A stretch of DNA of 52,899 nucleotides from positions 2,473,314 through 2,526,212 of the forward strand of contig CP070674.1 of assembly GCA_020351995.1 (NCBI GenBank), written 5' to 3'. The number at the start of each line of letters is the position of its first letter. The stretch's first letter is position 1. The notes below the pieces were generated by a model, which saw nothing but the letters and a program-made list of their open reading frames with translations, made no database searches and had not been told where the DNA came from. Shown here one piece after another: positions 1-52,899 of the stretch. Both the position numbers and the translations under genes were made by a program. The DNA is from Candidatus Zixiibacteriota bacterium. Its GTDB lineage: Bacteria; Zixibacteria; MSB-5A5; GN15; FEB-12.

Positions 1-1
1 A

Positions 2-298
2 AAGGGAGAACTGCCTCCGGAGGCCGCCGAGGAAGTCATACCCGCCTCCGAAATCGTATTGATTACCGCCACCGCCTTGATTAACAAATCCTTGCCGCGT
101 CTTCTTGAGTTCGGCACTAAAGCCCGAACCATCGTGCTCGGCCCCAGCACGCCGATGAACGATGTCCTTTTCAGCTATGGAGCTAATACTCTGGCAGGGG
201 TAAGAGTCGCCGACACTGATGCCCTCATGAACAGTGTCATGCAGGGAGTAAAGAAGTTCAGGAAGTTGGCCGGCCTTCAGGCCATTATCAGACCTTAG
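2..298 (+). CDS. DUF364-type Rossmann-like protein, C-terminal end (5' truncated)
   Basis: The reading frame is open from the first bases of the window to a TAG at 296-298, so only the C-terminal ~98 residues are present. The segment with a GPSTPMNDVLF motif, followed by YGANTLAGVRVADTDA and ending in a QGVKKFRK stretch, matches the C-terminal half of the DUF364 / putative heavy-metal-chelation family. Members of this family often sit near metal-enzyme genes, but their function is not settled. The gene converges on the molybdenum hydroxylase operon with only about 16 bases between the two stops. I infer family membership from this tail alone; the N-terminal domain lies outside the window. Confidence 0.6.
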   Translation, partial: KGELPPEAAEEVIPASEIVLITATALINKSLPRLLEFGTKARTIVLGPSTPMNDVLFSYGANTLAGVRVADTDALMNSVMQGVKKFRKLAGLQAIIRP

Positions 299-314
299 CC
301 GACATCCGGAATAT

Positions 315-2690
315 CTACTTATCGTCCAATTCTTTTGCAGTAGCCTTCATCGCCGCTACCAGCCGCTCGGGCGTAACTGGCAACTCATTGATACGTACCC
401 CCGTCGCGTCGTAAATAGCGTTGAGTATCGATGGAATCACGGGCATGATGGCTCCCTCGCCAACCTCTTTCGCCCCGTAGGGTCCGTGAGGCTCACCCGA
501 TTCAACCACAATCGCGTCCAGATGCGGCATATCCAGCGACGTCGGAATCTTGTATTCGGCCAGGTTGGCGTTAACGATACGCCCTTCCTTGTCATATATA
601 ATCTGTTCCATCAGCGCCTCACCCATGCCCATCATCATCGAGCCCTGCATCTGCCCTTCAACCTGCGTCAGGTTGATGGCAAAACCGCAGTCATGGGCGC
701 CGGTAATATTCTCTACTGTAATCTCGCCTGTCGCGAGATCAACCGAAACCTCGGCTATCTGTGCCGAGCAACCAAAGGCAGGAGAGGTGCCAACCGTCGC
801 CCCCTTGAAGGACCCGCCGAGTTTCGGCGGACGATACTTGCCGGTACCCACGATTGACCCGCACTCCAGGAAAGCAATGCGGCTCGCCTCACGAAACGTA
901 AGTCGCGGCCCTTCCGGCAAATCCATAAAGCCCTTATGCTCCTTAAGGTACTCCTCGCGAAGGGCCGAGAAATCTATGTCACCTTTTAAGCTGATTACAT
1001 GCCCGTCCTTCAGGTCAAGCGTTTCAGGTGGTACTTCCACCCTGCTGGCCACGGCCTGCAGAATCTGACGTTTCACGTCTTGCGCCGCCTCACGGCAGGC
1101 ATGGCCGGTCATAAGTGTCGTACGGCTGGAATATGCCCCGAGGTCAACGCTGAGGTCTGAGTCCCCCGAAACAACTTTGATATCGTCCAATTGCAGCCCA
1201 AGTTCCTCGGCGGTAATCATGGCCAGAACTGTGTCCGATCCCTGGCCGATGTCGGCCGAACCGGACGAAACGGTAACTCCACCACCAACATCATCGACTT
1301 TGGTTACTACTGTGCAGTGATAGGTCCGTGATCGGTAAATCGGGTAGCCTGCCCCGGAGACAAAAAAGCCGCAGGCCGCGCCGATACCTTTACCTTGGCC
1401 CCGAGTCTTTCCACCCAGCGACCGTTTCTTCTTCCATGCCGCCGAATCACGCACGGCCTCCAGGGCCTCGCGCATACCAAAACTGCTCACGAACAACTCA
1501 TTGCAGGTTGTTTCTCCGGCTTCCATCACGTTTTTCAAACGAAGTTCGATAGGGTCCATGCCCAGCTCTTCGGCGATTCGATCGAGCTGTACTTCGAACA
1601 ATGCCCGGGCAATAACCGCCCCGTGTCCCCGCTGCGCTCCGCATGCTGGTTTGTTCGTCACCACACGATAGCCATCGTATTTCATGTTCTTCAATCGATA
1701 CGGCCCGCCTAACAATGACCCGGCGTAGTAAATCGTGGCAATACCGAAGCTGGCATAAGCCCCGCCGTCTAAGATGCATTTGTGCTCAAGGAACGATAGT
1801 GTGCCATCCTTCTTCACCCCGGTGGTCATTGTATGGAAAAACTGGTGTCGTGCTCGTGAGTGAAGGAAAACCTGTTCGCGGTCGAACGTAATCTTCACCG
1901 GCTGACCGGTCTTCATCGCCAGCAGACAGGTCGCCAGCTCTGCGGTGGAACAGGAAGCTTTAGGTCCGAAACCTCCTCCAACAGCCGGTTTAATGACCCG
2001 CACCTTGTGTAGCGGCAAACCAAGAGCCATTGCCAGCGTGCGCTGAACATAATGCGGAGCCTGGGTGGAACTCCACATTGTCAGATTACCCTGCGAGTCG
2101 GTTTCAGCCAGCACACTCTGCGGTTCCATGAAAGCCCCGTCCTGCATTTTGCTTGTCAGATGATCAGTGCGGATGATATGGGACTCCTCGCGGCCCTTCT
2201 CGATATCCCCGAAATTCCAGTGGACCTGCGCGCAGATATTGTTCTTGTACATCTCGTGCAGCTGCGGTTGGCCGTCATCCATGGACGTGCGGCCGTCAAG
2301 CACCAGGGGGAGAGGTTCGAAATCAACCTTAATCAGGCTCACCGCCTCAAGGGCAGTGTCAAGATCCACCGCCGCCACGGCAGCGATTTCGTCGCCTACA
2401 TATCGTACTTTGTCATGACAGAATATCGTTTCATCATAACGGGCCGGGCTCACGCCGTACGGAGCCGTACCGGCTTCACGGTAAGTTACTACCGCCTTCA
2501 CACCGGGCAAACGCTCCGCCCGCGAAGTATCAATGTTCAGAATGCGCGCGTGAGCTAACGGGCTGTGCAGAATCGCTGCCGTCAGCATTCCGGTTCGCGT
2601 CAGGTCATCGGTGTACACCGCATTTCCGGTTGCCTTGTCAACGGCATCCACTCTCCGGGCACGCGTATTGAGAATACTGTACTTCTTCAT
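315..2690 (-). CDS. Molybdenum hydroxylase, molybdopterin-binding (large) subunit
   Basis: This 791-residue protein is the catalytic subunit of a xanthine dehydrogenase/4-hydroxybenzoyl-CoA reductase family enzyme. I see the family landmarks in order: the N-terminal a/b hammerhead (DAVDKATGNAVYTDDL, VRYVGDEIAAVAA), the FMEPQSVLAE motif, the Moco loop AVGGGFGPKAS, the GQGSDTV motif, and the C-terminal GAKEVGEGA motif with the presumed catalytic Glu. The ATG at 2690 overlaps the stop of the upstream 2Fe-2S gene (ATGA); an open frame extends further upstream but would run into that gene. The substrate is unknown. The aromatic-CoA neighbourhood suggests an aryl or acyl-CoA substrate, and 4-hydroxybenzoyl-CoA is one candidate. 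Maturation would need the mocA, xdhC and yqeB genes at 32-34 kb. Confidence 0.85.
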   Translation of the reverse strand: MKKYSILNTRARRVDAVDKATGNAVYTDDLTRTGMLTAAILHSPLAHARILNIDTSRAERLPGVKAVVTYREAGTAPYGVSPARYDETIFCHDKVRYVGDEIAAVAAVDLDTALEAVSLIKVDFEPLPLVLDGRTSMDDGQPQLHEMYKNNICAQVHWNFGDIEKGREESHIIRTDHLTSKMQDGAFMEPQSVLAETDSQGNLTMWSSTQAPHYVQRTLAMALGLPLHKVRVIKPAVGGGFGPKASCSTAELATCLLAMKTGQPVKITFDREQVFLHSRARHQFFHTMTTGVKKDGTLSFLEHKCILDGGAYASFGIATIYYAGSLLGGPYRLKNMKYDGYRVVTNKPACGAQRGHGAVIARALFEVQLDRIAEELGMDPIELRLKNVMEAGETTCNELFVSSFGMREALEAVRDSAAWKKKRSLGGKTRGQGKGIGAACGFFVSGAGYPIYRSRTYHCTVVTKVDDVGGGVTVSSGSADIGQGSDTVLAMITAEELGLQLDDIKVVSGDSDLSVDLGAYSSRTTLMTGHACREAAQDVKRQILQAVASRVEVPPETLDLKDGHVISLKGDIDFSALREEYLKEHKGFMDLPEGPRLTFREASRIAFLECGSIVGTGKYRPPKLGGSFKGATVGTSPAFGCSAQIAEVSVDLATGEITVENITGAHDCGFAINLTQVEGQMQGSMMMGMGEALMEQIIYDKEGRIVNANLAEYKIPTSLDMPHLDAIVVESGEPHGPYGAKEVGEGAIMPVIPSILNAIYDATGVRINELPVTPERLVAAMKATAKELDDK

Positions 2691-3154
2691 GACTGTTCCT
2701 TCGAAGCAGCCTGGATAGCCTCGACAATCTTCTGATACCCGGTGCAGCGGCATAAATTGCCCGATATGGCCCGGCGAATATCCTTTTCGCCGGGATGTGG
2801 GTTGTCGCGCAACAGTTCCGTGGCCACCATCAGCATGCCCGGTGTGCAAAACCCGCACTGTATCGCGCCGTGATCGACAAAGGCTTGCTGAAGTCGGTTA
2901 AGCTGACCGCTTTCGGTCAGACCTTCGACCGTCTCAATTTCACAACCATCGGCTTGAATGGCCAGCGTTAGACAACTGAACGTGGCCACACCGTCCATCA
3001 ACACCGTGCAGGCACCGCAATCTCCAATGCTACAGCCCTTCTTGGTACCCGTAAAACCCAGATCTTCACGTAACAGGTCCAACAGGTTTCTGCGAGGTTC
3101 AACCGCGACCTCGTGGACAATGCCGTTGACGGTTAATGAAATAATCTTCTTCAT
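2687..3154 (-). CDS. Molybdenum hydroxylase, 2Fe-2S (small) subunit
   Basis: The 155-residue protein has the two-domain layout of CoxS/HcrC-type electron-transfer subunits. The N-terminal plant-type [2Fe-2S] domain has Cys41, Cys46, Cys49 and Cys61 (CSIGDCGAC...C). The C-terminal helical [2Fe-2S] domain has Cys100, Cys103, Cys135 and Cys137 (CGFC...CRC). All eight ligands are present and the length is normal for the family (about 155-165). It carries electrons between the Mo site and the FAD subunit. The start overlaps the stop of the FAD-subunit gene by four bases and its own stop overlaps the start of the Mo subunit, so the three subunits are translationally coupled in the order FAD, FeS, Mo. 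Confidence 0.92.
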   Translation of the reverse strand: MKKIISLTVNGIVHEVAVEPRRNLLDLLREDLGFTGTKKGCSIGDCGACTVLMDGVATFSCLTLAIQADGCEIETVEGLTESGQLNRLQQAFVDHGAIQCGFCTPGMLMVATELLRDNPHPGEKDIRRAISGNLCRCTGYQKIVEAIQAASKEQS

Positions 3155-4185
3155 TTCTTATCCTGAATCCGCGCCAGAACGCCAGCTAATAGACGGAATG
3201 TCAATAGCTCCACCATCTGTACGCGGTACCACGCCGCTCCACGATGATCATCAATAGGGCGAGCGTCACCGGCAGCTGCCTCGGCTGCCTTCTTAAGAAT
3301 CTTTTCATCAGCGACTTTGCCGACTAACACTTCCTTTACCGACTCTGCCAGAATGGGGGTCGGTCCAACCGCGCCCAGTGCGACTCGCACGTCTTCTACC
3401 GGCCTATCCGGCTCCTCCAGTGCCAGCCACACGGCCACCCCGACCGTGGAAATCTCAAGCGCCTTGCGATTGGCCAGCTTATAGTAAGCGCTGCCAGACC
3501 AGGGGAGAGGTGGAGGAAAACGAACCTGGGTCAGTATCTCATCCGGTTTTATAATGGAAAGGCCCGGCCCGCGAGGAAAATCCTTTGCGGGCACCTGGCG
3601 CTCGCCGGATAGTCCCTGCAATGTCAGTTCGCCGCCCAGCGCTATGGTCGGAACAGCCGTGTCAGCGGCGGGCCGAGCGTTGGCGATGTTGCCTCCGAGT
3701 GTACCCCGATTTCGCACCAGCGGGCTGCCAAGACTGGCGGCACCGTCGGCCAGTGCCGTCCAGTGCTCGCGAATCTCCGCTGACCGTTCGATATCCGTAA
3801 TAGTTGTGAGAGCCCCCAACCTCACACCACCGTCATCGAGCAGCTCGATTCCTCGTAGCTGCTTCAGCTTATGCAAAGACACCAGAAATGCCGGGGATGC
3901 CTTTAAGGGATCCTCCAGCGCGGCCCGAAGCGATCCACTTGGGGCCATCAATGAGTCGGAATCGACCGGAATACATTCAATCGTGGAAACAACCTTTCCT
4001 TCCGGATGCGTTGGACAGCCGTCACATCGGGGAACGTGCTGGGCCACAATGGGACGCCGAAGGTCGACCAGTAAGTCGGTTCCGCCAGCCAGAATTCGCA
4101 CGCCCTTGTCGGCATGCTCGGCCAGCATGGCACAGGCCTCGTCCACTGTCCGGGGCACTAAAACATCAAATCGAGGCAGAATCAC
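3151..4185 (-). CDS. Molybdenum hydroxylase, FAD-binding (medium) subunit with an extra Cys-bearing insertion
   Basis: This is the 344-residue flavin subunit of the hydroxylase. The FAD motifs are clear: AGGTDLLVDLRR at about 33-44, LGALTTITDIE, and RNRGTLGGNIANARPAADT. The C-terminal CO-dehydrogenase flavoprotein domain follows. An insertion of roughly 40-45 residues lies between AGGTDLLVDLRR and the LVSLHKLKQLRGI strand, and it carries Cys54, Cys57 and Cys71 (CDGC, then C). The extra [4Fe-4S] loop of Thauera 4-hydroxybenzoyl-CoA reductase (HcrB) sits elsewhere, right after the GGN motif, and is absent here. The enzyme is therefore not a canonical HcrABC. It is the first gene of the operon. 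Confidence 0.85.
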   Translation of the reverse strand: MILPRFDVLVPRTVDEACAMLAEHADKGVRILAGGTDLLVDLRRPIVAQHVPRCDGCPTHPEGKVVSTIECIPVDSDSLMAPSGSLRAALEDPLKASPAFLVSLHKLKQLRGIELLDDGGVRLGALTTITDIERSAEIREHWTALADGAASLGSPLVRNRGTLGGNIANARPAADTAVPTIALGGELTLQGLSGERQVPAKDFPRGPGLSIIKPDEILTQVRFPPPLPWSGSAYYKLANRKALEISTVGVAVWLALEEPDRPVEDVRVALGAVGPTPILAESVKEVLVGKVADEKILKKAAEAAAGDARPIDDHRGAAWYRVQMVELLTFRLLAGVLARIQDKK

Positions 4186-4331
4186 TTACCCAACTCCCGG
4201 CATAACTGTTTATGGCTCAATAACAATACGCAGATGAGGAATATAGAAGTATCCGCTCTTGATGGCAATAGCAATTTCTTCACCACCCCGCTCCGGAGCC
4301 TCAAAAAGGCGAGTTTTTTTCGGCCTTCCTC

Positions 4332-4360
4332 TTGACAGGCCTTCCGGCCCGCCGTATTTT
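4332..4360 (+). promoter_or_regulatory. Sigma70-type promoter for the tetR-bzd operon
   Basis: A perfect -35 hexamer TTGACA (4332-4337) is followed after 17 bases by TATTTT (4355-4360). Transcription would start near 4367, inside the palindrome at 4361-4380, and would read through the TetR gene into bzdNOPQ. Confidence 0.65.
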
Positions 4361-4380
4361 TAGAACGAACGTTCGATTTA
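4361..4380. promoter_or_regulatory. Palindromic operator, probable TetR-family binding site
   Basis: The core CGAACGTTCG at 4366-4375 is a perfect 10-base palindrome, with partial dyad symmetry continuing to the outer TA pairs at 4361-4362 and 4379-4380. Similar GAACGNNCGTTC-like sites are common for TetR regulators. It sits directly downstream of the -10 and over the predicted +1, where a bound repressor would block transcription. This suggests autorepression relieved by a CoA-ester effector. It could also affect the divergent hydroxylase operon starting at 4185. Confidence 0.6.
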
Positions 4381-4430
4381 TAATACACCCGGAGCCGGTT
4401 GTCAAGCTTTCCGAAATAAAAGAGAAATTC

Positions 4431-5015
4431 ATGCCAACCCAGCGCCAGCAAAAATACGAAAAACGGCTATCGTCAATCTTGAGTGCCGCTTCCAAAGTTA
4501 TCGCCAGGGACGGTTTCAACGGGGCCTCAGTTCGCGATGTAGCCGCCAAAGGCAAAATCGGGCTCTCCGGAATTTACTATTACTTCAAAAGTAAAGACGA
4601 AATGCTGTATGCCATACAGCAACACGCTTTCTCGACCCTCGTGCGCCAGTTAAAGGAACGCCTCAAAGATACTTCCTCACCTCAGCACCGCCTGAAGGCG
4701 GTTATTGACAACCACTTTGAATTCTTCGTGGACAACGTCGATGAATTCACCGTCTGTGTCCACGAAATTGAGTCCCTGTCGGGTAAATACTTCAAAGATG
4801 TCCTCAAAACCCGGCAGGAATACTTCAATGTCGTCCGCGGCGTGGTTGGCGAACTCCACCACGGCTCCAAGGATGACACCGATCTGGCCACTCTCTTTCT
4901 GTTTGGATCGCTCAACTGGGTATATATGTGGTACGATCCCGAAAAAAACGCCGATATAAAGAAACTCTCCCATCAGTGCCTTAGAGTCTTTCTTGATGGA
5001 ATAAATAAAACCTGA
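4431..5015 (+). CDS. TetR/AcrR-family transcriptional regulator
   Basis: The 194-residue protein has an N-terminal TetR helix-turn-helix (ILSAASKVIARDGF, then a segment ending in GIYYYFKSKDEML), which is the classic signature. The C-terminal ligand domain is of the kind found in fatty-acid and aromatic-CoA regulators. I start at the ATG at 4431 (MPTQRQQ) because the longer open frame would cover the promoter and operator at 4332-4380. Sixteen bases separate it from bzdN, so it is likely the first gene of the benzoyl-CoA reductase operon and represses itself and the operon. The effector, perhaps benzoyl-CoA or a downstream intermediate, is inferred from context only. Confidence 0.85.
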   Translation: MPTQRQQKYEKRLSSILSAASKVIARDGFNGASVRDVAAKGKIGLSGIYYYFKSKDEMLYAIQQHAFSTLVRQLKERLKDTSSPQHRLKAVIDNHFEFFVDNVDEFTVCVHEIESLSGKYFKDVLKTRQEYFNVVRGVVGELHHGSKDDTDLATLFLFGSLNWVYMWYDPEKNADIKKLSHQCLRVFLDGINKT

Positions 5016-5031
5016 AGATAGCAGGAGGATT

Positions 5032-6156
5032 ATGTTCACGAAATTGGTTGACTGGTATGAGAACCGGCATGATTACGCCCGAACGTGGCTTCAGCAGAAT
5101 GACGGCGAAGTCGTGGGCTGTTTCTGCAGTTACGTTCCAGAGGAATTAGTCTACGCCGCCGGGCTCTTGCCGGTAAGAGTGCTTGGCTCCCATGAACCGC
5201 AAGCTGTGACGGAGCCGCACATTTTTGGTATGTTCTGCCCCTTCTGCCGCGACGTCCTCGCCCAGGGCCTGAAGGGCCGCTATAACTATATGAAGGGTAT
5301 CGTGCTGGCTCAATCCTGCCTGCATCTCCGGCAGGCCTTCACGTCTTGGAAAAACCATGTCCCGGCCGACTTCGCCCACTATATCTATTTCCCCAACAAA
5401 GTGCAGACCGAGCACGCCTATCCCTACTATCACGGCGAGATGGTAAAGTTCAAAAAGGCCCTCGAGGAATGGACCGGGCGGACCATCTCCGATGAATCTC
5501 TGAAAGAAGCCGCCGAGCTTTACAATGAGAATCGCCGTCTGATGCGCGAGGTCTACGAGCTTCGCAAAGGCCCTAACCCTCCCGTGACCGGACTGGAAGC
5601 CATGATTATGGTCGCCTCCTCGTTCTTCGTTGACAAGAAAGATCACAACGCCGAATTAAAGCGAATCCTCCCGGAACTGAAATCACGATCCCTCGACCGC
5701 GAGACCGGCGGGCGGCTGATGATCGTCGGATCAGAAAACGACGATACCGAGTTTGTCCAGATGGTCGAATCGGTCGGGGCCACGGTTGTTGTCGATGACC
5801 ACTGCACCGGTTCGCGCTATTTCTGGAACGAAACCGAGTTCAAGGGTGACCTGATGCAGGATATCGCCAATCGCTATATCGACCGCCCTCCCTGCCCGAC
5901 CAAAGACTGGGAAGAACGTAGCCGGTTTCCTCACATTCTGCAACTCGCTAAAGAGTACAATGTCGATGGCGTGATTCTGATTCAGCAGAAGTTCTGTGAC
6001 CCGCACGAATGCGATATGGTCCCTCTCAAGGAATACCTCAATAGCAACGGCTACCCGACTCTGTTCCTTGAGTTCGACGTTACCGTTCCGGTGGGCCAGT
6101 TTAGAATAAGAGTCGAAGCCTTTCTGGAAATGTTTGGCGTGGAAGAACTGTTTTGA
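5032..6156 (+). CDS. bzdN: Benzoyl-CoA reductase, subunit N/C type (BzdN/BcrC-like)
   Basis: The 374-residue protein belongs to the 2-hydroxyacyl-CoA dehydratase D-component family, at the length expected for BcrC/BzdN. The conserved Fe-S cysteines are visible: GCFCSYVPEELVYAAG (Cys30, Cys32), FCPFCRDV (Cys69, Cys72), SCLHLRQ (Cys96), and KFCDPHECD in the C-terminal third. With BzdO it should form the module that binds benzoyl-CoA and carries [4Fe-4S] clusters for the two-electron dearomatisation to cyclohexa-1,5-diene-1-carbonyl-CoA. A strong AGGAGG site precedes the ATG. The order N-O-P-Q and the small P subunit downstream point to the Azoarcus (Bzd) subtype rather than Thauera Bcr. Confidence 0.88.
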   Translation: MFTKLVDWYENRHDYARTWLQQNDGEVVGCFCSYVPEELVYAAGLLPVRVLGSHEPQAVTEPHIFGMFCPFCRDVLAQGLKGRYNYMKGIVLAQSCLHLRQAFTSWKNHVPADFAHYIYFPNKVQTEHAYPYYHGEMVKFKKALEEWTGRTISDESLKEAAELYNENRRLMREVYELRKGPNPPVTGLEAMIMVASSFFVDKKDHNAELKRILPELKSRSLDRETGGRLMIVGSENDDTEFVQMVESVGATVVVDDHCTGSRYFWNETEFKGDLMQDIANRYIDRPPCPTKDWEERSRFPHILQLAKEYNVDGVILIQQKFCDPHECDMVPLKEYLNSNGYPTLFLEFDVTVPVGQFRIRVEAFLEMFGVEELF

Positions 6157-6180
6157 GTCCGTGGGTGAAAAGGAGAATAT

Positions 6181-7491
6181 ATGTCTGAATATAGAGCCGA
6201 ACCTCTGAAATGTTGGCCAAAGGCAAAAGAGTTGCGCCTCAAGTACTATAAAGATTACCAGCAGGCGCGCGAAAAGGGTGGCATCCGGTGGACTGGTGGT
6301 GCCTGGTCTTTCGATGCCATTCCGGCCGGACTGGGCCGTGACGTTTACAATATCACGGGCGAACCTTACGCCGCCTCGGTAGCCTTCGATAAGAAACTGT
6401 CCACCGAGTGTATGGAAGCCACCGAGGCTAAGGGGTGGGCCCGTGACCTGTGTAGCTACATGCGCAACTACTGGGGCTCGATGTACCTCGGCAAATACGC
6501 CTTTGGAGGAGAATACCCCGAACCCGACTTCTGTTTTCAGGATCACATCTGCTGCAGCCACGCCAAGTGGTACCAGCATGTGGCCGAATACAAAAAGATC
6601 CCGTATTTCTGCATCGATGTATCAGTCGGCCCTTACAAAGATGTCGATGAAAACCGCTTGATGTTCGTGGTCAACCAGATGCACGAATCTATCGAGTGGC
6701 TGGAGAAAGTAACTGGTCGCAAATATCAGGATGAGCTTCTAATCGAAGCTGTCGAGAATGAAACCCGGTCAACATCGACTTGGGCGGAGGTCTGTTGCCT
6801 GAACATGAACAAGCCGGCCCCGCTCGATGAGAAAACGATGTATTCACTATATGTCCACGGAACGCTCGCCAAGCACTCCAAAGATGTCGCCGATTTCTAT
6901 GAAGAACTCCGGGACGAAGTGAAGTATCGCGTCGACAATCACATCGCCGCCGTGCCGGGTGAACAGTGCCGATTGATGTCGGACACTCAGCCGCCATGGG
7001 GATTTCTGAAGATCTTCCGTTATCTAGAGAAGTTCGGCGCCGTTTCCATCGGTTCACTTTACACCTTCGGCTTGATTGGCATATGGGAAACCAAGCCCGA
7101 CGGTACCTGGGGACCGAGAACGACCCCGATACAGAAGGGCGAGAAGATCACCACCCGTGACCAGGCCCTCAGGATTCTGGCCGATTGGAATCTCTCCAAG
7201 CCCGAGTGGCAGCACTTCTACGATCCGAATCTCAAAACCGAAATGATGCTCCAGATAGTCAAGCAATGGCAACTGGACGGCGTCATGCTTCATCTCAACC
7301 GCGGATGCGAGGGGCTATCATGCGGAATCATGGAAAATCGTCTCGGTATCGCCAAGACTGGGGTGCCGGTCATGACTTTCGAAGGCAACATGGGCGACGA
7401 GCGCGAGTTCGACGAAGGTCGCACAATGACGAGGATAGACTCTTTCATGGAAACGCTTGGAATCAAGATGCTCGATAAGGCTGCTGGTTGA
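6181..7491 (+). CDS. bzdO: Benzoyl-CoA reductase, subunit O/B type (BzdO/BcrB-like)
   Basis: This 436-residue protein is the partner D-component of BzdN and has the BcrB/BzdO length. It shows the segment [14 protein letters not shown] near residue 37, a [15 protein letters not shown] cysteine region near residue 120, and the C-terminal [17 protein letters not shown] segment that supplies cluster-ligating cysteines. AAGGAG lies just upstream of the ATG, 24 bases after bzdN. Together N and O bind the aromatic thioester and receive electrons one at a time from the P/Q ATPase module. Nothing suggests damage. The closest alternative would be another 2-hydroxyacyl-CoA dehydratase beta subunit, but the paired ATPases and dch/had/oah in the window argue for benzoyl-CoA reductase. 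Confidence 0.88.
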
Positions 7492-7545
7492 GAATTATCA
7501 CTCCGGCAGTGTTGTATAGGAAAAAACGCAATTGGAGGATAAAAG

Positions 7546-8322
7546 ATGATAACAGCCGGGATAGACATGGGCGCCAAATATGTTAAGGTGGTCATTCTCA
7601 AAGACGGCAACATTCAAGGCAAGGCCATGGTAGCCACCGGCTTTGAACCTGCCACTTCAGCTACGGAGTGCCTTAACAAGGCCGCGCAGGAATCCGGTAT
7701 CGAGCTGTCCGCCATCGACCACATTACCTCGACCGGAGCCGGTCGAAAAGCGGCGCCCAATATTAATTCCGATATTACCGATGTTGGAGCGGCCGCCAAA
7801 GGCGTCACCTATTTGAACAAAGACGTGCGTACCGTTATCGATGTCGGTGCCGAGGAAGGCCGTGGCATCAAAGTTGATGGTGACGGTAAGGTTGTCGATT
7901 TTGCTGTCAACGAAAAGTGTGCCGCCGGGGCCGGCGCTTTCGCCGAGGCCATGTCGCGCGCTCTTGAGGTGAGTCTGGACGACTTCGGCAAACTGTCTCT
8001 GCAGTCGGACAAAACCATCCCGATGAACGCGCAGTGCGCGGTGTTTGCCGAAAGTGAGGTGGTGTCACTCGTTCACGCCAAAACACCAAAGCATGATATC
8101 TCGCGCGCCGTCCACGATGCCATCGCCAGCCGCATCGTGTCGATGGTCCGTCGCGTTGGAATCAACAAAGAGGTGGCCCTGGTTGGCGGGGTTTCCCATA
8201 ATCCCGGCTTTGTAGACGCTCTTAACCGGGGACTGGAAACAGAGGTCACCGTCCCTGAAAACCCTGAGTACATCGGCGCCCTCGGAGCCGCCATCGTCGC
8301 TTTAGAGAGGACCAAATCATGA
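7546..8322 (+). CDS. bzdP: Benzoyl-CoA reductase ATPase subunit P (BzdP-like)
   Basis: This is a 258-residue ASKHA-fold ATPase of the BadF/BadG/BcrA/BcrD family. The phosphate-1 motif (AGIDMGAKYVKVV) is at the N-terminus. Cys125 (EKCAAGAGAF) and Cys164 (AQCAVFAESE) are placed to bind the [4Fe-4S] cluster shared with subunit Q. The phosphate-2 region reads DVGAEEGRGIKV instead of the GGQD form found in Q, a divergence I associate with the smaller subunit of class I reductases. The length is close to Azoarcus BzdP and much shorter than Thauera BcrA (about 440), which supports the Bzd subtype. GGAGG precedes the ATG, and the 3' end overlaps bzdQ by four bases. Confidence 0.87.
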   Translation: MITAGIDMGAKYVKVVILKDGNIQGKAMVATGFEPATSATECLNKAAQESGIELSAIDHITSTGAGRKAAPNINSDITDVGAAAKGVTYLNKDVRTVIDVGAEEGRGIKVDGDGKVVDFAVNEKCAAGAGAFAEAMSRALEVSLDDFGKLSLQSDKTIPMNAQCAVFAESEVVSLVHAKTPKHDISRAVHDAIASRIVSMVRRVGINKEVALVGGVSHNPGFVDALNRGLETEVTVPENPEYIGALGAAIVALERTKS

Positions 8323-9203
8323 CTACCGCTACAAAAGAGTACTGGCGCTGGAAAGAATACAACTGGCACGATGAGAACATAGACCCCAAAGGTGCCGAAA
8401 CCATCACCGCCGGCGTCGATATCGGATCGGTCAGCTCACAGGCCGTCGTGATGGTCAACGGCCAGCTCTACGCTTATTCCAACATGCGCACCGGATCGGA
8501 TAGCCCCGACAGCGCCCGAAACGCCATGAACTGGGCCCTCGAGGATACCGGCCTTACTTTGGACGATATCCACTACACCGTCGGGACCGGTTACGGACGT
8601 GTCAACGTTCCCTTTGCCAACCGTGCCATCACCGAGATCGCCTGCCATGCCCGCGGCGGAAACTCCATGTACGGGCCAACCGTGCGTACCATCCTCGACA
8701 TGGGCGGTCAGGATTGCAAGGCTATCCATTGCGATGAAAAAGGTAAGGTCACCAACTTCCTAATGAACGACAAGTGCGCCGCCGGTACCGGGCGCGGAAT
8801 GGAAGTCTTCGCTGACCTCCTCAACGTTTCTATCGAAGACGTCGGTGATATGTCGCTCGATGTCGATGAAGAACCCGAACCGGTTTCATCGACCTGCGTC
8901 GTCTTTGCCAAATCCGAGGCGTCATCGCTGCTTCGTGAAGGCTGGTCGACCAAACGGGTACTCGCGGCCTATTGTTCCGCCATGGCTCACCGTGTCGTCT
9001 CACTGCTTGAACGCATCGGGGTCGAGAAAGACTTCGCTATCACTGGCGGCATCGCCAAAAACAGCGGGGTTGTTACCCGCTTGGAGAAAGAACTGGGCCT
9101 GGTGTCACTGAAGTCGAAATACGATACGCAAATTGCCGGGGGCCTCGGCGCGGCCCTGTTTGCCAAAGCGCTGGTCGAAAAACAGCGCCAGAAAGGTGGT
9201 TGA
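8319..9203 (+). CDS. bzdQ: Benzoyl-CoA reductase ATPase subunit Q (BzdQ-like)
   Basis: This is the second ASKHA ATPase (294 residues). It starts with an N-terminal extension (KEYWRWKEYNWHDEN) before the ATPase fold at about residue 30 (AGVDIGSVSSQAVV). It then has DMGGQDCKAI near 127-136, Cys153 in DKCAAGTGRG and Cys193 in STCVVFAKSE. P and Q would form a heterodimer holding one [4Fe-4S] cluster between the Cys pairs and hydrolyse two ATP per electron pair to push electrons into N/O. The gene is translationally coupled to bzdP (ATGA) and to the ferredoxin that follows (TGATG). Confidence 0.88.
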   Translation: MTTATKEYWRWKEYNWHDENIDPKGAETITAGVDIGSVSSQAVVMVNGQLYAYSNMRTGSDSPDSARNAMNWALEDTGLTLDDIHYTVGTGYGRVNVPFANRAITEIACHARGGNSMYGPTVRTILDMGGQDCKAIHCDEKGKVTNFLMNDKCAAGTGRGMEVFADLLNVSIEDVGDMSLDVDEEPEPVSSTCVVFAKSEASSLLREGWSTKRVLAAYCSAMAHRVVSLLERIGVEKDFAITGGIAKNSGVVTRLEKELGLVSLKSKYDTQIAGGLGAALFAKALVEKQRQKGG

Positions 9204-9484
9204 TGAAAGCGAATTACGGATACCTCGACGGGAGCGGCGAGTACTTCATAACTATCGACACCGACCTGTGCATCGAATGTACTCATCGCGCCTGTGTCGA
9301 AGCTTGCCCGGAGGGTATGTTCGAAATCATTACCGATGACTACGACGACGAGGTGGCTGCCATCAAAGAAGAGCACCGCAAAAAGGTCAAGTACGACTGC
9401 GGCGCTTGTAAGCCGACCACCGACCGCCCGCCTCTGCCGTGTGTTGTAGCTTGCCCCCCCGGCGCTATTACCCATTCCTGGTAG
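9203..9484 (+). CDS. bzdM: 2[4Fe-4S] ferredoxin, electron donor to benzoyl-CoA reductase
   Basis: The 93-residue protein has two cysteine sets: C-x2-C-x4-C-x3-CP (CIECTHRACVEACPEG) and C-x2-C-x10-C-x3-CP (CGACKPTT...CVVACPPG). Such irregular spacings and the long linker between the sets are features of the low-potential ferredoxins that feed class I benzoyl-CoA reductases. The ATG overlaps the bzdQ stop as TGATG, so the start at 9203 is preferred to the TTG one codon earlier. Position directly after the reductase subunits is as in Azoarcus bzdM. The role is inferred from context and motif; the presence of two clusters is seen directly. Confidence 0.82.
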   Translation: MKANYGYLDGSGEYFITIDTDLCIECTHRACVEACPEGMFEIITDDYDDEVAAIKEEHRKKVKYDCGACKPTTDRPPLPCVVACPPGAITHSW

Positions 9485-9564
9485 GTGGGAACGGGCATTA
9501 ATTCCGCCGATTCCCTTGGGCACCTCATCGCCAGAGGGTGTCGCTGCCGTATATCAGGAGAACT

Positions 9565-12102
9565 ATGGCCGAACTGAGCTTTACAATTGACGGACAACAG
9601 GTCACCTGCTCCGAAGGAATGACTATACTCGAAGCGGCCGATCGGGCCGGTATATACATCCCCCGCATGTGCCACCATCCGGACTTGCCCCCGGCAACGG
9701 AAGTCATATGGGCCGGGTGTGTCTATCAGGTCGATTCAAAATTAACTGGTGAAAAATCCGACGCTCCAGCCGGGGATGATGCCCAATGTAACCTGTGTCT
9801 GGTCCAGATTGATGGCGAGCCGGAACCGGTCAACTCCTGTGTGACCCCTGCCAGGAATGGTCTGATTGTCATAACAAATGCTGAAGAAGTAATACGCCGA
9901 CGAAAACAGGCGCTAAGCAAACTGCTCACCGACCATCCTCACGCTTGCCTCACCTGTGCTCAGAAAGAGGGATGCAGCCGGACGGATTGTTCGTCTAACG
10001 TTCCCGTGGAGGAACGATGCTGCGTTCTCCTCGGCCGCTGTGAGTTGGAAAAGGTTAGCGATTACATCGGCATCCCCGGTGACACGCCCAGATACGTGCC
10101 TGCTAATCGTCCCGTGTCAAAAGACGATCCTCTCTTCGAACGCGATTACAACCTCTGCATCGGTTGCCTGCGATGTGTGCGAATCTGCCGCAAAGTACAC
10201 GGCACCGACGTTCTGGGAGCGACCTGGCATGAAGACCGACTCTGGGTCGGCACGTTGACCGGAGCCCGGTTGAGAGAAGCCCAGTGCCGCTTCTGCGGAG
10301 CCTGTGTCGAAGTATGTCCTACCGGAGCCCTGCGCGACCGTGAAGGCATTCCGTCTGTACGCCGCGATGCGCCGGTTCCCTGTATGGGCAACTGTCCCGC
10401 CGGCATCGACATTCCTCGCTATGTTAGAGCCATCGCCGCCGGGCAGTACAACGACGCAATGAATATTATTCGTGAGCGCGTCCCGTTCCCGGGTGTTCTC
10501 GGGTACGTCTGTTTCCGCCCCTGCGAGGATCACTGTCGCCGCAAAGAAATCGACGATTCTCTGGCTATATGTGACCTGAAACGCTATGTGGCCGATACAA
10601 TCTTACCTTCTGATTACCCCCCTGGTGAAAAACGCCCTGACACCGGCAAAAAAGTAGCCGTCGCAGGTTCCGGCCCTGCCGGCGCCTCAGCGGCCTACTA
10701 TCTCCAGATTCTCGGTCACGACGTCAGCCTCTTCGACCGCGAGGAAAAGTTGGGCGGCATGTTGCGCTATGGTATTCCCGACTATCGGTTGCCATCCGAC
10801 GTCCTCGACCGCGAAATGAAAATCTTGGAGACTGTTGGTGTAACCTTCCATACAGGACACCACTTCAACAGTGAACAGAAAGTCGACGAACTCAAAGCCC
10901 AAGGCTTCGACGCCGTCTTTATCGCCACCGGTGCCCCGGTCAGCAAAGCTTTACAAATTGAGGGTAGTGACCTTACCGGAATATATCCCGGACTCGAATT
11001 CCTGAAATCGGCCAAACTCTCACAGGCACCGCGGATTGAAGGCCAGGTAGTGGTCATCGGAGGTGGTAATGTCGCTATCGATGCCGCTATGACCGCAGTG
11101 CGGCTAGGTGCCCGCTCCGTTCAAATGGTCTGCCTGGAATGCAGGGAAGAGATGCCTGCCCACGATTGGGAAATCGCCCAGGCGGAAGAAGAAGGTGTGA
11201 GAATCGAATGCTCATGGGGGCCGAAGCGATTCATCGCCGCCGGGGATCAAGTAGCGGGCATCGAACTGAAAAAATGCACCCGAGTCTTCGATGAACAGGG
11301 CCGGTTTGACCCTCAGTACGATGACGCAGAGACTAAACAGATCAAAGCCGATGCCGTGGTGGTAACCATCGGTCAGCAGGCCGATGCTGACCTGCTGGCT
11401 CACGTCAGCGGCCTGTCCATGGGACCGGCCAGTACCCTCAAGGTTGATGAAAATTTTGCCTTCGGTCTCGACGGTATCTTCGCCGCTGGCGATGTGACCC
11501 GGGGACCGTCATCGGTTGTGGAGGCCATCGCCGATGGAAGGCGTGTGGCTGACATAATTGACCGGTATCTGGGGGGTAACGGGCTCGCGGAAGTCGAGCA
11601 TACCTTAACCGAGCTCGAAACTGCACCCCTCGGCACTTCTTATGAAACCTTCGAACAAGCCCGACACAAGGCGCAATCACCCGCCCTGGCAAAACGCACC
11701 AGCGGATTCGGTCTTATCCAGAACACATTCTCGGAGCAGGTAGCTCGCGCTGAAGCCACTCGCTGTTTGCAGTGCCATCTCAGGCAAAACATTACCGAGG
11801 TGGTCCTGCCGCCAGAACGGTGGCAACCCCTTAATGAAGAAGCGGTAGAATCCGTTCCCGAAACTGAGGGCGTTATTCAGTTGCTCAACAATGAAAAGAA
11901 AGTCATCCGCATTAGCGGCACCGCCAATATTCGCCAGAGCCTTAAGGAGTGCCTGCAGGAACCGGGCAACGCGGTGTGGTTTGGATGGGAAGAAGATCCC
12001 ATGTACACCAAACGTGAAAGCGAATTAATCCAGCGATACCTTCAGCAGTACGGCGAGTTGCCGGGAGGCGGAGGTGACGATGACCTTGATGACCTGTTCT
12101 AA
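9565..12102 (+). CDS. bzdV: NuoG-like/GltD-like NAD(P)H:ferredoxin oxidoreductase (BzdV-like)
   Basis: This 845-residue multicentre flavoprotein starts with a NuoG-type [2Fe-2S] domain (Cys36, 52, 75, 78, 92). A His/Cys cluster follows (HPHACLTCAQKEGC, 124-137), then two ferredoxin-type sets (CIGCLRCVRIC at 198-208; CRFCGACVEVCP at 241-252). The GltD-type N-terminal helical domain (CMGNCPAGIDIPRY) comes next. The FAD site GSGPAGASAA lies near 360, the NAD(P) site VIGGGNVAIDAA near 500, and AAGDVTRGPSSVVEAI near the end. The likely job is to regenerate reduced ferredoxin for the reductase from NAD(P)H or another donor. I start at the ATG at 9565, preceded by AGGAG. The electron donor, and whether bifurcation is involved, are not visible. 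Confidence 0.8.
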   Translation: MAELSFTIDGQQVTCSEGMTILEAADRAGIYIPRMCHHPDLPPATEVIWAGCVYQVDSKLTGEKSDAPAGDDAQCNLCLVQIDGEPEPVNSCVTPARNGLIVITNAEEVIRRRKQALSKLLTDHPHACLTCAQKEGCSRTDCSSNVPVEERCCVLLGRCELEKVSDYIGIPGDTPRYVPANRPVSKDDPLFERDYNLCIGCLRCVRICRKVHGTDVLGATWHEDRLWVGTLTGARLREAQCRFCGACVEVCPTGALRDREGIPSVRRDAPVPCMGNCPAGIDIPRYVRAIAAGQYNDAMNIIRERVPFPGVLGYVCFRPCEDHCRRKEIDDSLAICDLKRYVADTILPSDYPPGEKRPDTGKKVAVAGSGPAGASAAYYLQILGHDVSLFDREEKLGGMLRYGIPDYRLPSDVLDREMKILETVGVTFHTGHHFNSEQKVDELKAQGFDAVFIATGAPVSKALQIEGSDLTGIYPGLEFLKSAKLSQAPRIEGQVVVIGGGNVAIDAAMTAVRLGARSVQMVCLECREEMPAHDWEIAQAEEEGVRIECSWGPKRFIAAGDQVAGIELKKCTRVFDEQGRFDPQYDDAETKQIKADAVVVTIGQQADADLLAHVSGLSMGPASTLKVDENFAFGLDGIFAAGDVTRGPSSVVEAIADGRRVADIIDRYLGGNGLAEVEHTLTELETAPLGTSYETFEQARHKAQSPALAKRTSGFGLIQNTFSEQVARAEATRCLQCHLRQNITEVVLPPERWQPLNEEAVESVPETEGVIQLLNNEKKVIRISGTANIRQSLKECLQEPGNAVWFGWEEDPMYTKRESELIQRYLQQYGELPGGGGDDDLDDLF

Positions 12103-12170
12103 ACCCCTTGTCCATGCCTCGCGGACAGACTATATTCCACTTTGGACAGCAATAAAGGAAAGGCATTACG

Positions 12171-12395
12171 GTGGCTACTGAGTCTATCGATAAATTGCGT
12201 GCGGAAGGATGGGTGGAGCAGTTCACCGCCTCCGGTCCGCGTCTGGAGGAAGCCGTTGAGAACTACCTTGAACTTGGATTCGAAGTAAAAACCGTACCGG
12301 TGAAAGACCTTGACCTTGATGGCTGCACCGTCTGCTTTGACGACGAAAATGATGTTACCGTGATGATTTTCACGAGGGAAAAATCCGAAACGTAA
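12171..12395 (+). CDS. Small conserved-looking protein of the benzoyl-CoA reductase operon, function unknown
   Basis: This 74-residue protein begins at GTG 12171, about nine bases after an AAGGAAAGG site. I do not recognise it. It is acidic, without signal peptide or membrane segment. It has a helical N-terminal half (GWVEQFTASGPRLEEAV) and a strand-rich C-terminal half containing a single Cys (DGCTVCF region, two Cys in all) and DVTVMIFTR. It lies 68 bases after the BzdV-like gene and 35 before the Moco operon, on the same strand, so it is probably cotranscribed. A small subunit, or a counterpart of one of the unassigned small bzd genes, is possible but unproven. Confidence 0.7.
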   Translation: MATESIDKLRAEGWVEQFTASGPRLEEAVENYLELGFEVKTVPVKDLDLDGCTVCFDDENDVTVMIFTREKSET

Positions 12396-12430
12396 AAAAC
12401 GGCCCGGCAAGAAACCGGATACATTGACAG

Positions 12431-12940
12431 GTGCCCGCAAAACAACCCAGACCAAGCCGCTTTAACGCGGCCATTCTTATCGCCAGCGACCGCTCTTATC
12501 GCCGAGTGCGTCCCGACAAAACCGGACCCCTGCTGAAGAATTATCTTGAGAAGTCCGACTATGACGTCGCTTTTCTGGAAATATTACCGGATAAGAAAGA
12601 CACCCTTGTGAACGCGTTAAGGAAGTTGACCGTCGAGGACAAGATCAACCTCATAATCGTTTCGGGTGGAACCGGTCTTGCTCCTTCCGATGTCACGCCC
12701 GAAGCTACGCTGGAAATCATCGAGCGACGTATCCCCGGAATGGAAGAAGCTATGCGCCGTGCCTCGTTCGAGAAAACTCCCCACGCCATTCTCTCGAGAG
12801 CCGTAGTAGGTTGTGCCGGTCATAGCCTTATTGTCAACCTGCCGGGAAGCCCTCAAGGGGCTCTGGAAAACCTGGAAGTCATTCAGCCGGCTCTACAACA
12901 CGCTCTGGAACTGATAACTGGAGGCACGCCTGACCCGTGA
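12431..12940 (+). CDS. mog: Molybdopterin adenylyltransferase family protein (MogA/MoaB)
   Basis: The 169-residue MoCF-domain protein shows ILIASDRSYR at the N-terminus, the conserved SGGTGLAPSDVTPEAT loop and the NLPGSPQGALENLE loop, which bind molybdopterin. It should adenylylate molybdopterin before metal insertion by MoeA. MogA and MoaB cannot be separated by motif alone; the length fits either. The start is a GTG at 12431 and the end overlaps moaA in a GTGA junction. It opens a five-gene Moco operon immediately behind the benzoyl-CoA reductase genes. Confidence 0.88.
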   Translation: MPAKQPRPSRFNAAILIASDRSYRRVRPDKTGPLLKNYLEKSDYDVAFLEILPDKKDTLVNALRKLTVEDKINLIIVSGGTGLAPSDVTPEATLEIIERRIPGMEEAMRRASFEKTPHAILSRAVVGCAGHSLIVNLPGSPQGALENLEVIQPALQHALELITGGTPDP

Positions 12941-13920
12941 AGAAGCTGATTGACCCAATGGGCCGCCATATAAATTACCTGCGCGTTTCTCTAATTAAGC
13001 GGTGCAACTTACGATGCGGTTATTGTTACGGCCCGGAAATGACTCACAGAGAAAGTGAAGATCAACTATCGCTTCCCGACACCCTTCGTCTCATAAAGAC
13101 CTTTGCCTCATTGGGAATAACCAAAGTCCGCTTCACTGGCGGAGAACCTCTCCTTCGTCGCGAAATCGTGGATCTTGTGCACCAAACGTCTTTGCTGAGT
13201 GGCATCTCCATGATTGGACTTACCACCAACGGACTGCTGCTGGAGCCTAAGCTCCCGTCACTAATAAACGCCGGGCTTAACCGACTGAACATAAGTCTCG
13301 ATACTCTGGATAGAACTGTATTTCGAAAAGTCACCGGAGTTAACGGTTTCGACCGGGTTTACTCGGCGATAACCACCGCCGAGCAAAGTGGCGCATTTGA
13401 CTGTATCAAAATCAATACCGTCGTCATGCGAAACATCAACGACCATGAAATCCACCGCTTCGCGCTCTGGGCGCTAGAACGAAAAATCGATCTGCGCTTG
13501 ATCGAATTCATGCCCACTCGTGGATCGGGTTGGGGACAGGACCTCTTTGTAAGTGAAGATGAAATCCGAAACCAGATAGGATTGATGCTGGAACCACTGC
13601 CGGTCAATAATAACAGTCCCGGCCCGGCACGAACGTACACTTTACCCGGTGCGCCCGGTCGCATCAGTTTCATCTCAGCCATAAGCCGAAATTTCTGCCA
13701 TAAATGCAATCGGTTGCGCCTGACCTCTGACGGTGTGCTGCTCGGCTGTTTATTCTTAAATAAGGGAATCGATCTTAAGCCAGTGCTTGCCGGTAACAGG
13801 GGTAACCACGAAATAGCCAGAGTGATTCGCCACATCCTCACTGCCCCCGGGTTAAGGCGAATGCCCGAAGAAACCTCGATTCTCCGGGCCAACCCTTTTA
13901 TGCGGATGGTGGGCGGATGA
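12937..13920 (+). CDS. moaA: GTP 3',8-cyclase MoaA (radical SAM)
   Basis: This 327-residue radical SAM enzyme makes the first intermediate of molybdopterin synthesis from GTP. The SAM [4Fe-4S] motif C-x3-C-x2-C is present (CNLRCGYC), as is the KVRFTGGEPLLRR motif. The C-terminal cluster motif C-x2-C-x13-C (FCHKCNRLRL...GC) is also present, and the protein ends in the Gly-Gly pair needed for activity. The GTG start overlaps the stop of the mog gene and the stop overlaps the moaC start (ATGA). The length is typical of the family. Confidence 0.95.
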   Translation: MKKLIDPMGRHINYLRVSLIKRCNLRCGYCYGPEMTHRESEDQLSLPDTLRLIKTFASLGITKVRFTGGEPLLRREIVDLVHQTSLLSGISMIGLTTNGLLLEPKLPSLINAGLNRLNISLDTLDRTVFRKVTGVNGFDRVYSAITTAEQSGAFDCIKINTVVMRNINDHEIHRFALWALERKIDLRLIEFMPTRGSGWGQDLFVSEDEIRNQIGLMLEPLPVNNNSPGPARTYTLPGAPGRISFISAISRNFCHKCNRLRLTSDGVLLGCLFLNKGIDLKPVLAGNRGNHEIARVIRHILTAPGLRRMPEETSILRANPFMRMVGG

Positions 13921-14408
13921 AGAAAAAGAAACTCACCCATGTTGATGATAGGGGAAGGGTTCGCATGGTGGATACCGGGAAAAAACCCGATTCCGAAAGA
14001 TATGCGAGCGCCGCGGCAACTGTACTGGTTTCCGCGGAACTTTTCAGGCAACTGAACGAAAATACCCTCAAGAAAGGCGACGCGCTGTCGGCTGCCCGCA
14101 TCGCGGGCATTCAGGCTGCCAAGAGAACCGCCGAAATTATCCCCTTGTGTCACACTCTGCCCCTTACATCAGTGTCTGTCGACTTTGAATTTACCGAGGA
14201 CCCGCCGACGGTGAAAATAACCACCGAGGCTCGAACTCGCTATAACACCGGTGTTGAAATGGAAGCTCTGATGGCAGCGACCGCCGCTGCTTTGACAATC
14301 TACGACATGGGAAAAGCCGTCGATAGATCCATGACCATCGAATCAATACGGCTGGTGGAAAAACGCGGTGGTCGCAGTGGCCATTTCGAAAGAGAGGACA
14401 GCGAGTGA
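13917..14408 (+). CDS. moaC: Cyclic pyranopterin monophosphate synthase MoaC
   Basis: The 163-residue protein matches MoaC throughout: THVDDRGRVRMVDTG at the N-terminus, the AARIAGIQAAKRT helix, the active-site segment IIPLCHTLPLTSV, and YNTGVEMEALMAATAAALTIYDM. It converts the MoaA product to cyclic pyranopterin monophosphate. Four-base overlaps with moaA upstream and with the MOSC gene downstream show tight translational coupling. Genes for molybdopterin synthase (moaD/moaE) are not in this window. Confidence 0.95.
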   Translation: MKKKKLTHVDDRGRVRMVDTGKKPDSERYASAAATVLVSAELFRQLNENTLKKGDALSAARIAGIQAAKRTAEIIPLCHTLPLTSVSVDFEFTEDPPTVKITTEARTRYNTGVEMEALMAATAAALTIYDMGKAVDRSMTIESIRLVEKRGGRSGHFEREDSE

Positions 14409-14845
14409 AAAACGCTCGGGCATCTATTTTCCGGCTGTCTGTATCCGCTACCAAAGGTGGCAAGAAAGAAAATGTAAAGAACGTCAGCGTCACACTGAAC
14501 GGTTTTGATGGTGACGCCCACTCCGGTACCAGCCGGGCCCTCAGTTTGCTTCCGTGCGAAAGCATTGAGGCGATAAAGACCGATGGATTCGATATTAGGC
14601 CCGGAGATTTCGGTGAGAACATTACAACTGTTGGCGTGGACTTCGGTTTGCTGGATGTAGGCACAAAAATAGCCTTGGGTGACAGCGTGATTATCGAAAT
14701 CGTCCAGGTCGGCAAGGACTGTCATCATGGCTGCGAAATAAAGGAATCTCTTGGAGACTGCATAATGCCACGCCAGGGTTTATTTGCCAGGGTACTGGCG
14801 GAAGGTGAGTTGAACGAAGGTGACCCAATCAGAATCATTGAGTAG
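14405..14845 (+). CDS. MOSC-domain protein
   Basis: This 146-residue stand-alone MOSC domain has the hallmark C-terminal segment QVGKDCHHGCEIKESLGDC, then MPRQGLFARVL and GELNEGD. The N-terminal part contains the DGDAHSGTSRALSLLP region typical of the family. MOSC proteins of this kind are often fused to or adjacent to moaC or mog and are thought to bind Moco or transfer sulfur to it; the exact reaction is not known. The GTG start at 14405 overlaps the moaC stop, and the 3' end overlaps moeA by 26 bases. Confidence 0.88.
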   Translation: MKNARASIFRLSVSATKGGKKENVKNVSVTLNGFDGDAHSGTSRALSLLPCESIEAIKTDGFDIRPGDFGENITTVGVDFGLLDVGTKIALGDSVIIEIVQVGKDCHHGCEIKESLGDCIMPRQGLFARVLAEGELNEGDPIRIIE

Positions 14846-16061
14846 TCTGGTCTCGCTGACAGAAGCTCAACAGCGAGTTCAAAAGGCGGTAAAACAACTG
14901 CCCCCACGCCCGATGCCGCTAACGTCTGCGATCGGCAGCATCGTCGGTGAAGATATAAGGTCTCCCATCAATGTCCCCCAGTTCCCCCGCTCGGCAATGG
15001 ATGGTATCGCGGTCAGAACGGCTGACCTGAAAGGCGACGGTCCTTGGTGTCTGCCAATCCAGACTGTTATCGAAGCCGGCAACACAACACCGCACTCTCT
15101 TCTTGACCAACACGTAGTAAAGATTATGACAGGTGCACCGCTCGCGGAAGGCGCTGATGCCGTAATCAAAATTGAAGATGTCATAGTCCAGGATAACAAA
15201 GCCGTTATCAGCCAGTTACCCGCTCCGGGTTCATTCATCCGACCGATGGGTAATGACATCACGTCGGGTCAGGTTCTTTTTCGCAGGGGAGACCTGCTAA
15301 GACCCGGCGATATCGGAATACTCGCGTCGATAGGGCTGCAACAGGTAATGGTGACTCCGCGCCCTCGCATCGCGCTGGTGTCCACCGGTTCCGAGATTGT
15401 CGAGCCGGGCGCGCAACTACAATACGGGCAGATTTATGATTCAAATATACCTACTCTGTATTCATTATTGAGCTATGACCGCTTTCCCGTCCAGACACAG
15501 GAAAGAGTCCGCTCCAATGACCTTGAACCTCTGCGCGAAACACTCAAACGATGTCTTGAACACCACGATTTGGTCATCACCACCGGCGCGGTTTCAATGG
15601 GGGACTATGATTTCATCCCGGATATCGTTACGGCCCTGGGCGGAAAACTGCTCTTTTACAAAGTCGCCGTAAAACCGGGCAAACCCACTCTCATAGCCGA
15701 CATGGGACAATGCTGGCTGGTAAGTCTGCCGGGCAACCCCGTAAGCGTCCTCGTTGGCTATTTCCTGTATGTAAGACGCGTCGTCTCCCGGTTGTCCGGT
15801 TTGCCCTTTGAGCCCGTGCGCTCACATGCTACACTGGCCGGCGATGTCAGGGTAAGTGGCAATCGCTTCAATATCGTTGGGGCAAGGCTGGAAAAGACCG
15901 TCAAAGGTCTTGTTGCCCACCCGTCGCCTCGTCAGGAATCAGGAAGACTGTCATCGGCCCGTAGTATTGACGGGTTGATGATGATTGAAGGCGGCACTAG
16001 GACCGTCAAAAAAGGCACTCAGGTACTCGTGGAACTATTGAACCACGAAAGACTTCCCTGA
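14820..16061 (+). CDS. moeA: Molybdopterin molybdenumtransferase MoeA
   Basis: This 413-residue MoeA/gephyrin E-domain protein inserts molybdate into adenylylated molybdopterin. Visible motifs are PQFPRSAMDGIAV near residue 60, GAPLAEGADAVIKIED near 105, TTGAVSMGDYDF near 255, KVAVKPGKPTLIA and LPGNPVSVLVGYF. The start is GTG 14820, inside the 3' end of the MOSC gene. It closes the Moco operon; a 205-base gap follows before the next gene. Because it inserts Mo, it would serve the hydroxylase at 315-4185. Confidence 0.93.
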   Translation: MTQSESLSSLVSLTEAQQRVQKAVKQLPPRPMPLTSAIGSIVGEDIRSPINVPQFPRSAMDGIAVRTADLKGDGPWCLPIQTVIEAGNTTPHSLLDQHVVKIMTGAPLAEGADAVIKIEDVIVQDNKAVISQLPAPGSFIRPMGNDITSGQVLFRRGDLLRPGDIGILASIGLQQVMVTPRPRIALVSTGSEIVEPGAQLQYGQIYDSNIPTLYSLLSYDRFPVQTQERVRSNDLEPLRETLKRCLEHHDLVITTGAVSMGDYDFIPDIVTALGGKLLFYKVAVKPGKPTLIADMGQCWLVSLPGNPVSVLVGYFLYVRRVVSRLSGLPFEPVRSHATLAGDVRVSGNRFNIVGARLEKTVKGLVAHPSPRQESGRLSSARSIDGLMMIEGGTRTVKKGTQVLVELLNHERLP

Positions 16062-16266
16062 CTCTGGGCTTAGCTAGAACCGAATTTTGCGGTGCCTGTC
16101 GCGTGTGTTAAGCCGTTTTTCAAAACCATTTGCCTTTGCCGTCATTTTTCATTAATCTGTCAATTCAAGATAGTTGGGGAGTAATTGGATGGTGCTCGGA
16201 AGGTTACCACGAGGACCGCGACGGAACTGAAAAATCAATAATATCTATAGCTCTGAAGGATCAGTA

Positions 16267-17475
16267 ATGGAAAAATCAGCAGCAATGTTTGCCAACGCCA
16301 GGATTCCTTACGGTACCTGGGGTAGCAGCTTCTTCCCGGCCTGGCAAATGTCTGCTCTGGCGGAAGTTAATATTGGCCAGTTTGCCGGGGAGGCCATGAA
16401 TAGAATAATGGGACTCAGAAAAGTCCCCATCGACGTTCTCGAGTATCTCATAATTGGATCAACCATTCCGTGGCACTGGAAATTCTGGACCGCCCCCCTG
16501 GTCGCCAGTTGCATGGATCACAGAATTCCCGGCTACCATATGGAACAAGCCTGTGCCACCGGTCTCCAGGCCGTTATACTGGCGGCCGCCGAAATACAGG
16601 CAGGCTCGAAAGAAGTCGTCGGTGTTCTTACCTTTGACAGAACCAGTGATTCACCTGTTGGCGTCTTTCCGGAACGGCGTGCGCATCGACGCACCGAGGT
16701 CCTTGCCGACGTTTGGGATAATTTTGGATTCGACCCTGCTACCGGCCGAGCCATGATAGGGTGTGCCGGTCTGGCGGCCAGAAAGTATAAAACCGACCGA
16801 AAAGAGGTTGATGAACTGGCCTTTTATCGCTACGATCAATATTTCAAAGCAAAAGATTCCGGCTTTCTTGACCGTGTCCTCGTTCCGCTGGATGTACTCA
16901 ATGTTCAGGGCCGATTCCTTGGCCGCATTGACTCCGACGCCGGTGTTCGCAAGCTGACCTTGGAAGGATTGAGGGCCATGCCCGAGCTCGATACCTGCGT
17001 CACCGGCGGGACCCAGACCCATGCCTCCGACGGCATGGCCACACTGCTGGTGACCACTAAAGAAAAAGCCCGTGAACTGAGTCCCCGACCGGACATCGAT
17101 ATCCAGTTTGTGGGCAAAATCGACATCAGAACCGATCCCAGCCTGATGCCCGAGGCTCCTGCTCTGGCTGTCCAGCAACTGCTGGAGAAAACCGGTCTGA
17201 CCATGGCCGACATGACGGTCGTGAAAAACCACAATCCTTTCGCGGTTAATGATGTTATCTTCGCAAAGGTCCTCGACTACGACTGGCACAGGATGAATGA
17301 AACCGGTTGCCCACTCGTCTGGGGCCATCCTCAGGGACCGACCCTCACGCGAGTCATAATCGAGGCTTTCGAAGAAGCCGTGTCACTCGGCGGCGGCTAC
17401 GTCCTGATCTTCGGCTGCGCGGCCGGCGATGTCGGCATTGCGGCTATCTTCAAAGTAGCGGACGGAGGGAAATAA
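16267..17475 (+). CDS. Thiolase (acetyl-CoA C-acyltransferase family)
   Basis: The 402-residue thiolase has the nucleophilic Cys in MEQACATGLQAV near residue 96, the His-containing NHNPFAVNDV segment near 322, and the C-terminal GCAAGDVG Cys. The usual GHPIGATG loop is altered to GHPQGPTLTR. It would cleave a 3-oxoacyl-CoA, plausibly 3-oxopimelyl-CoA or acetoacetyl-CoA formed after ring opening. A clear AAGGATCAG site precedes the ATG. It starts a new same-strand gene run after a 205-base gap and is followed within two bases by the dehydrogenase/hydratase fusion, so the two probably work in sequence. The substrate is inferred. Confidence 0.85.
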   Translation: MEKSAAMFANARIPYGTWGSSFFPAWQMSALAEVNIGQFAGEAMNRIMGLRKVPIDVLEYLIIGSTIPWHWKFWTAPLVASCMDHRIPGYHMEQACATGLQAVILAAAEIQAGSKEVVGVLTFDRTSDSPVGVFPERRAHRRTEVLADVWDNFGFDPATGRAMIGCAGLAARKYKTDRKEVDELAFYRYDQYFKAKDSGFLDRVLVPLDVLNVQGRFLGRIDSDAGVRKLTLEGLRAMPELDTCVTGGTQTHASDGMATLLVTTKEKARELSPRPDIDIQFVGKIDIRTDPSLMPEAPALAVQQLLEKTGLTMADMTVVKNHNPFAVNDVIFAKVLDYDWHRMNETGCPLVWGHPQGPTLTRVIIEAFEEAVSLGGGYVLIFGCAAGDVGIAAIFKVADGGK

Positions 17476-17477
17476 CG

Positions 17478-19562
17478 ATGAAAACACTAAGACAACCTAC
17501 TCTTGATACACTCGGATTGGGCACCGTCCACGAAATCTTCAGCCGCGGCCAATTACCGGCCACGACCGAAAATCTCGTCGATAAGGTTTTTGGTGAATCC
17601 GGTAAGCGCGGGGCTATGGTCATTTCCGGCGCCAACGGCATTGTCGGTGCCGGTAAGACGATGCAGCTGGGTTCGAGACTCCTGCCGTTCAATGTTCCCA
17701 TCGTAGCTCTCGACTTTCCCGGAGCACCCGACGGCATCGGAGCTCAGTACCAGGGCCTGAAAGCGTCTTTCGGGCAAGAACAGGCTGACGCCATCATGGC
17801 TAACATTGTGAGGCTCAATTACGACGGCAAAAATCTCCCGTCGGAACTAAAAGCCATGCGCCCGCGGTTTCTCTTGGAAGCCATCCCGGAAATTCTCGAA
17901 ATCAAAAAGGCTCACTACGATATATTTCGCAAAGCTTTTCCAGAAATTGAAATTCGTTCGGTCACCTCGGGTTTCCCCAGTGCGGAACTCGGCGTGGGGA
18001 TTGCCCACCCGGCTTTTCCTCACCAGATAAATAAAATCTGGGAAATCGTCGAAAAGAAAACATCACCGGTAACCCAGCTTTTCTGGGCTCTCGGCTTGAT
18101 TCCCATTCCCGTTAGCGATAACTGGTCATTTGTTCTCGATGTTCTCTTCTGCGGTCTCACGCTGGCCGCCATACGATATCACGAGGCTACCAACATGCCT
18201 TTCTGGAAGATTGACAAGTTCGTTCGAAGAATGGTTGGCCCTAACCCGTTCCGCGCCCATGATGCCATCGGCGCTAAAGGAGCCAACTTCCTCACCTGGT
18301 CGTGCCTGCATCACCTGGGCAAACACTACGGTGAGGTATTCACCCCCGCCCGAAAACTCGACCACCGTAAGGAAACCGGTCAGAACTGGTATCCCCTGAA
18401 CCATTTCAGGCCCGTGGTAGATTGGTCCATGGACGACGGTGATGATGAGGCCTTCCAGAGTTGGGTTGTCGGGCCAATAGTGCAGATGACCAGCCTGATG
18501 CTTCACGAAAAGCGCTCACATCTGTCGCATATCAACGCTATCGGTGAGTTGTGCGCGCAGTTCCGGCCGGGTATCCTCGCCTTCATCCGTAATCTCGGAG
18601 CGGATAAAGCCATCAAGACTGTTGAATCTTATCATCGTCTGCACCCCGAAGCTAAGGGAAGCTGGTATCCCGACGCCTTGGGTACTATTGATGGCAATGA
18701 GTGGCAACAGCTCTACGTCAATGCCGAGCACGATGGAAAAATCGGCGTTATCTCTATCGGTCGTGAGAGCTACAGCCGCGATGTCGACGCCGAGATGAAC
18801 CGTGCCATTGACTGGCTCAAAGCCGAAAATATAAAGCGCGTGATCGTCACCGGTGATTTCCATCTTGCCACCCAGATGGTTGGTGCCGACACCAGCAATT
18901 TCTTCCCGGCTCTCGACAATGCCGACATCGGTCTCGAAATCTCAGGCGAGTGGTCCAAAACCGCCCGCCGCCTGGACAGCGAATTCGAGGTATCAGTCGG
19001 TTTCGTAAACGGCAAACGCTGCCTTGGTGGTATGCTGGAACTGATGATGCACTGCCATTTCCTCGTGTGCGTCGAAGACAGCGCGTTGGGCATGCCTGAG
19101 GTAACATTGCCGGTTGTGCCCGGCATGGAAGGATGCCACTGGCCGTTTAGAAAGGCTCGGTCCGAAGACTGGCCGAAGCTGCTTAATCTGCTGCTCGGGG
19201 GAAGACCAGTCACTGCCAAAGACGCTGTCGGTTGGCTGATTGACTTCGCCGGGCCGATGGATGAGTCCCTGCTGACGGTGTGGAAAATCGCGTCCGAAGC
19301 AGGCAAAGGCCCCGTTCCGCAAAGAAAAGTGGTCACCGACGCTCTGAAAAACGTGCCGACGGAAACGAACCTCCCGCCATCAGGCAACCCGGCCATCGAG
19401 GCCGCCCGAAAAGCCATTATGGACTGTGTTCAGCAATCGTGCGGCAATTCCCTGTCGGATGCTCTCGCGGTGCAGGCGAAACACTCGGCCGGGTTCATGA
19501 GCTCAAGCTTCTGCCGCGGAGGAATGATCGGAACCGAAGGCTCCAAGATAATGAATGTATAA
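17478..19562 (+). CDS. Fusion of 3-hydroxyacyl-CoA dehydrogenase and enoyl-CoA hydratase domains
   Basis: This is a 694-residue bifunctional beta-oxidation protein with the dehydrogenase first. The NAD motif SGANGIVGAGK is near residues 48-58, the 3HCDH catalytic-type segment GIAHPAFPHQINKIWEIV is near 175-190, and its helical C-terminal domain continues to about 380. The crotonase domain occupies roughly 420-640, with VNGKRCLGGMLELM and LGMPEVTLPVVPG retaining both Glu residues needed for hydration. The order is the reverse of FadB/FadJ and resembles archaeal-type fusions. I use ATG 17478 (GGAGGGAAATAACG upstream) because the longer frame overlaps the thiolase by 170 bases. Likely substrates are the hydroxy- and enoyl-pimelyl- or glutaconyl-type CoA esters. 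Confidence 0.82.
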   Translation: MKTLRQPTLDTLGLGTVHEIFSRGQLPATTENLVDKVFGESGKRGAMVISGANGIVGAGKTMQLGSRLLPFNVPIVALDFPGAPDGIGAQYQGLKASFGQEQADAIMANIVRLNYDGKNLPSELKAMRPRFLLEAIPEILEIKKAHYDIFRKAFPEIEIRSVTSGFPSAELGVGIAHPAFPHQINKIWEIVEKKTSPVTQLFWALGLIPIPVSDNWSFVLDVLFCGLTLAAIRYHEATNMPFWKIDKFVRRMVGPNPFRAHDAIGAKGANFLTWSCLHHLGKHYGEVFTPARKLDHRKETGQNWYPLNHFRPVVDWSMDDGDDEAFQSWVVGPIVQMTSLMLHEKRSHLSHINAIGELCAQFRPGILAFIRNLGADKAIKTVESYHRLHPEAKGSWYPDALGTIDGNEWQQLYVNAEHDGKIGVISIGRESYSRDVDAEMNRAIDWLKAENIKRVIVTGDFHLATQMVGADTSNFFPALDNADIGLEISGEWSKTARRLDSEFEVSVGFVNGKRCLGGMLELMMHCHFLVCVEDSALGMPEVTLPVVPGMEGCHWPFRKARSEDWPKLLNLLLGGRPVTAKDAVGWLIDFAGPMDESLLTVWKIASEAGKGPVPQRKVVTDALKNVPTETNLPPSGNPAIEAARKAIMDCVQQSCGNSLSDALAVQAKHSAGFMSSSFCRGGMIGTEGSKIMNV

Positions 19563-19601
19563 GAGATAAAGCGGCATTGGTCGTTTTCAAGGAGATACGT
19601 C

Positions 19602-20846
19602 ATGAGTGAAGAAAAAAAGCCTGCCATTAAGAAAATTCAGGCCACCGGCCAGATGCGAAAAATAATGGCCGATTACTTTTATGAATTAGACGCGGCCGCC
19701 CGCGATGACTCGAAAAAGGTTGCCTGGTGCACCAGCGTCGGCCCCGCTGAACTTCTGCTTAGTTTCGGTTTTCATGTATATTACCCCGAAAATCATGGCG
19801 CTATGCTTGGGGCCACCCGCATGGCTAATGATTTTATTCCTGTTGCCAACGCCATCGGGTATTCGCCGGATATCTGCTCTTACCTGACTTCCGATATCGG
19901 GTCTTTCATCAAGAAAGAAACACCCCTCTCAAAAGCTTACGAAGGAATTGAGGGCGTCCCCAAACCCGATGTGCTGGTCTTTAATACCAATCAGTGCCGT
20001 GATGTTCAGGATTGGCTCTCATGGTACGCGAGAGAATTAAACGTTCCCATCATGGGCGTCTCCACTTTCCGCAACATCGGCGAGATGACCGACGAAGTCC
20101 TGGCGGGAATTGTCCAGCAAATAAAGGATTTGATTCCAAAGCTGGAAAAGATATCCGGCAACAAGTTCGATATCGACAAATTCCGCGAGGTCCTGGCTCT
20201 CTCCAAGAAATGTACCGAGATGTGGAGAGATGTAGTCGAGACAATGGTGGCTCGCCCGTCCCCGATGAGCTTCTTTGACGCTACCATTCATATGGGCCCG
20301 GCGGTCGTCCTCAGGGGATCAGAGACTGCCGTACAGTATTACGAAACACTTCATGCGGAACTGAAACAACGAATAAAAGACGGTATCGGAGCCGTAGAAG
20401 ATGAAAAGTACCGCCTGTACTGGGAAGGCATGCCCATCTGGGGCAAACTCAGAGAAATGTCCGAGTTGTTTATCGGGTTGAAGACCGCCGTCATCCCCTC
20501 GACTTACTGTAATAGCTGGATTTTCAATGCCTTTGACCCGGCCGATCCCTTCTTGAGCATGGCCCGTGCCTACACCGAAATCTTTATCGTCAGGGACGAG
20601 AACTTTAAAGAAAAGTACATCGAGGACATTGTCAAAAGATACAAGCTCGATGGAATCCTGTTCCATGATGCCAAAACCTGTCCGAATAATTCGAACAACC
20701 GCTACGGCATGCCCGAACGCCTCGAGAAACGGTTGAACATTCCTACCCTGACTATTAACGGTGATCTCAATGACCTGCGCTGTTATTCGGAGGAACAGAC
20801 CAGGACCAACATTGAGGCATTTATCGAGCAGCTGCAGGCAAAATAG
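19602..20846 (+). CDS. Single 2-hydroxyacyl-CoA dehydratase-family reductase subunit (possible double-cubane protein)
   Basis: The 414-residue protein belongs to the HgdB/BcrB/BcrC family. The three canonical cluster cysteines are Cys43 (AWCTSVGPAELLLSFG), Cys92 (DICSYLTSDIG) and Cys360 (DAKTCPNNSNNRYGMPE). Cys132 (NQCRDVQDW), Cys204, Cys303 and Cys394 are additional. There is no second D-component beside it; the next gene is its ATPase activator. A lone D-component with its own activator is the layout of YjiM/YjiL and of the [Fe8S9] double-cubane cluster proteins, as opposed to heterodimeric benzoyl-CoA reductase or 2-hydroxyglutaryl-CoA dehydratase. AAGGAG precedes the ATG. The substrate is unknown. 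Confidence 0.82.
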   Translation: MSEEKKPAIKKIQATGQMRKIMADYFYELDAAARDDSKKVAWCTSVGPAELLLSFGFHVYYPENHGAMLGATRMANDFIPVANAIGYSPDICSYLTSDIGSFIKKETPLSKAYEGIEGVPKPDVLVFNTNQCRDVQDWLSWYARELNVPIMGVSTFRNIGEMTDEVLAGIVQQIKDLIPKLEKISGNKFDIDKFREVLALSKKCTEMWRDVVETMVARPSPMSFFDATIHMGPAVVLRGSETAVQYYETLHAELKQRIKDGIGAVEDEKYRLYWEGMPIWGKLREMSELFIGLKTAVIPSTYCNSWIFNAFDPADPFLSMARAYTEIFIVRDENFKEKYIEDIVKRYKLDGILFHDAKTCPNNSNNRYGMPERLEKRLNIPTLTINGDLNDLRCYSEEQTRTNIEAFIEQLQAK

Positions 20847-20875
20847 GAAACTTTGCCCGCCGGGAACGTGAAATT

Positions 20876-21673
20876 ATGAATAACCAGCCGGAGAACTTTG
20901 TGGGAATTGATGTTGGCGCCTCCACCACCAAGGCGATAATCATCAATGCGGATAAAGAAATCCTTGTATATTCTGTAAATAACACCGGCGCCGACTACGG
21001 TGCCGCTGCGGAAAAAGCCTTTGCGAATGCCTGCCGCCAGGCCGGCACCAAAGGCTCCGACCGTTACCTCGTTATGGCCACCGGCTACGGAAAAAGAAAT
21101 GTTCCCCGCGCCGACGATACTAAAACCGAAATCAGCTGCCATGCCAGGGGCGCATTCCATTATTTTCCTAAGGACCATACCCTGATTGACATCGGTGGGC
21201 AGGACAACAAGATCGTGAAAACCGACAGGTCCGGTAAGCGCGTCAATTTCAAGATGAATCGCAAGTGTGCCGCCGGTACAGGTGCCTTTCTCGAAGAGAT
21301 TGCCTACCGCCTCGATATAAAAATGGATAAACTCAATCAACTGGCCGAGAAAGCGCAGCACGATGTTCACATCGGCAGTTACTGCACCGTTTTTGCCGCC
21401 ACTGAAATCCTGGCCCGCATAAGAGAAGGAGCTAAAGTCGAGGATATTGTCAAAGGTATCTTCGGCTCCGTGGTAAAACGGGTTCTTGAAATGGATACCA
21501 TGGACGGCAATGTCGTCATGACCGGCGGTGTGGTCGCCTACAACCCTTTTCTGGTCTCGATGTTCGAAGAAAAAATTGGAAGAAAGATATTCGTACCCCC
21601 GCACCCTCAGTTTACTGGTGCCCTCGGGGCAGCCCTGTATTCGTTAGAAAGTAAAGGAGGAATAAATGCTTGA
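20876..21673 (+). CDS. ASKHA ATPase activator of the adjacent 2-hydroxyacyl-CoA dehydratase-family protein
   Basis: The 265-residue HgdC/YjiL-type activase has GIDVGASTTKAIII at the N-terminus, DIGGQDNKIV near 105-114, Cys131 in RKCAAGTGAF and Cys170 in GSYCTVFAATE, then the VMTGGVVAYN adenosine motif. The two cysteines of each monomer would hold a bridging [4Fe-4S] cluster in a homodimer. It lies 29 bases after the lone D-component and should drive ATP-coupled electron transfer into it. The 3' end overlaps the ADP-forming CoA synthetase by eight bases, which ties the reductase pair to acyl-CoA chemistry. It is clearly a different paralogue from BzdP and BzdQ. Confidence 0.87.
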   Translation: MNNQPENFVGIDVGASTTKAIIINADKEILVYSVNNTGADYGAAAEKAFANACRQAGTKGSDRYLVMATGYGKRNVPRADDTKTEISCHARGAFHYFPKDHTLIDIGGQDNKIVKTDRSGKRVNFKMNRKCAAGTGAFLEEIAYRLDIKMDKLNQLAEKAQHDVHIGSYCTVFAATEILARIREGAKVEDIVKGIFGSVVKRVLEMDTMDGNVVMTGGVVAYNPFLVSMFEEKIGRKIFVPPHPQFTGALGAALYSLESKGGINA

Positions 21674-23756
21674 CGGCCTGTTCAAGCCCAGATCGGTCGC
21701 TATTATCGGCGCCTCAAACAACCCGCTGAGTATCGGCCATATCGTCATTCAAAACCTTGTCGACCACAATTTCCAGGGACCCATCTATCCGATCAACCCC
21801 AAATCAAAATACATCAAAAGCTTTAAAACCTACGCTGCCGTGAGTGAGGTCCCCGATGAAGTCGATCTCGTCAACATCTCCATCAAAAATACCCTCGTAC
21901 CGACCGTTCTCGAGGATTGCGGCAAGGCCGGTGTGAAGTACGCCATTGTCCACACCGCCGGATTCAAAGAGGTCGGCGAAGAAGGATTGAAGCTGGAGAA
22001 ACACATCGTTGAAATAGCTCACAAATACGGCATGCGAATTTACGGACCCAACTCCCAGGGAATCCAGAATTCTGACCCCGCTGTGTCTGTTTATGCCAAT
22101 TTTACCTTTGTGCCCATGAGGCCTGGCAACATCTCCATCGTCGCTCAAAGCGGTGGGGTAGGGGAAACCCTTAAGTTGCATCTACACCGAATCGGCATGG
22201 GCATGCGCATGTACGCCAGCTTCGGTAACGAGGCCGACGTCAGCATGAACGAAATCATCGATTACTACGGCCAGGATGATGACACCAAGGTCATCATGGT
22301 TCACATAGAAACTCTCAAAGATCCCGCTGGCTTTCTCGAAGTCGCCAGTCGCGTTACCAAAAAGAAACCCATTCTAGTGGTCAAGACTGGCAGAACCAAA
22401 GAAGGTGTCAAGGCCGTCGCTTCGCATACCGGATCCTTGATTGAACAGGATACTCTGGCCGATGCCATCTTCGAAAAAAGTGGTGTCCTTCGCTTCTACT
22501 CCCAGCAGGATATGATCGAGGCCGCCATCGCTTTTTCCACCCAGCCGGTACCGCAATCCGAGAATATAGTAATCGTTACCAATACCGGTGGCCCGGCTAT
22601 CATAGCTGTTGATGAATGTATATCGAAAGGTTTGAAACTGGCCCAGTTGAGCCCCGAAACAGGCAAGGCACTGGGTGAGCTTCTTTTCTCCGAGGCTATC
22701 GTATCCAACCCGGTCGATGTCATCGCTACCGCCGGGGCCAAGGAGTACGGGGGAACGGTAGAGGCGCTGCTCAAGGATCCTAATATCGACTCGCTTATTC
22801 TCAACTTTGTAACGCCGCCCTTCGTGGACTGCGAAGCTGTCGCCTGCAAACTTGCCGAGATAGGAGCGGCCGCTCAAAAACCGATAATCTGTATCATTCT
22901 CACTATAGAAGAAAGATGGGGCGAGGTGATCCGTCTGGTCAGGCAAAGCGGCATCCCCGTATATGACTTTGCCGAATCGGCGTCCAAAGCTCTCGCCGCC
23001 ATGATTAAGTACGGTCAGATTCAAAAGCGGCCGACGCCGGAGTTAAAGGAACTGCCATGTGACAAGAAAAAGGCCGAAGGCATCATCAGCCGCTACAGCG
23101 GGCAGGATCGGTTCCTGCCGCAGGCCGATGTCTTCGAACTTCTGAACGCCTATGGTCTCCCGGCAGTCAAAACGGTCCGCGTCGAGACTAAAGATGAACT
23201 TAAAAAAGAGGCTCAAAAACTCAACTACCCGCTGGTCTTGAAAATCGATGCTGAAGAAGTCGTTCATAAGTCTGATGCCGGCGGCGTTGTCCTCAATCTC
23301 AAGGATGAAACCGACCTGCTGGCTGCGTTTGATAACATGGCTAATACTTTCAAGAAATACAAGCCGGCCTTTGTGGTACAGGAACAACTCGTCGAAGGTA
23401 AAGAAATCATCATGGGTGCTAAAGCCGGTGAGGGTATCAGCCCGATGATCATGTTCGGCCTTGGCGGTGTTTTTGTTGAAACCCTGAAAGACGTACAGTT
23501 CCGACTGGCCCCGCTTTCACAAGCCGAGGCCAATGACATGATTCAATCCATAAAGGGGTATCCTATTCTCCAGGGAGCGCGAGGTGAGAAGCCGGCCGAT
23601 ACCGACTTGACAGCCGAGATGCTCATGCGGCTCTCCCAGCTTGCTTCCGATTTTCCGGAGATTGATGAGATGGATCTGAATCCGGTTTTTGTGTTTGAGA
23701 AAGGCAACGGTGCCCGGGTAGTTGATGCTCGACTGAAAGTAAGAAATCTCGGGTAG
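21666..23756 (+). CDS. ADP-forming acyl-CoA synthetase (acetate-CoA ligase, ADP-forming type)
   Basis: This 696-residue single-chain NDP-forming acyl-CoA synthetase carries fused alpha and beta parts. The N-terminal CoA-binding domain begins with SVAIIGASNNP. The ligase-CoA domain follows, with the phosphohistidine His254 in VASHTGSLIEQD. The C-terminal ATP-grasp domain starts near 470 and has VVHKSDAGGVVLNL with the second His. The enzyme interconverts acyl-CoA + ADP + Pi with acid + ATP, so it can conserve energy from a CoA ester or activate an acid cheaply. AAAGGAGGAATAA precedes the ATG. The substrate could be acetate, another pathway product or an aromatic acid; the sequence does not decide. 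Confidence 0.88.
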   Translation: MLDGLFKPRSVAIIGASNNPLSIGHIVIQNLVDHNFQGPIYPINPKSKYIKSFKTYAAVSEVPDEVDLVNISIKNTLVPTVLEDCGKAGVKYAIVHTAGFKEVGEEGLKLEKHIVEIAHKYGMRIYGPNSQGIQNSDPAVSVYANFTFVPMRPGNISIVAQSGGVGETLKLHLHRIGMGMRMYASFGNEADVSMNEIIDYYGQDDDTKVIMVHIETLKDPAGFLEVASRVTKKKPILVVKTGRTKEGVKAVASHTGSLIEQDTLADAIFEKSGVLRFYSQQDMIEAAIAFSTQPVPQSENIVIVTNTGGPAIIAVDECISKGLKLAQLSPETGKALGELLFSEAIVSNPVDVIATAGAKEYGGTVEALLKDPNIDSLILNFVTPPFVDCEAVACKLAEIGAAAQKPIICIILTIEERWGEVIRLVRQSGIPVYDFAESASKALAAMIKYGQIQKRPTPELKELPCDKKKAEGIISRYSGQDRFLPQADVFELLNAYGLPAVKTVRVETKDELKKEAQKLNYPLVLKIDAEEVVHKSDAGGVVLNLKDETDLLAAFDNMANTFKKYKPAFVVQEQLVEGKEIIMGAKAGEGISPMIMFGLGGVFVETLKDVQFRLAPLSQAEANDMIQSIKGYPILQGARGEKPADTDLTAEMLMRLSQLASDFPEIDEMDLNPVFVFEKGNGARVVDARLKVRNLG

Positions 23757-23913
23757 GCATAGAATATAGATTCACCTGGAAAATATAAATACGGAATCGC
23801 ATTGAGGCCTTTTAAAGACCGTTTAACATTGAGATCCCGCAAGCCAACTCCACTCCCTGCGCAGTGGGTCTGTGTAGCATCTTATCTAATACCGGAATGG
23901 ATGTGATCAAGCT

Positions 23914-25326
23914 ATGAATTGGATTCCTCTCAGCATCGTCTGCGTTTATGTCGTTTTGCTCTATTTAATCACCTGGCTCACTCGCCGTCTCAGCCGGGGA
24001 GGCATGATAGCTTACCTTCTGGCCGGGCGCAGCCTGCCCTTCTGGGTAATAGCTCCGCTGTTGACTGGCTTGGCTATTGGCGGTGCCTCCACCATCGGCG
24101 TTGCCGAGCGAGCCTATTCTGTCGGTATCTCCGCCGGGTGGTACAATGCTGCCTGGGCAGCCGGTGCCTTGCTGGTGGGCCTCTTCGCCGCCCATCGCTA
24201 CCGCCGACTCGAAATTACCACTCTCCCGGAACTCTTCGAGAAACACTACAGCGTATCCGGACGAGTCATCGGCGCTGTCGGGCAGATCGTCCTGCAGTTA
24301 ATTATCACGTCGCTTCAATACGTGGCCGGCGGTGCGATTCTGTCATCGCTCTTGCCCGACATCTTTACCTTCCAGACGGGAATGCTGGTAACCGCCATTG
24401 TCTTTGTTGGCATCACCCTCATCGGCGGTTTCTGGGCTGCCGGACTGACAAATATCATAAATGTCATTCTTATCTATGCCGGAGTGGCTCTCGGAGCGGT
24501 TATGGCCGTTATCAAAGTGGGCGGCTTCAACAAAATTGTGGCTAGACTTCCCGTAGAACATCCCGGCTTCGACCTCGCCGCCATCGGATGGGGGCTCATC
24601 ATCGCCTGGTTTGTGGTCATGTGCACCACTGTCTTTTCTGTGCAGTCGATAGTGCAGATAAGTTTCGGTGCCAAAGACTCGGGCGCCGCCAGAAAAGGCT
24701 TTCTACTGGGAGCCGCGATGATCTTCCCGGTCGGCTTCATCAGCGCCATCATCGGTGTCGCCGCGGCCATACTTCATCCTGATATCATCGCCACCGAGGC
24801 CCTGCCTCGTACGGTACTAAGCCTCAGCCCGGTCGTCGCCGGCGTTATCCTGGCTGGCCTGTGGGCTGCCGATGTCTCCACCGCGTCAGCCTTGCTGGTT
24901 GGAAGCGCCACTCTCGTGTGCGGTGATCTGATCAAGAGATTCGTGGCACCGGACCTCAGTGAAAAACGCGAACGAATAATCTCCCGCGTTTCCGTTCTGG
25001 TCCTGAGTGTCTTTACATACATAATGGCCGTCTCTATCTCCGGAATTCTCAAAACCCTGCTTATCGGCCTCACCCTCACCACCGCCTACACGCTCGTGAC
25101 CCTGATGACCCTCTTCTGGCCCAAACTGTGCCGACGCTCGCACGCTACGTGGACGCTTATCATGTCGATGGTAGCCCTGGCCGCTTGGCTCATCTTCCCT
25201 CAGATTCAATCTCTCTTCAGGCAGATAAGCCTCCCGCATCCTATCTTCTTCTGCTGGGCCGTATGTTTAATCACATTTCTGACTGTCCTCATCTTTGACA
25301 GAAGAAAGATAAAGGTGGGCACCTGA
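23914..25326 (+). CDS. Sodium:solute symporter (SSS family)
   Basis: The 470-residue membrane protein has about 13 predicted hydrophobic segments and the SSS family pattern. LLAGRSLPFWVIAPLLTGLAIGGASTIG (shown in shortened form here: LLAGRSLP, then GGASTIGVAERAY) forms the region after TM1. TLPELFEKHYS and the sodium-site helix around SIVQISFGAKD follow. It would import an organic acid with Na+. Placement between the CoA synthetase and benzoyl-CoA pathway genes suggests an aromatic or short carboxylate. It lies 157 bases after the synthetase and 42 before the next gene. Confidence 0.87.
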   Translation: MNWIPLSIVCVYVVLLYLITWLTRRLSRGGMIAYLLAGRSLPFWVIAPLLTGLAIGGASTIGVAERAYSVGISAGWYNAAWAAGALLVGLFAAHRYRRLEITTLPELFEKHYSVSGRVIGAVGQIVLQLIITSLQYVAGGAILSSLLPDIFTFQTGMLVTAIVFVGITLIGGFWAAGLTNIINVILIYAGVALGAVMAVIKVGGFNKIVARLPVEHPGFDLAAIGWGLIIAWFVVMCTTVFSVQSIVQISFGAKDSGAARKGFLLGAAMIFPVGFISAIIGVAAAILHPDIIATEALPRTVLSLSPVVAGVILAGLWAADVSTASALLVGSATLVCGDLIKRFVAPDLSEKRERIISRVSVLVLSVFTYIMAVSISGILKTLLIGLTLTTAYTLVTLMTLFWPKLCRRSHATWTLIMSMVALAAWLIFPQIQSLFRQISLPHPIFFCWAVCLITFLTVLIFDRRKIKVGT

Positions 25327-25368
25327 TGGCAGCATGGTATTCGCAAACCAATGATATAGGAGATAATC

Positions 25369-26331
25369 ATGGCTGAAAATACCGGTGGTCATCAGTTGCG
25401 TGCTGCAGTGGTTGGTATGGGGCCAGTCGGCACCATCCTCGCTGCGCATCTCATCGATGCCGGGGCGCACGTGGTGCTGTGCGACATCGACCATGAAAGA
25501 ATCGACCGGATGAAAGACGACGGAATCCGCCTGGAGCAGACGATTGAAAAAACGGTCGACGTTGCCGATGGTTGTTACTCGATCTCGGACTTAAAGCAGT
25601 TCGACCTGGACCTCATAGCCGTCGCCGTAAAGACCCCGACCCTCGCAATAATAATCCCTAAGATTGCGGAAATCACCTCTGATAAAATGTTCGTTATGTG
25701 TGTCCAGAATGGTTTGGATAACGAACTGGAAATCGCCAGGACTCTCGGTGAAAGTAAAACCCTGCGTTTCTCCATCAATTACGCCGGCGGAATGAGCGCG
25801 CCAAGCGCGGTCAAGGTCACTTTCTTCAATCCGCCCAACTATATAGCTGCCCTCACGAGAGAGGGCGATGCAATCGCGGCCGAAATCGCCCGGCTTCTCA
25901 CGTCGGCGGGTCTGGAAACCAAAGTCCCTGAAAACATTCGTGACCATATCTGGATAAAAGCCATCTTGAACTCGGCCCTTTCTCCTGTCTGCGCTATCAC
26001 CGGACTGACCATGAAAGAAGTCACCGACCATGAACTGGGTCTTAAGCTCGTGACAGCGCTGATCGATGAATCGGTACGCGTGGCCGAAGCTGAAGGGCTT
26101 AAATTCGACGAGGGGTTCAAGGAGTTCTGCCTGAAATATCTGAAGGGCGGCGGGTACCACCGTCCTTCCATGTGGGTTGATCTGGATGCCGGCCTGCCTA
26201 CTGAGATTGACTTTCTCAACGGAAGAATCGCGTATTATGGACGAAAGCATGGCCTGCCCACACCCTATAATGACACCATTACTGCTCTGGTCCATATGCT
26301 GGAACTGTCGTCTAAGAATCAGGAAAAATAA
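25369..26331 (+). CDS. Ketopantoate reductase (ApbA/PanE)-family dehydrogenase
   Basis: The 320-residue protein has an N-terminal Rossmann motif (AVVGMGPVGTILAAHL), a VQNGLDNELEIA segment of the PanE substrate loop, and the C-terminal helical domain (DHIWIKAILNSALSPVCAITG) with the Lys/Asn/Ser residues of the family. Formal family function is NADPH reduction of 2-dehydropantoate to pantoate. No other pantothenate genes are nearby, and it sits between a symporter and the benzoyl-CoA genes in the same transcription direction (30 bases before had). A role on a 2-oxo or 3-oxo acid in the aromatic pathway, or in CoA supply, are both possible. GGAGATAATC precedes the ATG. Confidence 0.8.
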   Translation: MAENTGGHQLRAAVVGMGPVGTILAAHLIDAGAHVVLCDIDHERIDRMKDDGIRLEQTIEKTVDVADGCYSISDLKQFDLDLIAVAVKTPTLAIIIPKIAEITSDKMFVMCVQNGLDNELEIARTLGESKTLRFSINYAGGMSAPSAVKVTFFNPPNYIAALTREGDAIAAEIARLLTSAGLETKVPENIRDHIWIKAILNSALSPVCAITGLTMKEVTDHELGLKLVTALIDESVRVAEAEGLKFDEGFKEFCLKYLKGGGYHRPSMWVDLDAGLPTEIDFLNGRIAYYGRKHGLPTPYNDTITALVHMLELSSKNQEK

Positions 26332-26361
26332 AATTTGATTAGTATCCCGCAGGAGGAATCA

Positions 26362-27417
26362 ATGAAAGAAATACTCGCCTATCAAATGACCGAAAAAGAC
26401 AAGCCCTTCGAAAAGACGGCTATACCTGTACCCGAACTGAGCGAGGGTGACGCTCTGGTTGAGATCGCCGGGTGTGGTGTCTGTCACACCGATCTGAGCT
26501 TCTGGCATTATGGGGTTCCCACCCGTCATGAGCTTCCGCTGGTATTGGGACATGAAATCAGCGGCACCGTTATCGCAGGTCCGTCACAATGGAAGGGTAA
26601 ACCGGTTATCATACCTGCCGTGTTGCCGTGCGGCGAATGCGAACTGTGCAAAGGCGACCGTAGTAATATCTGTCAGAATCAGAAAATGCCCGGCAACGAT
26701 TTCCACGGCGGCTTCGCCAGCCACGTCGTGGTACCATCGAGATTCCTCGCCGAAGTGCCCGATGCGGCCCTGGCGGGCCATACTCTCGCGGAGCTTTCCG
26801 TGATAGCCGATGCCGTTTCTACTCCATATCAGGTTATTGTCAAAAGTGAACTGAAGCCGGGCGACCTTGCCATCGTCATCGGTGTTGGTGGTGTTGGCAT
26901 CTATGCCGCCCAATTGGCCCATATCATGGGCGCGAAAGTGCTCGCCATCGACATAGCCCAGGAAAAACTGGACCAGCTTGCCGAGTTCGGGGTCACCTCA
27001 ACCATCAACTCCAAAGGCCTTGACATAAAAGAAATCAAAAATCAAGTCAAGGGCGCTGGAAAACAACTGGGAACGTCGCGCTTCGGTTGGAAAATCTACG
27101 AAATGTCCGGAACCAAAGCCGGCCAGGAACTGGCCTTTGCTCTTCTGGGCATTGCCGGCTCGGTCTCTATCGTTGGCTTCACTTTAGACAAACTGGAAGT
27201 GCGCCTGAGCAATCTCATGGCCTTCGATGGACAGGTAATCGGAACCTGGGGATGCAAACCGGAACTCTACGCCGATGTGATAAAACTCACAGCCGATGGC
27301 AAACTGAAACTGAAACCCTTTACAGCTACCTTCCCTCTGTCACAGATAAACGATATCTTTCAACAGACACTGGAACACAAGCTGTTAAAGAGGTCGGTCC
27401 TGACACCAGACTTTTAG
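26362..27417 (+). CDS. had: 6-hydroxycyclohex-1-ene-1-carbonyl-CoA dehydrogenase (Had, BzdX type)
   Basis: This 351-residue zinc-type medium-chain dehydrogenase has the catalytic zinc region GCGVCHTDLSFWHYG, the GHEISG motif, the structural zinc Cys set CGECELCKGDRSNIC, and the NAD motif IGVGGVGIYAAQ. The FWHYGVPTRHELPLVLGHE region and the genes next door (oah, dch) identify it as the enzyme that oxidises 6-hydroxycyclohex-1-ene-1-carbonyl-CoA to the 6-oxo compound with NAD+. I choose ATG 26362 behind a strong AGGAGGAATCA site over the in-frame TTG 27 bases upstream. Confidence 0.87.
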   Translation: MKEILAYQMTEKDKPFEKTAIPVPELSEGDALVEIAGCGVCHTDLSFWHYGVPTRHELPLVLGHEISGTVIAGPSQWKGKPVIIPAVLPCGECELCKGDRSNICQNQKMPGNDFHGGFASHVVVPSRFLAEVPDAALAGHTLAELSVIADAVSTPYQVIVKSELKPGDLAIVIGVGGVGIYAAQLAHIMGAKVLAIDIAQEKLDQLAEFGVTSTINSKGLDIKEIKNQVKGAGKQLGTSRFGWKIYEMSGTKAGQELAFALLGIAGSVSIVGFTLDKLEVRLSNLMAFDGQVIGTWGCKPELYADVIKLTADGKLKLKPFTATFPLSQINDIFQQTLEHKLLKRSVLTPDF

Positions 27418-27493
27418 AATTGCCGGTAAGACTGTCTGGCTAATATAAAGAAAAGTTGAATTAACAATTTTTATCGAAATAGGAGATACGCAA

Positions 27494-28579
27494 ATGAGCA
27501 AAAATCTAATCAGTCACAATCTGGTGGAAGTCGACTTCAAGGAAATCATATACGAACTGCGACCGTGTCTGGACATGAACGGCCAGCCGGTTAAAGGATT
27601 ATACAATGCCTGGATACTCCTCAATAACCCGAAACAGTACAACTCATACACCACCGACGCCGTCAAGGAAGTCATCCTTGCCTTCAGGCAGGCCTCAAAT
27701 GACCGTTCAGTCGTAGCTGTGGTCTTTACCGCGGTGGGCGACAAGGCCTTCTGCACCGGCGGCAATACCAAGGAGTACGCGGAGTACTATGCTGGACGAC
27801 CGCTGGAATACAAGCAGTACATGCGCCTGTTCAACGACATGATTACATCTATTCTAATGTGCGACAAGCCGGTCATCTGCCGCGTAAACGGTATGCGCAT
27901 TGCCGGTGGCCAGGAGATTGGAATGGCTTGCGACTTTACTGTCGCCAGCGACCTCGCTGTATTTGGCCAGGCCGGACCCAAACACGGCAGTGCCCCTGAT
28001 GGAGGAAGTACCGATTTCCTGCACCTCTTCGTCGGTATCGAGCGCGCCATGCAGAGCTGTACCCTGTGTGAAATGTGGAGCGCGTACGAGGCTAAAAATA
28101 ACGGACTTATCACCGAGGCGATACCGGTTCTCAAGGTTGATGGCAAGTTCGTGCGCAACCCGATGGTCATCACTGATCGCTGGCTCGATGAATCAGGCGC
28201 TGTCGTTTACGGCAAGAACAAATCGGGCGATGACCGGGCTGCCGCCAAAGAAGTCTTGACCGGAGGAACCGTCGATCTGGCCCCGCTGGACAAGTACGTG
28301 GAATCCTTGTGCACGAAAATGATGTATCTCATGCCCGATTGCGTCAACAAGACACTTAACAGTCTCAGAAAAAAGAAACTTGAGCATTGGGACAGAAATC
28401 AGCAGTCCAACCGTGACTGGCTGGGACTGAACATGATGACCGAGGCCAAAGCCGGGTTCCGGGCGTTCAACGAAGGTCCCAAGGGAAACAGGGAAGTGGA
28501 CTTCATCAAGCTCCGCACCATGCTTTCTGAAGGACACCCGTGGGACGATGAGCTTCTTAACGCTATTTTGCCAGGGTAA
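27494..28579 (+). CDS. oah: 6-oxocyclohex-1-ene-1-carbonyl-CoA hydrolase (Oah, BzdY/BamA type)
   Basis: The 361-residue crotonase-family ring-opening hydrolase is longer than ordinary hydratases, as expected. Diagnostic segments include ILLNNPKQYNSYTTDAVKE, AFCTGGNTKEYAEYYAG, VNGMRIAGGQEIGMACDFT, GQAGPKHGSAPDGGSTDFL and LGLNMMTEAKAGFRAFNEG. These are the conserved regions used to trace bamA genes across anaerobic aromatic degraders. It adds water and cleaves the ring of 6-oxocyclohex-1-ene-1-carbonyl-CoA to 3-hydroxypimelyl-CoA. AGGAGATACGCAA precedes the ATG, and dch follows after five bases. Confidence 0.95.
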   Translation: MSKNLISHNLVEVDFKEIIYELRPCLDMNGQPVKGLYNAWILLNNPKQYNSYTTDAVKEVILAFRQASNDRSVVAVVFTAVGDKAFCTGGNTKEYAEYYAGRPLEYKQYMRLFNDMITSILMCDKPVICRVNGMRIAGGQEIGMACDFTVASDLAVFGQAGPKHGSAPDGGSTDFLHLFVGIERAMQSCTLCEMWSAYEAKNNGLITEAIPVLKVDGKFVRNPMVITDRWLDESGAVVYGKNKSGDDRAAAKEVLTGGTVDLAPLDKYVESLCTKMMYLMPDCVNKTLNSLRKKKLEHWDRNQQSNRDWLGLNMMTEAKAGFRAFNEGPKGNREVDFIKLRTMLSEGHPWDDELLNAILPG

Positions 28580-28584
28580 GTGTT

Positions 28585-29361
28585 ATGGCTGATAAGATCT
28601 TGATTGAATCCCTGCACGATGGTCAGGTCGTCTCGCTGACGTTGAACGCGCCCAAGGCCAATGTTCTCGACGCCGAGATGATGACCGACCTGCAGAAGGC
28701 CCTCGATGGCCTGGCTGAACAACCTGACGTCAAAATCGTGACATTCACCGGTGCTGGCGATCACTTTAGTTTTGGCGCCAGCGTACCTGAACACACCAAA
28801 GAAAAAGCCCCGGAAATGCTCCGGCAGTTCCATGGCTTGTTCTATGCTCTCGCCGATCTGGCCATACCGACTGCCGCCCTCATATCGGGCCAATGTCTCG
28901 GCGGCGGGATGGAACTTGCCCTGATGTGCAATTTTCTCTTCGCCGACAAATCGGCCAAACTCGGCCAGCCGGAAATCCAGCTCGGTGTCTTTGCGCCGCC
29001 TGCTTCGTTACTTCTGGCAATGAAAATCGGTCAGGCAAAAGCCGATGACCTCCTGCTCACTGGAAGAGCCGCGTCGGCCGACGAAGCCCACGCTATGGGA
29101 CTGGTGGCGCAGGTCTTCGAGGACCGCGAGTCAATGATGGCTGGTGTCGAAGCCTGGGCCGAAAAACACATCCTGCCCAGGAGCGCGTCCTCACTGAGAT
29201 ACGCCGTGAAAGCGGCGCGGCTGGAATTCAACAATGTCGTCAAAAACAAACTCCAGCAGCAGGAAAGAATGTATCTCGATGAATTGATGGCTACTCACGA
29301 CGCCAACGAAGGAATTCAATCGTTCCTCGAACGGCGCAAACCGGAATGGAAAAACGAGTAA
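28585..29361 (+). CDS. dch: Cyclohexa-1,5-diene-1-carbonyl-CoA hydratase (Dch, BzdW type)
   Basis: This 258-residue crotonase-fold enzyme hydrates the cyclic diene made by benzoyl-CoA reductase to 6-hydroxycyclohex-1-ene-1-carbonyl-CoA. The HFSFGASVPEHTKEKA segment is characteristic of Dch, and the oxyanion-hole region SGQCLGGGMELALMCNF and GQPEIQLGVFAPPAS follow in standard order. It is the last plus-strand gene of the run, ends at a bidirectional hairpin terminator, and completes the set dch-had-oah. The gene order here is had-oah-dch. Confidence 0.9.
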   Translation: MADKILIESLHDGQVVSLTLNAPKANVLDAEMMTDLQKALDGLAEQPDVKIVTFTGAGDHFSFGASVPEHTKEKAPEMLRQFHGLFYALADLAIPTAALISGQCLGGGMELALMCNFLFADKSAKLGQPEIQLGVFAPPASLLLAMKIGQAKADDLLLTGRAASADEAHAMGLVAQVFEDRESMMAGVEAWAEKHILPRSASSLRYAVKAARLEFNNVVKNKLQQQERMYLDELMATHDANEGIQSFLERRKPEWKNE

Positions 29362-29383
29362 CCGCTCCGCCTGAACGTGTGTA

Positions 29384-29433
29384 AAGAAATGCGGGAATCC
29401 CGACACTTACAACCTCGAGATTCCCGTTTTCTT
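29384..29433. terminator. Bidirectional intrinsic terminator between dch and the DUF35 gene
   Basis: Inverted repeat CGGGAATC (29392-29399) and GATTCCCG (29419-29426) with a 19-base loop. It is flanked by AAAGAAA on the left and TTTTCTT on the right, which can extend the stem and act as the U-tract on either strand. It sits between two convergent operons. Confidence 0.65.
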
Positions 29434-29456
29434 GATATACGAAATATTCGTACGGC

Positions 29457-29906
29457 TCAGCTTGATTGACCGACCGACCAAGTTGTTCCCGGTTTCTCCA
29501 GCGAATAGTAAACCTTTATCTCTTCCAGCTCCTCAAACACTCGGGGAACAACCTGAAGATCCATGCCTATCTTGATCTCATCCTCAGATATGGTATCACC
29601 CAACCAGGCCAATAGCCGACCTGTTTCCTTCAGGTCGACCACGCCGATAGTGTAAGGCGTCACATCTTCAAAGCCCGTCGGGGCGGCATGGATTACTGTG
29701 TACGAGAGTAGCTTCGCTTCGCCGCTGAATTCTATGTATTCAAAATCTCCCGATAGGCATTTGCTGCAGTCGGCGCGCGGTGGAAACGATTCCTGCCCGC
29801 ACTGTTTGCATTTGGAACCCATCAGACGCCCGTCTTTGAGGTGATTGGCAAACTCGGAAACTTTCGTATAAGGCGCGAAATTTACTTTTCCAAACCATTT
29901 AAACAT
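29457..29906 (-). CDS. DUF35 zinc-ribbon/OB-fold partner of the adjacent thiolase
   Basis: The 149-residue protein has an N-terminal rubredoxin-like zinc ribbon (CKQCG...CSKC near 33-51) followed by an OB fold (LLSYTVIHAAPTGFED, PYTIGVVDLKETGRLLAW). DUF35/ChsH2-type proteins pair with SCP2-type thiolases or dehydratases and are needed for their activity, as in benzylsuccinyl-CoA thiolase BbsAB. It follows the thiolase by only four bases on the same strand, which supports a physical complex. It is the last gene of the minus-strand operon. Confidence 0.87.
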   Translation of the reverse strand: MFKWFGKVNFAPYTKVSEFANHLKDGRLMGSKCKQCGQESFPPRADCSKCLSGDFEYIEFSGEAKLLSYTVIHAAPTGFEDVTPYTIGVVDLKETGRLLAWLGDTISEDEIKIGMDLQVVPRVFEELEEIKVYYSLEKPGTTWSVGQSS

Positions 29907-29910
29907 GAGC

Positions 29911-31065
29911 TTAGTCCCTCCTTAGGACGTGGACAAAACAATATTGCCCGATACCGCCCACATTATGAGTAAGTCCTGCGTCGGCATTCTTTACCTGTCG
30001 CTCCCCGGCTTCCCCCCGAAGCTGTTTGACAATCTCAACCGTCATGGAAACACCGGTAGCTCCGATTGGATGTCCCTTCGCTTTCAAGCCGCCGTCGATA
30101 TTCACCGGTGTCTGTCCGTCGGCGTACGATTGTCTCTCCTCGATAAATCGACCTCCGGCTCCTTTAGCACAGAACCCCAGGTCTTCGTACGCCATAATCT
30201 CGGCGATCGTGAAACAATCGTGCACCTCGGCCACCTTGATATCTTTCGCCGTGACCCCGGCCATCTTATACGCGATCCGTGAGGCCTCTTCCGCGCTGGG
30301 AAGCCCTGTCAAACTCGGTCGTCTTAGCACCGACATACTCGCTGTGGCGCATCCCACGCCGTCGAGCCACGCCACCGGCTTCTTTGATTTTTTGGCGATA
30401 TCCTCCGATGCGAGAATTACACACGCCGCGCCGTCCGCGTTGGCGCAACAGTCATATACTTGAAAAGGATCCGATACCGGATCGGACTCCAGGGCTTTTT
30501 CAATCGTGATTTCCTTCTGGAACAAAGCGTTCGGATTTCTGGCTCCATAGTAGTGATTCTTGACCGCTACCTGAAGTAACTGCTCGCGGGTGGTGCCATA
30601 CTCATGCATATGGCTCTTGGCAAACAGGGCATAGTAAGCGGGGAAAGTAGTTCCAAATACGGACTCCCACTGCACCTCACCTACTCGACCCATAAGAGCT
30701 AGGATCTCCGGCGTAGAAAGCTCCGTCATCTTCTGACAGCCGATTATCGCCATAAGCCGGTGTGCCCCCGATTGTATCGCCATCCATCCGGTGCGAATAG
30801 CCGCGCTACCCGAGGCACAGGCAACTTCGGTGAGCCATGTCGGCACCGGGTTCAAACCCAAATACTCCTGTACCACACCGGGAAGCGAACGTTGTTTATG
30901 ATATTCCGGGACAGAACCGATAACCGAGCCGTCAATATCCTTCGGATCGATCTGTGCGTCCGCAACCGCCTCGCGAAAAGCCTCGAAAGCTAATTCCTGA
31001 ACGGTAGCGTCACTTCGGCGACCGAATTGTCCGTGTCCTATCCCTATAATTCCCACTCGGGCCAT
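29911..31065 (-). CDS. SCP2-type thiolase, partner of the DUF35 protein
   Basis: The 384-residue thiolase has the active-site Cys in EVACASGSAAIRTGW near residue 86, the VHDCFTIAE segment near 285, and the conserved GGLKAKGHPIGATGVSM loop near 335. I start at ATG 31065 because GGAGGAAACGAT precedes it and the longer frame runs into the SDR gene. With the DUF35 protein and the SDR it resembles the BbsAB-plus-BbsCD arrangement, a dehydrogenase and thiolase pair that finishes beta-oxidation of an aromatic or branched acyl-CoA. The true substrate here is unknown; 3-oxopimelyl-CoA is another candidate. Confidence 0.87.
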   Translation of the reverse strand: MARVGIIGIGHGQFGRRSDATVQELAFEAFREAVADAQIDPKDIDGSVIGSVPEYHKQRSLPGVVQEYLGLNPVPTWLTEVACASGSAAIRTGWMAIQSGAHRLMAIIGCQKMTELSTPEILALMGRVGEVQWESVFGTTFPAYYALFAKSHMHEYGTTREQLLQVAVKNHYYGARNPNALFQKEITIEKALESDPVSDPFQVYDCCANADGAACVILASEDIAKKSKKPVAWLDGVGCATASMSVLRRPSLTGLPSAEEASRIAYKMAGVTAKDIKVAEVHDCFTIAEIMAYEDLGFCAKGAGGRFIEERQSYADGQTPVNIDGGLKAKGHPIGATGVSMTVEIVKQLRGEAGERQVKNADAGLTHNVGGIGQYCFVHVLRRD

Positions 31066-31076
31066 ATCGTTTCCTC

Positions 31077-31826
31077 CTAAATGTATTGACCGCCGTCGAC
31101 CTTGAAGACTTCTCCGGTGATATGACGCGCCTTGTCCGAACACAGAAACGACACCAGGTAGGCAACCTCCTCCGGAGTAGCGATACGTCCCAGAACCGTC
31201 TCATCGATAGCCTTGTTGAGAAACTCGGGTGGTATGTTTCGAGCCATATCCGTCATTACCATTCCCGGGGCCACCACATTGACATTCACATTGAACTTGC
31301 CCAGCTCTCGGGCCAGCGACTTGCTCATCGCGATCTCGCCCCCCTTCGACGCCGCGTAGTTGGTCTGAGCGAACTTCCCCCTGAGACCGTTTATCGATGA
31401 TATGTTGACGATCTTACCACTTTTTTGATCCTTGAAAACAATGGCCGCCGCTTTGTTGTAATTAAAATAACCCTTCAGGTTTACGTTGATAACCTGGTCG
31501 AATTGCTGCTCGGACATCTTCCAGATTACACCGTCCCAGTTGATACCGGCGTTACACACCATAATGTCGAGCTTGCCGAATTCCTTGATAACCCTATCCA
31601 CCATGTTCTGAGCGTCGGCATAACTCGAAACATCCGCTTTTATAGCGAGGCCCTTCCTTCCCATGGCCTCGATTTCCTCAACAACCTTCTTAGCCTCGGT
31701 ATCGTGGCGCCGGTAGTTAATAGCCACATTACAGCCCTCGCGGGCCAGGTCGAGAGCTATGGCCGTTCCTATTCCCAGGCTGCCGCCGGTAACAATGGCG
31801 ACTTTTCCTTCAAGACCCAGATCCAT
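31077..31826 (-). CDS. Short-chain dehydrogenase/reductase (3-hydroxyacyl-CoA or 3-oxoacyl type)
   Basis: The 249-residue classical SDR has TGGSLGIG at the cofactor site, CNAG near 88, INGLRGKFAQTNYAASKGG holding the catalytic Tyr and Lys, and the VAPGMVMTDMA segment. It most resembles FabG-like 3-oxoacyl reductases. In this operon, running into a thiolase, an NAD-dependent 3-hydroxyacyl-CoA dehydrogenase role is more likely. ATG 31826 follows AAAGGAGGACGATTGG; the longer open frame adds 15 residues ahead of that site and is rejected. Its promoter is predicted at 31920-31947. Confidence 0.87.
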   Translation of the reverse strand: MDLGLEGKVAIVTGGSLGIGTAIALDLAREGCNVAINYRRHDTEAKKVVEEIEAMGRKGLAIKADVSSYADAQNMVDRVIKEFGKLDIMVCNAGINWDGVIWKMSEQQFDQVINVNLKGYFNYNKAAAIVFKDQKSGKIVNISSINGLRGKFAQTNYAASKGGEIAMSKSLARELGKFNVNVNVVAPGMVMTDMARNIPPEFLNKAIDETVLGRIATPEEVAYLVSFLCSDKARHITGEVFKVDGGQYI

Positions 31827-31919
31827 CCAATCGTCCTCCTTTGGAAGTTGGAAGCGATAAATTGTGTCCAAACCTGTGAGCGATTCTGGATTAAAAAACC
31901 CATCAAAAACTTAGCCCTG

Positions 31920-31947
31920 AATATATCACACCTGACCGAAAAATCAA
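31920..31947 (-). promoter_or_regulatory. Promoter of the SDR-thiolase-DUF35 operon
   Basis: On the minus strand TTGATT (31947-31942) and TATATT (31925-31920) are separated by 16 bases, giving a start near 31913 and a leader of about 87 bases. It is back-to-back with the plus-strand promoter whose -35 begins 17 bases away. Confidence 0.5.
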
Positions 31948-31963
31948 CGGCTTTTTGACCTGC

Positions 31964-31991
31964 TTGACATTGCGCCCCCGTTTGTTATAAT
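31964..31991 (+). promoter_or_regulatory. Consensus sigma70 promoter of the mocA-xdhC-yqeB operon
   Basis: TTGACA (31964-31969) and TATAAT (31986-31991) are both perfect hexamers with a 16-base spacer. The start codon of mocA lies 24 bases after the -10, so the leader is very short. This is the strongest promoter match in the window. Confidence 0.8.
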
Positions 31992-32014
31992 TCTTACCTG
32001 CTAAGGGGAACGAA

Positions 32015-32641
32015 ATGGCGCGAAACAAGATGACCGTAACCGGAATCATACTCGCCGCGGGGACTTCCGCCCGGATGCACCCCGAAAATAAACTGCTCTT
32101 AAAGTACAAAAGCCATACCATCATCGAAGAAACCCTGGCACAGATGATGAAATCAAATGTGGCTGACATCATCATCGTCACCGGGCACGAGCAGGAGCGA
32201 ATCAAAAGCCTTCTGCGAAAACACCTGAACGACCGGGTCCGATGTATCCATAACCCCGATTACCGTCTCGGGCGGGCGGAGTCGATCAAATGCGCCATCA
32301 GACACGTCGCTGATAGGGCCGATGCTGCCCTGTTTATGGTAGCTGACAAACCGGGAGTAACCACCGCCCTGATTAACCGGGCCATCGACCGCTACGTGGC
32401 CGACCGACCGGCCGTTCTCTATGTCGAAACTCCCAATGGCCGTGGCCACCCTATTATATTCTCGAAATCGCTGTTCGACAACCTGCTTACTCTGGAAGGA
32501 GATCTTGTTGGCAATGAACTTGTCTCGAAATACGCAGATAACCTCGTTAAGCTCAATGATGCTACCCCGCAAATCGATATCGACAATGAACAGGATTACC
32601 GTATATTACTTCAAACCGATGCCGGCCGGGAGACAGCGTGA
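32015..32641 (+). CDS. mocA: Molybdenum cofactor cytidylyltransferase-like protein (MocA)
   Basis: This 208-residue MobA-like nucleotidyltransferase has GIILAAGTSARMHPENKLL at the N-terminus, GRAESIKCAI, a MVADKPGVT metal-site motif, and RGHPIIFSKSLF. MocA makes the cytidine dinucleotide form of Moco used by xanthine dehydrogenase-family enzymes. The distinction from the guanylyl transferase MobA rests on neighbours: xdhC and yqeB follow directly, and the hydroxylase at 315-4185 needs the cytidine form. AAGGGGAACGAA precedes the ATG. Confidence 0.85.
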   Translation: MARNKMTVTGIILAAGTSARMHPENKLLLKYKSHTIIEETLAQMMKSNVADIIIVTGHEQERIKSLLRKHLNDRVRCIHNPDYRLGRAESIKCAIRHVADRADAALFMVADKPGVTTALINRAIDRYVADRPAVLYVETPNGRGHPIIFSKSLFDNLLTLEGDLVGNELVSKYADNLVKLNDATPQIDIDNEQDYRILLQTDAGRETA

Positions 32642-32689
32642 AATCACACACGAATCCGGCGTCATTACCGATAGGACAGGTATCAACCC

Positions 32690-33472
32690 ATGGATATTTT
32701 TGAAGAGATCCGCGACAGGAAAAAAGCCGGGCAACCGTTTGTGCTGGCCACCATAATTACCACCGCTGGTGCCTCTCCACGAGCGCCCGGAGCTCGCATG
32801 CTCGTGTTTCCCGATGGCAAAATCTCCGGAACCATCGGCGGCGGAGCCTTTGAAAAACTGGTCATCGATGACTGCCTGCAGCTTTTGAAAACAGGCAATA
32901 AACACCTGTTCAAGAGATACAGCTTCACCGAAACAGGTGCCGACGCCACCGGCATGTCCTGTGGGGGAGAGGCCGAGGTTTTCATGGAAGCCAGCGCCAA
33001 ACTCAAAAGACTGATTATCTTCGGCGGCGGACACATATGCCGTGATCTCGTCAAGCTCGCCCGCGGTTCAGATTTTTCCATCACCGTAGTGGATAGCCGC
33101 CCGGAAATTCTCAGCGAGTACAACAGCCCCGTCACAACTGTCCAGACCGATTCCGGCTATCAGGAGAACTTCCCGGCCCTTGATGGTGACAGCTATATCG
33201 TCATCGTAACCCACTCCCACAAGGCCGACCGTCCCGTTCTGGAGCGTGTCCTGAAAGAGAAGTGCGCCTATGTCGGCATGATTGGTTCAAAGAACAAAGT
33301 CGCCGAGATGCACGCAGCCCTCGAAAAGTCAGGCCTGGACCGCAAACTCCTCGAAACCGTCCATGCCCCCATAGGACTTGATATCAAAAGCGAGGGCCCG
33401 TATGAAATCGCTGTCTCCATCATGGCCGAATTAATCGCGGTTAAGAACGGGATGGCACGACGCTCGCGATGA
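32690..33472 (+). CDS. xdhC: XdhC/CoxI-family molybdenum hydroxylase maturation protein
   Basis: The 260-residue protein has the XdhC/CoxI N-terminal domain (ATIITTAGASPRAPGARM, SGTIGGGAFE) and a C-terminal Rossmann domain (IIFGGGHICRDLVKLA, VTHSHKADRPVLE, YVGMIGSKNKVAEM). XdhC binds Moco and mediates its sulfuration and insertion into xanthine dehydrogenase-type apoenzymes. It has no other plausible client in the window than the hydroxylase 28 kb away. The 3' end overlaps yqeB by four bases (ATGA). Confidence 0.9.
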   Translation: MDIFEEIRDRKKAGQPFVLATIITTAGASPRAPGARMLVFPDGKISGTIGGGAFEKLVIDDCLQLLKTGNKHLFKRYSFTETGADATGMSCGGEAEVFMEASAKLKRLIIFGGGHICRDLVKLARGSDFSITVVDSRPEILSEYNSPVTTVQTDSGYQENFPALDGDSYIVIVTHSHKADRPVLERVLKEKCAYVGMIGSKNKVAEMHAALEKSGLDRKLLETVHAPIGLDIKSEGPYEIAVSIMAELIAVKNGMARRSR

Positions 33473-34287
33473 CCGGCAACGTCAATCAAAATCGTATAGT
33501 CGTCCGGGGAGCGGGCGAGATGGCCACCGGCGTCATTCGCCGCCTCCTGGTAGCTGGCTATGAAGTAATCGCCCTCGAACAGCCCTCGCCGTGTTTTGTG
33601 CGACGTTATGTCTGTTGCGCCGAAGCCTTCTACCAGAAGAAAATAAACATTGAAGAAATCACCGCCGTTTTGGTAAACTCTCCCGGCGAAGCTATTACGG
33701 TTTCCGATGACCGAGCTGTCCCACTCCTTATCGATTCTGCGGCTGATTCTCTATCTGCCCTCTTGCCGTTGGCTGTTGTTGATGGCCGTATGCTCAAAGA
33801 GAATATCGACAGCAGTCTTGATCTCGCTCCAATTGTGATAGGTCTCGGACCGGGTTTCATCGCCGGCCAAAACTGTCATGCCGCCATCGAGACGAACCGG
33901 GGGAGGGAGCTCGGCAAAGTCTTTCTTGAAGGCCATCCTCAGGCCGATACTGGAGCCCCTTCCGAGATCAATGGGGTCGGGGCCCGACGAGTCCTGCGTT
34001 CTCCTGCTAAAGGTGTATTCACCGCGAAGTGCCGGATCGCCGACATCGTTAAAGCTGGCCAAATAATCGGTGAAATTGCAGGCATTCCCATATCTGCTCA
34101 AATAGACGGCATGGTTCGAGGATTAATCCATGATGGTTTGACCGTAACTACTGATCAGAAGATTGGCGATATCGACCCTCGCCCTGTCAGAGAACTCTGC
34201 TACCGAATCTCTGACAAAGCCGACACTATTGGTCGAGGTGTGCTTGAGGCCCTTGAGGCGTTGAAACCCCGCGTCAATCGCGAATAG
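33469..34287 (+). CDS. yqeB: YqeB/EF2563-family protein of selenium-dependent molybdenum hydroxylase systems
   Basis: The 272-residue protein has RIVVRGAGEMATGVIRRLL at the N-terminus, DGRMLKENIDSS and IGLGPGFIAGQNCHAAIETNRG in the middle, and a C-terminal barrel-sandwich-like half. This is the EF2563 family, found with selenium-dependent molybdenum hydroxylases (the YqeB/YqeC set), and thought to help install the selenium-containing Mo ligand. Its presence hints that the hydroxylase uses labile selenium, although no selD, yqeC or nifS-like partner is visible here. The ATG overlaps the xdhC stop. Confidence 0.87.
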   Translation: MTGNVNQNRIVVRGAGEMATGVIRRLLVAGYEVIALEQPSPCFVRRYVCCAEAFYQKKINIEEITAVLVNSPGEAITVSDDRAVPLLIDSAADSLSALLPLAVVDGRMLKENIDSSLDLAPIVIGLGPGFIAGQNCHAAIETNRGRELGKVFLEGHPQADTGAPSEINGVGARRVLRSPAKGVFTAKCRIADIVKAGQIIGEIAGIPISAQIDGMVRGLIHDGLTVTTDQKIGDIDPRPVRELCYRISDKADTIGRGVLEALEALKPRVNRE

Positions 34288-34291
34288 AAAA

Positions 34292-34332
34292 AGCCCGGGT
34301 CCGGCAACGGTGCCGATCCGGGCTGCAGTTTT
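34292..34332. terminator. Hairpin terminator between yqeB and the convergent acyl-CoA dehydrogenase
   Basis: Long inverted repeat: 34292-34306 (AGCCCGG...CCGGCA) pairs with 34311-34324 (TGCCG...CCGGGCT) around an ACGG loop, with one bulge. GAAAAA lies to the left and CAGTTTT to the right, so it can terminate transcripts from both sides. Confidence 0.7.
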
Positions 34333-34354
34333 CGAAGCGTAGTGGCGCTTACCT

Positions 34355-35479
34355 CTATTTCTTTGCGCAGAAACCGCCGACGATCATTCGCATGGCCTCG
34401 GAGGTACCCTCGTAGATCCGGGTAATGCGCGCGTCCCGCCACAGCCGCTCAGCGTTGTAATCTTGGGTGTATCCATACCCGCCGTGCATCTGGATATTCT
34501 CGTCGGCTATGTAAGATGCCGTTTCCGACGCTTTCAGCTTGGCCTTGGCCGCCTCTATCGTAAACCGCTCTCCAGACATGGCCGTGTGAAGGGCATGATA
34601 CAAAAGATAACGCGAGGCGTCGATCTCAATCCTCATGTCGGCGAACTTGAACTGGGTCGCCTGGAAACTCGAAATTGTCTGGCTGAATTGTACCCGGTTC
34701 TGAGTGTAGTCAACGGCCTCGGCAAATGCCTGCTCGGCGATTCCAAGGGCTCCTGCCGCCACACCCAGCCGGCCGTAATCCAGAACACTCAGGGCAATCC
34801 TGAACCCCTTGCCGGGCTGGCCAATCATATTCTCTGCCGGAACCTTCACGTCCTCAAAATGCACCGGACACGTCTTCGATGACCGTATCCCCAGCTTCTT
34901 CTCCGGTTGGCCGACCGTGAGACCCTTGGTATCCCGGTCCACAATGAAACAGGTCGGGCCCTTGTCGGTCTTGCAGAACACGACATAATATTTCGCGATA
35001 TCGGCCGAAGTAATAAACTGCTTCTCACCGCTCAGAATGAAATGATCGCTTTCGGGAAGAGCCTTGGCCTGTATCGAAAGCACGTCCGTCCCGGCGTTCG
35101 GTTCGGTCAGACAGAACGATGTGATCGCTCCCTTGGCCATTTGGGGCAGGTATTTCTTCTTCTGCTCATCGCTTCCGTGAAGTTCCATGGACTTGCAACC
35201 TAGACTCAAGTGGGCCGCCATCAGCGTCGCCAGACCGGCGTTGGCCTTGGCGAACTCTTCGATAATGCATGAAACGGCAAATGGGTCAAGTCCCATACCT
35301 CCGTATTCAGTGGCAATAGAACACCCCAGATACCCTAATTCGCCCATCTCGCTGACAAGTTTATCGGGCAACCCTTCCTCATCGAGTTGCCGCGTAACCG
35401 GGTAAACTCGTTTTTGGCAGAAATCCCGGGCCATATCACGACATTCAAGTTGCTCATCAGTCAGTTTAAACGAAGTCAA
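34355..35479 (-). CDS. Acyl-CoA dehydrogenase
   Basis: This 374-residue flavoprotein of the short/medium-chain acyl-CoA dehydrogenase type has SIATEYGGMGLD, FCLTEPNAGTDVLS, KQFITSADIAKYYVVF, MHGGYGYTQDYNAERLWRD and RITRIYEGTSE. Glu357 in YEGT is at the usual catalytic base position. It desaturates an acyl-CoA with FAD, passing electrons to an electron-transfer flavoprotein not seen here. Candidate substrates are pimelyl-, glutaryl- or butyryl-CoA; I cannot separate them. The start is a TTG at 35479 with AAGGAGGA five bases upstream. It is a single-gene unit facing the yqeB operon. Confidence 0.88.
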   Translation of the reverse strand: MTSFKLTDEQLECRDMARDFCQKRVYPVTRQLDEEGLPDKLVSEMGELGYLGCSIATEYGGMGLDPFAVSCIIEEFAKANAGLATLMAAHLSLGCKSMELHGSDEQKKKYLPQMAKGAITSFCLTEPNAGTDVLSIQAKALPESDHFILSGEKQFITSADIAKYYVVFCKTDKGPTCFIVDRDTKGLTVGQPEKKLGIRSSKTCPVHFEDVKVPAENMIGQPGKGFRIALSVLDYGRLGVAAGALGIAEQAFAEAVDYTQNRVQFSQTISSFQATQFKFADMRIEIDASRYLLYHALHTAMSGERFTIEAAKAKLKASETASYIADENIQMHGGYGYTQDYNAERLWRDARITRIYEGTSEAMRMIVGGFCAKK

Positions 35480-35530
35480 TCCGTCCTCCTTGGGTTTTTC
35501 CCAGCTTCATATTTCTCTTTAAGATAGCCG

Positions 35531-35560
35531 AATTTACATCATTAATAGTGGTCAGGTCAA
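35531..35560 (-). promoter_or_regulatory. Possible promoter of the acyl-CoA dehydrogenase gene
   Basis: On the minus strand TTGACC (35560-35555) and TAAATT (35536-35531) are 18 bases apart, about 50 bases upstream of the TTG start at 35479. Confidence 0.4.
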
Positions 35561-36058
35561 GCTGCACTTGCCCCGATTTCAATCACATGTGACTATTTGT
35601 CCTCGGCGCAAGATGTTGGGATTGATTGTGCCTGTAACCCGTTTATTACCGGACACTTCCATGCTGCTATCGAACTGACAAGCTTCTCTAAACCGCATCT
35701 CCCACGTCCCCTTGGCAACAAGAAAGCCCAGCACCAAAAAGGCTTCTCCAGACTTGCCTGCTCTCAGAATTTCGTGCCTGAACTGCCGGCATTACGGCTC
35801 GCTCAAATCCAATCCCTTGCAGAGAGCGGGGTTTAACGGGTGCGGCCAGGACAAACGGCTCCATCTAGACCAAATCGGGGTCTTACAGCCCCGCCCGTGT
35901 AAGTATTTGTTTCTCAACAGGTCAAAAAGGCGAGCCTCTCCAACGGTCGCCTCGTCAAGGTTCGGGCTGTAGAGTTTCTCTTGCAACATGGGTCGGAATT
36001 GTTATCTTTACAATGAAACAGGTAGCACCAGAGCTACCGAAAATCGGAGTCTCTGCCT
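35561..36058. other. Intergenic stretch without a recognisable gene
   Basis: About 500 bases separate the acyl-CoA dehydrogenase promoter from the kinase gene. Short open frames exist on both strands (for example 35597-35836 plus and 35792-35989 minus). None has a convincing ribosome site or a protein I recognise, and they are rich in Cys, Pro and Arg as random frames are. Just ahead of the kinase start, GGTAGC/GCTACC (near 36021-36038) forms a small hairpin. A decayed gene or dispersed repeat is possible. Confidence 0.5.
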
Positions 36059-38701
36059 ATGCCGGCAGGTGAGTCAAACGATGAACGTACTCGCTCATTC
36101 GTCGCTCTGACCGTAGACACCACGATTTCACACTATAAAATTCTTTCCAAAATCGGTTCGGGCGGGATGGGTGACGTGTATCTCGCCGATGATACTGAAC
36201 TGGCACGCAAAGTCGCGCTGAAATTCATCCCCGCCAGTCTATGCCAGGATCCTGATTGCAGAGCGCGGTTCAAACGTGAAGCCCGGGCCGCGGCCGGCCT
36301 CGACCATTCCAACATTGTCACCGTTCACGAGGTCGGCGAGTTCTATGAGCGACCGTACTTCGTTATGCAGTACATCGAAGGAAAGTCGTTGCGGGAACTG
36401 ATAGAGCAGGAAGAAATGTCTATCGACAGGATCGTTGATCTCGCTATTCAGATCGGCGACGGTCTCCGCGAGGCTCATGAGACCGGTATCATTCATCGCG
36501 ATATTAAACCCTCTAACATTCTCATCGATAACAAAGGCAGGCCCAAACTGGTCGATTTTGGCCTTGCTGCCGTTAAGGGTTCCGAAAGAGTGACGAAGGC
36601 TGGCGCCACTTTAGGAACCGCAAGATATATGTCGCCCGAGCAAGCCGAAGGACAGGAAATCGATGAGCGCTCGGATCTGTTCTCTCTGGGCATTGTCCTG
36701 TACGAGATGATAACGCGCAGGTTGCCCTTTACCGGCGAGTATGAACAGGCCATTATCTACTCCATTTTGAAGGACACTCCCGAACCGCTCGCGCGGTACA
36801 AATCCGGCGTCCCCGACGAGCTGCAGCATGCCGTCGACAAGGCTCTGCAAAAAGACCCGGCCACACGCTACCAGAGTGTCGCCGAGTTTCTGGCCGATCT
36901 GCGGCTGGTAAAACGTGGTCTGGATTCCACGCACGCCGAGTCGTTCGCCATACGGATTCCCGGGCGCCCCTTGCGAAGGCGCTATGCACTCACAGGTGCC
37001 GTGTCGGTCGGGACATTGGCGGTCCTGCTCTGGCTGAGCCCGCCAACCCGGCATATGGTCTCGGGACTTTTCGGGCTCAGCCGCGTGCCGGCCGTTCAGC
37101 ATTTAACGGTGCTACCGTTTAGTAACTTGGGGGATACGCCTGAAGGTCAGGTCCTCTGCGATGGCTTGCTGGAAATTATTACCAGTAAGCTGACGGAAAT
37201 CGAGAAGTTCCAGGCCTCGCTCTGGGTGGTTCCGGCCAGCGAGGTACGCCAGCGGGATGTTACCAGCGCTGGCCAGGCACACCGGATCTTTGGCGCCACC
37301 CTGGCTGTGACCGGCAGCTTACAACATCTCGATGGAGACATCCGAATGACCCTCAATCTGGTCGACACCAAAACACACAGACAGCTTAGATCGGTAATAA
37401 TCGATGATTCACTCGCCAACGTCGCGTCGCTGCAGGATTCAACTGTTCTCATGCTCGCTGAGATACTGGAAGTGCAACTCCAGCCGGAAGAGCAAAAGAG
37501 CCTCATGGCCCGAGGAACCACCGAAGGTGAGGCCTACCTCCACTACCTTAAGGCGCGTGGGTACCTGTCTCGATACGAAAGATTAGACAATATTGACGCC
37601 GCCATTAAGGAATTCCGAAAGGCGCTCGACAAAGACCCCGACTATGCCTTGGCCTACGCCGGACTGGGCGAAGCTTTCTGGCGAAAATACGAAACGCATG
37701 CCGACCCGCATTTCGAGGAACTGGCCATTTACAACAGTCAACGGGCCGTCCAACTGGATGACAAACTTGCTCCTGTCCAGGCCACCCTGGGCGTGATTTA
37801 TCACGGAAGAGGAAGATATCAGCAGGCCGTTGAACAATTCCAGCGGGCGCTGGCCCTTGATTCGGCTAGCCGCAGTTCGCTCCGAGGACTGGCTGGTGCC
37901 TATACGGCCCTCAATATGAACGCCGAGGCCGAATCCATATATCACAAGATCACCCAACTGTGGCCTGATAACTGGACCGGCTACATTGACCTGGGGCTTT
38001 TTTACCAACGGCGGGGTCGTGCCGACGATGCCCTGGAACAGGCGGGTTACGCGGCCCGGCTCGATCCCGAGGGTTATGACGCGTGGAATAACCTGGGTGT
38101 TCTCTACTGTAATTTGGGACATTACGAAGAGGCACGCACCGCGTGGGAACGATCGCTGAAGTTCAAACCGACCTTCGGCACCTATTCCAACCTCGGGCTT
38201 ATTTACCAGATGGAAAAACGGTTCCCGGAAGCAGTTGGGATGTACAGGCAGGCCCTTGCTATGAACGACCGCGACTACCGGCCATGGATTAATCTTGCCT
38301 CCGCACTTTGCCAGATACCCGGTAGTCACGATGAGATGATGGCCGCGTACCGACAAGCTGTTAAAAGGGCTGAACAGCAGTTGACCATCAATCCCAGCGA
38401 TACCGATGTGCTTTCCCATTTGGCGGACTGCTACGCGGTCCTGGGTGAACGTAACCGGGCACTATCGCTCATGCAGCAGGCGCTGACTCTGGCGCCCGAT
38501 GATGTCGAAATCATGAGTACGGCCGGGATCGTCTACGAACAACTGGGCGAGCGCGACACCGCCCTGATCTGGATAGCAAAGGCCTTCAGTTGCGGATACC
38601 AGCCGGAACATATCGAATCGCTTCCGGAAATGCAGAGCCTTACAGGAGATCCAAGGTATAAGCAACTCCTCGAAACACACCACGGCGAATCAGGGAAGTG
38701 A
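36059..38701 (+). CDS. Membrane Ser/Thr protein kinase with TolB/FlgO-like and TPR domains
   Basis: This 880-residue protein begins with a Hanks-type kinase domain at about 25-290. It has glycine loop GSGGMG, Lys55 (VALKF), catalytic HRDIKPSN with Asp148, DFG at 166-168 and SPEQ. One membrane helix follows at about 309-327. A TolB/FlgO-like domain spans about 346-460 (VLPFSNLGD...GATLAVTGSLQ), and at least ten tetratricopeptide repeats run from about 480 to 870. The kinase should be cytoplasmic and the TolB/TPR part outside. All catalytic residues are kept. Such kinase-TolB-TPR proteins are common in several uncultivated and environmental phyla. The input signal and targets are unknown. Confidence 0.9.
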   Translation: MPAGESNDERTRSFVALTVDTTISHYKILSKIGSGGMGDVYLADDTELARKVALKFIPASLCQDPDCRARFKREARAAAGLDHSNIVTVHEVGEFYERPYFVMQYIEGKSLRELIEQEEMSIDRIVDLAIQIGDGLREAHETGIIHRDIKPSNILIDNKGRPKLVDFGLAAVKGSERVTKAGATLGTARYMSPEQAEGQEIDERSDLFSLGIVLYEMITRRLPFTGEYEQAIIYSILKDTPEPLARYKSGVPDELQHAVDKALQKDPATRYQSVAEFLADLRLVKRGLDSTHAESFAIRIPGRPLRRRYALTGAVSVGTLAVLLWLSPPTRHMVSGLFGLSRVPAVQHLTVLPFSNLGDTPEGQVLCDGLLEIITSKLTEIEKFQASLWVVPASEVRQRDVTSAGQAHRIFGATLAVTGSLQHLDGDIRMTLNLVDTKTHRQLRSVIIDDSLANVASLQDSTVLMLAEILEVQLQPEEQKSLMARGTTEGEAYLHYLKARGYLSRYERLDNIDAAIKEFRKALDKDPDYALAYAGLGEAFWRKYETHADPHFEELAIYNSQRAVQLDDKLAPVQATLGVIYHGRGRYQQAVEQFQRALALDSASRSSLRGLAGAYTALNMNAEAESIYHKITQLWPDNWTGYIDLGLFYQRRGRADDALEQAGYAARLDPEGYDAWNNLGVLYCNLGHYEEARTAWERSLKFKPTFGTYSNLGLIYQMEKRFPEAVGMYRQALAMNDRDYRPWINLASALCQIPGSHDEMMAAYRQAVKRAEQQLTINPSDTDVLSHLADCYAVLGERNRALSLMQQALTLAPDDVEIMSTAGIVYEQLGERDTALIWIAKAFSCGYQPEHIESLPEMQSLTGDPRYKQLLETHHGESGK

Positions 38702-38811
38702 ATAAAATTAACGCGGTAAATCAGCGATATAGTAAACTTCAGGCACCACTCATCATCGTTGTTATCAAAAAACGTAAGGGGCACCTTGCCCTGAAAAAGT
38801 AGGAGGATCAC

Positions 38812-39093
38812 ATGGAATACAAGGTAGTAATTTATCAACACGGCGGTAAATATTGGCTCGCCGGAGGTCAACTGGCCATTAAAAAGAAAGATGCCGTACA
38901 TTTCTATAACAGCACCGCGCATCCTGCGGAGGTCAAGGGCGACAAGGTATGGCCAGACACCAAACCTCTCAATATCGGGAGCAATGGTGACGGCAAAGTG
39001 ACGTTCGACGACGAGGGATGGTTCCCTTACACCGTCAAGATCGACGGACAAGAAGCGGAGGCCTCCAAGCCGATAGTAATCGTTTACCCTTGA
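38812..39093 (+). CDS. Small beta-rich protein, function unknown
   Basis: This 93-residue protein has a good ribosome site (AGGAGGATCAC) and no signal peptide. The pattern of alternating strands (VVIYQHGGKYWLAGGQ, KKDAVHFYNSTAHPAEV, GWFPYTVKIDG, PIVIVYP) recalls a cupredoxin-like sandwich. There is no Cys, and only scattered His (HG, VHF, AHP), so a type-1 copper site is not evident. It stands alone between the kinase and a convergent envelope protein. I do not recognise the family with confidence. Confidence 0.7.
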   Translation: MEYKVVIYQHGGKYWLAGGQLAIKKKDAVHFYNSTAHPAEVKGDKVWPDTKPLNIGSNGDGKVTFDDEGWFPYTVKIDGQEAEASKPIVIVYP

Positions 39094-39215
39094 TGCCGGA
39101 AAAAGATCCATTCGCGGGGTGGTCCGGCCTCCCTCGACCCGACAACTCTGGTCTTCCATAAGGAATTCGTGCCACCCCGCGCCTCATCCAGTATCGTCTC
39201 TCTGTCTAAGGAGAA

Positions 39216-40148
39216 CTATCCGGCAAGGCTTATTATGTATAGAACAACTAATGCTGCTGAGATACCAGTCATGTAGAGACCTGTCTTCGATCCGGCCGAA
39301 ATCCCAAAATACGTTATTCGCTCCAATTCGCCGTGATAGCCTGGAAACACATCGTACTCAACGTTAAGAATCACCTTGTCAAGAAGATTCACCCCGACGT
39401 AGCTGGCATACCCAAGCTTGTGCTTATCATTGTTGTCCATATTCCAGGTCACGCCGGACGCTACATCCACTGCCAGGTAATCATTTAGCCACCTTCGAAA
39501 GCGAATCTTCGGTCCTATCCGCCAATCGTCTCCGGTTGCCAGATAGATCGTTCCACCTAACCCGGAATTAGTAGTGAGATTCTGAACAACCCCGAATTCC
39601 ATGGTGGCCGATGGGCTTTGACGCGTTCTCTCCGATCCGCCTGCTATATACTTGAGGCCAAATTCCGTAATGGAGAATTTGCCACTGCCCGGTTGACCGC
39701 GTGTACTCCAGCTGCATCGTCTGCGACTGGCCTCCGCGCCACGGGGCGGCCGCCCGTAATTCGGCATGCGAAAGGCCTGCGTGCCCGGTGTCATCAATAT
39801 TCTTATAGCTATTTCCGGATCGGCGCCAACCTGAATGCCCAGCCACCGATTTGGACGATTAATAACGCTATCGGGAATCGGATTCAGTGATCCGAGCATG
39901 ACATCAACAAGGCCGTGTTCTACAATCAAAGCCGGCCCCCCGCTTTCCCCATGCCGCTCCTGCCATAGAACATTTCCGCCTGATGCGGCATCATAGATGG
40001 TAAATAACACGACACTCTCGCCGTGAACAAGGTTCCCGGAAGTATCTTTGTGTTCCGCCTGATAATGGATCGTTCTCGGCTTTCCCGCCACAGCAGGGGA
40101 CATGCTTGCCAGAACGATGCCGGCAATGAGACTAACTGCCCTTTTCAT
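39216..40148 (-). CDS. Exported protein with a C-terminal beta-barrel-like region, function unknown
   Basis: The 310-residue protein starts at ATG 40148 with a signal peptide (KRAVSLIAGIVLASMSPAVAG). The N-terminal domain (PRTIHYQAEHKDTSGNLVHG, FTIYDAASGGNVLWQERH, NRWLGIQVGADPEI) is a module common on secreted proteins of environmental bacteria. The rest alternates aromatic and charged strands (RIGPKIRFRRWLNDYLAVDV, KVILNVEYDVFPGYHGELER) like an outer-membrane barrel, then ends in a hydrophobic stretch. The Arg-rich linker near 120-150 is unusual and might mark a frameshift pair, but the frame is open. The function is unknown. Confidence 0.7.
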   Translation of the reverse strand: MKRAVSLIAGIVLASMSPAVAGKPRTIHYQAEHKDTSGNLVHGESVVLFTIYDAASGGNVLWQERHGESGGPALIVEHGLVDVMLGSLNPIPDSVINRPNRWLGIQVGADPEIAIRILMTPGTQAFRMPNYGRPPRGAEASRRRCSWSTRGQPGSGKFSITEFGLKYIAGGSERTRQSPSATMEFGVVQNLTTNSGLGGTIYLATGDDWRIGPKIRFRRWLNDYLAVDVASGVTWNMDNNDKHKLGYASYVGVNLLDKVILNVEYDVFPGYHGELERITYFGISAGSKTGLYMTGISAALVVLYIISLAG

Positions 40149-40415
40149 AACGCTACTCCTTACTCGTGCACAATCCCTCTTAGCATCAGCCATGCCGGTA
40201 TGGAGAATCCTGGACACACCCCGGTATTTCACTGGCGGACAATGAGGTCCCTCAAACACCGGTGGGTCGGTGTCGGTCAGGAAATGGATAGGAATTATAC
40301 TTTCTCCAATTTACTAATCATCTCGGTCCGTTGGCCCACTACCCAAAAATAGATGCACCTGCCGCCGTTTTCTCTTATATTGGAGCTCAAAATAGTTAAA
40401 AGAGAGGATTCTACC

Positions 40416-42512
40416 TTGGCCAAGCAAAACCTTCGTTCCATCTTTGCGCTGGCTTTAATGCTGGCGGTCTTGAGCGCCTCTGCGGTGGCTCAGGACAACC
40501 CGCTGCTGACCACCCCCAACACGCCGTTTCAGACGCCGCCGTTCGGGCTTATCGAGAATGAGCACTTCCTTCCGGCGGTCGAGGAAGCGATTCGCCAGCA
40601 TCAGGCCGAAATCGACGCTATCATTAACAATCCTGACCTTCCAACTTTTGAAAACACCCTTGCTGCCATGGATACATCCGGTCAACTGATGAACCGCGTA
40701 ATCTATGTTTTCTATTCCCTGCTGGGAACTGTTAGCAGCCCCGAATTGCAGGAACTCGCCACCCAAATATCACCGCTGTTGTCGGCTCACTATGATAACA
40801 TCCGGCTCAACGAAACGCTCTTCGACCGGGTAAAGGCGGTATACGATCAGAGGGACGCCCTCGGCTTATCTGCGGAACAGCTCTACGTGCTTGAAAACGA
40901 TTACCTCCAGTTCGTACGCCGTGGCGCCCTGCTTACCGATGACCAGAAAGCCCGTTTGCGCGAACTGAATCGGGAGCATTCACTGCTGACTCTCAAGTTC
41001 GATGAAAACCTTTTGGCCGAAACCAATGCCTCATATGTCGTGATCGAAAACGAGGCCGGTCTGGCCGGGATGCCTGAAGCCGTCGTCGCGATGGGGAAAC
41101 AGACCGCTGCGTCTATGAACATGCCGGACAAATGGGTATTTACTACCCAGCGGTCTAGCTTTACCCCGTTTATGAAGTACGCTGATGCGCGCGATAAACG
41201 GCAAGAACTCTTCACCGCTTATTCCATGCGCGGCGATCGTGACAATGAGTTCGACAACAAAGCCACTCTGCAAAAGATCTTTACCGTCAGAGAAGAGCGC
41301 GCCCGTTTGTTCGGGCATTCAACGCCCGCGGCGTTCTATATGGAAAGGCGCATGGCCGGAACCCCCGAGGCTGTGGACTCCTTCCTCTGGCGGCTCTGGA
41401 AACCGGCGCTGGGTCGGGCCGCAGTGGAGTTGAGCGAAATGCAGGCCATCATGGACAGTGCCCAGCCCGGCTCCAAAATCGAACCCTGGGACTGGTGGTA
41501 CTACGCCGAGAAACTGCGCAAGACTAAATATGAACTGGATGACGAGGAGCTACGCCCGTATTTTGAACTCAACAAGGTCGAGAAGGGCGTTTTCATCCTG
41601 GCTGAAAAACTGTTCGGCCTGAAATTCGTCCAGCGCGATGACATTCCCATATATCACCCTACTCTCAGGGTATTCGAGGTCAGGGAAAGCAACGACTCCC
41701 TGCTCGGAATCCTGTACATGGATTATTTTTTCCGCGACTCAAAAGGTGATGGTGCCTGGGCGGGCGGTTTCCGTGACGCCTTCATGCGCGACGGCAAACG
41801 CGTTCTGCCGCTCGTGACCATCACCTGCAACTTCTCCGAACCCACCTCGGATATGCCATCGCTGCTGTGCTTTGATGAAGTCCGGACCCTCTTCCACGAA
41901 TTCGGCCACGCGCTTACAGGCCTTCTCTACGCCGGTACCTATAGTTCCGGATTCGCGCCTCTGGATGCTACGGAGCTACCGTCCCAGATTATGGAGCACT
42001 GGGCCCTGGAACCGGCAATGCTTGAGCTTTACGCCACCCATTACCGGACGGGTGAGATTATACCTGCGTCGCTCGTTGAAAGAATCAAGAAAAGCCGATT
42101 GTTCAACAAGGGATTTGAAGCTGTCGAGTATCTGGCAGCCTGTTTTCTCGATATGGCCTGGCACGGCCTCGAGGACGCCAGTGATTTCGGCATAAATGAT
42201 TTCGAGGCTCAGATCCTGGCCGATATCGGCCTCATTCCCGAAATATACCCGCGTTACCGCACAACCTACTTCAGCCATATCCATGGCGGATACCGGGCTG
42301 GTTATTACGCTTATTATTGGTCGGGCGTGCTGGACTCCGACGCCTTCGCGGCCTTCAAGGAAACTTCCCTGTTCGACAGGGAAACGGCCGCATTATTCCG
42401 TGAAAACATTCTCGAAAGGCTCGGCACGGAAGACGCCATGACTCTGTACAAACGTTTCCGCGGACGCGAGCCCCGGATTGAACCATTCTTGGAAAGAACC
42501 GGCCTGCAGTAG
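40416..42512 (+). CDS. Secreted M3-family metallopeptidase (peptidyl-dipeptidase Dcp-like)
   Basis: The 698-residue zinc peptidase of the M3 family has HEFGH at 494-498 in TLFHEFGHALTG, followed by the downstream Glu-containing segment ATELPSQIMEHW. The N-terminal helical domain (ENEHFLPAVEEAIRQHQAEI) is typical of Dcp/oligopeptidase A. I start at TTG 40416, with GAGAGGATTCTACC upstream, because this gives a signal peptide (KQNLRSIFALALMLAVLSAS, cleaved near AVAQ) directly at the N-terminus. An ATG 63 bases earlier would bury it. The protein is therefore likely periplasmic or lipid-free secreted and trims dipeptides from oligopeptides. Confidence 0.87.
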   Translation: MAKQNLRSIFALALMLAVLSASAVAQDNPLLTTPNTPFQTPPFGLIENEHFLPAVEEAIRQHQAEIDAIINNPDLPTFENTLAAMDTSGQLMNRVIYVFYSLLGTVSSPELQELATQISPLLSAHYDNIRLNETLFDRVKAVYDQRDALGLSAEQLYVLENDYLQFVRRGALLTDDQKARLRELNREHSLLTLKFDENLLAETNASYVVIENEAGLAGMPEAVVAMGKQTAASMNMPDKWVFTTQRSSFTPFMKYADARDKRQELFTAYSMRGDRDNEFDNKATLQKIFTVREERARLFGHSTPAAFYMERRMAGTPEAVDSFLWRLWKPALGRAAVELSEMQAIMDSAQPGSKIEPWDWWYYAEKLRKTKYELDDEELRPYFELNKVEKGVFILAEKLFGLKFVQRDDIPIYHPTLRVFEVRESNDSLLGILYMDYFFRDSKGDGAWAGGFRDAFMRDGKRVLPLVTITCNFSEPTSDMPSLLCFDEVRTLFHEFGHALTGLLYAGTYSSGFAPLDATELPSQIMEHWALEPAMLELYATHYRTGEIIPASLVERIKKSRLFNKGFEAVEYLAACFLDMAWHGLEDASDFGINDFEAQILADIGLIPEIYPRYRTTYFSHIHGGYRAGYYAYYWSGVLDSDAFAAFKETSLFDRETAALFRENILERLGTEDAMTLYKRFRGREPRIEPFLERTGLQ

Positions 42513-42819
42513 CAGACTTACGGTGGGATCCACGCGATCCCACCGCTAAATATAAATCTCATGTGAATCTCATGGGCTGGCGCTTACGGTAAGTAAGGCT
42601 TCGCCACAACCACCCCAGTGGCCCGAAACGGTGGTGCGAAAGCCGTCGATGGCACAGCACTATCACCCCCACCCGTCTGTATTTTCCTCTCGGACATATA
42701 CAAAGAATACAATGCCTGGTCTCGCAGAACCTGCTTGGTCGAAACCGGATTGCGAGCTAATACGTATGTTAAATCGAGTCTGTTCGACAGCTCAAGAGTC
42801 ACCCGTAAGGAAGCAGTGT
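42513..42819. other. Intergenic region with a perfect hairpin
   Basis: The 307-base gap between the M3 peptidase and the ankyrin gene contains a perfect 10-base stem, CGGTGGGATC (42521-42530) with GATCCCACCG (42536-42545), and a CACGC loop, nine bases after the peptidase stop. No T-run follows, so it may be a weak or Rho-assisted terminator. The remainder carries no gene I can support; an in-frame extension of the ankyrin gene exists but lacks a ribosome site. Confidence 0.55.
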
Positions 42820-44883
42820 GTGATAAAGATCTGTTATCCCTTGGTCCTGATGCTCCTTCTAATGTCGCACCCCGGAACAGGTGCGTCCATATATGAAACC
42901 ATAAGACAGGGTGACCTGGAAGGCACCGGGGCGATTCTGGATTCTATTCCGGAATTGATAAACGTACCTGACACGGGTAACATGACGCCTCTTTGTATTG
43001 CTTCGGCCCAGGGGTCGGTAGATATCGCAGAATTGCTACTCGATAAAGGTGCGGATCTCGCAATTGGTGATGCTGATAATAGTCAACCTATTCACTACGC
43101 GGCGCTGGCAGGGCATACGGCCGTAGTCGAACTTCTGGTTTCACATGGCGCTGACATCGATGCCCGCGATAATAACGGCACTACTCCCTTGATTTTTGCC
43201 ATATCCTACCGTCAACCTAATACGGCCAGATGGCTCGTTGATCATGGGACAAACGTTTCAATCGCCAACAATCGCAACGTGACACCGTTACACTATGCGG
43301 TTGTTCGAGGATTCGGTGAGATCGCCGAACTGATTCTTGAAAAAGGAGCTATAGTTGATGCTGTCGATGAAGATCAGGAAACACCCCTGCACTATGCTGC
43401 GCAGACAGGCAACATTGAAATCGCGGGGAGACTGCTTGAATATGGAGCCAGTGTAACAGCCCGTAACGGTTACGGAAGAACCCCGCTGCTGCTGACGGCA
43501 AGGGAATCCGGAGACGTGGAAATGGCTCGCTTCTTGATCGACCACGGCTCAGATATCGACACCAGGGATAACGAAGGTGATACACCCCTCACTCTTTCCG
43601 CCTGGAGAGGATTCAAGGCCACGGTGAATCTCCTGATTGACAGGGGAGCCAAACTCCCCTCAGTGGAAGAAGAATTGGGTCAGCTGGCCAACTATGCTGC
43701 TGATCGCGGACTGGCGGGCCTTTTTCGAGCTCTTGCTCAGACTGCGGCAAGTATCAACTCTGAATCGGTCACCGGTGGCACGTTACTGCATCAGGCTGCA
43801 CGAGGTGGGTCTGAAGCCATAATCACTATACTTGTTGAGCACGGTTGGGATGTTAATGGACGGGACAGATACGGAAGAACACCGTTGCACTACGCCGCCG
43901 AAAATGGGCGTGAAGCGGCTGTTCGTGCCTTAATATCTCATGGCGCGGAACTCAACTTGAGATCTCTCTCGGGGCGTACGCCGTTCAATGTGGCCGAACA
44001 ATACGAGCGCCATCAGGTAGCCACTATGCTTGAAGAGTCGGGTGCTGATGCTTCACCTGTTGAATTCCCCCGGCTAACCGGACCGTTTCTGGGGCAAAAG
44101 CTCCCCGGATCCAGGCCGCAACAGTTTGCACCAGATATCGTGTCCACCCACCAGTTCGAGCACGGCTGTGTGACGTTCATGCCGAACGGTAAGGAAATCT
44201 ACTGGACTTCGTCTATTCGTCCCGCAGATTCAGGATACACTACGGGTTTCATAATGTCCTCGCGAATTGAAAACGGTCAATGGACTATTCCACAGCTGGC
44301 CAGTTTCTCCCGAATCGGCCTCAACGATGATATCCCGGTCATAACACCTGACGGCAAACGGCTGTTCTTTCTCTCACGCCGTGGCCCCCGGGGAATGTGG
44401 TACGTTGTTCGTGAAGACAACAGCTGGTCAGAGCCAACATATATCGAGGGAGGACCAAACGAACTAAGGCCCTACTGGCAGTTTTCGGTATCCGCCCGCG
44501 GCAACATCTATTTCGCGAGTCGAGGGGATATCTATGTGTCCAGACCCGTTGACAACCACTATACCTCACCACAGATGCTGGATTCCACAATTAATACGCC
44601 TTTCGGTGAAGGACAGGTATGCGTCGCCCCTGACGAAAGTTTCTTGATCTATGGTACTGACGGCTATCCCGACTCTCTCGATGGAGACTGCTTTCGAATT
44701 GTGTTCAGAAATGAGCGCGGCACCTGGGACACGCCCAAAAGAATATTGGCCGATGGAGATCCTCTGACGGGAATATGCCCGGTACTGTCACCGGACGGCA
44801 AATATCTCTTCTTTAATGACATGAGCACAGGTACGACGGACATCTACTGGATTGAAGCATCATTTCTAAAATCGATACATTAG
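42820..44883 (+). CDS. Secreted ankyrin-repeat protein with C-terminal PD40-like propeller
   Basis: This 687-residue protein starts at GTG 42820, eight bases after AAGGA, giving a signal peptide (IKICYPLVLMLLLMSHPGTG). About eleven ankyrin repeats occupy residues 30-430, with repeated forms such as TPLHYAAQTGNIEIAGRLLE and TPLHYAAENGREAAVRALI. The C-terminal part from about 450 has WD40/PD40-like blades (FMPNGKEIYWTSS, VITPDGKRLFFLSRRG, LSPDGKYLFFNDMS). A surface or periplasmic binding protein is likely; the ligand is unknown. It shares the secreted ankyrin design with the gene at 49492. Confidence 0.87.
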   Translation: MIKICYPLVLMLLLMSHPGTGASIYETIRQGDLEGTGAILDSIPELINVPDTGNMTPLCIASAQGSVDIAELLLDKGADLAIGDADNSQPIHYAALAGHTAVVELLVSHGADIDARDNNGTTPLIFAISYRQPNTARWLVDHGTNVSIANNRNVTPLHYAVVRGFGEIAELILEKGAIVDAVDEDQETPLHYAAQTGNIEIAGRLLEYGASVTARNGYGRTPLLLTARESGDVEMARFLIDHGSDIDTRDNEGDTPLTLSAWRGFKATVNLLIDRGAKLPSVEEELGQLANYAADRGLAGLFRALAQTAASINSESVTGGTLLHQAARGGSEAIITILVEHGWDVNGRDRYGRTPLHYAAENGREAAVRALISHGAELNLRSLSGRTPFNVAEQYERHQVATMLEESGADASPVEFPRLTGPFLGQKLPGSRPQQFAPDIVSTHQFEHGCVTFMPNGKEIYWTSSIRPADSGYTTGFIMSSRIENGQWTIPQLASFSRIGLNDDIPVITPDGKRLFFLSRRGPRGMWYVVREDNSWSEPTYIEGGPNELRPYWQFSVSARGNIYFASRGDIYVSRPVDNHYTSPQMLDSTINTPFGEGQVCVAPDESFLIYGTDGYPDSLDGDCFRIVFRNERGTWDTPKRILADGDPLTGICPVLSPDGKYLFFNDMSTGTTDIYWIEASFLKSIH

Positions 44884-45082
44884 CACTGCTCTTGGAGGCT
44901 CCAATTTTGATCTCGACACCGTTATCCGACTTCCTGATGCGAACGCGCGGGACTACAGGAATTGGTGGAAATGAGACCAGGACATCCGGTTCCAGCTCAC
45001 TAACCCATGTACCTTACGGAACTCCCGGCACTCTCGTTAGTATGGAAACGTCTGAACAAATAACCGAAAGGACGGAATCATC

Positions 45083-46081
45083 ATGAAATTTCTAGTGACA
45101 GCGCTGCTTATCTCACTTCTGGTTTCAATGGGAGAGTTTAATGCCAATGCCGGTCGACAGGAGCCGGCCTTAAAGCTTTCATTTGACAATTCCGCTGCCA
45201 GATATGTATTGGAAAACCCGACCCGTGCTCTTGCCGCTCAGAGGGATACGATTTGGAACAGCTTTGAGGGTTACAGGATCACTCTCGTCTGGCATGAAGC
45301 GTCGTCTTTTCCCGTAACGTGGGAAATCTGGGATAGAGGGCTAAAAAGATTCCTCGAAGATACATCCCTCATAAGAAAAACACTCGAATTGGCTGACAGC
45401 CTGAAAATCAAGGCGCAAAGAGAACGGGATCTGATAGCTCAACACATTTCCTCTTATCTGAACACAAAAGCGGCAATTGACGCTTCTGTTTACTTCGTGG
45501 CATTCACGACGCCTTATGCTTTTTGTGTTGAGCAGAACAAGATTGGTATTGACATCACCGCCGAAGAGTGGAGCTTTGACACGGATTGTATTCTGAATAC
45601 GGTCATCCATGAAATCTATCACGTTGGTTTTCGAATGAACTCGCCGGATTACCACTACATAAAGAACGACCCGGTAGATGAAGAAACGTTCATCCGTTTC
45701 TGCTATGCGTATCTGCAAAGCGAAGGTATGGCCACATATGTAAGCTACAAGGCTCTCGGTCTTTTCCCTTCGGACTATAAGCATACTGATTTCGATTTGC
45801 TTGAAGATGATTCACAAGTCAAGAAGGCGTTTAGTTACATAGGAATGCTCTTGGATGATGCTAAGACACTGGCAATTGACTCGCTCTTGAAAGAGGCATG
45901 GAATGTTGGCGTATCAGAGCGGGCTTTCTACTTAGCCGGTGCCCATATGGCCAGGGTGCTTGAAGAAAAACACGGCTCCGAATTCCTCGCCGGACTTGTC
46001 TCCAAAGGAAGCCTGGAATTCGCCAGGGAATACAACGCGATTGCCACGAACGATTACGCTATAGCTCTTATGCCGTTTTGA
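45083..46081 (+). CDS. Secreted putative zinc-dependent peptidase (HEIYH motif, DUF5700/DUF2268-like)
   Basis: The 332-residue protein has a signal peptide (KFLVTALLISLLVSMGEFNA) and a gluzincin-like motif HEIYH at 176-180 (NTVIHEIYHVGF). Glu214 in SEGMATYVSY, about 34-38 residues later, is a candidate third zinc ligand. The rest is mainly helical, without further domains I recognise. GAAAGGACGGAATCATC precedes the ATG. The peptidase role is inferred from the motif and overall resemblance to DUF5700-type proteins; activity and substrate are unknown. Confidence 0.75.
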   Translation: MKFLVTALLISLLVSMGEFNANAGRQEPALKLSFDNSAARYVLENPTRALAAQRDTIWNSFEGYRITLVWHEASSFPVTWEIWDRGLKRFLEDTSLIRKTLELADSLKIKAQRERDLIAQHISSYLNTKAAIDASVYFVAFTTPYAFCVEQNKIGIDITAEEWSFDTDCILNTVIHEIYHVGFRMNSPDYHYIKNDPVDEETFIRFCYAYLQSEGMATYVSYKALGLFPSDYKHTDFDLLEDDSQVKKAFSYIGMLLDDAKTLAIDSLLKEAWNVGVSERAFYLAGAHMARVLEEKHGSEFLAGLVSKGSLEFAREYNAIATNDYAIALMPF

Positions 46082-46105
46082 TCTCTGAACCGGCCCACAG
46101 AGAAC

Positions 46106-46168
46106 AATCCGGCGACCAACAGGTTGCCGGATTCAAATGCCCGCACATCGCCAGGGCACCTGCCCTGG
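46106..46168 (+). terminator. Two tandem hairpins behind the HEIYH protein gene
   Basis: The first stem pairs AATCCGGCGACC (46106-46117) with GGTTGCCGGATT (46122-46133) around AACA, with one G-U pair. The second pairs CCAGGGCA (46151-46158) with TGCCCTGG (46161-46168). Neither is followed by a clear T-run, so termination is likely but not certain. Confidence 0.45.
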
Positions 46169-46265
46169 ATTCAACTATTGCGACAGCCCTCCCACAAACT
46201 GAACAATCAGAAAGTCGTTTCGTTAAAGACTTATAGGTGCTGTTGAATATATCGAAGGAGATGCC

Positions 46266-46889
46266 GTGTTCCGAATAGGCATACTTGCCGTATTGATAAG
46301 TTCCCTCGGCTCAGTGGGTTGTTCCAATTCAATATCACCGGGACCGGAGACTTATCGAATCGAAGATTCCTTTGAAAACGGTATATCATCGTGGACTGCG
46401 CACAGTCTGGATGATAAGGTGGACACACTGCCGATTGACTGGCATTTTGTCCCCAGCGATGAAATGGCATCACAGGGTTCTCGTTCGGCCAAATTGTACA
46501 TGGAAAATTTGACTGACGCCGCCAAGATTTGGCTCGAGCAGGCTCTGGAAGTAACTCCGAATAAGACCTACTCCGTTGTCATTAGTTTTGATCTCGCTTC
46601 AGCCGATTATGGAGAAGTCAACCTCTTTGAACTCCTGGCCAATGTCCTGCCGCGAAAACCGCTGACGCGAGATGACGTCGTGTCAGGTGTACGGAATGGT
46701 GATTTTCCTGAAGGTACCTATAATGGCGGGGTTGAAGGCTATGTGTGGCTTCCCAAAAGTCTCACTAGGGAGATCACCACAAACCGTGATGGGCAACTCT
46801 ACTTCATCTTGGGTATATGGGGCACATGGGAAGGGGCAAGGACCTACTATTTTGATAACCTCAGGATAACTGTAACCGAACACCCCTGA
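46266..46889 (+). CDS. Lipoprotein, function unknown
   Basis: This 207-residue protein starts at GTG 46266 after AAGGAGATGCC. The signal peptide ends in a lipobox, LGSVGC, so Cys19 is the likely lipid anchor. The mature part resembles a carbohydrate-binding-like jelly roll: YRIEDSFENGISSWTAHS, GSRSAKLYMENLTDAAKIW, TYSVVISFDLAS, and a terminal ARTYYFDNLRITV. That is the pattern of secreted beta-sandwich modules which bind sugars or polymers. No catalytic motif is visible. Confidence 0.75.
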   Translation: MFRIGILAVLISSLGSVGCSNSISPGPETYRIEDSFENGISSWTAHSLDDKVDTLPIDWHFVPSDEMASQGSRSAKLYMENLTDAAKIWLEQALEVTPNKTYSVVISFDLASADYGEVNLFELLANVLPRKPLTRDDVVSGVRNGDFPEGTYNGGVEGYVWLPKSLTREITTNRDGQLYFILGIWGTWEGARTYYFDNLRITVTEHP

Positions 46890-47102
46890 TGGCGAAACTT
46901 CCTTAAGAAAAACCCGGTAACCTACTGTTTGCGGTGGGATCTCTACATGCAGTCAATCCCCTCCGCGATTTAAGATGTGCCGCGGGCGTCGACTATACGG
47001 AATCATTCAGTCCGCTCACTTCTAAGCCCCGGCGGATTCCTGAACAGCGGCAACATTCTTGACGCTTTTTCGTACTAGTTATTAATACACCAAGGAGGCT
47101 CT

Positions 47103-47912
47103 ATGAGGGATGAAGAAGGAAAACCGTTGCTCAGTGCATTATTGTTGCTGGGCTCTTTCACTTTTGGCTACAATCTCCACACTTTCCTGCACGAACTGGG
47201 TCATGCTATAAGCATCTGGGTGCAGGGCGGCACGGTGCATGGATTCATCCTCCATCCATTTCTGGCCTCTTACGCACCAAGTACTTATGTGCCCGACCAT
47301 GTCCTTCTCTATTTGGGGGGCGCACTGATCGGGGGAACGGGCACGGTGCTCTTCGCGTTTCTGGCCTGGCGCTATCGCTCCCCTTACCTGATGCCTCTCG
47401 TGATGGCCTGTGCCGCCGGCCTGCTCACTACCTCCCGGTGGATGTTTGTTGCCCCCTTCACCGACGTCTTTACTGATTATCACTCCCTGATTACACTCGG
47501 TGCGCCACCGGTGGTCATCTTCCTGTGGGGCCTGTTGTTCCTGGTCGTCGGTCTAACGGTGTTTATCCTGTATCTCCCCCTTGTCGGGATATCGCATCGG
47601 TCGAGTCTGGTAAAGCATCTCATAGTCATCGAACTCGGAATTCTGCCCTATCAGGTTGGGGCACGCTTGTATTGCATCCTTACCGCCGATGCTGACCTCC
47701 AAGGGGCTGTGTCTAGGGTCATGTATCAGGCCGTAGCCCTCGCCATTCTGGCTTGTCTGTCGAAGTGGCTGTCGGGTCGAATTCCTTTCCTGCGCAGCGT
47801 TGAGATGGCACCGATTCGAAAAACTCACGCTGTAGTCGTGTGGGCCGTGGCTGCCGCTTTTATAATAGGCATGTTGCTCGTATCAATCCCACGCGACATG
47901 GTCGTCACATAA
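47103..47912 (+). CDS. M50-like membrane metalloprotease homologue
   Basis: The 269-residue polytopic protein has about six hydrophobic segments. HELGH at 30-34 (FLHELGHAISIWVQGG) lies inside the first transmembrane region, as in site-2 proteases and related M50 proteins. No second LDG/NPDG-type zinc motif is obvious; the only candidate Asp region is in FVAPFTDVFTDYHSL. AGGAGGCTCT precedes the ATG. It could be an intramembrane peptidase or an inactive relative. Its neighbours (a lipoprotein and an MFS transporter) do not fix a role. Confidence 0.7.
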   Translation: MRDEEGKPLLSALLLLGSFTFGYNLHTFLHELGHAISIWVQGGTVHGFILHPFLASYAPSTYVPDHVLLYLGGALIGGTGTVLFAFLAWRYRSPYLMPLVMACAAGLLTTSRWMFVAPFTDVFTDYHSLITLGAPPVVIFLWGLLFLVVGLTVFILYLPLVGISHRSSLVKHLIVIELGILPYQVGARLYCILTADADLQGAVSRVMYQAVALAILACLSKWLSGRIPFLRSVEMAPIRKTHAVVVWAVAAAFIIGMLLVSIPRDMVVT

Positions 47913-48065
47913 GACCAGAAAATCGCACCACGCTCCTTGCCAACAAACGATGCTTTTCCTAGATTACGGTGTCGATGACCGAAAGTCTCTGGTTAAACGT
48001 AACTGGACAGGCAACACAGGCAGATTCCTCACATTGGATGAAACGTCTATCATCGCGGCCGGACA

Positions 48066-49328
48066 ATGGCTAAGAGTCATGTAAGAAAGCTATTCATTAT
48101 CTTCGGCGCCCTTTACTTCGTGCAAGGCATGGGCGAACCCACCGCCGGTCTCCTATCCCAGCCTATTCGGTCCATGCTTAAGGGTTGGGACTATGATACC
48201 GCCGGCATCGCCACCTTCATGTTCCTTCTCGGGTTTCCTTGGTACATTAAACCGGTCTTTGGTCTTATAACCGATTTCATCCCGATTCGCGGGTTTCGTC
48301 GCAAGAGCTACCTGATCCTGTCAAGTTCGCTGATGATAGCTGGCTATTTGGCAGCCACATTCCTGCCGCTTTCCCCGGCTTTCGGAACGGTAATCCTTAT
48401 CATGCTGCTCTTTCCCTGTTTCGGTGTCGCCTTCAAAGATGTAACTACCGACGCTGCCATGATCGAGGCCGGTCAACCTCTGGGTCTTACCGGAAGGATT
48501 CAGTCGGCGCAATGGGGTTCAATCTATGCGGCGGGCATGTTATGTGGCGTGATTGGCGGCTGGATCAGCCAGCATGGACTTCAGAGGTTGGGCTTCTTGA
48601 TTGCTGCGCTTCTGGGCATAGTGGCGCTGTATATCGCTATCTTTCATATCAAGGAAACGCCTCGGCCCGAGTTGCAACGGGGACAGCTGAAACGGGCTGT
48701 CAAGGTTCTGGGCAAAGCGGCTCGGACCCGCATCGTCATTTTGGTTGCTGTTTTCTACCTGCTCGTAAACTTCAATCCCTTCTCGTGGGATGTCCTCTAT
48801 GTTCACATGACCACGGAACTCGGTTTTTCCGAACAGTTCCTGGGCTTTACGTACACGTTGAACAGCGCAGCGGCGATAATTTCCTGTATTCTATATGGAA
48901 TGTTCGCCAAACGCGTGCCGCTGCGTTTGCTGCTTCACGGCTCGGTCCTGTTCATGGTTCTTTCCAAACTCATTTACATCGGCCTTGGCTCAGAAACCTC
49001 CGCCATAATCATAAGCCTCGCTTGGGGACTGATCTACATGGTCACCAATCTGACTCAATTGGAACTGGCCGGAAGATATTGTCCGCCGGAAGCAGCCGGA
49101 ACCGTGTTTGCCCTGCTCATGTCTCTGAGCAACCTGAGCGTTGGCTTATCGAGCATTCTGGGCGGGTCGTTCTATGAAGCATGGAAGCCGGTATGGGGGA
49201 CAGATACAACCTTCACCGTGCTGGTCTTGATAGCGGCCGGATTCACGGCCCTATGCTGGCTACTGGTTCTCTTTTTCCCGAAATCCCACTCGGAAACCGA
49301 CCAACCTGTTAACTCGATTGCTGATTAA
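48066..49328 (+). CDS. MFS transporter (folate-biopterin/AmpG-like)
   Basis: The 420-residue membrane protein has 12 predicted helices. Motifs include YFVQGMGEPTAGLLSQP in helix 1 and the loop LGFPWYIKPVFGLITDFIP. VAFKDVTTDAAMIEAGQ follows, similar to the DxxxDA segment of folate/biopterin and AmpG-type carriers. The ribosome site before the ATG is weak (GGCCGGACA). The substrate is unknown; pterin, muropeptide or other small molecules are all consistent with the subfamily. Confidence 0.8.
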   Translation: MAKSHVRKLFIIFGALYFVQGMGEPTAGLLSQPIRSMLKGWDYDTAGIATFMFLLGFPWYIKPVFGLITDFIPIRGFRRKSYLILSSSLMIAGYLAATFLPLSPAFGTVILIMLLFPCFGVAFKDVTTDAAMIEAGQPLGLTGRIQSAQWGSIYAAGMLCGVIGGWISQHGLQRLGFLIAALLGIVALYIAIFHIKETPRPELQRGQLKRAVKVLGKAARTRIVILVAVFYLLVNFNPFSWDVLYVHMTTELGFSEQFLGFTYTLNSAAAIISCILYGMFAKRVPLRLLLHGSVLFMVLSKLIYIGLGSETSAIIISLAWGLIYMVTNLTQLELAGRYCPPEAAGTVFALLMSLSNLSVGLSSILGGSFYEAWKPVWGTDTTFTVLVLIAAGFTALCWLLVLFFPKSHSETDQPVNSIAD

Positions 49329-49491
49329 CGGTCTTTCCTGCGGATAAAAAGTCTTCGTAACTCGGGTTCCCACTACGGACAATGCCGGGCCTCTCTTAGA
49401 AACGGCAGTCGCCGCGCAACCTTTTACTAAAATCTTCGTAGACCATAGATTAACGGGAACATAATCAATTACAGAACCGGGAGTGTGTAGC

Positions 49492-51606
49492 ATGCTTAGG
49501 ATTCTTTATTCGATAGGAACCCTGTTGCTCTTGCTTTCTTTGACTTTATCAGCCGCACCAATACATGACGCCGCTCAAAATGGCGATCTTGAGGCCCTTC
49601 TGGCAATACTGGCTGATGACCGAGAGTCCGTCAACAGCGCGGACACAGCTGGCAGTTATCCCCTCCATTTGGCCGCCCTCCACGGACATTTCGAGGCCGT
49701 GCGTTCGTTAATCGAAAACGGAGCAGCCGTCAGCGTGGGGGACCGCGACAACACAACACCCCTCATCTGCGCCGCCATGCGAGGCAATATGGATATTGTT
49801 AGCTTCCTGTTGGATCATGGGGCATCCATTTCCGAACGAGACAATTATGGTAACACACCGTACCTGGCCTCCGCGGGAGGCGGCAACACAGATCTTGTAG
49901 CATACTTTCTCGATCAGGGCGTCGATGTTAATCAACAGGACCGGCAAGGTCGCTCAGCTTTGCACCAGGCTGCTTTTAGGGGGCGCACAACCGTGATAGA
50001 ACAGCTGGTGAACCGGGGAGCTAACCCGTACATAAAAGATAATGACAGTATGAGTATCCTCTGCGGGGCTGCCTATTCTGGTCAGGCCAACGCCGCCACG
50101 CTGCTCATCGAGCTCGGTGCGGACGTCAACGAAGCCCCAAACCGCCACGGCCATACACCGCTCTTTGCCGCTATCTGGAATAACCGGGTCGATGTGGTCA
50201 GACTGCTTATCGAAAAAGGCGTCGATCTCCGGTATCAAACTCCCCAGGAGGGTACCGCTATGCATCTGGCGGCGGGACGAGGTCATCAGGATGTCTGCCA
50301 AGTGCTCCTTGACGCCGGGATTGAGGTTGATATACCCGACAGCCATGGTGGTACCCCGCTGTTATATGCTATGTGGGGTCAGCCCGAAATGGTTAACTGG
50401 CTGCTTGACCGGGGAGCTCAAGTCAACGCTCTGACCGATAGCTCCAGTGCGCCAATTGTGAATGCCATCTATTCCGGAAACGCCGACATCGTTCGTGCGC
50501 TCATTAGCCGGGGCGCCGACGTGAACGGTAGCGGACGGCAAGACCAGTTACCGCTGCAGATTGCCGCCGTGCGAGGGAACGAGGAGCTTTGCGCTATACT
50601 TCTCGAGGCTGGTGCCGACGTTGAGGTTGTCGACAACTATTACGCGCGAACGCCCCTCCACTGGGCAGCAATCAGGGGGCAGTCAAGTCTCATGCGGGTT
50701 CTGCTCGACCACGGAGCCAATGTAAACGCCCAGGATAATACCGGAAAACCGCCGCTGTACTATGCGTGTCGTCATGCTCATCAACCGGCGACCGAACTCC
50801 TTTTGTCAAGAGGTGCCGTTCAAGCTGCCGCGGAAGACATTCACCCGGGCAAACCGGTAAGAGATTGCGCGCTTGAGGCAGGAGAAGCCGGTATCTGGTA
50901 CCTTGGTCATTCCGGCTGGGGGATCAAAACTAAAAGCCACTTCCTGATTTTTGACTACTTCGAGGAAGAGGCAAAGCCCGATGTACCTTGTCTGGCCAAC
51001 GGCTATATCGATCCTTCAGAAATCAAAGATCTCAACGTCATTGTGTTCTCCAGCCACGAACACGGTGACCATTATGACACTGCCATATTCAACTGGTGCC
51101 AGGTTATCCCGCAGGTCACTTACGTTCTCGGGCACCAGCCGGAAGATCGAGATGGCTATGTCTACATTGCTCCTCGTACCGATCAAATGGTCGGCGACCT
51201 CCGTGTTCGAACAATAACCTCGACCGACGCCGGGGTGGGTTATCTTGTGAATGTTGATGGCCTGGTCATTCTCCATGCCGGTGACCATGCCAACGGGGTG
51301 CCCGGCTTGAATGCCGCCTACACTGATGAAATTGACTATCTGGCTGGTCTCGGGACGACCATTGATATTGCCTTCCTGCCTATAACCGGTTGCAGTTTAG
51401 GGACACCGGAGTCGGTAAAAGAAGGCGTTTACTACGCACTGCCTAAGATTGAACCCAGAGTCTTCTTTCCTCAGCACTCCGGGACCGCCTCATTTCGCTA
51501 CCGGGAGTTCGCGGATGACGCCGGAGAAACTGGCTACACCGTTAAAATCCCGTGCGCTGACAACCGTGGGGACTGTTTTCTATATAAGGATGGTACCATA
51601 ATGTAA
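49492..51606 (+). CDS. Secreted ankyrin-repeat protein fused to a metallo-beta-lactamase-fold domain
   Basis: The 704-residue protein begins with a signal peptide (LRILYSIGTLLLLLSLTLSA). Twelve or so ankyrin repeats follow to about residue 445 (for example SALHQAAFRGRTTVIEQLV and TPLHWAAIRGQSSLMRVLL). A UlaG-like metallo-beta-lactamase domain starts near 465 (GIWYLGHSGWGIKT). It has the metal motif HEHGDH at 522-527, a further HAGDHANG segment, and a C-terminal PQHSG. ATG 49492 is placed eight bases from GGGAG; a GTG nine bases earlier overlaps that site. Metal hydrolase activity in the periplasm is likely, substrate unknown. The fusion is rare to my knowledge. Confidence 0.88.
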   Translation: MLRILYSIGTLLLLLSLTLSAAPIHDAAQNGDLEALLAILADDRESVNSADTAGSYPLHLAALHGHFEAVRSLIENGAAVSVGDRDNTTPLICAAMRGNMDIVSFLLDHGASISERDNYGNTPYLASAGGGNTDLVAYFLDQGVDVNQQDRQGRSALHQAAFRGRTTVIEQLVNRGANPYIKDNDSMSILCGAAYSGQANAATLLIELGADVNEAPNRHGHTPLFAAIWNNRVDVVRLLIEKGVDLRYQTPQEGTAMHLAAGRGHQDVCQVLLDAGIEVDIPDSHGGTPLLYAMWGQPEMVNWLLDRGAQVNALTDSSSAPIVNAIYSGNADIVRALISRGADVNGSGRQDQLPLQIAAVRGNEELCAILLEAGADVEVVDNYYARTPLHWAAIRGQSSLMRVLLDHGANVNAQDNTGKPPLYYACRHAHQPATELLLSRGAVQAAAEDIHPGKPVRDCALEAGEAGIWYLGHSGWGIKTKSHFLIFDYFEEEAKPDVPCLANGYIDPSEIKDLNVIVFSSHEHGDHYDTAIFNWCQVIPQVTYVLGHQPEDRDGYVYIAPRTDQMVGDLRVRTITSTDAGVGYLVNVDGLVILHAGDHANGVPGLNAAYTDEIDYLAGLGTTIDIAFLPITGCSLGTPESVKEGVYYALPKIEPRVFFPQHSGTASFRYREFADDAGETGYTVKIPCADNRGDCFLYKDGTIM

Positions 51607-51687
51607 CCATGGAAATTGATTGGCAATCCGCTAACCCGGTACCGCTTTCCCGGCCCTTTCGTAGACCAATATGCGATGCCGACCCGG

Positions 51688-52326
51688 CTATATCTCCAGA
51701 ACTTCCCCGACCCCTCCACTCACATATTTGTCAGGATAAAGAGAACTGATCTTGGATATATGCTGCGTACAATGCGTGGGACAGATCAGCGACAGGTCTC
51801 TGAGGATGTCAAACTCATCGAATCCATGAAGGCCGCCTATTAACGCGTATGGAGTCCCTTGCGATCTCACCGCGCCTAGAATATTCGCTACCCCGGGATG
51901 TGAACAGCCGACCACCACCACCAGGCCTTTTTCGGTACGAACTGCCAGCGACTGCTCAATATTGCCCAGAAGCCCGGTAGTATAGAAGTGCTGGTTGAGC
52001 CACATTGATTCTTCGACATAGACCACTTCGCGTGCTGGCCTGATTCCCCTCAACGCTGGAGGCGCGTAGACCTTGACGTTTCCATTCGCATTCAAAAACG
52101 TGGATAAACCGCCGGAGTGATCGAAATGCGAGTGGGAAATGAACACCTCGTGAATTGAAATCGGGTCAATTCCGATTGCCTTCATGTTTTCCATGAGCAG
52201 CTGACCGCTGGTTCCAGTGTCAAAAAGAAGATTTATTCCGGAACACTCGATCAGGCAGGAAAACCCCCAATCTGCTCTTAGCCCATCAATCCGGGAGTCA
52301 TTGTCGTAGATAATAGTCACTCGCAT
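51688..52326 (-). CDS. Metallo-beta-lactamase-fold hydrolase
   Basis: This 212-residue MBL protein has SHSHFDHSGG (His65, His67, Asp69, His70), a VVVGCSHPGVANIL segment and a final GGLHGF/CTQHI region that complete the metal site. The N-terminal RVTIIYDND and FDTGTSGQLLMENM pattern matches the branch related to dihydropterin ribofuranosylaminobenzene phosphate synthase and similar hydrolases. It directly follows the methyltransferase (start and stop adjacent), so the two are in one operon. The substrate is unknown. Confidence 0.85.
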   Translation of the reverse strand: MRVTIIYDNDSRIDGLRADWGFSCLIECSGINLLFDTGTSGQLLMENMKAIGIDPISIHEVFISHSHFDHSGGLSTFLNANGNVKVYAPPALRGIRPAREVVYVEESMWLNQHFYTTGLLGNIEQSLAVRTEKGLVVVVGCSHPGVANILGAVRSQGTPYALIGGLHGFDEFDILRDLSLICPTHCTQHISKISSLYPDKYVSGGVGEVLEI

Positions 52327-52899
52327 CTATTGTGACCCCTTGGTTCGACCGCTGACGGGAAACTTCTCCTTAGCCATTTTAAATAGGTAATAATGTTGAT
52401 TCCCTTGTAACACCTTCAGACGGAGCCCCGCTTGTTCGCACAACTCAGAAAGAAAATCTCTGCTCATATGAATCCAGTCGAATCTTGACCCTACTTGCTG
52501 CTTCCAGAATGGTCTTAATTGAACCTCTACAAATTTCCTCCCCGTCACGTTTCTTCCTATGGCTAAGATCTGACCGTCCTTATTCAATAAGCTTGACAGT
52601 TTCTTCAGTAGTTTCTTTGTCTTATTAACCGTGCCGCCAATTCCAAGGTTATTTCCAAGAAAGGTGATTGTGTCATACTTTCTTGTTGTAGGGAAAGTGA
52701 AAATGTCGGCCACTTTGCACGCTTTACAGCCATTCGTCTTGGCGACATCGATGACCGTTGGGGATATATCAATACCAAGTACCCGTCCGCGTTTAGCCAT
52801 AAGTGGGATATAATTACCGGTTCCGCAGCCAACGTCCAGGATGTCACCATAGGCTGACGATATCAATCTCCTCTCAAGTTTTGAAAGCTGACTTGGCTT
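52327..52899 (-). CDS. SAM-dependent methyltransferase (5' truncated by the window end)
   Basis: The open frame continues to the last base of the window, with 11 further in-frame codons upstream of the first possible TTG, so the N-terminus is missing. The class I SAM-binding motif DVGCGTGNYIPLMAKRG is followed by GIDISPTVIDVAK and by DTITFLGNNLGIGG in the motif-IV position. About 190 residues are present. The acceptor is unknown. It is the upstream gene of the MBL hydrolase. Confidence 0.85.
   Translation of the reverse strand, partial: KPSQLSKLERRLISSAYGDILDVGCGTGNYIPLMAKRGRVLGIDISPTVIDVAKTNGCKACKVADIFTFPTTRKYDTITFLGNNLGIGGTVNKTKKLLKKLSSLLNKDGQILAIGRNVTGRKFVEVQLRPFWKQQVGSRFDWIHMSRDFLSELCEQAGLRLKVLQGNQHYYLFKMAKEKFPVSGRTKGSQ

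Follow-up and report, generated by a model that had tools for sequence, protein, structure and literature searches.

A conserved 2-hydroxyacyl-CoA dehydratase-family protein without a partner subunit in a Zixibacteria benzoyl-CoA gene cluster: a candidate one-subunit dehydratase on a proposed route from arylpyruvate to benzoyl-CoA

Introduction

To our knowledge, the characterised radical dehydratases of the HGD-D family all have two different subunits. The Fld system of Clostridium sporogenes, reportedly described by Dickert and coworkers in 2002, comprises two HGD-D subunits along with a CoA transferase and functions in reductive fermentation; in the Had system the CoA-transferase is HadA. 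In the literature searched, nothing relevant to a one-subunit dehydratase of the kind considered here was found. In the benzene degrader BzS1 an 'unassigned dehydratase' leads to cinnamoyl-CoA (PMC13416013). Phenyllactate supports the growth of Desulfococcus multivorans, and the authors of the study left the route to benzoyl-CoA open (PMC5109826).

Here, we analyse a 52,899-nucleotide stretch of a Candidatus Zixiibacteriota genome (the window), which encodes a lone HGD-D protein (HGD), an activase (ACT) and an acyl-CoA synthetase (ACS). The three genes form a conserved module with a genuinely partnerless HGD-D protein. We propose, with a probability of roughly 0.6, that they encode a one-subunit (R)-2-hydroxyacyl-CoA dehydratase, its activator and an acyl-CoA ligase on a route from arylpyruvate to benzoyl-CoA.

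The locus

The three open reading frames described in the first-pass annotation are intact (Table 1), the seven cysteines that it gave for HGD (43, 92, 132, 204, 303, 360 and 394) are all present, and the overlap between ACT and ACS was confirmed. HGD matches the Pfam family HGD-D (7e-65). ACT, annotated as a homodimer-type activase, matches BcrAD_BadFG (3.5e-55) and indeed the homodimeric activator HadI (PDB entry 4eht; 3e-55), and its cluster cysteines C131 and C170 are conserved in 81 sequences. ACS has the Pfam domains CoA_binding, Succ_CoA_lig and ATP-grasp_5 of an ADP-forming acyl-CoA synthetase. The PanE-like protein belongs to the ketopantoate reductase family; K197, N114 and E279, which we take to be the catalytic Lys, Asn and Glu of that family, are conserved in 26 sequences. 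Upstream of HGD, the thiolase is of the same family as the thiolases of Desulfobacterota arylpyruvate clusters (36–40% identity), and the fusion protein shares its domain order with the 679-residue dehydrogenase-hydratase of the D. multivorans cluster. The AlphaFold model of the fusion has low confidence (pLDDT 54), and its matches to FadB-type folds were used only jointly with profile comparison.

Table 1. Features of the window, with positions counted from its first nucleotide.
Feature	Position	Strand	Remarks
Molybdenum hydroxylase	315..4185	-	Context; the large subunit is nearest to 4-hydroxybenzoyl-CoA reductase alpha but scores below cut-off
BzdNOPQ, class I benzoyl-CoA reductase	5032..9203	+	Context; separate system
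Divergent thiolase	16267..17475	+	C96, H354, C384 invariant
Divergent 3-hydroxyacyl-CoA dehydrogenase/enoyl-CoA hydratase fusion, 694 aa	17478..19562	+	
HGD, lone 2-hydroxyacyl-CoA dehydratase-family protein, 414 aa	19602..20846	+	HadB/BzdO/BcrB-type catalytic subunit by tree and predicted fold
ACT, homodimer-type ATP-dependent activase, HadI/HgdC/MbdQ-like, 265 aa	20876..21673	+	C131, C170 conserved
ACS, ADP-forming acyl-CoA synthetase, 696 aa	21666..23756	+	Overlaps ACT by 8 bases
Sodium:solute symporter family protein	23914..25326	+	Recurrent neighbour of the triplet
Ketopantoate-reductase-family (PanE-like) protein	25369..26331	+	Proposed 2-oxoacid/(R)-2-hydroxyacid oxidoreductase
Had, Oah, Dch	26335..29361	+	Context; ring modification and ring opening after benzoyl-CoA reduction

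Family placement of HGD

Its position in the tree and its predicted fold allow us to classify HGD as a catalytic subunit of the HadB/BzdO/BcrB type. HadB is its top sequence match in the PDB, and the HadB model is the best-scoring NCBIfam model (222 bits); the scores against TIGR02260 and TIGR03191 are far below their cut-offs. In a quick tree with SH-aLRT support only, in which BzdO sits on a long branch, HGD forms a 100%-supported clade inside the HadB/BzdO/BcrB group and is split from both DCCP/YjiM and BzdN/HadC with 100% support. The predicted fold is also most similar to HadB (TM score 0.89–0.90), with DCCP at 0.76–0.78. Of the seven cysteines, only C43, C92, C132, C303 and C360 are invariant in an alignment of 40 orthologs. 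C92, C132 and C360 align with HadB and BzdO, as do the conserved S45 and E63, which fall in the columns of the BzdO residues Ser44 and Glu65. The cluster-ligand trio is thus C92/C132/C360 rather than the C43/C92/C360 emphasized in the first-pass annotation. The column of BzdO His131 holds a valine in HGD, as it does in HadB.

HGD had been likened to YjiM and the double-cubane proteins, and it does resemble DCCP in being a single subunit with one activase. Mapping the cysteines onto the double-cubane proteins bore this out in part: four columns are shared, namely those of C92, C132 and C360 and that of C303, which lies on one of the three distal-cubane columns, and C43 is one residue beside another, giving up to five of the six cysteines. 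No counterpart of the sixth was seen in the comparison, however, the double_cubane model of NCBIfam gives 59 bits where its cut-off is 350 bits, and the tree and the fold place HGD with HadB and BzdO. We therefore rejected membership of the DCCP/YjiM clade on the tree, the fold and the missing cysteine, and we give the reading of HGD as a double-cubane low-potential reductase hardly any chance; C43 and C303 keep the idea partly alive. A HadB-like mechanism gives no account of these two extra invariant residues.

Absence of a second subunit

The host genome (a single contig of 3.6 Mb) has three HGD-D genes: BzdN, BzdO and HGD. The description of HGD as lacking a partner is therefore borne out genome-wide, whereas that of a 'third' reductase system is not, as only Bzd and HGD have an HGD-D component in this genome. 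No partner of the HgdB/HadC type was found elsewhere in the host genome or in the closed chromosomes G135 and G137, so that the second, different HGD-D (beta) subunit of HadBC, HgdAB and FldBC has no counterpart in these genomes. Since neither closed chromosome has any HGD-D gene besides HGD, the missing partner is real; G069 (97% complete) likewise has no other. The first-pass annotation had weighed an HgdB/FldC-type subunit with its partner encoded elsewhere: no such partner came to light, while the tree position turned out to be in the HadB/BzdO/BcrB group and not with DCCP/YjiM.

An alternative is that HGD pairs with a borrowed subunit, either BzdN or a further HGD-D protein. The BzdN gene lies ∼13 kb from HGD in the window, and in the host phylum a class I benzoyl-CoA reductase is present in ten of the 11 genomes with HGD versus 15 of the 72 that lack it (p = 1e-5, with no correction for kinship). 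The three genomes in which HGD has no HGD-D companion argue against such borrowing, as do the HGD-D paralogs of D. multivorans, which all belong to the DCCP/YjiM clade, and we regard it as very improbable. HGD itself is probably a homodimer.

Distribution and substrate

Orthologs of HGD occur in many phyla, mostly with 56–87% identity. The gene pair or triplet is found in ∼97 loci of many phyla, and the association of HGD, ACT and ACS is thus not due to chance. ACT is close to HGD in 90 of the 97 loci, a CoA ligase in 74, a D-2-hydroxyacid dehydrogenase (of the PanE type or the FAD/FeS GlcD-CCG type) in 52 and β-oxidation genes in 30. IOR or PaaK genes were seen in the examined flanks of only 13 of the 97 loci. 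L087, L180 and L181 share the gene order iorA-iorB-paaK-PanE-ACT-HGD-ACS-AMP ligase, in most cases with the thiolase next, and L178 and L182 have a large part of it. A search of the host genome for IOR alpha gave nothing above the cut-off and only weak POR-type matches; the phenylacetate branch is therefore not claimed for the host.

In D. multivorans, HGD, ACT and PanE lie at 2.791–2.794 Mb, inside the '2.77 Mbp' clusters. A dehydrogenase-hydratase fusion is encoded there too, as is a thiolase, both similar in kind to the proteins of the window. According to PMC5109826, proteins of these clusters are formed on phenylacetate and phenylpyruvate, and the 'phenyllactate to phenylpyruvate' genes were assigned to them. 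This ortholog is the strongest outside evidence that HGD acts on aryl-lactyl-CoA, which is probably its substrate.

The family evidence (PDB match, tree and fold) would also fit a one-subunit dehydratase whose 2-hydroxyacid is non-aromatic, such as lactyl or branched-chain, with the location in a benzoyl-CoA cluster only loosely related. Aromatic-degradation genes are missing from the flanks of many loci in Aminicenantes, Acidobacteria and Thermoplasmata, and the substrate may therefore vary by clade or be broader. Such a non-aromatic substrate is nonetheless unlikely: the synteny with IOR, PaaK and ACT-domain genes speaks against it, as do the phenylpyruvate cluster of D. multivorans, the tendency of HGD to occur alongside benzoyl-CoA reductase in genomes of the host phylum, and the very high sequence conservation of HGD, which suggests a single substrate class.

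Proposed route

In the aryl-lactyl-CoA reading, the PanE-like enzyme would act on an arylpyruvate derived from Phe or Tyr, reducing this 2-oxoacid to the corresponding (R)-2-hydroxyacid, which ACS, as an ATP-saving ligase, would convert to its CoA ester. ACT would hydrolyse ATP and pass one low-potential electron into a [4Fe-4S] cluster of HGD held by C92, C132 and C360, and HGD would eliminate water via a ketyl radical to give a cinnamoyl-type enoyl-CoA; we infer both this reaction and its direction. The fusion protein and the thiolase would then yield (4-hydroxy)benzoyl-CoA and acetyl-CoA, and the molybdenum enzyme, BzdNOPQ, Dch, Had and Oah would complete the pathway.

Of the 'reduction or dehydration of a CoA ester' first suggested, the dehydration half is thus the better supported. 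The suggested link to benzoyl-CoA is real, although the module probably feeds benzoyl-CoA rather than being a further ring reductase. An ATP-dependent aromatic acyl-CoA reductase, for instance for reductive dehydroxylation of a hydroxybenzoyl-CoA or as a second ring reductase, would suit the placement of HGD in the catalytic superclade of BzdO and BcrB and of its gene inside benzoyl-CoA clusters. We consider it improbable: HGD has no BzdN-type electron-storing partner and has valine for His131, its neighbours are 2-oxoacid and β-oxidation enzymes with none specific to phenol, and it occurs in closed genomes that lack the class I benzoyl-CoA reductase pair.

A more speculative extension of the dehydratase reading, possible but doubtful, is that an Fe–S site of undescribed type makes the second subunit dispensable and that the Desulfobacterota module is an alternative to Pad. 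C92, C132, C360, C43 and C303 would then bind a cluster between [4Fe-4S]-OH2 and [8Fe-9S], or provide a thiol pair, and the single subunit would be both electron store and catalyst. In Desulfobacterota, IorAB would carboxylate phenylacetyl-CoA to phenylpyruvate, followed by phenyllactyl-CoA, cinnamoyl-CoA and benzoyl-CoA; nothing relevant to carboxylation of phenylacetate to phenylpyruvate was found in the literature searched.

If HGD acts as a one-subunit enzyme, this widespread and strongly conserved form would show that radical dehydratases can do without the second subunit, and it would be a simpler system in which to study ATP-driven ketyl-radical chemistry. HGD is a candidate for the gap between phenylpyruvate or phenylacetate and benzoyl-CoA in sulfate reducers without Pad enzymes (PMC5109826), and also for the BzS1 dehydratase (PMC13416013). 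Uncultured Zixibacteria, Aminicenantes and Thermoplasmata all carry the module, pointing to a common aromatic amino acid route in anoxic sediments.

Comparison with known systems

HadBC/HadI of Clostridioides difficile (PDB entries 3o3m and 4eht) is similar in its catalytic subunit, HadB having 28% sequence identity to HGD, the same three cluster cysteines and the Ser/Glu pair, and in the type of its activase. It differs in having the HadC-type beta subunit and in lacking the two extra invariant cysteines, and the HGD modules use CoA ligases (ADP- or AMP-forming) where the Had system uses HadA. The phenyllactyl-CoA dehydratase FldABC/FldI shares the proposed reaction and substrate class of HGD, whereas we propose a single subunit, a ligase and an oxidative route to benzoyl-CoA. 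The class I benzoyl-CoA reductases (BzdNO, MbdON and BcrBC) are of the same superfamily, with the three cysteines and overall fold of the catalytic subunit in common, but require a gamma subunit, represented by BzdN in the solved structure, that carries an [8Fe-9S] cluster; HGD has the Glu65 equivalent and neither the gamma partner nor the histidine. DCCP and Escherichia coli YjiM also pair one HGD-D protein with one activase, but form a separate clade of lower fold similarity, with six cysteines and an [8Fe-9S] cluster. The passages of PMC5109826 concerned propose no dehydratase role for the D. multivorans ortholog. Its clusters have AMP-forming ligases in place of ACS, and the organism has a class II (Bam) benzoyl-CoA reductase where the window has the class I Bzd enzyme; they nevertheless share with the window the HGD ortholog and ACT, the PanE-like reductase, the dehydrogenase-hydratase and the thiolase.

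A lone HGD-D protein and its genes

HGD, its homodimer-type activase ACT and the ADP-forming acyl-CoA synthetase ACS lie exactly where the first-pass annotation placed them, and the overlap of the ACT and ACS genes measures the eight bases that it gave. HGD was also described there as having no partner subunit; this is borne out by the host genome (one contig, 3.6 Mb, estimated completeness 96.6%), in which a whole-genome search found three HGD-D genes, those for HGD and for BzdN and BzdO of the class I benzoyl-CoA reductase. Activase domains besides those of Bzd and ACT occur only in two giant proteins of 1411 and 1409 residues (G000:C1:42033-46736 and 2148686-2153383, loci L006-L010; two BcrAD_BadFG domains each), which have no link to the HGD finding.

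Features of the window discussed in the text
Feature	Position	Strand	Assignment
Molybdenum enzyme	315-4185	-	Nearest to 4-hydroxybenzoyl-CoA reductase: 849 bits against a cut-off of 994.55
854-aa iron-sulfur/NAD(P)H oxidoreductase	9538-12102		Fer2, Fer4, Pyr_redox, gltD-like; downstream of bzdNOPQ
Molybdopterin synthesis genes	12431-16061		moaB-, moaA-, moaC-, MOSC- and moeA-like; between bzd and HGD module
Thiolase	16267-17475	+	Upstream of HGD; catalytic C96, H354, C384 invariant
694-aa protein	17478-19562	+	Upstream of HGD; dehydrogenase/hydratase type by profile comparison
HGD	19602-20846	+	Pfam HGD-D, 7e-65
ACT	20876-21673	+	Pfam BcrAD_BadFG, 3.5e-55
ACS	21666-23756	+	ADP-forming acyl-CoA synthetase domains (Pfam)
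PanE-family enzyme	25369-26331	+	Downstream of HGD
MobA-like, XdhC, YqeB genes	32015-34287
Two ankyrin-repeat proteins	42631-44883, 49483-51606		Right end; unrelated to HGD

A scan of GTDB genomes gave 457 loci, of which the best 80 encode near-full-length orthologs with 63-87% identity to HGD, from Zixiibacteriota, Aminicenantes, Desulfobacterota, Acidobacteria, Thermoplasmata, Chloroflexi and others. Among 389 genomes searched from the order to which Desulfonema magnum belongs, 86 have an ortholog. The annotation had proposed looking for the three-gene order elsewhere: the pairing with ACT recurs at 90 of 97 loci examined, and ACS is close to HGD at 56 (AMP-forming ligase at 31, either ligase at 74). 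A D-2-hydroxyacid dehydrogenase (PanE-type or FAD/FeS GlcD-CCG) is close by at 52 of these loci, and thiolase or dehydrogenase-hydratase genes at 30. Only five of the 97 have a second HGD-D gene in the flanks, four of these (L028, L108, L110 and L111) being bzd or bcr cluster members, and two closed chromosomes, G135 (CP070825) and G137 (CP070727), have HGD as their sole HGD-D gene, as do drafts G140 and G143 and the 97%-complete G069. Lacking a partner is thus a trait of the family.

Family placement

The first-pass annotation favoured a double-cubane protein of the DCCP/YjiM type, a reading that fails on the tree, the fold and a score of 59 bits against the double_cubane profile. HGD scores higher against HadB (222 bits), BcrB (174) and BzdO (95), every one of the four scores falling below its equivalog cut-off, and among proteins of solved structure HadB, MbdO and BzdO are nearest to it in sequence. 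The AlphaFold model (pLDDT 91.5) best matches HadB (TM 0.89-0.90), followed by MbdO/BzdO (0.86-0.87), with DCCP at 0.76-0.78 and the HadC/BzdN/MbdN type at 0.66-0.73. In the tree the lone HGD proteins form a single clade (100%) within the HadB/BzdO/BcrB group, which is split from DCCP, YjiM, BzdN, HadC and BcrC with 100% SH-aLRT. Nor is HGD an HgdB/FldC-type subunit with its partner encoded elsewhere in the genome, the other possibility that the annotation had named, because it belongs to the alpha, catalytic type and has no partner. DCCP- and YjiM-clade paralogs were seen in sulfate reducers (L190 and L202 in Desulfococcus multivorans, L114 in D. magnum).

Substrate and mechanism

Three lines of evidence, namely the neighbours, the D. 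multivorans locus and the window, point to 2-hydroxyacids from aromatic amino acids as the substrates of HGD. In Desulfobacterota the order iorA-iorB-paaK-PanE-ACT-HGD-ACS-AMP ligase is repeated at L087, L180 and L181 and in large part at L178 and L182, with a thiolase downstream in most cases; IOR/PaaK genes are near HGD at 13 of 97 loci (a raw tally with no null set). A protein with a pair of ACT domains adjoins PanE in D. magnum and has a relative in D. multivorans; such proteins are often amino acid sensors. D. multivorans encodes HGD, ACT and PanE at 2.791-2.794 Mb, in the same stretch as two AMP ligases, a TRAP transporter, a thiolase and dehydrogenase-hydratase genes; judged by gene order, the three probably correspond to Dmul_C24850-70. 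The locus falls within the 2.77-Mbp clusters, to which PMC5109826 assigns genes for the conversion of phenyllactate to phenylpyruvate and whose proteins form on phenylacetate and phenylpyruvate; the paper also reports that the organism grows on phenyllactate. In Delongbacteria and Neomarinimicrobiota (L030:2815-8340, L044), HGD is directly preceded by POR-type 2-oxoacid:ferredoxin oxidoreductase gene sets. A phenylacetate branch via IorAB run in reverse is offered as a hypothesis only.

Within the window, the thiolase, the 694-aa protein (which matches across the 3-hydroxyacyl-CoA dehydrogenase and enoyl-CoA hydratase alignment; 97.3%, E 1.8e-11), the HGD module and PanE would convert arylpyruvate to benzoyl-CoA or 4-hydroxybenzoyl-CoA, to be taken onward by the molybdenum enzyme, BzdNOPQ and ring-opening enzymes, all encoded in the window. 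The MobA-like, XdhC and YqeB genes suggest that the molybdenum enzyme requires special cofactor maturation; YqeB, for selenium-dependent molybdenum hydroxylase maturation, scores above its cut-off (294 bits). The 854-aa oxidoreductase, a candidate BzdV-like ferredoxin reductase, has counterparts near HGD in relatives. A separate HGD subgroup (48-50% identity) lies between bcr genes and had/oah/dch in genome G057 and adjoins bcr genes in G117, PanE and an activase also being present in both. Class I benzoyl-CoA reductase is found in 10 of 11 genomes of the host phylum with HGD versus 15 of 72 without (p = 1e-5, kinship uncorrected; the 15 counted by eye from paired HGD-D matches). Aromatic genes are absent from the flanks of many of the 97 loci, and the substrate may therefore differ between clades.

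By analogy with HadBC and BzdNO (PMC11971306), ATP hydrolysis by ACT would drive one electron into the HGD cluster, and the thioester carbonyl would turn into a ketyl, with hydroxide departing to the cluster and the electron being recycled. ACS, in the direction that we infer, would spend one ATP, giving ADP, on activating the hydroxyacid. HGD is probably a homodimer with ACT docked, as in DCCP. An alpha-type dehydratase with a single subunit was nowhere described in the literature searched, which excludes most subscription journals. For BzS1, which degrades benzene, the same chemistry was proposed in 2026, its dehydratase being called 'yet unassigned' (PMC13416013); the singular gene mentioned there, 30% identical to FldB, is possibly a relative.

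Cysteines and the cluster site

Five of the seven cysteines picked out in the first-pass annotation are invariant in 40 orthologs (C43, C92, C132, C303 and C360), while C204 and C394 vary. C92, C132 and C360 align with the [4Fe-4S]-OH2 ligands C95, C128 and C380 of BzdO (numbering after PMC11971306). C303 shares a column with a double-cubane cysteine of BzdN, DCCP and YjiM, C43 is one residue off another such column, and at the sixth double-cubane position HGD has no cysteine in this alignment. None of the other catalytic-type subunits compared has a cysteine at the place of C43 or C303. Trp46 of BzdO and the substrate ring take up the room of the sub-cluster that this subunit has lost (PMC11971306); in the lone HGD family the residue aligned nearest to Trp46 is a short one, Thr or Ser, and the invariant Gly47 is close by.
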